A stretch of 64,000 nucleotides of DNA, taken from the NCBI RefSeq assembly GCF_000003815.2, contig NC_049983.1:1637857-1701856 (forward strand). Direction: 5' to 3'. A program made the position numbers and the translations under genes. The notes beneath the pieces are model-generated. The model ran no database searches. It had not been told where the DNA came from and worked only from the letters and a program-made list of their open reading frames with translations. This DNA is from Branchiostoma floridae (taxonomy: Eukaryota; Chordata; Leptocardii; Amphioxiformes; Branchiostomatidae). Positions 1 to 64,000 of the stretch are shown here, one piece after another. Position 1 is the stretch's first letter. Every line of letters begins with the position of its first letter.

Positions 1-1855
1 CCAGCCTTGGATGTTTCGGTAGTGAACGGTGTGCTGTAGATCCTGGGAAGGAGATGAACAACACTGGAAATCCTGGGAAGGAGATGGACCGTGCCGAACA
101 CCCTGGGAAGGACAGTGACAGCAGGGTGACCTTGACAACAACCATGGGCCTGCAAAAGGAAACGTGTGAAGTGAACTTTTCCCATCCTGACAACACATCA
201 ACCTCACAGGAAAATACCCTAGGCCCATGTCTTGTACCTCGGTCCTTTATCCCAGCTCAGGGTGTTGAAAATCATGTTGTTAAACAGACTGGTGAGACAC
301 GCTACATGTGTGAGGTATGTGGGTCCAGGACGGCTAGAAAATGTAACTTAGCCCTACATAAGAGAACCGATACGGAAGAAATCTCTTTCGAGTCTGACCA
401 GCGTGACTATTCTGAGGCTCAAAAAGGCCATTTGGACAATCACCGGATACCAAAAACTAGTGTTGACAAACCCTACATGTGTGAGAAGTGTGGGTACGGA
501 ACATCATGCAAGGCCCACCTTTGCCGACATATAAGAACCCATACAGGAGAAAAACCCTACAAGTGTGACCAGTGCAACTATTCTGCAGCACAGAAATCCG
601 CTTTGAACACCCATCTAAAAACGCACACTGGCGAGAAACCCTTCATGTGTGGAGAGTGTGGACACCGAACGATGACAAAGCTCTTGCTAGTCCAACACAT
701 GAGAACCCATACAGGTGAAAAACCTTATGGCTGTGATCTGTGCGAGTATTCTGCAGGGGTGAAAGCTTGTTTAGAACGGCACATCATGGTAAAACACACG
801 GGTGAGAAACCTTACAAGTGTAGCGAGTGTGAATTCAAGACGGCCGATAGCTCCCATTTTTACAAACATATGAAAAAACATTCTGGTGAGAAGCTACCCC
901 CGCGTAAGAAATCACATAAGTGTGGTGAGTGCGACTATTCAACATCACAGAAATGCCGGTTGGACCAACACATCATAAGTAAACACTCCGGGGAGAAACC
1001 CTACAGGTGTGACAAGTGCGACTTGAGAACTGCCTCCAAGTCCCGTCTATCTCTACATATGAGAAAACATGAGAACCCCTACAAATGTCACCAGTGTGAC
1101 TTTTGTACTGCAAGGAAATACCAGTTTGACCGGCACATCCATACAAAACAGACGAAAGAAAAATCATACCTGTGCGAAGAGTGCGGATATAGGACAGCAA
1201 AAGGATCTTCCCTTATCTTACATAAAAGAACACATACTGGTGAAAACCGTTCATGTGTGAGGAATGTGGTTACAGAGCGACCGACAGGTCCCACCTTTCT
1301 CGGCACATCAGAAAGCATACAGGAGAAAAACCCTACAAATGTGACCAGTGCGACTATTCTGCAGCACACAAACCTGCTTTGGACCACCATCTAAGAACGC
1401 ACACCGGTGAGAAGCCCTACATATGTGAAGAATGCGGACACAGAACGACTACAAAGCCCGGACTATTGAGGCATATAAGAACACATACAGGGGAAAAACC
1501 TTACGGTTGTGACCTTTGCGACTATTCTGCTGCGGATAAAGGTAATTTAGAACGGCACATCATGGTTAAGCACACGGGTGAGAAACCGTACATGTGTGGG
1601 GAGTGCGGATACAGGACGGCTGATAGCTCCCATTTTTACAAACATATTAAAAAACATTCTGGTGAGAAGCCATCCCCGCGTAAGAAACCACATAAGTGTG
1701 ATGAGTGCGACTATTCAGCATCACAGAAATGCCGGTTGGACCAACACATCATAAGTAAACACTCCGGGGAGAAACCCTACAGGTTTGACAAGTGCGACTT
1801 CAGAACGGCCTCCAAGTCCCATCTATCCCTACATATAAAAAAACATTCTGCCTAG
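1..1855 (+). CDS. C2H2 zinc-finger protein, 3' part (5' end outside window, one frameshift)
   Basis: Likely nuclear DNA-binding protein. The frame is open from the first bases of the window, so the true start lies upstream. Residues encoded by about 1-290 are a polar leader with repeated PGKE/PGKD motifs, closely matching the leader of the minus-strand gene at 32087-33310. Two degenerate fingers follow (about 300-470), then C-X2-C...H-X3-5-H fingers with TGEKP linkers to the end. The block from about 476 is repeated 776 bp later, from about 1252. The distance is one short of a codon multiple, which places a single-base loss near 1243, inside the linker GENRS (expected GEKPF/Y). The second frame then runs to a stop at 1853-1855. 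The last finger reads YRFDKC, so its first zinc ligand is Phe. The frameshift may be a real lesion or an assembly error in an A run. Confidence 0.85.
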
Positions 1856-4338
1856 AAAAACCCTCATAGATGTAAGTTACTAGCAAGGGACACACCGCAA
1901 GCTGGTGGAAAATACAGTATGGATGTGATGATTTCGATCAAGCAGAATTATTTTGACTCTTGAGTCTTGGAAACCAACTGTTGGACAGGTGAATGTTAAT
2001 GCCCAACGTCCTTTCACTTCTTGTATCTTCGCCATATCGTTGAGAATACCTCGATCTAGCAATAAGACGACAACACGGACAAGTCCCATTGAACACACCT
2101 TGTTACTATTATTTTTAACTTGTACTGAGAGACGCACATGTACTGGAATGGATATTTCAGACTGCATCCACAGTTGGCCAGCCTTTGTTTTAGCCTTAAA
2201 GATAATGTTTTGAATAAGTAACGTTTAGCTCTCCTCAAACACGGGAACTCCATTACCGCTGCAGTATTCTCTAATCAAGATACAAACCGAATGGTCTTGA
2301 TTATTCATTTACTCTGTTAGTTGTAAATAAAGGCTAACCCTTGATAATAGCCTCCGTTTAGTTGGGTAGCCCTAGCTGTATTTACCATGAATATACAGCC
2401 GAATAGATCAAATTAAAACCACTGACATAGGGTTATTGATCCACAGTCGGTCGTACTGTGCTAATAAGGTAACCAGGACACGCTGAACGAAGTCGGTGTC
2501 ATTGGCAACATTTTAACGTCTCCTGATTGCCCAGATAAAAAATACACTGCACCGACTGTCGATCAAAACGAAATGGATTTTTCTCATCTTATTATGTCAG
2601 GAATCTAACAAAGATGCAACTACACCCCAACCCATCGAATTCTGACATTCCCCGCGAATGTGCACACTTCTCTAGAAAATGGGACACTTCTCGACTTTCA
2701 AGGGGACACTCCTCATCCTTCTGTTCAGTGTTTTCATGGCGGCGTATCGTATGCCCGACAAGCACAACATCAAGTTTTAGCTTAAATATTCGCGAGCTTG
2801 TCGTCTTTTAAGGCCTCTCTCCCTATTATAAACACACATAAATGAGAGAAGTATCTAACACAATATAAGTAGTAGGATGAGAGTGAGTTAGTTAAAGATG
2901 ATCCTTTTTCAAAGACTATAACAACAGGCAGCTGTACACATAATTATGTCTGTAGTAGATCCAGTAAAAGACGACCCTTTTTTCCACAGGAATGAGAACA
3001 ACTATGTGGCAATTGCTACGAAGAATTTCAGGTCAATTCCCCCAGTTATCTTGTTTTCAGCTGTATCTAATTCAACAGTGGATGGAAGCTTCAGGTACTC
3101 GGGGTGTCTGCAATTGACTATTTCAATGTAACAGGTTATTTCAGCGATTTAGGACTTATAATAAGAACCGGATATTACCATGGTCGATACTGCTCGAAGG
3201 AGGCAATATTTTTTCTAATGTACCTGTTGTGTGATATACTGAAATATTCAGACAAGTCAAGTCAAATAGAGCTGTTTTATTCTCTTTTCTGTGTTTTGCA
3301 CCATACATGTATTAATCTGATAGAGAAGGATCTTAGATGCACTGTAACTATTGCGATTAGAAGCGCATGTGGCGTATTTGGCCTTTTTTCATGTTCATTG
3401 CTCACCAGGGCCACTAATGGTGCACCAGGAGACGTCATTCTTTCCATCACCATCTGCTGTGTTCTGCATCTGCAGCCGACTAATAAGGCCTGATGCTGTA
3501 CCAAACAATCGGACAGTCTCTTAATATTTTAACGTCAAACTATTGAAGCAGAATGGTTAAAATAAATTATTAGATACACCACATTATATTAAGCAAACTC
3601 AACAGATGTGAGCTTGATCTATACAGCAACTGGCACTATCTGTAGGCATAAGTGTTACATATATTGTTGTATATCGTATGTGTCATCTACTCTTTTTTTT
3701 TTGGAATGAAATTTTGTTTCTGCAAGCGGCAGACCAATTCTCGGAATATAAGGTCAGCGCACGTGTTTGAAACCTTACCAAAGGTATGCGTGTGCCACGC
3801 AGGACTGATTGTAGCTGCTGTGTGATCTAAGGCACACAGTGTCTGTGTGATAATAATGTGTTTAAAAATTTCTTCGGCTATTTTCACTGAAGACATGACG
3901 AAGATTGTTTGTTTAACTGTCATTGTGGATTTGTTTCAGCTAACTCTGACGTAAATCACGTCTATTCGTTAAGCGGGGTGTGAAAAATTAATTGCGTAAG
4001 CTTTTAACTGACACATGAAATGATTTTAAAAAATGTATTAATTGATTTTAATTGCCAGTGAATTTGCAGTATTTATTTGTAAAATCGGCACAATTCAGTC
4101 GAATTTTTCGACTGTCCAGTTCGATTAAATAAAGTTTCATTTGATTTGATTTGAAGCTTATTTCCGTACCGAGCAGTAGGGAGTACATAACACACAGGTG
4201 TTTGAGTCAGAATCAAATTATCAGGCAACTAGTAGGACTTGATTTGACGAAAACATTGTTCCTATCAGATGAATAACAACAGGACAGATCTGTTTGCCGA
4301 TAGTTCATTTTCTGATACTGCATCGATTCATCTAGGTT
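1856..4338. other. Intergenic stretch with dispersed-repeat copies
   Basis: No supported gene. A block at about 3270-3680 is similar to 9530-9785 plus 10165-10290, where the second copy is split by a LINE end, so it is a dispersed repeat. About 3690-3790 resembles 8880-8945 more weakly. A short hairpin (CAGTCGAA/TTCGACTG) at about 4097-4116 is followed near 4128 by AATAAAG and a run of TTGAT-type units (to about 4155), the look of a LINE or SINE 3' tail on the plus strand. The small open frames here show no domain and no codon bias I can recognise. Confidence 0.4.
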
Positions 4339-4481
4339 ATGTTAGTAATCTTTCATATTTTTCTCATTCAACAAGGACAGTGTGGACATAACAGGTGCCT
4401 ACTGGTGCTCGCTGACGGAACTGCAGTTGCCCAGTTGAAGCTGACACAGAAAACAGATGAACAGTGGTGGCGGGAATCTGT

Positions 4482-7400
4482 TTATCGTCGTGCTGAAAAG
4501 ATAAGCGGCACTTTGACTAAATTTAAACTATGTGAATTTCTGAGTTTCACAAATAAGATATAAACAGTGAATAGTAATAAATAACTACAGCACTTCTGGA
4601 CCATAACATTAGATGAATCCCGATTAATGGCAGCTTCACATGACGTACCTGGAGCAACTTGGCAGATGAAGTTAAAAAAGCCGGTACATCGCCAGTTCAT
4701 CCACTTGCCTTTCCGATATAGGGAGTAAGAAACGCAGTCACCAGGACCATTCGGTTTTCCCAGAAACCAAGAGTTGTAGTCACCAAGTGCAGAACCGTCC
4801 ACCCACTCAAAGGTCCCCTTTTCGCGCTGACGGTGCAGGCCCAACCAGAATGTATAATCGTCGCGCATGGACTTGTACAAGGAGACCACGAAGTCGTTGG
4901 TGTCAGCGTCTCGGGGCATGGCGAGGGTGCCGCCGTCTTCACGACAGGCCGCGGCCGCATCGCTGAAAGTCTTACGTGTGTTGAAGGCCTTGTAGCAGAT
5001 TCCGCGCCACATTTTGTAATCTCCGGGGCAAGATGCTGAAAAAAATAAATTTGCTGTAATTTTGAAAGTACTTTTAACTATATACTGCAAGAGAGAAAAA
5101 TGTACTTAGAGAGCGAGAAAGACCAGACAAGAGAGAGATACTATGCTGTGAGCTCCTTTGGCGTAAAAGATTGTCAGAGAACTGAACCGAATAAAAAATT
5201 ACACATTAATCTTTCGGTACGTGCTGGAATGTGTATCTCACCTGCATCTTCAGTCGGTACGACAGGGCTTGGAGACTGGGACATATCTGTGGGACCGGGC
5301 CGCCAGACGGGTTCCTTCGGCCCTCGGGGCCCAACTGGTCCGGGCGGCCCGTCCTTTTCCACAGCGCCAGCTGGCCCCACGGCTCCCTTTTCTCCGGGTG
5401 GCTCGGCAGACACAGGGCCAACTAGCCCCATGACTCCCTTTTCTCCGGGTGGCTCGGCAGACACAGGGCCAACTAGCCGCATGACTCCCCTTTCTCTTGA
5501 ACATCCGGGTGGTCCTGAGGAAGTAAAACTACGATTACGGACTATATTTTCCACACAAAAAACACTAATAAAAAGTCATCAAAACAATCTTTTTTTTTTT
5601 TTTAATTAAAGGCTTCTATGGTCATTCCAACTTGCCTGGCGACTTGCTCATCTCGTGAAGACACTGCTCTAAAGTGGCATGCAGGTTCCGCTCGTTGTCC
5701 ACGTCACGTTTCAAGGCGTCAACGGTGATGGTCAGTTCCGATATTTCCTAAAGACGGTTCGGGATGTCAGGCTTAAAAGTACCAACTACAGAAGTTTAAT
5801 TACCAATTATCTAAGAAACAAAACTACTGTAATGAAAAGGTAATAAAATTGTCAACATTCAATACAGTGTTCACCTTCTTATTGATGAAGGTCAGAGGGG
5901 CGAGTCCGACAGCGACTAGACCCAGCAGCACAGCAATGCCGGCCGTCAAGTAGTAGCAGTGGGAGCGGTAGAAGCTGCCGAGAGCACGGAGGCCGCTTGC
6001 CCCACCCGGATACTTGCGGTCTGTTAGAGGTAGTTGTTTATTTTTTTGTATTTTTACTCCGCGTACCTTAGGTAAGGTACTGAGTGAGCATATCGTTCCT
6101 CTACCTAGTTTATGAATATTCAATGTTCAACTAAGATGTGGTAGATATTAACCCTATTCAGACCGGGGGGGGGGGGGGGCCTAGCTCTAAATGTTATGAA
6201 GTAGATTTCTAGCGAGGTCGACGCCCATGAAGCCGGTTCTTTCAAATGTAGAGTAACCAATTAACGCCAGACCGGTGGCACGAGGGCCAGGGACGAATGT
6301 TTCACACCTATTCTCCGTCGATTACTAGCTGTTAAATACCGTCAATACATTACAAAGGACATCTTTGTGGGGCTTCCTTTAGTTTGCAGCATGTATTTTT
6401 ATGAGCTGGTCCCTTTGAATGCTAGTTATATAGAATAGAAGGACGGACTGAATAATCAGCAAACAACACGACTTGAGTGCATAACGCATATATTTGACAA
6501 CTTTCTACAGCCGTTGTACACCGGGTCATCAGAGACGTCTCTTTACCTTGTTACAAGGTACAAGTTGTAAGTTGTAGAACTACGTACTGTTTTTATTTTT
6601 GTGAATGCAAGGAAATAGCACTGAAACATAGGGTGACACGTAGTAAAAGTCACAACTTTTTGGGTGACAACATTTTTGGGGAGTGACAAGAAGCGAAACA
6701 TTTCAGTTACAAAAGTACGACCGTATAGTGATAAAAAGTAAAATATTCAACAAAGAAAACTTTTTAAAAAAGTTAAAAAAATTGCACCACGTCAGGTTCG
6801 AACTCTGGTCCAAAAGTTACAAATCCAATCACTGGTCAACTACGCCACGAAGCCTTGAGGTTCAAGTTGACGAAAAAATAGAACTAAAGTGACAAAGCGC
6901 GTAATAAAAGAGACGGAAATAAACTGTAAGGCCGTCATTTCAAAACGTTTAATGGCACGAAAACTCGCTACAGTCCCGACACCTTTAGATCACCAAAGTA
7001 AACTTTTAAACTGATATATAGAGTTGTTTGTGAGCAAGTAAAGCTCCCGCACGGTGCAAAATGACGAACAATAATGCCTGCTTGATTTGAGTTCACGGCA
7101 TTTGCATGATAAGCAAGGGTGCGAAAAGCTCGCAGTTATCGCCCAATGTCAGTGACCTGCCAGCAGCTATTTGATTGGTCCTCGCTAGAAACTACTGAAT
7201 GTCAAATAGTCTACACGGGGGGGGGGGGGTGGGCTTTTGAGGCATGCGGCAATTTTGATGTCCTATAACGCCAGAACGGCTTACGCTAGAGCCACTAAAT
7301 TTGATGAGTTTTCCTAAAATATTGTTGGCAACAATTTTACGAAGATTGACAAATTTTCAATTTTTTCGTGTTGCCATGGCAACCGTTTGTTGACAGGCAG

Positions 7401-8725
7401 TTTTGCCAAAAATCACTATTTTTGGTTCTAACAATTTATTTTTCACATTTATCTGCTGTATTACTGCTATTTTGTTACATAAATAAAATCTTATATTATT
7501 TAGCATATCTTTCATAATTATGTATCCATAAATTATGCTAATTTGATGACGTCATTAGCCCAAAATCCAAGATGGCGGACTGTATGGCCAGATCAAGAAG
7601 AACAAGCTAATTATCCCTTAAAATTTGTAACTACCTGGTATTTTTTTATCAAAAACCATCTAAATGAATGAATTTAGTCTATTTCAATTGCCCTTTGTGA
7701 TTATTTGTTGCAAAAAAAGGATTTATAAAAATTCAAGGTGGTGGATATAATATGGCGGAGCCCAATTCGTATCTTAGATGTGCATGACGTCATTTTTATG
7801 TTGCTATTGGCAACACAAGTCGTAATAAACATTATTATTTTGTTATCTGCACTTGTTGTTACATCTTTGTAGCATAACTTGAAGTTTTCTGAGAATACCC
7901 TTTTTTCATGGGTCCGGCCAATTTAATTAAATTGATGACTTCATAATTGCAGGCACTTTAAGCCCCAAGTCTGGATAGGGTTAAATTGGGGGGTGCAAAC
8001 AATTTTATTTTTCATAGAGGGGTAAGTCCCTATAATTTAATTCAGTGTTGGAAGTAAAGTGTTTGTTCGATAATTTTATCATATACAGCCAGCCATACGC
8101 ATAATATGAATCTGTAGAGAAATACGACACAATTTCCGTTTGCGAAATAACGTATGAAACCCTAGCGTGCTGCATGAGTGCTGTAACCAATAAAAAAATG
8201 TGATTACTGTACAGTACTAGTATGAAAGCACCGTAGTCATTCTTACACGGGATTTTTTTTCAAATTCTATTTTGGAACAGTCCATTTTTGCAAGGAGGAG
8301 GGCGGAGTGAAAATAGCTGAATTTGCTCCTAAGCAAATACCGTTCTTTCTAGCTGTTTAAATATTATCCGTCCTTCACCGTGATCCTCCCGTCAGGTGAT
8401 CGGAAATGATACAAGAAACGTATCATATCTACAATATAAAAAAAACGTTCTGATTGTAAACAGGAAAGAGTCCAATATGCAGAAGCAAAATACAAAGAAA
8501 AAAGCAACCTGCAGACGTGGCGTAACGTTTTACGGTCTCGGCTTCTTCGTACGTGTCTGTGGACGTGTTTCGGTCTCCTTGCCACTTGTCAGCACCCTTT
8601 TCAAGAAGGACACGCCCGCGGGAACCACCCTGAAGTAAAGGAGGGGGTTTGGGCGGCACCCCGCTGGTTTGGCAGCTTTGGGGCCCAGAGGATTGGGTCG
8701 TAACAGGCTCTGCTTGCTCGTACAT
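4482..8725 (-). CDS. Type II membrane collagen-like C-type lectin, six exons
   Basis: Proposed minus-strand exons: 8725-8509, 6020-5875, 5747-5636, 5514-5242, 5035-4649, 4492-4482 (381 codons plus stop). All junction phases agree. Four introns are gt-ag; the one after 5636 is gc-ag (CCAG/gcaagt). Residues 1-72 are a cytoplasmic tail starting MYEQAEPV; about 95-117 are a single hydrophobic segment; 122-158 a charged stalk likely to coil; about 159-225 imperfect Gly-X-Y collagen with a 51-bp tandem duplication; about 250-378 a long-form C-type lectin domain (SCPGDYKMW, WLGL, GDCVS, FICQ). The sugar/calcium site reads KPN rather than EPN or QPD, and WMNWRC replaces the usual WND, so calcium-dependent sugar binding is doubtful. 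Predicted cell-surface receptor, C-terminus outside. The first donor (AG/gttgct) is weak and the 11-base last coding exon is the least certain part. Confidence 0.75.
4649..5035 (-). CDS. Exon encoding the C-type lectin domain
   Basis: Phase 1-1 exon of 387 nt, bounded by ttcag/CATCTTGC at 5035 and CCAG/gtacgt at 4649. It encodes a complete lectin fold: an extra N-terminal Cys pair (ASCPGDY...GICYKAF), AAACRED, WLGLHRQ, FEWVDGSAL, KPNGPGDCVS, MNWRC and FICQ. A symmetrical phase is typical of a shuffled domain. Confidence 0.9.
6152..7980. mobile_element. TTAA-flanked MITE (piggyBac-like ends) in lectin intron 1, carrying an insertion
   Basis: TTAA at 6148-6151 and 7981-7984 flank ends reading CCCTATTCAGAC and, inverted, CCCTATCCAGAC. 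A TTAA target duplication with CCCT termini is the hallmark of piggyBac-type transposition. The body from about 7217 on matches other copies in this window (22.4, 46, 52 kb). About 6180-7217 has no counterpart in them and begins and ends with an imperfect inverted repeat sharing TTTCTAGCGAGG, so it looks like a second element inserted between the G tracts. No transposase frame is present. Confidence 0.7.
6777..6853 (-). ncRNA. Degenerate tRNA-like sequence (tRNA-Thr type) or tRNA-derived SINE head
   Basis: Read on the minus strand it has a box-A-like TGGCGTAGTTGACC, an anticodon-arm-like ATTTGTAAC (TGT, threonine) and a box B AGTTCGAACC, followed by a T run. The acceptor stem does not pair well, so I take it as a relic rather than a working tRNA. 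It lies in the inserted part of the MITE. Confidence 0.35.
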
Positions 8726-9780
8726 GTCTGCTGGACTGTGACAAAGAGTGCGCAGTCTACGACAGCTAACGTCTAAGATTCATGAATAGAGAAAAAGATA
8801 CCGCGATTTGTCTGAGAGAAGACATGAAGTGCTTGCCCTTATATGGAAGGATCAGCGTGGTATGACGCAGGGAGAATGACATTTTGTTTTTCTGCAAGTG
8901 GCAGACAAATCTTGGGGTTCTGCCCACGCACTACAAACTTTTAAACCAATGACGACGCCGTGGGCGCTATACGGCTTTGGAGTGTCGTCGTAGAAGTGAA
9001 TTCGAAACTACTTCTATACAGAAGTGACGGTTATCTGAATGACGCTATAAGAGTGACGCTTGTATGATAGTTCCATCAGGTTGGTTCATCACTGTATGAA
9101 GAAGAAAAAACTCATATTAAATAGCCATTGCTTAACACGACTGTTACCTAAACGTCCGTATGATTAAAGCGATGTTTTTGTAAGAAGAGTCTCTTTATTC
9201 ATAGGTTATACCTCCCTCCAAGAAGCCTATAATGTCCCCCGGCAGCTGACCAGCATCGATCAGCAGCTGTCCACGGTGCTGATACTCTACAGGTAGGCAG
9301 GGATGAGGATAGATATGAATCAGGAAAATATGAGACTTGCTGGTTTACTCGAATTGTCAACATATGATTTTAGATAATATTTAGAGTTGGGACATAGATA
9401 TTTAGTCTTCATTAGGTATTGATAGTCTGTATGGGATGGGTATTTTTTTAATTGCATCGCGTGTATTTGGAATAGAAATGAGAAATTCCAACATATTTGA
9501 TTGGGAAAAACCATAAACATATGTTTTATACTCCCTTCTATGTACAGCAAAATGCATGTATTTGATTGGATAGGAAAGGATCTTAGATGCATTAAAACTG
9601 TTCGGATTGACAGTATCTCTGGCGTATTCGACATTTTTTTGTATGTTTATTGCACAGCATGGTCAGTGATTGTGCACCAAGATACGGCATTTTGCCATCA
9701 CCATCTGCTGTGTACTGCATCTACAGCCGACTGATGTCGTAGCTAACAATCGGATAACCCTGTAATATTTTCATGTGGAA
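8726..9780. other. Lectin upstream region and dispersed-repeat copy
   Basis: Holds the presumptive lectin promoter (no TATA box I can call) and, from about 9530, the left part of the repeat also found at 3270-3560. One exon-like block is listed separately at 9205-9292. Confidence 0.35.
9205..9292 (+). CDS. Possible isolated internal exon
   Basis: An acceptor-like ttattcatag precedes 9205 and a donor AG/gtaggc follows 9292. The 88-nt block encodes YTSLQEAYNVPRQLTSIDQQ followed by LSTVLILYR in one open frame, more protein-like than the surrounding DNA. I do not recognise the family, and no partner exons are evident nearby. It may be a stranded exon from a duplicated gene or chance. Confidence 0.25.
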
Positions 9781-10155
9781 CTATTTTGTTTGTTTGTTTG
9801 AACCTTTATTCATTCAAGAGAAGCTCAAATCGGCCAGCAGGCCGCTTTTCATTGAGGTCATGAGGGTGGATAAATATGATACAGATATAGATTATATTGA
9901 GTACTAATAAATCCATCAACCTATATCACTACACATACATGGTACAAAATATATAGTGGTGCAAGAAGCTCAGTGTTCATAGTCCGTGTCCGTTCGTTTT
10001 GGTCAATTTCTTTTACTTCAAGAGTCTCTTAAAGCTGGTCAGATTTAGAGCCGTACGTGTGTCTGGTGGTAGGTTGTTCCAGACACTGGGTACACGGTAG
10101 GCTATTGATTGCACGAGAAGATTGCACGAGAATATTGAAGACTAAGTATAAGTCA
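9781..10155 (-). mobile_element. LINE 3' end (reverse-transcriptase C-terminus and tail)
   Basis: On the minus strand, about 10125-10025 encodes AYRVPSVWNNLPPDTRTA and then TSFKRLLK, the WN-LP...FK signature found at the C-terminus of CR1/L2/Jockey-type reverse transcriptases. It is followed by a 3' UTR ending AATAAAGG and a CAAA-type tail at about 9785-9800. The fragment splits the dispersed repeat shared with 3270-3680. It is 5'-truncated, as is usual for LINE insertions. Confidence 0.7.
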
Positions 10156-10599
10156 TAGATATACCGCATACTCATCTGAGCTCGATCTATACAGCGCATT
10201 GTACTATTGGCAGGCATTTATGTTAAATGTGGTATATCTTATAACATACAAAAACAAACAGGTGATACAATTGATTTGTACAAGTGTGCAATGTTTTTCG
10301 ACAGTCTTTCTTTGGCATTTGAGCATTCGAGCGTGTTTCGGACAAGTACGTCTGTTTGTCCTGCATGGTGCGGCCAGTGGCTCGGTGCAGCAGAGCGCCC
10401 CTTGCGGTTAGTAAATAAGTGCTATAGATGCCATAAACATCGATTCTTTGGGGACATCTTTTTTTAAATAGTTTACTAAAAAGAGCTTTTGCAAAAGAAA
10501 GTAAAACATCGCCAAACAAACTGTTTCTTTATTGGATTTGCGCTCATAAAAGTTACCTATTTACACAGAATAACAACAGACGGAATGGCATAATTGGGT

Positions 10600-10723
10600 A
10601 CGAGGCCTTCACCTATGACGTCACAGGGTATTGACCTGTAGCGTCAACAAAACAGACAAAAGACAAAGAACAAAGCAGCCCGAGTCCCGGTCGACGTAAG
10701 GCAAAATCCACCATAGGAAGCAG
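10600..10723 (+). other. Non-coding leader exon of zinc-finger gene; 5' end approximate
   Basis: Ends GGAAGCAG/gtaagg and aligns with the leader exon ending at 24145 (shared GTCCCGGT, then an AT-rich stretch, then GCAG/gtaag). It presumably splices to the coding exon at 20672, or to the truncated copy at 20237. A perfect CRE, TGACGTCA, lies at 10616-10623 at the presumed 5' end. The transcription start is not determined. Confidence 0.5.
10616..10623. promoter_or_regulatory. CRE-type site
   Basis: Perfect TGACGTCA just upstream of, or within, the leader exon ending at 10723. This is a CREB/ATF consensus. Function is inferred from position only. Confidence 0.35.
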
Positions 10724-11779
10724 GTAAGGCTTATCAACAATCAGTATCAAGAGTATTTAGATACATATTCTAAGAGTTTCTGGTCACTTTTGTGGGAAAA
10801 AGATCATAGTAAGATGTGAAAATTGTGGCAATATGAAGAGGGAGGGTTGAAGCCAAATGTACTCGCCTGTTCTTACCACCTACATGCATGCAACATGCTG
10901 GTTGGGAAGGATGGTACTGACAAATAACAACGCAACATTACGTTTAAATGTGGAAAATCAATGAAATTAGGCTTGAGATCAGAGAATGAGCTATTTTGAG
11001 TAGTGGCTACCAGACTGACTGCGCTGGCTGTTATAGAGAGAACAATTTACGAGGGGAGTATTGCTACCTGAGGCGTTGGCCAGCCGCGCACGGGAAACAT
11101 TAACCTTAGCATGGAAAGAGTCCCCCGGCCAATTTCCCGATTTTTTTTGCTGAATTCTACGACCCTCGTAGAAACGCCTGATGGAGGCTATATTTTAGGG
11201 AAAAGGGGAGTGCATTCATTGATTCAAGGAAAGATTCTGAGCGAGTGTCTAGCAAATGTCTAGCAATTTGAGAAAACCTACTTTTCATTTAAATCGAGAG
11301 GCATGTCAGGATTGTTTTAGGTTAATCTTGATGAACATAGGAAGTCCGGTTCTATTTGTTTTGCAAGTATCTGGTTATGTGAAAAGCCATAAAGCCAGGG
11401 CTACCCAACTAGCCGGAGGCTATGATTAAGGGCGGGGCTGTTAACTGCACAATATGCAATGAATCTATAAACGGTTACAATGCACAGAAAACATTCAGAG
11501 ATACATGCATCTTTACGGACTGGGTTGTACAAATGGCCCACAGACAACCGAGCACCTGGGACAACTCGGAAACATACTTACTCGGCACTTAATATCTGTT
11601 CTCTACGTACTAGGTGATACAAATAACGCAAAGTAGGGACTTAAGATACTATCTGTGATAAAAGCAATGTTACAAGGCTATCCATATAAAAGCTGTTTGG
11701 CATTATCATTGTATTAATCATTTATTGGTTTGGCTGTTCAATACGTGCAGCCAAGGATTCTCAACTAGCTTGTGGCTAT
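10724..11779 (+). other. Intron of the zinc-finger gene, proximal part
   Basis: No gene seen. About 11540-11787 is duplicated at about 20330-20479 (shared landmarks: ACTCGGCACTTAATAT, ATACAAATAACG, CTATTACAAAGAG), showing a local tandem duplication of the intron end. Confidence 0.45.
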
Positions 11780-11821
11780 TACAAAGAGGCAGATGTTTCA
11801 TGTAAGACATCACGAAATCGC

Positions 11822-12150
11822 CGGCAAGCGCAGCCAGGCTTGCGGGGGTCTGTCGGGGTCGATGCCCGATCGCGCCGTCCATGTGTACGCTACATCATCA
11901 CGATGTACGCGTCGATAACGTCATGATATTGTCGGCAAGCGCAGCCAGGGATACGGGGGCCTGTCGGGGCCCGTGCCCGATCGCGCCGTCCATGTGTACG
12001 CTACATCATCACGATGTACGTGTCGGTAACGTCACGAAATTGTTGGGAAGCGCAGCCAGGGATGCGGGGCCCATCAAGGTGCATGCCCGATCGCGCAGTA
12101 CATGTGACAGGCGCATCATCGCGTATAAGATGTTGTGCATGGCCGTTTCT
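11822..12150 (+). repeat. 111-bp subterminal tandem repeat, left arm
   Basis: About three copies, at 11822, 11933 and about 12044. Each contains GCAAGCGCAGCCAGG, CGATCGCGCCGTCC and TACATCATCACGATGTACG. The period is a multiple of three, so one frame stays open with a 37-residue repeat; that is not evidence of coding. Confidence 0.85.
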
Positions 12151-13830
12151 ACTGGTGTATTACACTATACATATGGTCTAAAATGCCCTGTAGTATTGTA
12201 GCAGGTCTTGCCGCTACAAGGGTATCGGGGCATGCCACTGCTCGTGTGCGGGATGACCTGGGCTTTCCGCCGTAGAAGATATTGTGGTTGATCGTTACGA
12301 CTGGTGTGACATTGTACGGATGGTCTTAAATGCCCTGTAGTATTGTAGTATTGTAGTAGATCTTGCCGCTGTGAGGCTAGCGGGGTACACCGCTGCTCAC
12401 GTACGGGGCGACCAGGCCTTACATGCCGTAAAAGATATTGAGATTGACCGTTTCTATTGATGTATTACATTATACGTATGGTCTAAAATGCCCTGTAGTA
12501 GTGTAGTATTGTAGTAGGTCCTGCCGCTACGAGGGTAACGGGGCACGCCACTGCTGGTGTACGGGACGACCTGGCCTTTCAGCCGTAGAAGATATTGTGG
12601 TTGGTCGTTTCGACTGGTGTGACATTATACGGAAGGACTAAAATGCCCTGCAGTAGTGTAGTATTGTAGTAGGTCTTGTCGCTACAAGGGTAACGGGGCA
12701 TGCCACTTCTCGTGTACGGGACGACCTGGGCTTTCAGCCGTAGAAGATATTGTGGTTGATCGTCTCGACTGGTGTGACATTATACGGAAGGACTAAAATG
12801 CCCTGTAGTAGTGTAGTATTGTAGTAGATCTTGCCGCTGCGAGGGTAGCGGGGCATGTCACTTCTCGTGTACGGGACGAGCTGGGCTTTCAGCCGTAGAA
12901 GATATTGTGGTTGGCCGTTTCGACTGGTGTGACATTGTACGGAAGGACTAAAATGCCCTGTAGTATTGTAGTATTGTAGTAGGTCTGGTCGCTACAAGGG
13001 TATAGGGGCATGCCACTTCTCGTGTACGGGACGACCTGGGCTTTCAGCGGTAGAAGATATTGTGGTTGATCGTTTCGACTGGTGTGACATTATACGAATG
13101 GTCTGAATTGCCCTGTAGTAGTGTAGTATTGTAGTAGGTCTTGCCGCTATGAGGGTAGCGGGGCACGCCACTGCTGGTGCACGGGACGACCTGGCCTTTT
13201 TATGCCGTAAAACATATTGAGGTTGACCGTTCCTACTGATGTATTACATTATACTGATGGTTTGAAATGCCCTGTAGTAGTGTAGTATTGTAGTAGATCT
13301 TGCCGTTACGAGGGTAGCGGGGCACGCCACTGCTGGTTTACGGGACGACCTGAGCTTTCAGCCGTAAAAGATATTGTGGTTGGCCGTTTCGACTGGTGTG
13401 ACATTATACGGAAGGACTAAAATGCCCTGTAGTAGTGTAGTATTGTAGTAGATCTTGCCGCTTCGAGGGTAGCGGGGCATGTCACTTCTCGTGTACGGGA
13501 CGACCTGGGCTTTCAGCCGTAGAAGATATTGTGGTTGGCCGTTTCGACTGGTGTGACATTATACGGAAGGACTAAAATGCCCTGTAGTAGTATGGTATTG
13601 TAGGAGGTCTTGCCGCTACAGGTGTAGCGGGGCACGCCACTGCTGATGTTCGGGACGACCTGGCCTTTCATGCCGTAAAAGATATTGAGGTTGACCGTTC
13701 CTACTGATGTATTACAGTATACGAATGGTCTGAAATGCCCTGTAGTAGTGTAGTATTGTAGTAAGTCTTACCGCTACAAGGGTGTCGGGGATACACCGCT
13801 GCTCACGTACGGGTCAACCCCATCTTCCGA
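12150..13830 (+). repeat. 156-bp tandem repeat array, left arm
   Basis: Successive CTGGTGTGACATTATACGG landmarks fall at 12301, 12457, 12613, 12769, 12924 and 13079, giving a period of 155-156 bp, for about eleven units. Two sub-variants (CTGGTGTGACATT and CTGATGTATTACATT) are interspersed. Confidence 0.85.
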
Positions 13831-15504
13831 TCGACCTCTTTTTTTTTCATGCAGTGACTTTTGATTATATACAGCCTTTCAATATTGAGCTAAGATTTTC
13901 TGAGCTATATATGACATATATTTCAGATGTCATCTTCAGGGGTAATGTTACTACATGAACACTTCAAAATTGTATCTTCTATGGATAAAAGTGAATTTCA
14001 TCTTCATTATCAACAAAATGCGATTGATGTAAGCGAAAGGGTTCGAATTTTTTCTGTAGATATACATGTATAATTCCCACGAAATTCCTTGTCACCGAGC
14101 ATGAAATCGATCGGCTGATGGGTCTTGGATCTCTAAATGATGTTTTGGACAGTAATACGCCCATCGACCGATGTTCGTATGTCTTCAAGCCGCGTTTAAT
14201 GTGATCGGGTAGATAAAAATGAAAACATACAATGGCCCGAGAAAACGGTAAGAGGATGATCTCTAAAAATAACCATTTTGAAGTAGAATAAACTGGGGAC
14301 CGTGCTACTGCTGTTTGGCTGGTGACAAGTAAAGTTAACTCGTAACTGCAATTTTGTGTTCTAAGGTCGACACGTCAGTTAATTATAAGTCCGCCAAATT
14401 CGTTGCGATATGCTTTGTCAGGGTGTTGTCTCTAGCTATTTGTCCTCTGTTTCAATAGATGATGCATTATGAAGAACATCGAGAATCTAAACCAAACAAG
14501 TTCAAATTCAAATGTTTTGAAAGAATATAGAACCTATTGCAACGGCGTGTCTAGATATCAATAACAGTGCGAAAACATATAATGTGTTTGTATTTTTTTC
14601 TTGTGAAAGCCCGTGGAGAGAAATAAGACTGGTTTCCATAACCTACATATAAACTTGGAGCTGCGCATGTACATTGTGCATTCAGGTAACGGTTTATCCG
14701 TCAGACATGTTAAACTTTGCATATTACATGCATTCGTATCCCATCGACAATACCGAAAAGTGTTACTTTTCAATAAATAAAACAGAGGATTTCTATCTAT
14801 GTATGGTACTCTACAGTGATACCAAAGTATCGAGCAAATGTTGAGAACATATGAAGGATTATTCCGACATGGTAAAACGTCAGACGTATTTTAAACAGAA
14901 CGTCAGTGATCCAAGTCAATTGTGAATTGTGTAAATCCAATGTTTTATTACACGCAGGATCCTTGGTCTTAGATATCATTATGGGAAGTTAGGTTGTAAA
15001 TAACAAGGTACCGTACCTATATTGAAACACTCATAGGATGAAAGAACTTTTTAAGACTCGAACGCAACATGACATTCGAAGACTGCTTTCTGCCTTGTGA
15101 TACAAATTGGAAGTATTTTTTTCTAATGATATGGGTAATCGTGCGTTCTTGCCATTTGGATACTAATTTCAGTCTACATGCGAAGACATGGGACCATGAC
15201 ATTTAAACATTTCAAGTACAACAGAAAAATATGACATTTTCCATTAACACAACACAACGCTACACTTTTCTTGTTCCTCCTTAATACGCCATGAAAAGAA
15301 GTATAATTAATTGTGGTGCGAATGTTCAACCCCTACGGTAGATATTACAGGATTAAACAAAACACTGATTTTGGATTATATAATTGATATAAAAGGAAGA
15401 AATGACTAGTCAAAGAGTCATTTCTTTTTACGGGCCATAACGTAACAAATTTCATGTCACTGGCCTAATAGAATACGTACGTGAACAGTGTGCCCGATAC
15501 CTAA
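13831..15504. other. Unique central loop of the foldback element
   Basis: AT-rich, with no supported gene. A short perfect hairpin (AAGAAATGACT/AGTCATTTCTT) lies at about 15398-15427. Small open frames are scattered and featureless. Confidence 0.5.
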
Positions 15505-18180
15505 GTCCTACTACAATACTACAGGACATTTTAGACCTTCCGTATAATGTCACACCAGTCGAAACGACCAACCACAATATCTTCTACGGCTGAAAGCCCA
15601 GGCCGTCCCGTACACGAAAAGTGGCATGCCCCGATACCCTTACAGCGGAAAGACCTACTACAATACTACAATACTACAGGGCATTTAAGACCATCCGTAT
15701 AATGTCACACCAGTGGGAACGACCAACCACAATATCTTCTACGGCTGAAAGGCCAAGTCGTCCCGTACACGAGAAGTGGCATACCCCGATACCCTTGTAG
15801 CGGCAAGACCTACTACAATACTACATGACGTTTCAGACCATATGTAAAATATAATACACCAGTATGAACGGTCAAGCACAACATCTTTTACGGATGAAAG
15901 GCCAGGTAGTCCCATAAACCAGCAGTGGCGTGCCCCGCTGCCCTCGTAGCGGCAAGACCTACTACAATACTACACTACTACAGGGCATTTCAGACCATCC
16001 GTATAATGTAATACATCAGTAGGAACGGTCAACCTCAATATCTTTTACGACATGAAAAGGCCAGGTCGTCCCGTACACCAGCAGTGGCGTGCCCCGCTAC
16101 CCTCGTAGCGGCAAGACCTACTACAATACTANNNNNNNNNNNNNNNNNNNNNNNNNNNNNNNNNNNNNNNNNNNNNNNNNNNNNNNNNNNNNNNNNNNNN
16201 NNNNNNNNNNNNNNNNNNNNNNNNNNNNNNNNNNNNNNNNNNNNNNNNNNNNNNNNNNNNNNNNNNNNNNNNNNNNNNNNNNNNNNNNNNNNNNNNNNNN
16301 NNNNNNNNNNNNNNNNNNNNNNNNNNNNNNNNNNNNNNNNNNNNNNNNNNNNNNNNNNNNNNNNNNNNNNNNNNNNNNNNNNNNNNNNNNNNNNNNNNNN
16401 NNNNNNNNNNNNNNNNNNNNNNNNNNNNNNNNNNNNNNNNNNNNNNNNNNNNNNNNNNNNNNNNNNNNNNNNNNNNNNNNNNNNNNNNNNNNNNNNNNNN
16501 NNNNNNNNNNNNNNNNNNNNNNNNNNNNNNNNNNNNNNNNNNNNNNNNNNNNNNNNNNNNNNNNNNNNNNNNNNNNNNNNNNNNNNNNNNNNNNNNNNNN
16601 NNNNNNNNNNNNNNNNNNNNNNNNNNNNNNNNNNNNNNNNNNNNNNNNNNNNNNNNNNNNNNNNNNNNNNNNNNNNNNNNNNNNNNNNNNNNNNNNNNNN
16701 NNNNNNNNNNNNNNNNNNNNNNNNNNNNNNNNNNNNNNNNNNNNNNNNNNNNNNNNNNNNNNNNNNNNNNNNNNNNNNNNNNNNNNNNNNNNNNNNNNNN
16801 NNNNNNNNNNNNNNNNNNNNNNNNNNNNNNNNNGCCCAGGTCGTCCCGTACACGAGAAGTGACATGCCCCGCTACCCTCGTAGCGGCAAGATCTACTACA
16901 ATACTACACTACTACAGGGCATTTTAGTCCTTCCGTATAATGTCACACCAGTCGAAACGGCCAACCACAATATCTTTTACGGCTGAAAGCCCAGGTCGTC
17001 CCGTGCACGAGAAGTGACATGCCCCGCTACCCTCGTAGCGGCAAGACCTACTACAATACTACAGGGCATTTTAGTCCTTCCGTATAATGTCACACCAGTC
17101 GAAACGATCAACCACAATATCTTCTACGGCTGAAAGCCCAGGTCGTCCCGTACACGAGAAGTGACATGCCCCGTTACCCTCGAAGCGGCAAGATCTACTA
17201 CAATACTACAATACTACAGGGCATTTTAGCTTTCCGTATAATGTCACACCAGTCGAAACGGCCAACCACAATATCTTTTACGGCTGAAAGCCCAGGTCGT
17301 CCCGTACACGAGAAGTGACATGCCCCGCTACCCTCGTAGCGGCAAGACCTACTACAATACTACAATACTACAGGGCATTTTAGTCCTTCCGTATAATGTC
17401 ACACCAGTCGAAACGATCAACCACAATATCTTCTACGGCTGAAAGCCCAGGTCGTCCCGTACACGAGAAGTGACATGCCCCGCTACCCTCGAAGCGGCAA
17501 GATCTACTACAATACTACAATACTACAGGGCATTTTAGCTTTCCGGATCATGTCACACCCGTCGAAACGGGCAAACACGATATCTTCCACGGGTGAAAGC
17601 CCAAGTCGTCCCGTACACGAGAAGTGACATTGCCCGTTAACCTCGTAACCGTAAGATCTACTTCAATTCTATCCTACTACCGGGCCTTTTAGGCCTTCCG
17701 TATAATGTCACACCAGTCGAAGCGACCAACCACAATATCTTCTACGGCTGAAAGGCCAGGTCGTCCCGTACACCAGCAGTGGCGTGCCCCGTTACCCTTG
17801 TAGCGGCAGGACCTACTACAATACTACACTACTACAGGGCATTTTAGACCATACGTATAATGTAATACATCAGTAGAAACGGTCAATCTCAATATCTTTT
17901 ACGGCATGAAAGGCCTGGTCGCCCCGTACGTGAGCAGCGGTGTACCCCGCTAGCCTCACAGCGGCAAGATCTACTACAATACTACAATACTACAGGGCAT
18001 TTAAGACCATCCGTACAATGTCACACCAGTCGTAACGATCAACCACAATATCTTCTACGGCGGAAAGCCCAGGTCATCCCGCACACGAGCAGTGGCATGC
18101 CCCGATACCCTTGTAGCGGCAAGACCTGCTACAATACTACAGGGCATTTTAGACCATATGTATAGTGTAATACACCAGTA
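15505..18180 (-). repeat. 156-bp tandem repeat array, right arm (interrupted by assembly gap)
   Basis: Reverse complement of the left array. The gap at 16132-16833 means that copy number and arm length here are unknown. Near-identical adjacent units probably caused the gap. Confidence 0.85.
16132..16833. other. Assembly gap (702 N)
   Basis: Run of N inside the right-arm tandem array. Open frames that cross it are artefacts. Confidence 0.99.
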
Positions 18181-18189
18181 GAAACGGCC

Positions 18190-18653
18190 ATGCACAACAT
18201 CTTATACGCGATGATGCGCCTGTCACATGTACTGCGCGATCGGGCATGCACCTTGATGGGCCCCGCATCCCTGGCTGCGCTTCCCAACAATTTCGTGACG
18301 TTATCGACACGTACATCGTGATGATGTAGCGTACACATGGACGGCGCGATCGGGCACGGGCCCCGACAGGCCCCCGTATCCCTGGCTGCGCTTGCCGACA
18401 ATATCATGACGTTATCGACGCGTACATCGTGATGATGTAGCGTACACATGGACGGCGCGATCGGGCACGGGCCCCGACAGGCCCCCGTATCCCTGGCTGC
18501 GCTTGCCGACAATATCATGACGTTATCGACGCGTACATCGTGATGATGTAGCGTACACATGTACGGCGCGATCGGGCATCGACCCCGACAGACCCCCGCA
18601 AGCCTGGCTGCGCTTGCCGGCGATTTCGTGATGTCTTACATGAAACATCTGCC
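18190..18653 (-). repeat. 111-bp subterminal repeats with an internal element terminus
   Basis: About four inverted copies of the 111-bp unit, ending at 18653 with CATCTGCC, the same terminus as the element's outer end. It is followed directly by more array sequence rather than by a target duplication. Confidence 0.7.
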
Positions 18654-20017
18654 CTTCTATTATAGCGGCAAGACCTACTACAATACTACAATACTACAGG
18701 GCATTTTAGACCATCCGTATAATTTCACACCAGTCGAATCGATCAACCACAATATCTTCTACGGCTGAAAGCCCACGTCGTCCCTTACACGAGAAGTGGC
18801 ATGTTCCGATACCCTTGTAGTGGCAAGACCTACTACAATACTACACTACTACAGGGTATTTCAGACCATATGTATAATGTAATACATCAGTAGGAACGGT
18901 CAACCTCAATATCTTTACGACATGAAAGGCCAGGTCGTCCCGTACACGAGAAGTGGCATGCCCCGATACCCTTATAGCGGCAAGACCTACTACAATACTA
19001 CAATACTACAGGGCATTTTAGACCATCCGTATAATGTCACACTAGTCGAAACGGCCAACCACAATATATTCTACGGCTGAAAGCCCAGGTCGTCCCGTAA
19101 ACCAACAGTGGCGTGCCCTGCTACCCCCGTAGCGGCAAGACCTACTCCAATACTACAGGGCATTTTAGACCATCTGTTTAATGTAATACATCAGTAGGAA
19201 CGGTCAACTTAATATCTTTTACGACATGAAAGGCCAGGTAGTCCCGTACGTGAGCAGCGGTGCACCCCGCTAGCCTTACAGCGGCAAGAACTACTACAAT
19301 ACTACAGGGCATTTTAGACCACCCGTATATTGTCACACCAGTCGAAATGATCAACCACAATATCTTCTACGGCTGAAAGCCCAGGTCGTCCCGTACGTGA
19401 GCAGCGGTGTACCCCGCTAGCCCTACAGCGGCAAGACCTACTACAATACTACAATACTACAGGGCATTTTAGACCATCCGTATAATGTCGAACCAGTCGA
19501 AACAGTCAACCACAGTATCTTCTACGGCTGAAAGGCCAGGTAGTCCCGTTCACGAGCAGTGGTATGCCCCGATACCCTTGTAGCGGCAAGACCTACTACA
19601 ATACTACAGGGCATTTTAGACCATATATATATATAGTGTAATACGTACACCAGTAGGAACGGCCATGTACAATATATTTTACGCGATGATGCGCCTTTCA
19701 CATGTACTGCGCGATCGGGTATGGACCTTGATAGGCCCCACATCCCTGCCTGCGCTTGCCAACAATTTCGTGACGTTATCGACGCGTACATCGTGATGAT
19801 GTAGCGAACACACGGACGGCGCGAACGGACACGGGCCCCGACAGGCCCCCGCATCCCTGACTGCGCTGGCTGACAATTTCGTGACGTTATCGACGCGTAC
19901 ATCGTGATGATGTAGCGTACACATGGACGGCGCGATCGGGCATGGAACCCTACAGACTCCCGCATGCCTGGCTGCGCTTGCCGGCGATTTCGTGATGTCT
20001 TACACGAAACATCTGCC
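18654..20017 (-). repeat. Second partial right arm of the foldback element
   Basis: Repeats the 156-bp array (18654-19660) and then about three 111-bp units (19680-20017), ending in the outer terminus that carries the target duplication. Confidence 0.7.
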
Positions 20018-20236
20018 TACAAAGAGCCAGCCTTGCAATAATTACTGGCATGGCCTTGGCGAATACAAAGGATCACTGCATAGCCACTACTCACATTGAA
20101 GTCGGTCTTAATGTGTAGAGAAAAGATTCTATGGCCTGATCAAGTTGGAACTCGAAATGCTCTATTGTCGGTGTCAGGTTTGAATTTTCCTTGTATTTCG
20201 TTAATTAATTTCGTCTTTGGGTTTTTTGTCTTTAAG

Positions 20237-20383
20237 TTGGACATGGCAACCGTGGAACCTCGGTCACCCAACGAAAATAGTCTGAACTGTTATGTCGGTT
20301 CTATTACGGACTTCTTACGGACTAGGTTACAACTCGGCATCTGGAACAACTCGGCATCTGGAACAACTCGGCACATAGTTTAA
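20237..20383 (+). pseudogene. Truncated duplicate of a zinc-finger coding-exon start
   Basis: tctttaag/TTGGACATGGCAACC copies the exon start of the next gene (20672). The protein begins MATVEPRSPNENS, like MATIKRQAPNETN in the intact copy, then runs into intron-like sequence and stops at 20383 with no zinc finger. It still has a usable-looking acceptor, so transcripts could be diverted into it. Confidence 0.55.
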
Positions 20384-20671
20384 GACAAGTCGGCACCATT
20401 CTTACTCAGCACTTAATATGATCTAATATGGGAATACTACGTAGAAGTTTATACAAATAACGTAAAGCTATTACAAAGAGCCAGGCCTGCTGGACAAAAC
20501 AATACAAATGATCACTATATACACGCTATACACATTAAAGTAGGTCGTAATTTGTGGAGTTCAAAGTCGATGTAATGTGTAGAGGAAAAATCCTATGATT
20601 AAGTTGGAACTAGAAATGTTCTATTTTCAGTGTCAAGTTTTAATTTTTCCTGTTTTCTGTTTGTCTTTAGG

Positions 20672-21526
20672 TTGGACATGGCAACCATAAAACGTCAGGC
20701 TCCCAACGAAACCAATGTCGGGTCTCCCACCGGGGTTTCTCATGTTGCCTCTGACAGCAAAACAAACGACGCAGAAGACGTAATGGCAGCAAAGAAAGTC
20801 AGCTTAAACAACGTTGGTGATAGACCCTACATGTGTGGATTCTGTGGTTACGTGACAGGTATGAAGTCTAGATTGTCCCAACACATGAGAACCCATACAG
20901 GCGAAAGACCCTACAAATGTGACCGATGTGACTATTCTGCAGCACAGAAAGGACATTTGAACATTCATATAGCATTAAGACACACTGGTGAGAAACCCTA
21001 CATGTGTGGGGAGTGTGGGTACAGGACGGCTCATAAATCTAACTTGTCCAAACATATGACAAACCACACAGGTGAAAGACCCTACAAATGTGACCGATGT
21101 GACTATTCTGCAGCACAGAAACTAACTTTTGACAACCATATAGCAGCAAGACACACAGGCGACAAACCCTTTATGTGTGGGGAGTGTGGATACAGGACTG
21201 CTCGGAAATCTAGCCTATCTGAACATTGGAGAACGCATACAGGAGAAAAACCCTACAATTGTGACCAGTGTGACTATTCTGCAGCGAATAAATCCAATTT
21301 GAAAAACCACCTAGTAATTCATACAGGTGCGAAACCATACATATGCGGGGAGTGTGGGTACAGAGCAGCTCAAAGGTGTGGTTTGTCCTACCATATGAGA
21401 ACCCATACCGGAGAAAAACCATACCAGTGTGACCAGTGCAACTATTCTGCTGCACGGAAATCCAACTTGGATCGTCATTTAGCAAAACACACCGTTACAA
21501 AAGCCTACAAAGGAGAAAAGTTTTGA
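20672..21526 (+). CDS. C2H2 zinc-finger protein, 8 fingers (CDS from ATG at 20678)
   Basis: Start chosen at 20678 because tttag/GTTGGACATGG is an acceptor plus a start shared with sister genes; the upstream frame is intron. 282 residues: a short polar leader (1-47), then eight fingers alternating type A ([14 protein letters not shown]) and type B (KC..CDYSAA..L..H...H), linked by TGERP/TGEKP. Helix positions -1, 3 and 6 vary most between fingers, as expected for base contacts. Probably a nuclear sequence-specific DNA-binding protein; no KRAB, BTB or SCAN domain. The leader exon is probably the one ending at 10723, which would make the intron about 9.9 kb. The stop at 21524-21526 comes just after the eighth finger, and decayed fingers follow. 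Confidence 0.85.
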   Translation: MDMATIKRQAPNETNVGSPTGVSHVASDSKTNDAEDVMAAKKVSLNNVGDRPYMCGFCGYVTGMKSRLSQHMRTHTGERPYKCDRCDYSAAQKGHLNIHIALRHTGEKPYMCGECGYRTAHKSNLSKHMTNHTGERPYKCDRCDYSAAQKLTFDNHIAARHTGDKPFMCGECGYRTARKSSLSEHWRTHTGEKPYNCDQCDYSAANKSNLKNHLVIHTGAKPYICGECGYRAAQRCGLSYHMRTHTGEKPYQCDQCNYSAARKSNLDRHLAKHTVTKAYKGEKF

Positions 21527-21856
21527 AAACCCTACAAGTTTGAGCAATCTAACTAGTCTTCTAGTAAAACACAGCAGTGATAAACTTACATCTGTGGGGA
21601 GTGTGGGTACAGGTAACTCGAAAGTCTCTCTTAGCCCAACACATGAGAACCCATACAGGAGAAAGACCCTACAAATGTGTAGTGTAACTATTCCGCAGTT
21701 AATAAGTCGTGCTTGAACTTCCATCTCAGGAGACACACCGGTGAGAAAAACTACATGTGTGGAGTGTGTGGGTACAGGACAGTTCAAAATGCTCAGATAT
21801 CAAAACATATGAGAACCCATACAGGAGGGAAAAAAACGTACAACTGTGATGGTTAG
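21527..21856 (+). pseudogene. Decayed zinc-finger array downstream of the stop
   Basis: Recognisable finger DNA (TGTGGGGAGTGTGGGTACAGG, HMRTHTG-like stretches) in shifting frames, for about three fingers. It is the former 3' end of the gene at 20672, now outside the reading frame. Confidence 0.7.
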
Positions 21857-22362
21857 ATGATTACATTTGGGAAAGGTATAAAAAGGCAGTAAAAGGAGGG
21901 GTTGGACTCCGACTTTAATTACCTTGCTCTAGATGCAGTGGATGACATTCCATTGCCCATATGGCTTTGAAAATGGCTATGGTGCCAAATTACTTACAAT
22001 TGAATTAAAAAGACGCACTATGTAGGGTATAGGTAGGTAGGGACTAGGGAGGTAGGTAGTAGGTATGTAGTGTATGGGAGAATTCTTGTTGAAAGGAAAA
22101 AAATTAGCGTCAATTTGGCATAACTGCACGATCTGCGATTTTTCTGTCAATAGTTTGTTTTTGCTTATATGAAAATAATGCACATGTGTTCAGAAATTGA
22201 ATGCAGTACGCAATACTCCTTGTCCCTTACTATCTGGTGTTTTGATCGTGTTTAAATAAGACAGTTTTAATCATATTTTATTATATACGTATCTATTATA
22301 TACAATGTTACCGTGTGCATCACTACAAGATTTTAGGTACGGCATGTATTGTATTAACTTAA
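21857..22362. other. Gene-free stretch
   Basis: Only a GTAGG-rich simple stretch at about 22022-22078 is notable; otherwise nothing recognisable. Confidence 0.5.
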
Positions 22363-23230
22363 CCCTATTCATACCCGAGGGTGGGTTGCTTTTGAGGCCT
22401 GTGCCAACTTCGATGTTGCATAACGCCAGAACGGCTTATGTTAGAGTCACAAAATTTTATGAGTTTTCTTAAAGGTCTACTACGCAGTTTTTTGCGCTCA
22501 AATTTGAAATATTCTAGAACTAAGAAATCTCAGATTTACTACTACTTTTTGACACTTTTGTGTCATTATTTCACGTTTGCAACGTAGAGAATTAGCCTAC
22601 AAACATTTCGTCCTACGCGTGCTGTAACTTGTTGACCCCCCTAGTTAGGCACTGGTGAGAATTCAAAGAAGAATTAATCATCAACGGTTATTGGTCGGGA
22701 ATCTCCGGTGAGTTCTGGGTGCGTGAAAGGTCACGGTGAACCATGTGACCAATCTCCGGGTAGGCTCGGGCAGACTCGGGACTACTCGGATTTCGTCGGG
22801 AAGAAACAAAATGGCTGAAACCCAGCGTGGGCGTGCAGAATCCCAGGTTTTCAAACGCGCTTGCACGGGAAAAATATCGACTCCTGACATGCCTTGAATA
22901 GTGTTCCGTAACGTGGTAGGCTTGATTCAACTAACTATATAAAGAAATGGCCGGAAAATGGATTTTTTGTTTTCAGTTTGAAGCGCAAAAAACTGCGTAG
23001 TAGACCTTTAACATATTGTTGGCAACAATTTCAAGAAGTTTAGTAAATTCTCCTTTTTTCTTGTTGCCATGGCAAAAGGTTGTAGACAGGCAGTTTTGCC
23101 CAAAATCGCTACTTTTGGTTCTAACAATATATTTTTCACGCTTATTTGATAAATTACTGCTTTTTTTCCCCATAAATATAATCTTATGTTATTAGGAATA
23201 TAGTTCATAATTGGATATGCATAATTTTCG
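22363..23230. mobile_element. TTAA-type MITE, right end lost, host of a nested MITE
   Basis: Begins CCCTATTCATAC after TTAA (22359-22362). The interior matches the 7.2-kb and 52-kb copies (GAGTTTTC..., ATTGTTGGCAAC, GTTGCCATGGCAA). It is interrupted at 22473-23007 by another element, and similarity fades near 23230 without a right terminus. Confidence 0.65.
22473..23007. mobile_element. Second TTAA-type MITE family, 535 bp, nested
   Basis: Inverted ends AGGTCTACTACGCAGTTT... and its complement are perfect over at least 25 bp, and are flanked by TTAA at 22469-22472 and 23008-23011. Removing the element with one TTAA restores the sequence seen in sister copies of the surrounding MITE. No protein-coding content. 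Confidence 0.85.
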
Positions 23231-23990
23231 CTAATTCGAGAGTTATAAGACTAAGAAGTGGAGGGCCTCAAAAGCCAAAAACCAAATTCAGCCTCGGGCT
23301 GCAAGGTATTTTCTGAATGAAGTTTCAAAGTTAACTCATATGTTTATCTGCTTGACCAGTGCCCTCAAAGATACTTTATTATTGATAAATGATAGATAAT
23401 TTATCATTCACTTCCTGAGTGATATGCCTCTCCAAGAGCTTTGTTCGGTATTCTATAGAATGTAGATAGAATGATTATGATGTGAACATTGTGGAAATAA
23501 TTGGGTTGGGGGCGAAACCAAAAATACATGCGATCGCCCTTTGCGTACGTCATTTCGAAACCCATTGAAGACTATGGAAGAACAAATTCCTGTAAATTCG
23601 CCAGTTACACATTAAACAGGTGAAACGAACAAGCTATTTATGAAGCAAAGTTTTCCGATAATTCAGGAAAAAAATACATAGGAGTAAGTAAAATTGAGGA
23701 CTCAGATTAATCTTTCCTGTTCGCAATATACAATTTTGATATTTGTTGTTTGTAATCTTTAAAATGATTCATATATTCATGAATGATTAGTGTAATAACC
23801 ACTTAGTGCGTAAATATGATGAGGACGATTTGTTATTCAGGATAAATGAATAATTTAGTATGCACTCTCTGAGTGTTATGTTCCGCGCCAGGGCTTTGTT
23901 CAGTGCTCTATAACCGTACATGTAGAAAGGTTAATTTTTATATTTCTCACCCATAAACAAGCGTCTTTTGTTGAGTCTTTGACATTCCCT
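23231..23990. other. Gene-free, AT-rich stretch with an internal repeat
   Basis: About 23370-23490 and 23820-23935 are diverged copies of one sequence (ATAATTTA..., ACTT/CTCTGAGTG.TATG, GCTTTGTTC). Nothing else is seen. Confidence 0.4.
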
Positions 23991-23999
23991 CTAACGTGA

Positions 24000-24145
24000 T
24001 GGCAGGAGACAAAAAATGCATTCTGGGAAAGTGGGTTAATTCACCTTTGACCTGCTTCACCTTCACCTCTGACCCCACGGTACGACAGAAAGATAAAGCT
24101 GCAGCGTCCCGGTTTACACGAAAAGAAAACATCATTAGAAGGCAG
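24000..24145 (+). other. Non-coding leader exon of the zinc-finger gene at 25269; 5' end approximate
   Basis: Ends GAAGGCAG/gtaagacc. Similar to the leader exons ending at 10723, 35691 and 46860. The intron to the coding exon would be about 1.1 kb. Contains no ATG-led frame of note. Confidence 0.5.
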
Positions 24146-24172
24146 GTAAGACCTAATTTATAAGCAGATCTT

Positions 24173-24284
24173 GCGGTGGCATAAGATATTTTTTATAAGC
24201 TGGGGGAGAAGTTTAGCCGGCGGTGAAATAAAACTCCTCTGTAGGCTAAACTTCCCCCAGCTTATGATACTATCTTATGCCGCC
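24173..24284. repeat. Long hairpin
   Basis: Arms at 24173-24218 and 24244-24284, about 40 bp, pair almost fully (AAGCTGGGGGAGAAGTTTAGCC-type arm), with a loop of about 25 nt. It lies just inside the intron after the leader exon. May be a small inverted-repeat element. Confidence 0.7.
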
Positions 24285-25261
24285 GTAAAAAATATTGGCT
24301 CGAATCTCTTTTATTACCCACTCGGAGTAATACATCAATGGGACCTTAATATCATATCCTATGTTCATATCTTTTTATTTCATGGTTGATTTTTGCTTTG
24401 CTTATTTGTTGTAATTATTTTCGGTGGCAGCAATAATATTATAAGTTACGACTTGAGTGAGTCGCCCACATGTATATGTTGCAATAAAAAAAGAAAACTC
24501 GCCCTCTTGGTCGATTCCCATGCAAAGTAGCCAGTTATCACAGATCTGTTGGCACGCGAGGAGCAGGTGGGGATATTTCACACCAAGGACGTTTTATCAC
24601 ATCATTGTTTATGCCCATTGTCCTTCGATGGTTGCCTGTTAAATTAGCCGTGAAGACTTCGGAGGGCGTACGCGTATTTTCTTGTTAGGGATTGTACGAT
24701 ATATTTAACAGTTAGTTAGCCAGGTCGTCATACGTCCTACGCACCCCTCACCGGAAATAGCCTCGAGGTGATCTTTGAAAGCAAGGAATGACGTATCCGG
24801 GGGCTGGACTCTTTTTCAATGTTTCAAGTTGCGGGGAAAGGTTTAATTATTGTATATCATCTACTATCAAGATTTCCCCCCGTTTCTTTACTGCACCTGT
24901 TGTGTGCATCGAATTTGAATTTAGTATAGCTAAAGGGTCAGCTATAATTTTATTCCAGAAACATACTGTATTCATGTACTACAGCACTTGGTTGTCTGAT
25001 AACCAGAATTCCTGAATTTTTCCCTTTTGGGTAGAATTAATTCTATTTGATATAAGAAAGGTTCTGAGCTAAATTAACGGGTTGCGTACTAGATTGAAAG
25101 GGCTGACAAGGAATTTGCTGACGTTTCTCTACCTAAGAAAAGTATGAAAAATATATATATTTCTTTTTTTAAACATGCCAAACTTGGGTTGAAGTTTTCG
25201 GATTGATTTAATGCTCAAATATCACGATGAGTTATTTAAAATGATTTCTTCATTATTTTAG

Positions 25262-26504
25262 TTAAGACATGGCAACAGCAGGACATGGGTCTCACACCAA
25301 AGTGGAGCAGAACTGTTACGATGCGTCCCTCACTGAGGTTCCGCTGGTTGACTGCGACAGCAAAACAAGCATTGCTGAAAACCAGACAGCAGCACAAGGT
25401 ATCAAGAACTCTAGTGAGAAACACTTCACTTGTGAGGAGTCTGGCTTCAGCACAGCTCGAAATACTAACTTTTCTGTGCATATGAGAACATATACAGGTG
25501 AGAAACCATACAGGTGTGACCAGTGTAATTATTCTGCTGCACGGAAACCCACATTAGAAGAGCATATTGCAGGAAAACACACCGGTGAGAAACCCTACAT
25601 GTGTGGGGAGTGTGGGTACAGGACAGCTTACAGGTCAGCCTTATCCCAACATATGAGAACCCATACTGGAGAAAAACCCTACAAGTGCGACCAGTGTGAC
25701 TATTCTGCAGCGTATAAATACAGTTTGAATCGTCATGTGACAGCAATGCATACTGGTGAACAACCCTACATGTGTGACAGTTGTGGGTTCGGGACTGCTC
25801 GGAAGTTTTCTTTGTTTCAACATATGAGAACCCATACAGGAGAAAAACCCTACAAGTGTGACCAGTGCGACTTTTCTGCAGCGCAGAAACCCAACCTTGA
25901 CCTCCATGTAGCAGCAAAACACACAGGTGATAAACCCTACATGTGCGATGACTGTGGATATAGGGCAGTTCAGAGGTGTACGCTATCCAGACATATGAGA
26001 ACTCATACCGGAGAAAAACCCTACAAGTGTGACCATTGTGACTATACTGCAGCAGGAAAGGCCACTGTTGACAACCATATTGCAGTAAAACACACTGGTG
26101 TGAAACCCTACATGTGTGGGGAGTGTGGGTTCAGAACAAATCAAAAGTCTAAGTTATCCAGGCATATGAGAACTCATACTAGGGAGAAGCCCTACAAGTG
26201 TGACCAGTGCGACTATTCTGCTGCTGTGAAATCCACTCTGGACAGGTATCTAGCAAGGCACACTGGTGAGAAGCCATACATGTGTGGGGAGTGTGGGCAC
26301 AGGACAACTCAGAAATATACCTTATCCAGGCATATGAGAATCCATACTAGCGAGAAGCCCTACAAGTGTGACCTGTGCGACTATTCGGCAGCACAGAAAT
26401 CCACTTTGGACAACCATGTGGCAGCAAAACACGAAGGTTACAAACAAAGAAACAAAAAAAAAGAAAAAAGAAACATCGACATTCCCCAACACCGCTCTCT
26501 TTAA
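25262..26504 (+). CDS. C2H2 zinc-finger protein, about 11 fingers (CDS from ATG at 25269)
   Basis: Acceptor attttag/TTAAGACATGG sets the exon start; ATG at 25269. 411 residues: a leader of about 48 residues, one degenerate finger (CEES...HMRTY, two ligands lost), then eleven fingers alternating types A and B. Many type B fingers use H-X4-H (HIAGKH, HVAAKH). The ninth has Tyr in place of the first zinc His (DRYLARH), so it is probably weak. The tail is basic (QRNKKKEKR), a possible nuclear-localisation signal. Leader exon at about 24000-24145; the poly(A) signal near 27110 resembles that of the gene at 37147. Confidence 0.88.
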
Positions 26505-27130
26505 GAACGCTTAGCGGCTGCCAGAATACTGCAGCACTACGATTACCACGCCCCCTGCCCCATTATAGCCGACAATATGGATAACGTCGTGGCTAATACC
26601 TACGCCTGCTATCCCGACCGTCGGTCTTGGACCAGTTGGGTACCATTTGGACAAGGTTCTTCACTCACTACAAAACTTCGCTTACACCGGTCGGTGTTAT
26701 TCAATGTTAAGTCCAAGGAATCAACAAAAATAATCACGAAGTTTGGAAAAAATGTTTGGACTTCAAAGTTACAGAAAAAGCTGATGAAGAACAAAGAAAT
26801 TAAACTCATAGATGGATTAGAGGAATAGTGTACAGATAATGAAGCTGAAAGAAACAGATTATTTCAAACAGTTGCCACAATTTCACCGAGCTTTTACCAT
26901 CACCAAAATGATATCTTTCAACTAAAAGCACAAACTCCAATCATTATACAGAACGTGGAGCAGTCCATTAACCACTGCCTTCAAAGAAGAAGTCAAACCC
27001 GACAATAGCATCATTTGTACCATATAGTGGATTAGACCCTAGTGTTGTGTATCTTCTATTCTTAGTGTTTGAGATTGTACATGCAATTAGCCTTCGGGCA
27101 TGATTTTGCAAATAAAACAAGGATTGATCG
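26505..27130 (+). other. Probable 3' UTR and poly(A) site of the zinc-finger gene
   Basis: The segment TGCAATTAGCC...GGGCATGA.TTTGCAA.TAAA at about 27083-27117 recurs at about 38965-39000 downstream of the sister gene, which supports a shared 3' end. A small open frame at 26577-26828 has no recognisable domain. Confidence 0.5.
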
Positions 27131-28840
27131 ATTAAAACTTCGTCTTGCCTTTTCTTTGCTTTGTTATTATCTATTCTTTGATTCACTACATAAGGCCATA
27201 GCAAGTATATTTTATGGATGACATACTAAGCAGACGGCAAAACTAGTGAGATAGGGCGGGAAAAAAACAAGATGGGTAAAAATAACAAGATTGCTAAATT
27301 TTCCAAATATACGCACTAAACGTAAACAAAAAGAAGTGAAGTGACGTAACATGGTATCACGTCCTACAAGGTATTCATTTCTGTGCTCAAGACGTGTACT
27401 AGTGTAGTACAGGTGACACTAGTGTGGTAGACTGGTATCACTTACCAACATGGGAAAAACACTCATGGCTTCCATATTGGGGCCACTTTTACAACTATCT
27501 AACTAAATTTTTAGCTTCGCTTTTATAACTACAGTCATGGCTACCTGGCTAGTGTCACTTCTACAAGTACAACATTTAGCCTACAACACAACATATTTGC
27601 CCACTTTAGTAATTTCTTATCATGTTGACCATCTAAGAAGGGAAAAAAATTCTTTTTTTTTTCTTTCTGAAATCAGACGAAAATTATTGCGCGCGCTGAT
27701 GTTATCCATACAATTCTGTGGCCTAAGGTTGATAACAAGACACCATGCCGGATAGCAACCACTTTACGAAATGAACTGGAATCCTGGTGAGTAATTATAT
27801 GTATTTCTCCGTATTTTTGGCGAATACAGGCGAATGCAGGCGAATCCGACAACGTCTTCGCTACAAATCCGAACATCGGAAACAGTTACCCGGAAACTGA
27901 AAACGACGAATATCCAAAAATATGGATTTTGACAAATACGGAACCGTATTTTTGTTGTTTTGTCTTTTTCTGTGAATCAGTGACAAATCCGAACATCGGA
28001 TTCCGTTATTCGAAACCTCAAATCCGACAAAATCCGAAATCAAGGATTTTCGACATATACGTAACCGTATTCTGTCTGTATTTTTTGTGAAGCCAACAAG
28101 GAATCCGTAACAAATCCGAACATCGGAACCGTTATTACGACAGAATCCGAAAATAAGGTTTTGAGGATGATAGTATTATTTCCGTTTTTCTATAAATCCT
28201 TAACAGATCCGAACATCGGATTTTTTTTATTCGGAACCTTAACCGGAAATTCTACAAAATACGAAAACAAGGATTTTCGACATAGCCGCATTTACGATCG
28301 TATCTGATACGGATGTTGTCAGATTCAAAATACGACCTTTACAGAATCTACCACATATTCTGACCCAGAATATCTTTACATTCGCCAAAAATACGTACTC
28401 GTTACTCGATACAACACACGAACTTTGATAAATAATTCGTTATTCATACGTAATTTCTATGATCTAATGATATCCCATTCATCATTGTTCTATGCTATGG
28501 ATTTGGAGAAATTCTTTCCAGAAACACACTGCTCGTGGACGCAGGAAGGCACGCACTACCACCTGGCAACATTAATAGTTTTGTATTGTTTTATGTAGCC
28601 GTGGATTCTCAAAAATATGATGTTAAGCTTACTGATTCGTCCGTTAGGAACTTTGTGAATGTTAAGTACTCATTGTACGTACTTATGTATTGCATGCGTA
28701 GGTGGAACGTTGGAATTGTATACGTAGTGTATCATGTAGGCCATGGGAGAACTTGAAAATAAATTTCTGTGGTTGATGCTGAAAACTGTGCTTGTCGATT
28801 CTTGCAAAGCATAGATTAAATTTATCTAGAACATTTTTTT
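27131..28840. repeat. Gene-free stretch with a degenerate tandem repeat
   Basis: Between about 27800 and 28300, AAATCCGAACATCGGA recurs at about 27864, 27986, 28113 and 28207 within longer similar units (ACGGAACCGTATTT, CAAGGATTTTCGACATA). The spacing is uneven, at 90-127 bp. About 27675-27740 resembles 45530-45590 (GCGCGC..GAT.TTATCCATA), another dispersed repeat. No gene supported. Confidence 0.5.
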
Positions 28841-28844
28841 TTTA

Positions 28845-29743
28845 TTCCTGGAGCCGGGGGCTGGAGCCTTGGGCTCTTTTGACCCCAATTCGTAATTTCA
28901 AAACGGCTTAAGTTACGATCACCAAATTCAGAGGGAATGATGCACTGGCAAAGTTTTATATTTCCTGTAATTTCGGTATCGTTATGACGTAATGTGACGT
29001 AATAATGACGTCATAATGTCATATTTTGGGCAAAAATCGTCTAAATATTAAATATCCGCTATAACTAAAGGTATTAAACAAAACGATAACTATAAAGTGT
29101 CCCTTATTGCTGTCAAAGTGTGCCAAGTCTTTTGTTGCCAATGACGACGACACTGACGCCTATATGACGTCATAAAATGACGTCATTTGTCCGCCATCTT
29201 GGATCGACAATGTTTAATTTTCTAAATTAGGTTTCTTTTTTTCATATAACCTCAAAACCAAATACAAGTGGACTAAAAAGGTACAAGTGATTGTATTTTG
29301 TAAGAAAATAAAAGGTCTTGACAGAATTTGAATAGAAATAACATGTATTTACTGTTGATAATGACATTGTCCGACACCTTGGATTTTGACCCATTACGTC
29401 ATCAAATTACCATAAATTATAGATATTTTAATAGAAATGTAAATTCAAATTACACAGGATGTTAATAATATAGATAAACAGGTGTGGTCTTGTAATGAAA
29501 CCATGAAATCCTATAATTAAAACTGAAATAGAGAGTAAATTTGGTGAAATATGCCTGTCAGGAACCCACTGCCATGGCAACACAAAAAAGAATAAACTCA
29601 GAATTTTTCGCAGAGTTATTGAGAACAATATTTTAGGAAAAGTCATCAAGTTTCATAGTCCTAGCACACGTCGTTCGGTAGTTATATGACGTCAAAGTTG
29701 ACGCAGACACTTTTATACCCCCCTCCCCCTTGTCTAGAAGGGG
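28845..29743. mobile_element. Diverged MITE related to the TTAA family
   Basis: The right end reads ...GGGGTTAA, inverse CCCCTTCTAGAC, close to CCCTATTCAGAC. The interior contains TGACGTCATTTGTCCGCCATCTTGG (in pieces) and a GCCATGGCAACA segment shared with other copies. The left terminus is unclear. Confidence 0.5.
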
Positions 29744-31459
29744 TTAAGCCCTGGACGATCGCGATTCAAAATATATCAGACGAAGACAGTTGTTCATCTT
29801 TATGGTTATTTGTGTATTTTTGTGTAATATGATATTAGATTTAATTGCGTTTTCTTAGATAGATAGTGTAGATAAACACTATATGTATAACGTTACCTGT
29901 GTCTTGATCGAGATAAACCCGCACAACCTATTTTTAGTATAACGTAAATGGTAGACCCTTTGTGTGATTGACGTATGTGAAATCCAGCTCACGTAAGGCG
30001 GTCAATGACCCGTCGTCACCCCGATACGACTAGAATCAGCGACCCCAAACATCCCCGGCACTTGTGGTACAGTTGGATTCAATACAGTCCATCAGCAGTA
30101 AGAAGAATGAAGAGATTATTGGATAATTCTGAATGCTTCTTGATGATGTCGGAAACAATCCTCCGGACGTTTTTGCACTGCCATGTTGTTTGGCTGATTT
30201 TAGCCGAACGACAAAATGGCTCTTTATTTGTCATATATTTTGTGAATGTTTCTGACTGCAATTTGGTAAGCCTGTCCTGAAACAGATTTAAACATATGTT
30301 TATTTGATTTCGTTGCTTCATTTGAATCTTTTCTGGCCCGATATTTCTGTTTATTTCATGCTCGCGACTGTATTTCATACCATCTATATTATCAAATCAG
30401 TATGACCTAAGCAAACTCATACATTAATTCGCTCACATATAGACACACATACATGCATATTTTCCTAAATGCAAAACACCAAACTTGTTCGACATATCAT
30501 GGTGCTCAACACTTTCTACATGCAAATATAAATTTTCCTAACACGGCATCTGTAAAAAAAACACAACACGTATTCTCATGTATCAAAAACGTCGCCTAGT
30601 ACTGTTTATTAGAATTGCATTTTATTAGAACTGTTAAACTCTATGAAAAATATTGATAATGAATAACAGTGCATCCGTCACAGACACACACAAACACGCA
30701 TGTTCAAGATGCTGAACAAAATTTTTTTCTAGAACATATTTTCTAATCTATGATAAGACGAAAGGAAAACTGGTAAAGGAAAGGGAGGCAAGTAAACTGA
30801 CGGGGTCGCCATAATTTGCATAAATAGACATCCGAGACGGGAACCGGGGACGTACGGAAATTAAAATAGTACTTACATCGGTCAAACATGATGAACCGTT
30901 CATCTATCGATATCGTTGGTTAGTACGTAAACGTATACAGCATAATTTTGTCAACAAGGTGATGCCTGATCTTAAAAGCCAGTGATTGCAGGTCGACTAA
31001 GAATTGCAAGGTGACGTTTTTTTGAAAAACTGTTTTTCTGCTTTAGCTTTTAGGTTATGACGTGTGACTTACAAATAAAACGATTTGCCAAATGGTGAAA
31101 AATCAAGCAAGCGGCCTGCCCTCAGTGCTGAACACTTTATAGCTATATAGATACATGCGCATTACAAGTACAAAACCATGAGATGCATATTAGATACATA
31201 TATTCATATACATGCATCTGTGGCCGGTGCTCGATCAACCCTCCCCCACCCATGTGCCAAATCTTAGTTATCTCCCATTATTGTGTATAATCCCTTAACT
31301 GTAACGTTTCGAATACCAACATGAATCTTAACCAACAGTACTGGGTTTACTTACACTCATTTTACCCGTGTACATCTTGGACATACAGACATACGTTGTC
31401 TTCTAATTACCTCTCATGTAGATCTTTACCAGCATCAGTGGGTCATGGGGTTGTTAGCC

Positions 31460-31505
<46 letters not shown>

Positions 31506-32086
31506 TCTATATATCCTACACTATAACTCAAAAAACATTACATTTTCAAACATTTAGTAATAGAGGAGAATCCGGAATTCTACCAGGACCTTTAAGTTAC
31601 CAGAACTTCAGATTAGAACCTCAGATGAAATTGTTTTGGAAAATAGACTGACTCTTTTGACAAGTTACATTTCTATCTAGTCAGTTTCACACAAAGAAGC
31701 TGGCAGAAAAAAAATGGCCAATAGCAAGGATGCCAAAAAAATAATGCAACATAGCTAACTCGAAAAAACGGTTGAGAACATTGAGTCACTAACTCATAAT
31801 GGACTCCATAAGAATTCCAATCTCCCCTAGGAGGATTCCGAATTCCCCTGGATTCCAATCTCCCCTGTGACATATACATAGATATATTCTACTAAGATAC
31901 ATTTAGTACCTGCATCTTGGAAATAATTAAATGTTGCTATGAACAAAAGGCTGCAAATTTTTAAACCTAGTACCTGGCACTCGGCATCTACAGACGTTTC
32001 GTTAAAAAAAAGTTTTTACCTGTACGAGCTCTATTCTCAGTTTAATTTGACAATTTAGCTATTCTGTACCAATGCTTCTGACATAT
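29744..32086. other. Gene-free stretch with AT microsatellite
   Basis: A pure (TA)n run at about 31463-31502 and a few GAATTCC/AATCTCCCCT repeats at about 31810-31868. Nothing else recognised. The last part probably includes the 3' UTR of the minus-strand gene that starts at 33310. Confidence 0.45.
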
Positions 32087-33312
32087 TTAGTGTTTCTTTG
32101 AAGTGTGCCTTCTAAGGTGTCTGTTTAATGTGCGTTTCAGTGCAGCAGAATAGTCACAATAGTCACACTTGTAGGGTCTTTCTCCTGTATGAGTTCTCAT
32201 ATGTATGGGTAAGTCAGACTTCTTAGCTGTCCTGTACCCACACTCGCTACACGTGTATGGTTTTTCACCAGTGTGCTGTCTTAAATGTTGCTCCAAATTA
32301 GCTTTCTGTGCAGCAGAATAATCACACTGGTTACACTTGTAGGGCTTTTGCCCTGTATGGGTTCTCATGTGTACTGATAAGTTAGACCTATAGGCGGCCC
32401 TGTATCCACACTCCCCACACATGTAGGGTTTCTCCCCTCTGTGTTTTGCTAAATGTGCGTCCAAAGTGGATTTCTGTGTTGTAGAATAGTCACACTGGTC
32501 ACACTTGTAGGGTTTTTCTCCTGTATGAGTTTTCATATGTCGGGATAAGTGACACTTGTTAGCTGTGCTGTATCCACACTCCCTAAAAATGTAGGGGTTC
32601 TCACCACCACTGTGTTTTGCTAAATGTTGGTTCAAATTAGACTTCTGTGCTGCAGAATAGTCACACTGATCACACTTGTAGGGCTTTTCCCCTGTATGTG
32701 TTCTGATATGTGCGTATAAGACGCGTCTACGAGCCGTCCTGTACCCGCACTCCCCACATAGGTAGGGTTTGTCAGCGGTACGTTCAACCACAATGCCTAT
32801 AGTCTCCTGTACCTGTGAGGTTAATGTACTTTGAGGTTGGGGAAATCTTACGTCACACGTTTCCTGCTGCAGGCCCATGTGTGTTGTCTGGGTCTCCCCG
32901 CTGTCACTCTCCTTCCCAGGGTGTTCTTTACAGTCCATCTCATGCCCAGGATGACCAGAACACAGGTCACTAGTAGAAATTTCACAGTTGGACTCTTCCA
33001 TTTCTGCTCTAACACCGCATATTCCGTCGTTCGGAATGTCATTTTTCTCTGCCTGCTGCCGTCCTGTATTTGTTGTCTGCTCCCAACTGTTGTGAGTCTC
33101 GTTCCGAGGATGCCCGGTTAATTGGGTTGTGCCAAAGTAGTCGTAGGTCTCCTGGTCCTCACTGTACGTTTCCTGACGCAGCACATTCTCTTGTTTATCC
33201 TGTTTCGCATGCCATTCAGTGTCTCTTGTCTCCTCTTTGATTTGCATCTCGTTTACAGTATCTTCCCCATTAGGTTCTTGATTGGGCGGCAGACACGTGA
33301 ACTCCGACATGT
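32087..33312 (-). CDS. C2H2 zinc-finger protein, 8 fingers, acidic leader (CDS from ATG at 33310)
   Basis: Start set at 33310 by the acceptor ccattttag/ACATGTCGG; further upstream frame is intron. 407 residues: a long acidic, Gln/Glu-rich leader (1 to about 190; [13 protein letters not shown]..., PGHE/PGKE motifs), then eight fingers of alternating A and B types. The third finger reads IFREC, so its first zinc Cys is Phe. The leader matches the one in the partial gene at the window start, so the two form a subfamily. The acidic leader could act in activation or recruitment, but no named domain is visible. The leader exon probably lies at about 34990-34892. Confidence 0.88.
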
Positions 33313-33654
33313 CTAAAATGGTGGTAAGAAAACACGGATAAGATTTTTTTTTCTTCAAACAAATCTTTTACAAACATTTCACAAAATAGAAATGGGTAAA
33401 GAGTCGAAGTAGTGGACCCGTTTTAGGTATTCGGTTGTTTTTTCTAGTTACAAAATCTTTAAGTGATACAACAGTATAGGCCAATGACCTATAGGTTCGA
33501 TCTAGGAAATAAATATACGCCTGCGGCGGCATATACTGGTATTCCTTTCACAAAACAATTTAGAGGCCGGACAACCATACCAATGTTCATGTTCTAAAAC
33601 TCAGGTAGGTGATATTTGACAGGATATTTCTGCCACGATTCCCGTTGGTAAGTA

Positions 33655-34529
33655 CAGTCAAACCTGCCCAAGACACGGGGGACCGGGAAAAAACGGTCGA
33701 TTTGGGCAGGTGGTCGCTGAGAAGAGTATCGACTTAAAACATGCCCGATGCAAACTGTAAATTGTAAATTTAACCCCAAGCTTTTATCGAGCTTTTATCC
33801 GATACAGTGTTTTAAAGCTCAATATTTGTACACTAACGTTTTAGACAGTAAGGGAACTTTGATGCTGTCAGTTACTATACAAGCCTTCATGCGTCGCTGT
33901 GTTCTTGATCGCCATATCTGAAATAACTACGGTGCACCTTTCGAATTCGATGCCCGGTACGTCCCGATAGCGTACTTACCCACGAGGGTGAATGTACAGT
34001 ACAGTTGGACAAAAGCATTACACAGATCTTTCTTTAAAAAGTATGAGGCTATATACGTTTCAGCAGTCGTTCACTTCATAATGATATAGATTTAAAAGAA
34101 AAAAACTTCTGTAACAACTAAAGTCGAATTTTCTTACAACGAAATTTCCTCTCATATTACAGTAGACTGCCCGATTGACCCACCCATTGACCGCCGCCAT
34201 CCTTATTTGACTTGACTTGACTTGACTTTATTCAGATCCACTTTTAGCTATCATAATATTGTAATGGCAGTCAAAATCCGACGCAAACTGGCCTATTTTG
34301 GGCACAAAATCGCGCTAGTAATCATAGAAAATCGATGAAAACCTCAATTTTGAAAATGATGCGGTCGTTATGGGTCCCGATTTGGGCCGAGGTCGCGTTG
34401 GCCAGGTGGTCGTTGAGAAAAGGTCGTTTAATGCTTACGTCAATGGGAAAAAAATCGGGACCGAGAAAAAGCGGTCGAAATGGCCAGGTGGTCGTTGAGA
34501 AGAGGTGGCCGATCGGGCAGGTTTGACTG
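33655..34529. mobile_element. pogo-like MITE in the intron of the minus-strand zinc-finger gene
   Basis: Inverted ends CAGTCAAACCTGCCC with TA on both sides (33653-33654, 34530-34531), 875 bp. Internal GGTGGTCG(C/T)TGAGAAGAG is repeated near both ends. TA duplication with CAGTCAAACC ends is typical of Tc1/mariner-pogo relatives. It carries a LINE/SINE-like tail at about 34206-34245 (a TTGAC run, AATAAAG on the minus strand). No transposase. Confidence 0.7.
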
Positions 34530-34559
34530 TATAGGCAGCATTGATACCTAAATTTTGCC

Positions 34560-34757
34560 CACTCACAGTTGTTGACATCTGCACAGACTGTACAATTTGT
34601 TAATAGAAGAGTGGACAAGCAAATATACAAAGGAGCTAAGTACTGAGGAGACGCCTCGACCACGTTTATCAGCCTCATTACTCAACATAATGGGTACCTA
34701 CTGGCTGCAAATACACCCGATCTTACTAATATTATTACTATTATTATTATTATTATA
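34560..34757 (+). mobile_element. SINE 3' tail with (ATT)n end
   Basis: GAGACGCCTCGACCACGTTT through TACTGGCTGCAAATACACC (about 34650-34720) matches, in inverse orientation, the tail of the 5S-type SINE at 59940-60190. It is followed by a run of ATT units at about 34727-34757. Confidence 0.6.
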
Positions 34758-34891
34758 ACTGCCGCCAATTTACCAGTAGTTGAAATGCCCCCCTCCCGAT
34801 CAACTTTACCTATAGAAAACACACTTCTAATTCTAAGTTACCGCTGAGAAAGAACAAACCAGGAATCATAAGCGACAACTACGGGCCTTAC

Positions 34892-34990
34892 CTGTAGGTC
34901 TTTGGTTGGTAGCAGTTTTCACGGTTTCTAGAATTCCCTAAAAATCCCGTCAAATCGGAGATGACATCGAAGACGCAAAACAAAATGGCG
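34892..34990 (-). other. Leader exon and promoter of the minus-strand zinc-finger gene; 5' end approximate
   Basis: Minus-strand donor GACCTACAG/gtaagg ends the exon at 34892. At its 5' side lies CCGCCATTTTG, a YY1-type promoter element. Confidence 0.4.
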
Positions 34991-35010
34991 GATGTCTGGA
35001 GGTGGCAAAG
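34985..35010 (+). CDS. Possible first coding exon of an unknown plus-strand gene
   Basis: ATGGCGGATGTCTGG... runs nine codons (MADVWRWQ...) to a donor AAAG/gtgaga at 35010. AAAATGGCGG is a common YY1-type start in metazoan promoters and is shared head-to-head with the minus-strand leader exon. No downstream exon is identified. Confidence 0.25.
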
Positions 35011-35579
35011 GTGAGAGGTTACAAACCTGATATATACCTGACGCTGGGTCAAATCAAAGATCGCGGCATAACACTTTACTCTCGTGGTTTAAACCGTAGT
35101 AAAATTACGCTCTACCTCGACTTGTACTTTTCAGATTGTGTCATGCTTTGTCTTCCCAAATCCGATATGAAGGATGATATGCGCAGGATATCATTGCTCA
35201 ATTTAAATTTAGAATTAATGAAAATGCCAGAGGAAAATGGCCTTATTTAACTAGGATTTAAATAAATGTGCTGTATTTTGCTTAGTGTACACCTATTGTA
35301 TTTTGAGAAATTGTCTGAAATTCTGAACATATCGGTCGAATTCAATGTTCTTGTCCACCCCTGGGTCGCGGTTAAAAGTAGCAGAAAACAGTTTTTCGCA
35401 CCAAAGGGAGGAAGTTCAGGGTAGAGTTTACAAGATATGTGAAAATGAGTTTAAGTTCGTCTGCTCGTTCTCCTATTAAAAAAAAAAACAAACTTTTATT
35501 TCAAGGTGTTATGCCACCTTAAAGGGTAGCAACTCTGAAGTGTAGGCGGAACGCGCTACACGCTAAATTTGTATAACCA

Positions 35580-35691
35580 GGCATTAAATTGACCTTTCAC
35601 CCAACAGTGTCAGTCACCTTTCACCTTTTACAGCTCCAGCCAGACGCTTGCAGGAGGATTGTGCGCAGGTGATAATCATCACTGGAAGCAG
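35580..35691 (+). other. Non-coding leader exon of the zinc-finger gene at 37147; 5' end approximate
   Basis: Ends CACTGGAAGCAG/gtaagaacg. Almost identical to 46740-46860. Confidence 0.55.
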
Positions 35692-37139
35692 GTAAGAACG
35701 AGATATGCATACAACATGACTGCATTATTGTGAACTATAGGGGGTAGAGGTTCTTTTCATGGTATGTGGGCAACATCATGCAGAATTGTAAGTCTTTTCG
35801 GGGTGACGAAAATGAGTGTGGGGAGGGGGGCGTCTTTACCTTCACATGAACAAAGGAAATTCAAAGCATAATTGTTTTGCCCCATTTCATCTGCCCCTAC
35901 TTCCTCTCTATCTACTCCAAACAAATAATGAACGGCCCGGTTGCTGTCACCATGGTTACTTGGGTCGTAACAGTCACTCTGTGCTGTTCGGTTACAGATG
36001 AACTTTAAATTGCACGACATTTGTACATGGTACAATGTATGGCAACGACTATTACACAAAGTACACATGGCAAGTATCAGGACAAAGCTCATGGGGCTAG
36101 ATTATGTTTGTGTTAGACTAAACGGGTCTCGCTTAAAACGGCTAGTCTACCCGATCAGGTGAATCTACTCAAGATGCCACTGGGGTCATTTAGTTCTTTG
36201 GGAGAGTATACTGTAAAATGGGTAGAACTTTTACGACGGGTGATTTGCTGTGAGCTGTTGGCAATCACAAAGGACATGGGGCTAAAATGACAGAGCTGTA
36301 GATTTTGTGACGGTAGAAAAAAAAAAAAAAACTTCTTCTAAATAGATTGTTATCGGTATCATCTTTATAACTTCCTGTCACTGTATAGTGAACGTGGCTA
36401 GTATATCAGAGCAAGGACTTGATTAGAGACAGATGTATTTTGTAATTGCAAAACACAAGAAACAGAAAAAAGAAAACAACACCTATTCGTAAATAGATTT
36501 TTTAAGGTTTGTACTCTAAAAGAACCCCATAAATTCAGATAATGTAAACCACCAGTGCTGAGTGACATATATATGGTTCTTCCGAAAGAGTCAAATTTTT
36601 AAGGGGGGGTCCATTTTAGAGTGGGATGATTTTTTTTGGGGGGGGGGGATGCATAAATTAATTACTGCGAAAGATTTATATTGAACAGCTCACATTTTTG
36701 CATAGGGATGAAGATGGATTGAAATCTGATGTCTTTGCTCCCGATCAAATGTCGGCCTCTAGTTCATGTCACTGTAAAGTATATTGAAAACATATCTATT
36801 GGGAAATATATGCTTTGTGATTGAAAAGAAAAACAAAAGACTAAAGAACACATAACCGTAAATACCTTGTTAGGTATGACCATGAAAATATTAACATTCT
36901 TCTTCTTCTTCCGGTACTGTCCAACTGCTAAGGGATTGGCAATAATTTACATCTGTCGGGTCAAAGGTCGCCACTATTCAGTAGGCTAGAAAGAAGAGAG
37001 AGTACAGGCAACCTTTGAGGTGAAAGTGGCCAAGGACGGAGACTGGATGGTGTCTTTGGGCAGGGTGTTCGCTTGCTAGAATCTAGTTTTAATTGGTCCA
37101 TTTCGTCCTTTCTAATATTTTTTTTTTAAATTTCATTAG

Positions 37140-38247
37140 GTTCGACATGGCAGAGGAAGGTAATGAGTCTCCTACTACTGTTCCTCAGAACTTCTGTAAT
37201 GAATCTCCTACTGGACTATTATGTGGCATGGATGCAAGGAAAACCAAAGAACAGCCAATGTCGAGCAAAACCAGTTTGGTCAGTCAACCGAAAGCAAACA
37301 CTGGAGATAAGCCCTACATGTGTGGGGAGTGTGGGTACAGGGCAGATTATAAGTCTACCCTATCCCGACATATGAGAACCCATACAGGTGAAAAGCCCTA
37401 CAAGTGTGACCAGTGTGACTATTCTGCTACAATTAAGTCCAGCTTGGATAAACATCTAGCCAATCACAGTGGTGACAAACCCTACATGTGTGGGGAGTGT
37501 GGGTACAGAGCAACTCAGAAGTCATACTTATCCCAACATATGAGGACTCACACGGGTGAAAAACCCTTCAAGTGTGACCATTGTGACTATTCTGCTGCAG
37601 TGAAATCCTCTTTGGATGGGCATCTAGCAAACCACACTGGTGATAAGCCTTACATGTGTGGGGAGTGTGGATACAGGACAGTTCGGAAATCTCACTTATC
37701 CCAGCATATGCGAACTCATACTGGAGAAAAACCCTACAAGTGTAACCAGTGTGCCTATTCTGCAGCACACAAAATAAGTTTGGACCAACATCTAGCCAAA
37801 CACACTGGTGATCAGCCCTACATGTGTGGGGAGTGTGGTTACAGGACAGCTCGGAGATCTAGTTTATCTCAACATATGAGAACTCATACTGCTGACAAAC
37901 TCTACAAGTGTGACAAGTGTGACTATTCTGCTGCACAGAAGTTCACCTTGAACCAACATCTAGCTAAACACACTGGTGATAAGCCCTACATGTGTGGGGA
38001 GTGTGGGTACAGGACATCTTACAAGTCCAACTTATCCCAGCATATGAGAACTCATGCAAGTGACAAACCCTACAAGTGTGACCAGTGTGACTATTCTGCT
38101 GCACAGAAATCCAAGTTGACCCACCATCTAGCCAAACACACTGGTGATATGCCCTACATGTGTGAGGAGTGTGCATACAGCACAGCACAGAAGTGTCACT
38201 TAATCCGACATATGAGAACTCATACTGGAGAGAACCCCTACAAGTAG
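37140..38247 (+). CDS. C2H2 zinc-finger protein, 11 fingers, shortened C-terminus (CDS from ATG at 37147)
   Basis: Acceptor ttcattag/GTTCGACATGG; start at 37147 (MAEEGNESPTTVPQNF). 366 residues: a leader of about 54 residues, then eleven canonical fingers in strict A/B alternation. Type B fingers are followed by TGDKP/TGDQP rather than TGEKP. The stop follows directly on ENPYK, before the next finger. The DNA there reads tacaagtag-tacaagtgt, so a 9-bp duplication has made a stop, and finger-like sequence goes on beyond it for about 100 bp. The gene belongs to the duplicated block that also carries the gene at 48154. Probably still functional with eleven fingers. Confidence 0.87.
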
Positions 38248-39005
38248 TACAAGTGTGACCAGTGTGACTACTCTACAGCACAAAATTCCACTTTGGACAA
38301 GCACTATAAAGCACTCCGGTGAAAACCCTTACATATTTGAAATTGAGGAATGCGATTCAGGGCATATAAACAAACCCATTCATCCAAGCATTTAGTGTTG
38401 AATGCCATATAGCTGCAAAAAAATTCACAAACCTATGCGAAACTCTTGTAGAGATGGCAAACTCTTCAACTGACGTTATTATTCGACAACGTCCCATGTG
38501 ATTGAACATGGCAAGAAGACTTTCGCCGTCGTTTCTTGTAAATTCATCATATCACCTTATGATTGAAATGTACTTCTATTAGTTACTGAATGAAGGAGAC
38601 CGTTATTGTAGATTTCTGCTCTCACAAGCTTTGTACAGGCCAGGATGATAAAGTTCTCCGAACAATGTAAATGCAGGTACTAGTCCTATTGTACTGTGAT
38701 GTAAATATTCAGTGCCTATCAATTTTCCCAAGCTTTTGTCACCTTACCGATCAACAAAAATCAATCTTCTTGCTTAAGTCGTCCAACCCCTTTATATATG
38801 AAAATGTTGGACAGTTCATTACGGAAAAGAAGTCAAACCCATCAAATAGCTTAAGTAGAAATAGATTTAGATTAGTCGTTATTTCCTTTGGATTATCCAT
38901 GAGTATCATTTTCCTTCTTCGTTAAGTATGTCTATGTATACCACTACTACTTAATTTAATCTGTATGCAATTAGCCCTCAGGCATGAATTTGCAATAAAT
39001 ATCTC
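38248..39005 (+). other. Relic fingers, 3' UTR and poly(A) site
   Basis: About 38248-38330 is a finger ([16 protein letters not shown]) cut off by the stop, then decayed sequence. The AATAAA near 38988 lies in a segment shared with 27083-27117. Confidence 0.55.
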
Positions 39006-39104
39006 TTATTAATATTAATATAGGGGAAATACGGCAGTGTTCAGAGTGTAGCAATGCCATGCATATACAGATGAAATAAAATAGGGGGAAATTTATTGAT
39101 ATCA

Positions 39105-39660
39105 CGATCCAAACTATCGGATTACTACATTTTGGCTTACGATCTAAAATTTGGGATCATCATCAAAAAATGGAGTACACGATCCAAAATTTGGAATTAC
39201 AACCCAAAATGTGGGCACAGGATCCGAAATTTAGAATTGCAACATAAAGTTTAGGAACTCGATCAGAAATTTGAATTACAACACAAAATTTAGGAACACG
39301 ATCCGAAATTTGGAATTACACAATCCAAAACTTGAGATTAGAAAGCGAATTTAGCAACGCGAGCGACAAATGGTTTGTGCCAACTGAACCAATCATAAAT
39401 CATCATTAACATAATGTTAACAGTATTACATGTATAGTGTATTACATATGCGTATGTTACAATCCGTTTGAAGAAAAACGACCAGATACGAGTCACGTTA
39501 AAACGCCATGCAGTCCGCCACTAGAAATCCAAGTCTTCGGGAGCGGTATCGCATCGAGTCACATCTTCAGGAATGAATAGCGTCTTGAGTCACATCTTCA
39601 GACAGGAAGAGGGAACGTCTCGAGTCACATCTTCAGCAAGCGGTAGCGTCTTGTCTGACC
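39105..39660. repeat. Two short tandem repeats
   Basis: About 39105-39340: units of about 38 bp built on ACACGATCCGAAATTTGGAA. About 39553-39655: GAGTCACATCTTCAG recurs three times at irregular spacing. Non-coding. Confidence 0.6.
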
Positions 39661-40429
39661 AAGTTGGTTCCTTCCAAAAGACTCAATGCTGATTTCATAT
39701 CTGATTTTTTTTGGGGGGGGGGGGAGTGAGTGAGTTATGGGTTGTCACTTGATATCATAATGGCTCTTGAGATAAAGGTTCCTGTTAACCGTATTTTCAT
39801 TAAGTAAGAGAAACGAAACTTAGTGCACATCTTAGTCAATGAACACTTTTTAATTGTGGTAAGTTTCTCTTGGTTTGGGTAAGGTAGTCAACAGAAATCT
39901 TTAATCAACACATTACACATTCGGCAATGAATCCAACTGTCTCTAATATCACACCTTATTCAGTCTTTGCAGGTGTAAAATAGGAACTGTTAGAATTCCA
40001 AAAATAAAAATGGACATGTAACCTATGGAGACAAATACCATTATTCAGGCGCAGATTCAGGTCCCTGCATTGATTGCAATTGGGTCAGATCTACATGAAT
40101 AGATTTTACAACGGACTTTAAAGGCTGCTGTCATTTCTTTTTACTCAAGAAAAAACAATTACATTTGTACAAATGCAAAATAAAAATAAACGTACAAAAA
40201 CAATAATCTACATAAAAACCAGAGAAACAGATAATGTCAGGAAAAAATTTTATCTTGAAATCAACCCAGTCGAATAAAAAACTTTGGACAAAAATTAATA
40301 TATTTTAACCTCAAAAAGATATATGGCGTTCTTTACCTTTGTGCCAAATTTCAACTCATTTGAAAAAAAATTGCCGTGCAAAACAAACTTATTTACTTTA
40401 TGACCCATCGTTTGGTATGATATGAGACA
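39661..40429. other. Gene-free stretch
   Basis: AT-rich; a G run near 39713. Nothing recognised. Confidence 0.4.
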
Positions 40430-40828
40430 AAGTCATGGCTTTATAATATGACATAAGACAATATCATAGCTTTGGAGACAAAGTCATAATTTTGTGATGT
40501 GATAGGGGAAATATCGTGGGTTTGTAATATGAGAGGAGACAATGACATGGTTTTGTGATATGATAACAGACACGAATGACATGGTTTTGTAATATGATAC
40601 GAGAAAGCAGTCATGGTTTTTGTAATATGATGAGGCAAAGTCATGCCTTTGTAAATTATATTTAGAATTTGGTCATTTAGTTTCGGGGGATAAGTGTACA
40701 TAGTCAACAGCAATTTATTTCATTTTATCTTCGACACTGTATAGCTTGTTTTCATTTAGTAATGGTTTCGTAATATTTTATGAGGTAAAGTCATAGTTTT
40801 GTAATATGACAGGAGACAAAGTCATGGT
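40430..40828 (+). repeat. About 37-bp tandem repeat (interrupted by the next element)
   Basis: Variants of GACAAAGTCATGGTTTTGTAATATGATA repeated about ten times. The array resumes at 44604, on the far side of the 40829-44603 element. Confidence 0.75.
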
Positions 40829-41229
40829 CACAGCACGAAAACGAATATTTAAGCATACTTTCCGAGATACTTAAATGTAGCCTAAAGGTGGGAAAATATT
40901 TCCGCAGAGTTTACGGTATCGTAAAGACAACGGAAACCATGGTTTTACATTTCCGTAACCTTTCCGTATTCGTTAAGGCAGATTAAATACATGTAATATC
41001 TTTACATAACCTTTAAGCATCCTTATATGTGCCGTATATGAAACGGGTATTGCTTATGTACAGAAAACATCTACAGGCTTTGAACCGACCATACGTTCAC
41101 ATACAATCAGTTGACCTTCGCCTTTTTTTATTTTCGTGGTTCTCTAAGGTGGAAATTACCAATAGGAGATGATATCTTTTCATTGCCCTTCCGTTACAAT
41201 TGATCTCATTTACATACTCTTATTAGTAT

Positions 41230-42720
41230 AGGTCTATGGAGACCTCCCCCTTTTATGTATAGGTGCAAAAAAAGATGTCAGAATGGTAGCGTTTATTTTT
41301 AAGAAGAGGCATTGCTTTTACCAAATTAAGAGTATTTTCCGCTCAATATACCACATGCGCCGTTCAATAAAGCAGCGGCTTCAAATGAATAGCTCCTGCT
41401 GTGTTTGCGTGTTAAGTTTAACCAAGAAAAGAAAATCTCCTCCTGTGTGAAAGCTACATATAACAGATACAATCTTTCCGATGTCTTTCCGTTACATTTG
41501 AGCTGACTTTACATAAAAGGGGGGAGGTTTAAGCAAACCTCCCCCCTTTTATGTATAGGTGGAAAAAAGATGTCGGAAAGGTAGCGTTAATCATTACTTG
41601 AAGAAGAGGCACTACTTTTACCAAATTAAGAGTATTTTCCGCTCAATATGCCACATGCGTCGTTCACTAAAGCAGTGGCTTCAAATGAAGAGCTCCTGCT
41701 GTGTTTGCGTGTTAAGTTTAACCAAGAAAAGTAAATATCCTGTGTGAAAGCTACATATAACAGATACAATCTTTCCGATATCTTTCCGTTACATTTGAGC
41801 TGACTTTACATAAAAGGGGGGAGGTTTAAGCAAACCTCCCCCCTTTTATGTATAGGTGGAAAAAAGGTGTCGGAAAGGTAGCGTTAATCATTATTTGAAG
41901 AAGAGGCATTGCTTTTACCAAATTAAGAGTATTTTCCGCTCAATATAGTACATGCGCCGTCCACTAAAGCAGCAGCTTCAAATGAATAGCTCCTGCTGTG
42001 TTAGCGTGTTAAGTTTAACAAAGAAAAGCAAATCTCGTCCTATGTGAATGCTACATATAAAAGATACAATCTTTCCGATGTCTTTCCGTTACATTTGAGC
42101 TGAGGTGGAAAAAAGATGTCGGAAAGGTAGCGTTAATCATTATTTGAAGAAGAGGCATTATTTTCCGCTCAATATACCACATGCGCCCTCACTAACGCAG
42201 CGGCTTCGCCTGAATAGCCCCTGCTGTGTTAACGTGTTGAGTTTAACCAAGATAAGCAACATTTACTCCTGGTTAAAACTTACATATAGCAGATACATTT
42301 TTTGGAATGTATAGGTGCAAAAAAGATGTCGGAAAGGTAGCGTTAATTATTATTCTTAAAAGAGGCATTGCTTTTACCAAATTACAAGTATTTTCCGCTC
42401 AATATACCACATGCGCCGTTCACTAAAGTAGCGACCTTGCCTGAATAACTCATTCTGTGTTAGCGTGTTTGACGAAACCAGGAAAATCAAAATATCCTCA
42501 TGGGTGAAACATAAATATAACATATGGTATCTTTCCAATGTCTTTACGTTACCATTGAGCTCACTTTACACAAAAAGATGCTATGTACAGGTGCAAGAAA
42601 GATGTCGGAAAGGTAGCGTTTATTTTTTCCAGTAGTATCGTATGTTACCGATATCGTTCCGTTACCTTTGCCTTTGAGCTTACTTTTCAGAAAACTCTCT
42701 GAACTTTTTTTACAGAGGTG
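41230..42720 (+). repeat. About 295-bp tandem repeat with perfect palindromes
   Basis: Roughly five diverging copies sharing GATGTCGGAAAGGTAGCGTT, ACCAAATTAAGAGTATTTTCC and GCTCCTGCTGTGTT. Two copies contain a palindrome with 20-bp perfect arms and a 4-nt loop (41511-41554 and 41808-41851; arm AAAAGGGGGGAGGTTT). Confidence 0.8.
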
Positions 42721-42832
42721 GAGATCGATAGTTACAGAAAAAGATGTTGGAGAGGTAGCGTTGAAAGCAAGGAAATTAAATATTTAACCTCCTTGTTGAA
42801 AGGAAACAACAGTCGCCGGGAGCACTGCGTAC

Positions 42833-43123
42833 ATGCCCCCGAAGATTGGTGGTCATAATTACGGCGTGTTCCCGTTCAGGGTAAGAGGACTAGTACTGGG
42901 CGGCCTGTCCAGTATGTCGCTCGCGGGTGGCTGTGCCTTGCTTGCAGCTTGGCATCCCGACGACATAGCGTCCTCACTACCCGATAACGTATCATGGGAA
43001 TATAGCGGGTTTGCTGTTTATATAATTTTCCAAAAAAACTTTCTTATCATCTGGAAGAACATTTATTATCTACAAGCAATAATCACGTTCTCCCAGAAAG
43101 GCTGGTATTTTCTAGTGTGGTAA
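42833..43123 (+). CDS. Small open frame in the middle of the 3.8-kb element, unknown
   Basis: 96 codons beginning MPPKIGGHNYGVFPFR; the N-terminal half is hydrophobic (LVLGGLSSMSLAGGCALLAA) and a donor-like gtaaga occurs early. I recognise no family. It may be a captured host fragment or chance. A second open frame, 43268-43588, is equally anonymous. Confidence 0.2.
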   Translation: MPPKIGGHNYGVFPFRVRGLVLGGLSSMSLAGGCALLAAWHPDDIASSLPDNVSWEYSGFAVYIIFQKNFLIIWKNIYYLQAIITFSQKGWYFLVW

Positions 43124-44603
43124 CAGCTGTGTTTAGCTTAACCTTGGCTAAACAGCGTACAAAGGGGATGGTGTTTTTCAAATTCAAATTTATGCGCCGT
43201 CAACTATGAATAACGAACAACGCGGCATTGAATTTCTAATTAGCAGCTGCCAGAAGAGGCCAGTCATGTGATAGGGCGTTATCCAATGACAGACAAAGGT
43301 GGGTTTTTTAAACCTAACGAATATGCCATAATTTATAGAAGAAACCAGTTTGCAGGGCGTCTGTTTCGGGACAAGTCAAGAAGGAGCCTTGGACCCGTTT
43401 CAACACACGGATTATCGGCGTGGCTTTGCCGCAAATGGATTCCAACGGAACTACAGGACGGAACGGACATAACCATAACCGGACATAACCATAACCGACA
43501 CTCACGGCTTGCCGGAAACGGAGTACGTATGTTGGAGAGTCTTCAACGGGGCACAACTCAGGGTGAATTCAAGACTGTGTCGTCTTGACCAGCATAAGCT
43601 GGTGAGACATGGAGAGCACGGCCTGTTCATCACAAAACAGTACCCGTCTTCGGGAATCTCAGCGGATTTTTTTTCTAATGTGATGGCCAGATGGAACTAT
43701 GTTGCTTGAAATGACGTCTTTCCAGGCGTATCGCCCGACACTGGACTCCAAATTGTGGACTTAAATGTAGCGGAGATTCGTGCATGGATATTGTACACCG
43801 ATTGTTCCCTCGGTCGACCAATCCAAGTCCACAATTAGAATCACAAGATAGTTTAGACGGCGAAGCCATAGATACCGGTGTAGGTATGATTCACACCAAA
43901 TAAGACACGCATACCCGATGCAAAAGTTCCAATTTAAGCCACACAAAACACATAAAGCCTACCTAAAGATGCGGAAAGGTTTAAACTTACGCCGCCTTTA
44001 CTAAAAATAAATGACAACTATAGTCCAAGGAAAGATCACGGAAAGCGTTCGGATAAGTACGTTTCTGCACTTCTTCACGTGCCTTTCAGGGTGTGTAAAC
44101 GACACATAAACGTGGGGAAATCGTGACGGAAATCGACTGTAAATGTGGTCAAAAGATCACGGAAAGGTCTTAAGAAACGCGTGCTTTCCGCCCGTATATG
44201 TTACGAAAAACTGTCATTAACGACGCCTTTAAGCGTCTAATAGTTGCGGAAAGGCACGTGAAGGAGTGCCGAAACGTACATATAAGTGCATTAAAGGGAA
44301 TCTTTACGTTCACGGATAGATGTCGTTAAGTTGCGGAAAGGGTGCAGAAAGGTCTTAATAAACGCGTGCTTTCCGCCCGTATAGGTTACGAAAAACTGTC
44401 ATTAACGACGCCTTTAAGCGTCTAATAATTGCGGAAAGGCACGTGAAGGAGTGCCGAAACGCACATTTAAGTGCCAACGTAAAGGTAACATTAAAGAGAA
44501 CCTTTACGTTCACGGATAGATGTCGTTAAGTTGCGGAAAGGGTGCAGAAACGTCGCGTTTACGTTGAGTTTAAGCTTGCTTAAATACCAGATTTCGTGCT
44601 GTG

Positions 44604-44935
44604 GGTTTTGTAATATGATAGGAGACTGTCTTGTTCTGTGATATGATCGAACGCATAATTATGGTATTATGATAGAAACAAAGTCGTGGCTTTTTTCTAA
44701 GAGAGGTTCTGTGATATAATCGAACGCATAATTATGGTATTATGATAGAAACAAAGTCGTGGCTTTGTTCTAAGAGAGGTTCTGTGATATGATCGAACGC
44801 ATAATTATGGTATTATGATAGAAACAAAGTCGTGGCTTTGTTCTAAGAGAGTAGTTAAAGTCGTGGTTTTGTAATGTGATAGGAGTCAACATCATGCTTT
44901 TGTAATACGATATGAGAATTTAGTGTCACTTGATA
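44604..44935 (+). repeat. Resumed tandem repeat, plus a 73-bp repeat
   Basis: Continuation of the array left at 40828. Inside it, CGAACGCATAATTATGG recurs at 44648, 44721 and 44794, a 73-bp period with three near-identical units. Confidence 0.75.
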
Positions 44936-45840
44936 AGTGAAGTCAATTTTGAAAATCTTCGATTTGTTAAGTTTTTAAGTTTTTATTCACCAAGAAAGAA
45001 AATGAGAACAAAGGACTGTTGGTGGCGATTATGAAGGCATCTCCTTCGCCAGGCGGCGTTAATGGGAGACGATGAGGAATAACAATGGATATCAGCCTTC
45101 TCGTGACTCTGTCCAAAGTACGCTCCGTATTGAAATTAGGCCGAACCGACTTTATCTCATGAATGGCATCCTCAGGACACCCCAAAACTAATGCGTGAGG
45201 GCGAAAAAAGAAAAATCCAGCAAAAATAAAAACATGCTACTAAACCACAGTACTTAACATCCTGTCCATTCTTTCCTAGGCTTAGATTGTCTTATATTCA
45301 CCACCAGTAAGACTGTAAGAGACAATCGTCGCCATCTGAATGACATGTTGTATTGCCATTCTTGTTTAAAGAGGGAACAAGGCCTAGGGCGCTGTAACCC
45401 AATGCCCAGACAGTGCCCCCCCCCCTTTCCTGGCGAGCAGCTTCTCTTGTAAGCATGAAATTCTGATTGCTATTAAGTGATATGTGGCCACATTATATTT
45501 TTTTCTTATTTTGGATAACAGGCTAGGCAAAAATTAATGCGCGCGCGGATTTTATCCATAAAATTGAGTAACTGTGGTCTGATCGAGGATAAGTCAGTAG
45601 CTTTTATTTATATTCAAATGAAAGAAGAAGGGTGCAATATTTCTTCCTCTGTACACAACAAGCGTCACTTTTATGCTCCAGCCCGGGCCAATTGCAATTT
45701 TTTTCTAAACAAAAACAAAGATTATAAAATCAAGGAAATGGTGACAAGACGCTCTTCACCACTTTTTACTCTCATCACAGGATCAAGTTGCGTGTCACAT
45801 TTATACCATATTTAGACATGTAAAGAAGAAGTCATATATA
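44936..45840. other. Gene-free stretch
   Basis: A 72-codon minus-strand frame (44967-45185) has no recognisable domain. About 45530-45590 resembles 27675-27740. A C run lies near 45417. Confidence 0.35.
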
Positions 45841-46467
45841 GTCAAACGCACTTTTGAGGTTCTCCACTTCTAAGTCCAATAACTCTTGAACGACGTGCCG
45901 TAGGGCCACTAAATTTTCAGGACATGATATCGACATGATATCTAAATAGTATTTGACGTTTGACGTTACGTTGACGTAAGATGACGTAATTATGACGTCA
46001 TCAATTTGATTATATTGGCCGGACCCATGAAAAAGGGTATTCTCAGAAAACTTCAAGTTATACTACAAGTGCAGATAACAGAATAAAAATGTTCATTACG
46101 ACTTGTATTGCCAATAGCAACATGGATGACGTCATAATGACGTCATGCACATCTAAGATACGAGTTAGGCTCCGCCATATTATATCCACCACCTTGAATT
46201 TTTAAAACTCCTTTTTTTGCAACAAATAATCACAAAGGGCAATAGAAATAGACTAAGTTCATTCATTTATACGGTTTTTGATGAAAAAATACCAGGTAGT
46301 TACAAATTTTATGGGATGATTAGCTTGTTATTCTTGATCTGGCCATACGGTCCGCCATCTTGGATTTTGGGCTGATGACGTCATCAAAGTAGCATAATTT
46401 ATGCATATATAATTATGAAAGATATGCTAAATAATATAAGTTTTTATTTATGTAACAAAATAGCAGT
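45841..46467 (-). mobile_element. Truncated TTAA-family MITE, inverted
   Basis: Reverse complement of about 7440-7945 in the lectin-intron copy (GGCCGGACCCATGAAAAAGGG, GCCATATTATATCCACC, GTCCGCCATCTTGG). It ends abruptly at 46467, where the duplicated zinc-finger block begins. Confidence 0.7.
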
Positions 46468-46739
46468 AATTCCTAACATATTGTCTGAAATTCCTAACAT
46501 ATCGGTCGAATTCAATGTTCTTGTCCACCCCTGGGTCGCGGTTAAAAGTAGCAGAAAACAGTTTTTCGCCCCAAAGGGAGGAAGTTCAGGGTAGAGTTTA
46601 CAAGATATGTGAAAATGAGTTTAAGTTCGTCTGCTCGTTCTCCTATTAAAAAAAAACAACTTTTATTTCAAGGTGTTATGCCACCTTAAAGAGTAGCAAC
46701 TCTGAAGTGTAGGCGGAACACGCGCTACACACTAAATTT

Positions 46740-46860
46740 GTATAACCAGGTATGAAATTGACCTTTCACCCAACAGTGTCAGTCACCTTTCACCTTTTAC
46801 AGCTCCAGACAGACGCTTGCAGGAGGATTGTGTGCAGGTGATAATCATCACTGGAAGCAG
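46740..46860 (+). other. Non-coding leader exon of the zinc-finger gene at 48154; 5' end approximate
   Basis: Ends CACTGGAAGCAG/gtaagaacg, the counterpart of the exon ending at 35691. Confidence 0.55.
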
Positions 46861-48146
46861 GTAAGAACGAGATGTGCATACAGCATGACTGCATTATTGT
46901 GAACTATAGGGGGTAGAGGTTCTTTTCATGGTATGTGGGCAACATCATGCAGAATTGTAAGTCTATTCGGGGTGACGAAAATGGGTGTGGGGAGGGGGGC
47001 ATCTTTACCTTCACAGGAACAAAGGAAATTCAAAGCATAATAATTAAAAATTTGTTTTGCCCCGTTTCATCTGCCCCTACTTCCTCTTTATCTACTCCAA
47101 ACAAATAAAGAACTGGCCAGTCACTGTCACCATGGTTACTGGGGTCGTAACAGTCACTCTGCTCTGTGGTGTTCGGTTACAGATGAACTTTAAATTGAAC
47201 GACATTTGTACATGGTACAATGTATGGCAACGACTATTACACAAAGTACACGTGGCAAGTATCAGGACAAAGCTCATGGGGCTAGATTATGTTTGTGTTA
47301 GACTAAACGGGTCTCGCTTAAAACGGCTAGTCTACCCGATCAGGTGACCGATAAATCTACTCAAGATGCCACTGGGGTCATTTAGTTCTTTGGGAGAGTC
47401 TACTGTAAAATGGGTAGAACTTTTATGACGGGTGATTTGCTGTGAGCTGTTGGCAATCACAAAGGACTTGGGGCTAAAATGACAAAGCTGTAAATTTTGT
47501 GACGGTAGAAAAAAAAACTTCTTCTAAATAGATTGTTATTGTTATCATCTTTATAACTTCCTGTCACTGTATAGTGAACGTGGCTACTAGTAGTATATTA
47601 GAAACATATATATTTTGTAATTGCAAAACACAAGAAACAGAAAAAGAAAACAACACCTATTCGTAAATAGTTTTTTTTAAGGCTAGATCATGTTAAAGAC
47701 CAGGTTTGTACTCTAAAAACACCCCATTTATTCAGATAACGTAAACCACCAGAGCTGAGTGACATACTAGTGTATATGGTTGTTCCGAAAGAGTCCAATT
47801 TTTTAGGGGGGGGGGTCCATTTTAGAGTGGGATGATGTTGTTTTTGTTGAACAGCTCACATTTTTGCATAGGGATGAAGATGGATTGAAATCTGATGTCT
47901 TTGCTTCCGATCAAATGTCGGCCCTTTTTTATCACTTCATGTCACTGTAAAGTATATTAAAAACATATCTATTGGGCAATATATGCTTTGTGATCGAAAA
48001 GAAAAACAAAAACTAAAGAACTCATAACCGTAAATGCCTTGTTAGGCTAGACCATGAAAAGTAAACGTTATTTGTTTGCTTGCTAGAATCTAGTTTGAAT
48101 TGGTGTATCTCGTCTTTTCTAATACATTTTTTTTTTATTCTATAAG

Positions 48147-49746
48147 GTTCGACATGGGAGAGGAAGGTTGTGGGTCTCCTACTACTGTTCCTCAGAACTT
48201 CTGTAATGAGTCTACTACCGGACTATTATGTGGCATGGATGCGATAAAAACCAAAGACCAGCCAATAGCGAGCAAAAAAAGTTTGGTCAGTCAACCGAAA
48301 GCAAACACTGGAGATAAGCCCTACATGTGTGGGGAGTGTGGGTACAAAACAGCATGGAGGTCTAACTTATCCCAACATAGGCGAACACACACAGGTGAAA
48401 AACCCTACAAGTGTGACCAGTGTAACTATTCTGCTGCACAAAAATCCAGCTTGGCCATTCATCTAGCAAAGCACACTGGAGATATGCCGTACATGTGTGG
48501 GGAATGTGGGTACAGGACAGCTCAAAAGTTTATCCTATCCCGACATATGAAAACCCATACAGGTGAAAGGCCATACAAGTGTAACCAGTGTGACTATTCT
48601 GCTACTTGTAAGTCCAACTTGGACAGACATCTAGCCAAACACAGTGGTGACAAACCCTACATGTGTGAGGAGTGCGGGTTCAGGGCAGCTCAAAAGTCAG
48701 ATTTATCCACACATGTAAGGACTCACACGGGTGAAAAACCCTACAAGTGTGACCAGTGTGACTATTCTGCTGCAGTGAAGTCCACTTTGGACAGGCATCA
48801 AGCAAAGCACACTGGGGATAAGCCCTACATGTGTGGGGAGTGTGGATACAAGTCAGCTCGGAAGTTTGATTTATCCCTACACATGAGAACCCATAACGGT
48901 GAAAAACCCTACAAGTGTGACAAGTGTGACTATTCTGCAGCAAGGAAATGCCATTTGGACCAACATCTGGCAAAGCACAATGGTGAGAAACCATATATGT
49001 GTGGGGAGTGTGGATACAGGACAGCTCAAAGGTATAGGTTATCCCGACACATGAGAACACACACAGGGCAAAAACCCTACAAATGTGACCAGTGTGACTA
49101 TTCTGCCGCAGAAAAAGCCAATTTTGACCGTCATTTAGCAAACCACACCGGTGAAAAACCTTACATGTGTGGGGATTGTGGGTACAGAACAACTCGGAAG
49201 CCTGACTTAGCGAAACATATGAGAACTCATACCGGTAAAAAACCCTACAAGTGTGACCAGTGTGACTATTCTGCATTACAGAAAAGTGATTTATACAAGC
49301 ATTTAGTAAAACATACTGGTGATAAGCCCTACATGTGTGGCGAGTGTGGGTACAGATCAGCTCTGAAATCTACCTTATCCAAACATATGAGAACTCATAC
49401 CGGTGAGAAACCCTACAAGTGTGACCGGTGTGACTATTCTGCTGCACAGACGTCCGCGCTGAACCAACATCTAGCCATACATACTGGTAATAAGCCCTAC
49501 ATGTGTGGGGAGTGTGGGTACAGGACAGTTAAAAAGTGTCATTTATCAGAACATATGAGAACTCATACTGGTGAAAAACCCTACAAGTGTGACCATTGTG
49601 ACTATTCTGCTGCAGTGAAATCCAGTTTGGACAGGCATCTAGCACAGCACACTGGTGTACAGCCGTACATGTGTTGGGAGTGTGGGTACAGGACAGCTCA
49701 CCAGTCTAACTTAGTGAAACATATGAGGACTCATACCAGAAGATAA
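48147..49746 (+). CDS. C2H2 zinc-finger protein, 17 fingers (CDS from ATG at 48154)
   Basis: Acceptor ctataag/GTTCGACATGG; start at 48154 (MGEEGCGSPTTVPQNF). 530 residues: a leader of about 54 residues nearly identical to that of the gene at 37147, then seventeen uninterrupted fingers in A/B alternation (odd [10 protein letters not shown].., even [10 protein letters not shown]..), ending THTRR. All zinc ligands are intact. With a two-finger unit of 168 bp, copy number can change by unequal exchange, which fits 17 against 11 fingers in the sister gene. Nuclear DNA-binding role inferred; no effector domain is visible. Confidence 0.9.
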
Positions 49747-49829
49747 GCCTGAAAATTAGAGAATAAGCTATCCGACAGGTATGAGAGTGCATGTTCGGTA
49801 TGACTTGGGTTACGATGTGATGTCACCTA

Positions 49830-50215
49830 TTTTCAAAGTTCTATATCCTTTTCTTCTTTCTATTGAGGCGACCGCTTTCAGCATTTTAAAGATTCTGTAA
49901 CCTTTAGTTATGTGAAGTTTGCTGGAAAGGCAGTTATGCCGACAGACGCGTGAGTCAGATTTTGGTCTTGAAGATGACCAAATTAATGAAAGATATGGCG
50001 ACCTCCGCCGGAAAGTCGTTCCAGCCTTTGATAATAAGTGGGGAAATGATATCTGTCGACACAGTGTATTACTTTTAATGGGTTGGGATGTGGTCGAGTG
50101 CATATGACGAGAACGCCGGGCTGTCTGACTAAGTTGAGAAATTGTCATGTGACGTGAGCTTCTGTGACATAAATGTAGTTTCTGTGACTCGTTCCTGATA
50201 TGTAACAACATAACT
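49830..50215 (-). mobile_element. LINE 3' fragment (reverse-transcriptase C-terminus)
   Basis: On the minus strand, about 50040-49950 encodes IKGWNDFPAEVA then a stretch ending VIFKTKI, the WN-LP...FK ending of CR1/Jockey-type reverse transcriptases. The preceding part (RSRHMHSTTSQPIKSN, RQISF) lies in a different frame, so at least one frameshift has occurred. Confidence 0.65.
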
Positions 50216-52640
<2,425 letters not shown>

Positions 52641-55447
52641 TACATATTCTGTTATTTCATGTATTTATGTAATGTCTATTGGCCATTTTGTTAATGATTA
52701 AAAGTCCGGACATTTTCCTTCTCTCTTCAAGTGCCATCCACTGTAGTTCTATTTTCATTTCGGTAACCATAGCATCCCTGTTGGAGGTTTTTTGTACAGA
52801 ATGTTGCAGCTCGATTGTGCACCCTTTCCTGTTTATCGTTGTCTTTGTATACGGATCCCATACTATCTTGACCTTTACTTCATGTTTATTACATATAAAG
52901 TCACTTTACGTCTCATAAACGTGTGAATTAAGAGGATATAATCTGTCTATATTTTCCCTTTTGGCAGCGTAAAGTTGTCGTAAATACTTATTAAAACTCC
53001 CTTAACATTATCAAATGAACCCTATCAATACGGAGTTTGGGCTAGAAGTGCCTGAGCCAATTTTGACGCCGTATAACTGATGAACGACGTGAATTAGGAA
53101 TACGAAATTGGATTACTTTTCCTTAAAAAAAATGTTGGCATCAATTCTACGAAAAACTACAAGTTTGAAATGCTTCGTGTTTTCATGGCAACGAGTTTCT
53201 GACAAGAATACTTTACCAGATTTAATAGATTGAGTTTAGATAATGATGTTTGAAGAGTTTATTGCTGAACCCGACTTTTTTGCTATATCATAAACTTTCC
53301 GAAACGTTTCGATAAACCTTTCGTTCTTGTACTGTATCCAATCAAAACTCAGGTCAAAACTCAGAAAAGGGCGGCAGCTAACCAAAACTCAAAACCGAGC
53401 GATCTACAGATATACTGTGATAGTTACTGGTAGTTCCAAAATATACACTTAAATCTGACCTGTTAAAGAACAGATCACAACAGCAAATGTAACAATTAGG
53501 ACCTATATAATCATAGCGAATATAATATTATGCTTATATCAACAGCTGCCATTATAGAACCAAATAAGTAGGCCTAACTTTAATGTACACCATAACACTT
53601 AAAAAGAAATTTAAAGGACGACGGTGATATAAAACAAAGTAAAATAACAGTGATACTTTCATATAAGGAACAAGACAACTTTATCTTGATTTTTGAATAA
53701 ACAAAAACATACAAGAACCCTACAAATACCTTAAAAATTAGCTTTAACATATTGTAGTAAATACATCTACAGCTACAATAGCAAAATGCTACTGCGTGCA
53801 GCTGGTAACGTAATACATGATTTAACAATAGGGACCCAAATGAACATAAACTTGTGTCTATCATCTTCTCAACTATCTTAATTGAACAAAGTACGGTCTT
53901 TTAAACTCTAAAGCAAAAACAAATTAAACAAAACAAAACAATGCTTATAACAGCAAACTTCGTCAGTATAGTATGTTATTGTAACTTACAAAATAGATAG
54001 CTGGATAAGAAACCAAAAATGGATTGTCGTAAACCCATGCCGTCAACTTCAAAGAAAGTGTTGTATAAACCGTAAAGTGTGTTTCCGAGTGTCCCTTCAG
54101 ATTTTTCAACCGACTGAACATCTGAAATGTACTTTGAAAAAACAGATATATTGTAGAAACTAAATGACTCGAACAAACAAATGTAACATAATCAACCATA
54201 AAACCATAATTATAGCAACTCTACCTTTCTGGGAATTTTCTTTCAACTCATACGTTACACTTGCTAACTTCCGTTGTGTCTCCTGCTATCACTACAAAAG
54301 ATGGCAGTGTAGTTCTTTAGATCAGGTTTATATGACCTGTTATCATTCTGTATCTATCATTCACTGTTACATCACTTTAAACGTTTTTTTCCAGGTGCTG
54401 ACAGACTAACCAAATAACAATATGTGGTGCCCTAACTAGAGTAGAGGCTATGAAAGCCAGCACGGTATCACTCTCTTGTCATTCTGATGAAGACTTTGTA
54501 ATAAATGGCGGAAACCAGTAAACCGTTTTGTTTCTGCCGTCATCGTTCTGACGCCTTATCGACCAATATGTGCTTCATGAATAAGCAATGCTTGCAAACA
54601 AACTATTGAAACGAACTGTTAAAGCAAATACAATCATTGACCTAAGCAGGTATGACAAGAACCTGATAGAACTAATAAAATTTAACAGTAACTGTAAATT
54701 GTTTAAACAATCTTAATATCAGGTACAAGCATATAACAAGAACACGATAATACTAACTCGAAAGTAGTAAATGCAACAGGTTAAACAGTCTTTAGAATTA
54801 CAAAGGCATTATATGCTGGTGTATCACGGGAACATAATAGCACAAACAATATAGCAGATGTAAATTTTAAGAACACACAGTGGCCAATCGTGGAAAAAAA
54901 ACTACAACCAACCCACAGGTCCTATCAGTATTTCAAATACAGGTATACCTACAGTGCGAAACTGCATTAAATCTCGAGATACCTACATTTTAAAGGTTGT
55001 TCCAAACTGAGTTCAAAATACAGTTAATTACAAAAATTAGATAATATTATATGAAATTCAAAAAAACAAACTAGATGACCCTACACTGTGTTGAAAACAA
55101 TATGGTTCCAAACTCGAAAGCCGGTAACCTATTTATCTTAAACGTAGTAGCAAATACTATAACATTAACAGCAAAAAAAAATCAAAGCAAATATATCAAC
55201 TTTGACCTACTATTACATGTATCTGCAAGACATTTATCACTAAAATTCAACAACTAAATACTTACAATATAAATGATATAAAATTAGAAGATGAACGAAA
55301 GGACGAATTTAATAACTGAGTAGTATATACCCAAGCAAAATGTTTTAAACAATCATGAGATCTACCAAATAAGATTTTGTATGCAATCCTTCAAATTCGC
55401 CACCAGAGAATCATTCTCTCATGTATGTCCACAATCATTGATTTTTC
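52641..55447. other. AT-rich gene-free stretch; diverged MITE at 53015-53230
   Basis: About 53015-53230 keeps AACCCTATCAATACGG, ATGTTGGCATCAATT and TTCATGGCAACGAGTTT, an old TTAA-family copy. The rest is AT-rich with small featureless frames. Its right part may be 3' UTR of the minus-strand gene that ends at 55448. Confidence 0.4.
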
Positions 55448-56291
55448 TTACTCGTGAGTCCGCATGTGCCTCTTCAGATTACCCAGCTGACTGAACTGCC
55501 TGCTGCACTCCTCGCATTTGTAGGGTTTCTCCCCTGTGTGAGTCCGCATGTGCCTCTTCAGATCACCAACCTGACTGTACTGCCTGCTGCACTCCTCACA
55601 ACTGTAGGGTTTTTCACCTGTGTGAGATTGCATATGGGTCTTTAAGTGACTAAGATGACTAAACTGCCTGCTGCACTCCTCACACATGTAGGGCTTCTCC
55701 CCAGTGAGTACGCATGTGGGTCTTCAGATTACACAGCTGACTGAACTGGCTGCTGCACTCCTCACACTTGTAGGACTTCTCCCCAGTGTGAGTACGCATG
55801 TGGGTCTTCAGATCGCTCACCCGACTGAACTGCCTGCTACACTCCTCGCATTTGTAGGGTTTCTCACCTGTGTGAGTCCGCATGTGTTTCTTCAGATCGC
55901 CCAGCTGACTGAACTGCCGGTTGCACTCCTCACAACTGTAGGGTTTCTCCCCAGTGTGAGTACGCATGTGCCTCTTCAGATTACTCAGCTGACTGAACTC
56001 CTTGCTACACTCCTCACACTTGTAGGGCTTCTCACCTGTGTGAGTCCTCATGTGTTTCTTCAGATCACCAACCTGACTGTACTACCTGCTGCACTCCTCA
56101 CATCTGTAGGGTTTTTCACAAGTGTGAGCCCGTAAATGTCTGTTCAGCTGGCTTAGATAACTGAACTGCCTGCTGCACTCCTCACATCTGTAGCGTTTCT
56201 CTTCTCTGTTAGATCGCAAATCATGGTCAGAATCCGTTTTTGCCTTCCCTCTGACGTCATCCAACCTCTGCACGTCACGTGCGGATGTCAT
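55448..56291 (-). pseudogene. C2H2 zinc-finger gene of a second class, nine fingers, two lesions
   Basis: Starts [12 protein letters not shown] at 56291, just after an acceptor-like cattag. A charged leader of about 35 residues, then nine near-identical fingers of the form [27 protein letters not shown] (in parts), all one type, unlike the A/B genes. In the second finger CAG has become TAG (56082-56084). Near 55705-55711 two bases of a repeated AC are missing (CACTGGGG for CACACTGGGG), which shifts the frame. Either would end the protein early, so I call it a pseudogene, although the remaining fingers show almost no decay. An allelic variant or assembly error is the alternative. A leader exon may end at 57196 (TCTG/gtaaga). 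Confidence 0.7.
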
Positions 56292-59200
56292 GCTTGTTTA
56301 TCTAATGGGAGAGAAAACAAATATGATGCATTCATTGTAGAATCTTTACATAAACACGTAAAACTCCCTACGTAAAATTTGGAAAGCTAGCTCCCATTAG
56401 AAAACAAACCAAGACAAAAATGTTTAAAAGCATGTTTTGAAGCAATTCTACATGTCACGCTCCCCAAAAAAACTTGACGGTACAAGGATGTCTAAGGTGT
56501 AGCAGAAGACAGACGGCCCTGGAGACAGGCCTCCATTTTCATGACTACCTGAACCCATCATTTCATATGGTGGTAGATATAGAACTGCATGTTAGCAATG
56601 TAAAAAAAAAATACATGCGAATTATATACTGCCAGTGTAAACACAAAAGATCAGTAATGAACACGAAATGTTTTTGTCCTTCTCCAGTGCAAATTTCACC
56701 ATCTATGGAAGGTTTTAGATGGTTTAGAACAAAAAAAGGGAATAGAAGTGAGTCAGAGAGATATTTTTTGCACGTCCGGACATTAAGTCTTGGTTCCGGA
56801 CATTAAGTTTTTTTTTTTTTTTTACTCGGACGTAAACGTTTTTACAAGTCCAATTCCAGTTCGGGGTTTTAGGTAAGCACCACTATACTGTGTATCACAG
56901 AGGTAGACAATTAGTACTGTATTACGTATTCAAAAGATAGATACGGTACGATTAGTTAAAACTGATCATATCAGCACTGTCAAAGAAAAGAGTGAACTGT
57001 TCTGTCCATTTGTATAACGAGTAAGTGGTTCCCGACTGGCGGTTCAAAGGGCGGTTCAAAGCGCCGGGTTTTCATTATAGCAGGGTTTCCAGAAGTTGCA
57101 GCGCACATGCGTGCGGCGTTGGTGTTTTCCGTTCGCGAAGCGATTTCGATTGATCGCCGTGTAAAATCTGGAAAGGCCTAGAACTTCAATCTTACCAGAA
57201 TCATACGGTAGTATGTAGTATAGGGGCCGTGTTAGTGTAAAAATTTTCAGCAGGGGATAAAAGATATGGCCTTCGGAAAAAATGCCTTGCGAGCCGAGAA
57301 AGTCACTTCCGCGTTCTCCTGTTCAAGCGTTCTGCGGGCATGGCGTTGCGTCAGCCTTATTTGCATCTCAGCCTTATTTGGAAGCAACCCATATATGGTA
57401 GGATCGGATAGACAAGAAAACAAGCTTCAATTTGGTATGTGTGCAGTTTTTGTACCTCAATCCTAAGGTGATCTGTCAATAGTTTGAAAAATTGGGTGGC
57501 GTTTTTCACCACTGATATCTAAACTTCAAAAATGCACAATGTGTGTAACAAGCGTTTTCTAAGCTTTAAAATGATGTATAACATGAGGGGATTTGTTGTG
57601 ACTTGGCGATGTGAGGCCGGCCTCGAGGGCTCCGTGTGGTGCGCCGAGTCCGGGCGCCGGGGTCTCGGCCCGCCGTGAGTCACGGCCGTATACCCCGGCA
57701 TAGTTGGGCGGTTCCATAATTATCAAAATATTTGCGTTTTCTACGGAAATTATAGCGTTTTGATACTCATTAGATTGTATGCAGATAATGAGGTAGCCAC
57801 ATACTATAACCACATAAGTGTAGGCATGTTCAGTCACATTTGCAGGTTTGCGACGCAAAACTTTTTTGTTTTCTTTGTCACCAACTTCATCAAAGGAAAA
57901 ATTATTTGTGAATGTATGTGTCCAATGTGAACATATTTGCGTTGGGATGATGCCTGAAGTTCACTTTTTACATTGTACGATCCAAAAATCAATAACATAG
58001 CTAGTTGTGTTTGTTGTTGAATGTGATATCAAGGACACATTGGTTTTTGCTGACATTTCAATGTAATGATTTTTCAGATATGCAAAAGATGCTGCTTTGA
58101 TAATAGCACCTGAAACATCACAAAAGAAATGGTACAAAGGGGGAATTACAATGTAGCAACCATTCAAAGATGTGCAACTTAGAAGAAGAGCTACCAAGTC
58201 TTTTCTACTAAATGTTGTAATTTCAAAGAATTATCAATTGTTGTGCAATTCAGCCAGTTGGCTGCAAATAAACTTGAATAAACCAGTACAATGTCAGTTG
58301 ATCATAGGTAATATATTTTATATACTTTTGGTCATCATATGTCTTAAAAGTAGCATTTCCTGGTGAAGTATGATAGGTTTGATGGTAAATTTAGAATTAG
58401 CAAGTTCAAAACCCTCTAGGAGTGAAGTATGTTGATATCAAATGAACTATATGGAAGATAGTGTGACTTCACATATATATTATGTGTAGACAGGTACTGA
58501 TGACCTTTGACCTTTTGAGATATGCTACAAATTATCATTTTTGATCGCAAATAATTCCGTAACAATGTCTCAAGAATGTCTGTAATACATTGTATTAAGA
58601 GAATCTACTACATATTTCCAATTTGAAATATCTTAGTTATAGGGTGAACAGTTTATTGATTATTGCTCTTCAAAAAGGGTTAGCCACTTTTCCAGCTGTG
58701 CCATGCTGAAAAAACTTAATCTTCAGCAGGTTGACCTCACCTGTAGTGAAAGAAAAAGGCAAATAAACACCTTATCTTTACTTGATTGCTACAAAATACT
58801 ACCTGGACTGTGCAGAAAAAAGTGTTTGAGTAGCACAATGTTTTTACTTTCTTGATTATTGCTAATTAAAAATGCAATTTTCACACCTGGCGCCACACCT
58901 ACGGACACCGCCCAGCAACTTCGAAAGGCCATATCTCGGGAACGGAAAGTCCGATTTTCGTTCTGTAACTTTCTTTTTTCATGTTTCAGCACCCTCTATC
59001 AGGAAATATAAATTTAAAGTCACCGCGAAAACTCAATTTTCCCGCTTCCTACGTAATTTTTTGGAGTGGCCACCAGAACCAGACCCTCCTGGCTGTAAAC
59101 AACAACTTCCAGGCCTCCAGTAGGCACCCTAGGGGTTGGGGTAATGAGTTCATCACACTCCAGGCTGGCTACAGGGGAAGATCGTCTTCTAAATACTACT

Positions 59201-59320
59201 AGTAATTTTTTTTAAAAATTACATTTAAATTCATTTAGAGTATTGCCCCAGACATGCATGCATACAAACATGCCAAAAACAGTTACTACTGAATTTCCCC
59301 GTGAAATTTGAAACACGCCA
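56292..59320. other. Gene-poor stretch
   Basis: A GC-rich, CpG-dense patch at about 57605-57715 stands out from AT-rich surroundings. CCGGACATTAAGT is repeated near 56776-56812 before a T run. About 57060-57160 is moderately GC-rich with GCGCACATGCGTGC, resembling an NRF1 site, possibly a promoter of the minus-strand zinc-finger gene. No other gene supported. Confidence 0.35.
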
Positions 59321-59324
59321 GACC

Positions 59325-59865
59325 TTATTGAACACCAGATGTGTTGGCAGGACGTTTCTTGGCCAGGGGCTGACATGGGAACTTGGTGTATACCTTATGT
59401 AATATAACTACCGCATCGACTTTCATACCAGTACAAAAATCTATTACAACGTATGCATTCGAACCGTATACCTTTCTCTCTACAATTGAGATAAATCCTA
59501 ACACTTGCATTTGTAGGTGTTTTTTTTTAAAGATTCTTTTAAAGAATCCAATAAACCCCTATATTGGGCCCAAGTTGAGTTTTTCCTCATATGCATTCCA
59601 TCGCAAGCAGCAACAACACAGTCATATTTCTGTCAAATCTACGGATTTACTGAAATCAAAATTCAACAGATTGTTTTACCTGAACAAAGTTGATCCCTAG
59701 CCTTGCAAAAAATGCCAGAGGACTGTCTTTAAAGCTGCAAATGTATGGCTTTTTTCGTTCAAAACTGGAAAGAAACTTTTCAATACCGCCCTTTGTATCT
59801 TTCTTGGCAAAGAGGAAGTCGCGAAGAGATGACCCGGAAGTACTCTTTGGGTCAAATATTACGTC
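59325..59865 (-). CDS. Coding-like blocks of an unrecognised protein
   Basis: Minus strand 59865-59680 reads as a 186-nt phase-0 exon (acceptor taatcag, donor TTCAG/gtaaaa) encoding DVIFDPKSTSGSSLRDFLF and on to FFARLGINFVQ. Farther on, about 59497-59325 encodes a second protein-like stretch (FISIVERKVYGSNAYVVIDF, ...AKKRPANTSGVQ, stop). The best acceptors of the second block are phase 1, so the two do not join simply. I do not recognise a family. It may be the 3' end of a real gene or a degraded element. Confidence 0.3.
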
Positions 59866-59934
59866 CTGATTATCCAAATAATCCAGTGTTCACAACGTCG
59901 ATCATTTAGGTTTTGTTCAGGTGGATAATCTGGT

Positions 59935-60190
59935 GTCTTTTGCCAGCCAAAAGGTACCCAAATTATGAGTAATGAGGCTGTTAAACGTGATCAAGGCACC
60001 TCCTCGAGCAAGGGACCCCCGTTTTACGTCCCTCCCGGAAGACGAGTTCGTGGAAAGCTTCGTGAGGCTACAGCAATCCAGTCGTCCTTGGGTAGGGGAC
60101 TCCCATCCAAGCACTGTCCGGACCGCGCGTTGCTTAACTTCCGAGATCGAGGGATCCGGTGTACCAACGTGCCACGTGGCCAAGAGACAA
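59935..60190 (-). mobile_element. 5S rRNA-derived SINE
   Basis: On the minus strand the head reads CTCGATCTCGGAAGTTAAGC, then GTCCGGACAGTGCTTGGATGG, the 5S rRNA internal promoter boxes A and C. A non-5S body with TCCGGGAGGGACGTAAAACG and a tail shared with 34650-34720 follow. The match to 5S stops after box C, so it is a SINE of the SINE3 type rather than a 5S gene. Confidence 0.75.
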
Positions 60191-60439
60191 TACGTCTTTC
60201 TTCGAGGCTGATACTGTCTCAGAGGAAACTGCTGCTGAAATATATCTTTTTAATAATCAGAATCGAATGAAGATTCATATCATTAATTCATTCTTGCCGA
60301 TCGAGTTGCCTTTAACGCTACAATCTGCTTATTTAGGCTATTTTGCTTTGATGATATGGATATCATTCTCTGAGAACCTCAAAATAAAATTGCTAAAAAC
60401 TGATAACTTGATTATGAAATCTGAGTGGTCAAGAAGGTT

Positions 60440-62752
60440 TAACAACTTTATTGGATTCCTGGATGTCTAACCTTCCTCGATGCAAGCAAACCCTAACACG
60501 ATATCGATAATACAAACACTAATTTAAATTAAGCTGACAAAAGTTAAAATGAACAACAAATCTGACACCACTTTAAATGCCTATCTTTATTCTGTTCTTC
60601 AAGTTGAACTACACGTTCTAATTTGAAGCTGCCTCCAGTGAAAGAATATACAAATGTACCCCCAAACAATAAGTCATGGAACAAGTCATGGCATTAATTT
60701 AAAAACATTGCATACCAGTATATTTGGCACAAGCCTACCATGCTATCTATGCAGTAAGCAAATTGGTATGCAAATTAAATATCAAAATTATCAGCAGATA
60801 TAGAACTTAATAACAGCATTATACATTGACAAACATATTTTATTTAGCCGGATCAGGCAAAATTTATACTTATCGTAGACTCAATGGCTGATTTTAAAGA
60901 GTAGCAGCTACAAGCATAGATCGTTATAAGCTTCTTGAATTAAAAGGATATCCATTATGTCAAAACTTACCAGATACCTATTCAATTTAAGTTGAAAGGA
61001 AGTCTATCATTAAACTAAGTACAGGCTTGGATATCTTTGCTTTGAATCTAAGATATGGCGCGATTAATGTAGGCTTCAAATGTTGGCATTTGAATATATA
61101 GTAATTTGAAAGTAAACTAATTGCTACCTCCTGTTTTAATGCCAGAACTATCAATGGAATGATGACAAAGTTACAATGAACAAAGATCCATCCAGCCAGA
61201 CTTTATCAATAACTCTACTTAATTCAATGCAACCCCATTCCGAATAGCTTAATTCCTTTTGCGACCTTCATTTTGCCTGCTCCATACTTAATTCTATATA
61301 CTGAGATGTATAACTACTAATAGAAAGCTGAACACAGAAAGCAGTTTTAAGGAAGCCCTATGTTATAACTTAAAATGAACGTACATTAATGTTTGACATT
61401 ATTTGCAACAACGATTGCATAAACATTTTTAAACATATCTAAATAATTCTTCCTTGCATACCCTGAAGTTTACAGTACGAACAAATGTTGCCTAATACAG
61501 TGCAATTGTCAACTGTATTGTATGCATACATATGTGCTTAAATTATATTTCTATGTAAAAAAGAAGTCAGCCTTCAACTTGTCACCATCTATAGTTTTAC
61601 TTAATCATGATACCTGCTTGTAGTATATTCAAATGTCACAAAATGTTTATTGATGTCTGTGGAAACAAGTTCCGATTCCCCTTTTGTTTCTTTTTCAATA
61701 ATGACTGCTTTCATTGCTAAGTTGTTTCATATTGTCTATTGCTTGCTATCTACAGTCAAGCTATGGTAGAGAAGCTTTGTTGTAGCTGTTAGTGTTACCT
61801 TTTTGGCAACTGGTACACTGTATAATGTTGTATAAGGGATGCTCATACAAGTTTTACACAATACCTACGAATTTTACAGAATTCACACAATCAATTACTA
61901 TGAGACATATGCATGATTTCTAAGGGTTTCTTACGAGTTTTATGCAAACCAATTTTACGTATATTATAAGCACCTTGCTTACACAGACTGTCAGTATTCC
62001 CAAAATTTTGCATTAATTCTACAAAATTTGCAGGAATTCTGTAAAAATCTGTATGATTTCCATAAAATCTCTAAGCAATCTGTAAACTTTTATGAATACT
62101 TAGGCACCTCTGTTCACAGCTTCACGGTCAACTTGAAGTAATAGCCCAGTTCAAAGATATGTCATATTGACATTCACTACTGTGAAGATACAAAAAGTTG
62201 CATGGATGGTCTTTAGGCTGCCTGTTTGCTTACATGGCAAGAGTGGTTCACAATTCATACAATCGTAATATAGTGTTATTACCATATGCTAGCACAAATT
62301 TACTATTTGATCGATGAATAACTCACATTTTATTTATGTAACCAAAATTAAATCTATTTTCCACACTAGCAACAGCAATTTTCTCTGTACTCTAATTTCA
62401 CATGAAATATTCTACATAAAGGACATATGGTTCAAACTAGTTATTGGCAACTCAGTTATCTACATCAAAAACAAGAGAACTTTCAACTGACAACACGTAG
62501 CACAACATACTATGTATATATACAAAAATGAAAAACAAAAGAGCTATAACCTACTGTATATATAGGCCTATTAAAAATTTCTATATAGCTGGCATACATC
62601 TAAACTACAATTAGGTCCCATTTTAAGAAAACAACTACTGATTCCCCCCATTAGAACAAATCGTCACGGTCGATTCTTCTATCTACAACTGTAACATATG
62701 GATCTTTCCACTATAAAAACGGGGGAGTCTTATCTTATATGGCAAGTTTTAA
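60440..62752 (-). other. Probable EEA1 3' UTR / gene-free stretch
   Basis: About 2.2 kb of AT-rich sequence with no open frame, immediately downstream of the EEA1 stop. Candidate minus-strand AATAAA signals occur near 60590 and 60447. The 3' end is not determined. Confidence 0.45.
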
Positions 62753-64000
62753 TTATCTTGTTGCGACTTCCTCGAAGCAGGTGTCACAGACCCGTACTGG
62801 TTTCTTAGAGGAGGGAATTTTGGCAGTCTTGGCCGAACACTCGTTGCAGAAGATATTCCCACAGTGTCGGCAGTGGTGCTGGAAAGCACAATAAATGTTT
62901 AGACATACATGTAAATGACGGTTTTGAACCTTACAACAAAATGTCATTGTAATTTCATTCGTAAATAATAGAACTTGTTTGTACTACAATCCCCATACCC
63001 AATCAGAGTCAGCGAGCTTGGCACTTTGCGGATTTACTTTCGTCAGACAGTGCAGCAAATTTAGAGTCCAAACTCTGCTATTAAATATCGGTGATTATTC
63101 CCTTTTATCACTTTTGCATTCCAACAAATGGCTTACCGAAAATGGATTTAAGTTCCCCGGGATTTAATTTCGCGGTAGTGGGAAAAAGGACTTTTTGCGG
63201 TGGTTTTAATTTTGTGGTAGCACCATGTACTGTAGTCTCTCACTGTCATGGAAAAATGTTTGCAGTGGTTTTAAGTTCGCGGTAAAGCTGACACCGCAAA
63301 AACCGTGAACATTAATCCAACGCAAAAGTTTCTGCATTTACAGCATTTTCTTATCTTCCAGGTTTGGAGAGTGAGTTTGAACACTATCCATTATTTTCGG
63401 ATTAGTGCAATGGCATAATTTGCAAGTAAATCCCCCTATGACGAAAGTCATATATGCGGTTGAAATTCATCTATTCAGTGTTATACATTGTAAAATAGAA
63501 ATACTGTTTTGTACTGCGCTCTACTTGTAGTTTTGTGCTACTTACCAAAACACATCTCATTCATTTATCAAGTTACAAAGTTAAGCCAACCCACACTTTT
63601 CTGTGTATAGGGCTGTGCCCTTTTACCTCTCGATAGCGAGTAAGCCACACACATATATAATAGATGCTCTAGTCCACTCTAGGTGGGATGTAAAATCATA
63701 ACAGGATATCATAGCTATTTGGTTGATAATCCATTGTCAATGTCAACAGTATTTCTTACAAGCGACAATTGCAAGCAACTTACCTTTCTGACGGTGACGG
63801 AGAAACCCTTGTTACAGGACATACAGTTGTTCACAGTCTCATCATCTGCCCACTTACGGTTCATGGCCTGGGTTTGTTTGATCTGAAAAGAAGAAATTGT
63901 CAAAATGTTTAATGAGGATTCCTTTTGATTTTTCAACTACAAAGAAGTGAGTATATGACTATAAACAGAGCTGAAGCTGACGGCATACCTCAGGCTGTAG
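62753..64000 (-). CDS. EEA1: Early endosome antigen 1, C-terminal exons (FYVE domain)
   Basis: Three minus-strand exons, all phase 0: the end of one exon at 64000-63989 (LQPE), 63882-63784, and the terminal exon 62878-62753. Joined, they give [20 protein letters not shown], then [33 protein letters not shown] and [19 protein letters not shown], stop. This is the FYVE zinc finger of EEA1, with the R(K)HHCR phosphatidylinositol-3-phosphate pocket, all eight zinc cysteines/histidines and the RVC motif. The short helix ahead of it (NRKWADD) and the [11 protein letters not shown] stretch are specific to EEA1 within FYVE proteins. Known role: Rab5 effector that tethers early endosomes. Most of the long coiled coil lies outside the window. 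The terminal residues after the FYVE fold differ from the vertebrate ending. Confidence 0.92.
62879..63783 (-). other. EEA1 last intron with dispersed repeat
   Basis: About 63165-63350 holds GGTTTTAATTTTGTGGTAG and TTTTAAGTTCGCGGTAAAG with ACCGCAAAAACCGTGAA, an internally repetitive sequence that reads like a dispersed element. No gene. Confidence 0.45.

Follow-up and report, generated by a model that had tools for sequence, protein, structure and literature searches.

The window, a stretch of 64 kb of Branchiostoma floridae DNA, contains a repetitive element of 8,230 bp at positions 11788-20017, bounded by the mirrored ends GGCAGATGTTTC...GAAACATCTGCC. On the forward strand, GGCAGATGTTTC occupies 11788-11799; an exact complement of it is found at 20006-20017. 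In an alignment of the outer ends, the first 42 bases mirror each other at 41 positions. The 27 bases of the left terminus are mirrored at 26 of 27 positions at the outer right end and at all 27 at a further terminus inside the right arm, compared with a best value of 19 mirrored bases within the window for shuffled 27-mers (50 shuffles). All three termini begin with GGCAGATG, that is, they have 5'-GG ends. Just outside the element ends there is an exact 8-bp duplication, TACAAAGA; from the base composition, the chance of eight matching flank bases is approximately 2e-5. The agreement extends to a ninth base, G, although this G is the element's own first base on the left side. The mirrored termini and the duplication bear out an earlier note on this DNA, which had described an 8.2-kb foldback element with the same inverted terminus at both ends. 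The coordinates of all features are given in Table 1.

Table 1. Features of the element and of the neighbouring empty site, in window positions.
Feature	Position	Strand	Remarks
Left target-site duplication	11780..11787	+	TACAAAGA; matches 20018-20025; single at the empty site, 20472-20479
Left terminus	11788..11806	+	19 bp outside the first 111-bp unit; starts GGCAGATGTTTC
Left outer array	11807..12107	+	111-bp units L1, L2 and partial L3
Left inner array	12108..13819	+	Truncated unit, then about ten 155-bp units
Unique loop	13820..15502	.	Matches nothing else in the window; scans gave no transposase domain
Right arm, inner 155-bp units	15503..16131	-	Mirror orientation
Assembly gap	16132..16833	.	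702 N
Right arm R1, 155-bp units	16834..18222	-	17540-17693 unusually divergent
Right arm R1, 111-bp units	18223..18634	-	R1a-R1d, one more than in the left arm
Third, internal terminus	18635..18653	-	Same end point as the outer termini; directly followed by CTTCTATT and a 155-bp unit
155-bp units of the extra right arm R2	18654..19697	-	
111-bp units of the extra right arm R2	19698..19998	-	R2a-R2c
Right outer terminus	19999..20017	-	
Right target-site duplication	20018..20025	+	TACAAAGA
Paralogous empty site	20315..20711	+	Diverged duplicate of host DNA, element absent; single TACAAAGA at 20472-20479

Tandem units occupy most of the 8.2 kb apart from the loop and the assembly gap. Units of 111 bp form arrays at 11810-12106, 18224-18619 and 19736-19995, and units of 155 bp form arrays at 12189-13813, 15509-16131, 16834-18141 and 18660-19608. 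The 111-bp arrays adjoin the termini, on the outside, and the 155-bp arrays are found further in. The two periods had previously been called nested, which is incorrect: the arrays are separate and abut in series, end to end. The outer unit length of 111 bp given in the earlier note was recovered, while the inner units measure 155 bp and not 156 bp. The outer units had also been called CpG-rich, and the two 111-bp arrays measured, at 11807-12106 and 18224-18619, indeed had observed/expected CpG ratios of 1.33 and 1.36; the ratios for two 155-bp arrays were 1.00 and 1.10, that of the loop was 1.06, and that of the rest of the window 0.76. A comparison of one 111-bp with one 155-bp unit detected no common ancestry, giving a local score of 11 in either orientation (shuffles had a mean of 9.3 and a maximum of 16). 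The fold energies of a single unit of each kind were at most one standard deviation from those of shuffles, giving no sign of hairpins. The left arm is approximately 2.0 kb in length; as the assembly gap lies within the right arm, the size and unit count of that arm are those of the assembly only.

The arms are separated by a loop of 1,683 bp (estimated earlier at 1.65 kb) with 36% GC content, which at E 0.1 matched only itself in the window. None of its 24 frames of at least 36 aa reached the Pfam cut-off. Four of these frames had matches below the cut-off (DUF6714, E 0.18; Ezh2-like CXC, 0.16; V-set_CD47, 0.063; DNA_pol3_gamma3, 0.036), and no transposase was among them. Four of the 30 arm frames of at least 60 aa were also scanned, with no Pfam match at the cut-off and two matches below it (DUF7460, 0.021; MetRS-N, 0.28). 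At E 0.01 the element matched nothing in the remainder of the 64-kb window, so no second copy was seen there, and a search of positions 11000-21000 against Rfam at gathering scores gave 0 matches. The exact terminus pattern was found in 0 viral contigs and the exact 155-bp-unit pattern in 0 prokaryote genome contigs, both being weak tests with the wrong kind of organism.

The host DNA on either side of the element recurs in diverged form just downstream. Pieces of 11513-11633 resemble 20315-20467, and pieces of 20062-20276 resemble 20501-20711, with 70-78% identity for the matching pieces. When joined with one TACAAAGA, the two flanks align across this downstream copy, and GCTATTACAAAGAGCCAG is unbroken over the junction. 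The joined flanks gave an alignment score of 197.5, where 100 shuffles reached no more than 33.5, and the junction of 28 bases by itself scored 20, where 100 shuffles reached no more than 14. The alignment contains large gaps, one of approximately 140 bases found only in the left flank, and the downstream copy is therefore a paralogue and not an allele. This paralogue lacks the element and has a single target. The duplicated DNA is similar to the 5' portion of a C2H2 zinc-finger gene; in the copy beside the element, an ATG at 20243 is followed by a stop after 46 codons, and in the paralogue an ATG at 20678 reads on into zinc fingers. A zinc-finger cluster and a C-type lectin frame are also present in the window, in keeping with DNA of an animal.

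Within the right arm there is a third terminus, with an exact end match at 18642-18653 on the complementary strand, which joins the middle of a 155-bp unit with no gap between the two. Since arm sequence follows directly after position 18653, the right side consists of two tandem arms, R1 (to 18653) and R2 (18654-20017). No target-site duplication could be made out at the internal terminus, as the abutting CTTCTATT is no repeat of TACAAAGA, which is absent at 18654-18661, and CTTCTATT matches the units too weakly for a call; of the last 9 arm bases after this terminus, only 2-5 agree with those of other units. Neither the third terminus nor the 702 Ns had been mentioned in the earlier note.

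With the extra 111-bp unit of R1 set aside, the left arm (L) and R1 are identical at 844 of 849 outer aligned bases, with five substitutions, and between L and R2, 550 of 600 outer positions are identical (approximately 92%). Per 100 bases, the agreement of L with R2 is 90-94% over the first 600 and 81-91% beyond, and the differences start about base 13 inward. In the comparison of L with R1, the 151 bases aligned in a patch at 17540-17693 include 26 substitutions, of which 15 are transversions, and the 155-bp unit in this patch has a best match of only 88%; the patch may be poor sequence. Further in than the patch, 29 substitutions were counted in 394 bases. The order of the 111-bp units is kept across the three arms, with identities of 95-99% among L1, R1a and R2a, 89-99% among L2, R1b, R1c and R2b, and 92-100% among L3, R1d and R2c, compared with 85-89% for full units taken out of position. 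When 28 of the 155-bp units were compared, the outer two of L paired with R1 at 100% and 99% and the third at 94%, after which one-to-one pairing ended. L is therefore nearer to R1 than to R2, yet it is R2 that carries the matching target-site duplication, a pattern not fully explained by one clean insertion. The closer likeness of L to R1 points to later rearrangement and copying between arms, or partly to misassembly.

Because of the mirrored ends, the 8-bp duplication and the paralogous empty site in the window, the element is very probably an inserted DNA transposon of the foldback type, and probably a non-autonomous one. The evidence for insertion concerns one insertion only, there being one 8-bp duplication and one empty site. 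A transposase encoded elsewhere would have cleaved the DNA at the GGCAGATG ends, and integration of the element at TACAAAGA would have duplicated 8 bp. The repeats of Galileo are reported, in the excerpts consulted, to carry secondary transposase binding sites (PMC3573991, PMC4079207), and by analogy the 111- and 155-bp arrays are probably spaced binding sites for the transposase or for host proteins, which may expand and shrink through unequal exchange. Alternatively, with no transposon involved, local amplification and the formation of a palindrome could have given rise to an inverted satellite array. Such an origin would suit the large share of tandem units in the locus and the fact that no transposase was found in the 24 loop frames, but it is made highly improbable by the exact mirroring of the termini, the duplication of 8 bp and the empty site in the paralogue.

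After insertion of the transposon, the right arm would have acquired a second end, as the exact terminus fused into a 155-bp unit at the internal junction suggests. The likely route is mediated by the transposase, either with an end inserted in the right arm of its own or a sister copy (hybrid-end insertion), or with a nested insertion that was later reduced. Insertion of hybrid elements, in which the ends of two copies cooperate, is described in the accessible parts of PMC2775673 and PMC3744419. We consider this route to the doubled arm quite possible, if somewhat short of probable. Gene conversion from arm to arm could then have made the outer 0.85 kb of L and of the inner right arm near-identical, a step that was added because hybrid-end or nested insertion alone leaves the closer match of L to R1 than to R2 unexplained. 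The doubled arm might instead record two insertions, of a younger element consisting of L and R1 and of an older one that survives as R2; recombination between nested copies would have fused them, leaving L largely as the arm of the younger element. A nested insertion leaves a precise terminus inside an arm, and L does differ from R1 at only 5 of 849 bases and agree less well with R2 over the outer part; however, the divergence of L from R2 from about base 13 forces the crossover into the first dozen bases, a single loop is present, and the TACAAAGA of the left flank is not repeated after the internal terminus, all of which render two insertions somewhat unlikely. The gap of 702 Ns and the patch at 17540-17693 leave room for misassembly, which is possible for part of R1. 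It is distinctly unlikely that reads from the left arm or from another haplotype were built into the inner right arm to a degree that the true element, still running from 11788 to 20017, would be simpler than the one assembled. The abrupt change from 5 substitutions in 849 bases just outside the patch to 26 in 151 within it, and the weak best match of its 155-bp unit, speak for such an artefact, but L and R1 have also diverged inward of the patch, and the drop in identity need not be due to bad sequence alone. Simple misplacement of left-arm reads also does not yield arm sequence, in place of host flank, directly after the internal terminus, and the 111-bp units of R1 outnumber those of L by one.

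In structure this is a foldback element, with long terminal inverted repeats (TIRs) that contain direct tandem repeats, together with an 8-bp target-site duplication of TACAAAGA and a formerly empty site represented by the paralogue. Among the deuterostomes, the TU elements of sea urchins are foldbacks whose outer arm domains are built of repeats and which make 8-bp duplications; they resemble the present element in the duplication and in the repeat-built arms, and their arm repeats, at approximately 15 bp, are shorter than those found here. A sea-urchin foldback element (Lieberman et al. 1983) is cited in PMC4079207, the consulted part of which also suggests that the foldback design evolved independently in different lineages. 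Titles among the matches listed from open-licence PMC papers named no amphioxus foldback element, and the word foldback had 0 occurrences in the available portion of an amphioxus transposable element paper (PMC5802833).

According to the excerpts of PMC8101967, Merlin elements have 5'-GG ends, target-site duplications of 8 or 9 bp and, in some families, internal tandem repeats, and all of these were found here, with GG at three termini and a duplication of 8 bp. The same excerpts give TIRs of 24-462 bp for the first described Merlin families, which are shorter than those of the present element, and a DDE_Tnp_IS1595 transposase; an IS1595-type DDE transposase was not found in the loop of this copy (24 frames of at least 36 aa). 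The word foldback is absent from that paper (PMC8101967). The GG ends and the 8-bp duplication are weak marks, and from them Merlin is our best guess at the superfamily, a tentative and rather doubtful one. Mutator and other superfamilies are possible; the duplication of 8 bp fits the Mutator range of approximately 8-10 bp, as used for Tetris in the part of PMC4079207 consulted, and a transposase was not found in this copy.

The earlier note had compared the element with FB and Galileo of flies, and the comparison is sound as far as design is concerned. As described in the consulted sections of PMC3573991, Galileo of Drosophila has long, internally repetitive TIRs, the number of repeats differs between the arms of one copy, and TIR sequence is exchanged between copies. 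Galileo was first classed as foldback-like and later assigned to the P superfamily from its transposase, whereas no transposase was found in the loop here; its longest TIRs are approximately 1.26 kb, in D. mojavensis, with a repeat of approximately 210 bp in two or three copies (PMC3573991, same sections). Identity with Galileo was rejected on the target-site duplication, which is 8 bp here and 7 bp in Galileo (PMC3573991, same sections). The composite TIRs of the Mutator/Foldback element Tm1 of Meloidogyne, with tandem repeats of variable number, are also similar, but the repeats are 13-15 bp, the target-site duplications are mostly 9 bp, and the 7-bp end motifs are asymmetric (PMC3169594, in part). 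Among the elements considered, the closest in design is Tetris, a foldback element of Drosophila virilis, the likeness being one of described structure. The accessible text of PMC4079207 reports long TIRs with an internal tandem array of approximately 220-bp repeats, a non-coding middle, target-site duplications of 8-9 bp in three complete copies, and no autonomous copy found. Tetris differs in its single tandem period, compared with two here, and in its TIRs of at most 1,735 bp, compared with the left arm of approximately 2.0 kb (PMC4079207, same text).

If the element exists as a single copy, or is misassembled, its interest is local only. How kilobase-long repetitive foldback arms are gained and kept is, to our knowledge, unsettled. 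It would be a long shot to suppose that the element belongs to a Merlin-type family in which foldback arms are made of two unrelated minisatellites in series and the transposase inserts ends into its own arm, so that growth by self-insertion is followed by gene conversion between arms; if true, this would explain the lengthening of foldback arms. Should the family be Merlin, the foldback architecture would extend to another superfamily. The copy described here may catch two steps together, in the fusion of an exact transposon end to an arm and in the presence of two arms more than 99% alike beside a third that is approximately 92% alike.

Within the right arm of the foldback element, the 155-bp units between 17055 and 17511 recur pairwise, the unit at 17202 matching that at 17511 at 99% and the unit at 17055 matching that at 17356 at 98%. 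These paired units represent a local doubling with a period of 309 bp, whereas the left arm instead has a three-unit period of 469 bp.

Beside the element, a diverged tandem duplicate with similarity to the 5' part of a zinc-finger gene was observed at 20243 and 20678. The copy adjoining the element (20243) starts MATVEPRSPNEN and reaches a stop after 46 codons, and the second copy (20678) reads on into C2H2 fingers. In the left flank, 44 bases at 11389-11432 form an inverted match of 86% identity to 2338-2381, 9 kb upstream, which is perhaps a small dispersed repeat.

C2H2 zinc-finger frames are clustered in the window, with both strands represented. The tandem-repeat scan also returned an array of 84-bp period at 55454-56201 that, judging from the period alone, may be a further frame of this type.

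Coding frames and other tandem arrays in the window
Feature	Position	Strand	Detail
C-type lectin domain frame	4482-5105	-	Pfam Lectin_C, E 1.7e-19
C2H2 zinc-finger frames	1244-1855, 20603-21526, 25266-26504, 32087-33367, 37093-38247, 48094-49746	both	
297-bp unit, 2.9 tandem copies	41242-42103		91% matches
73-bp unit, three copies	44633-44851		97% matches
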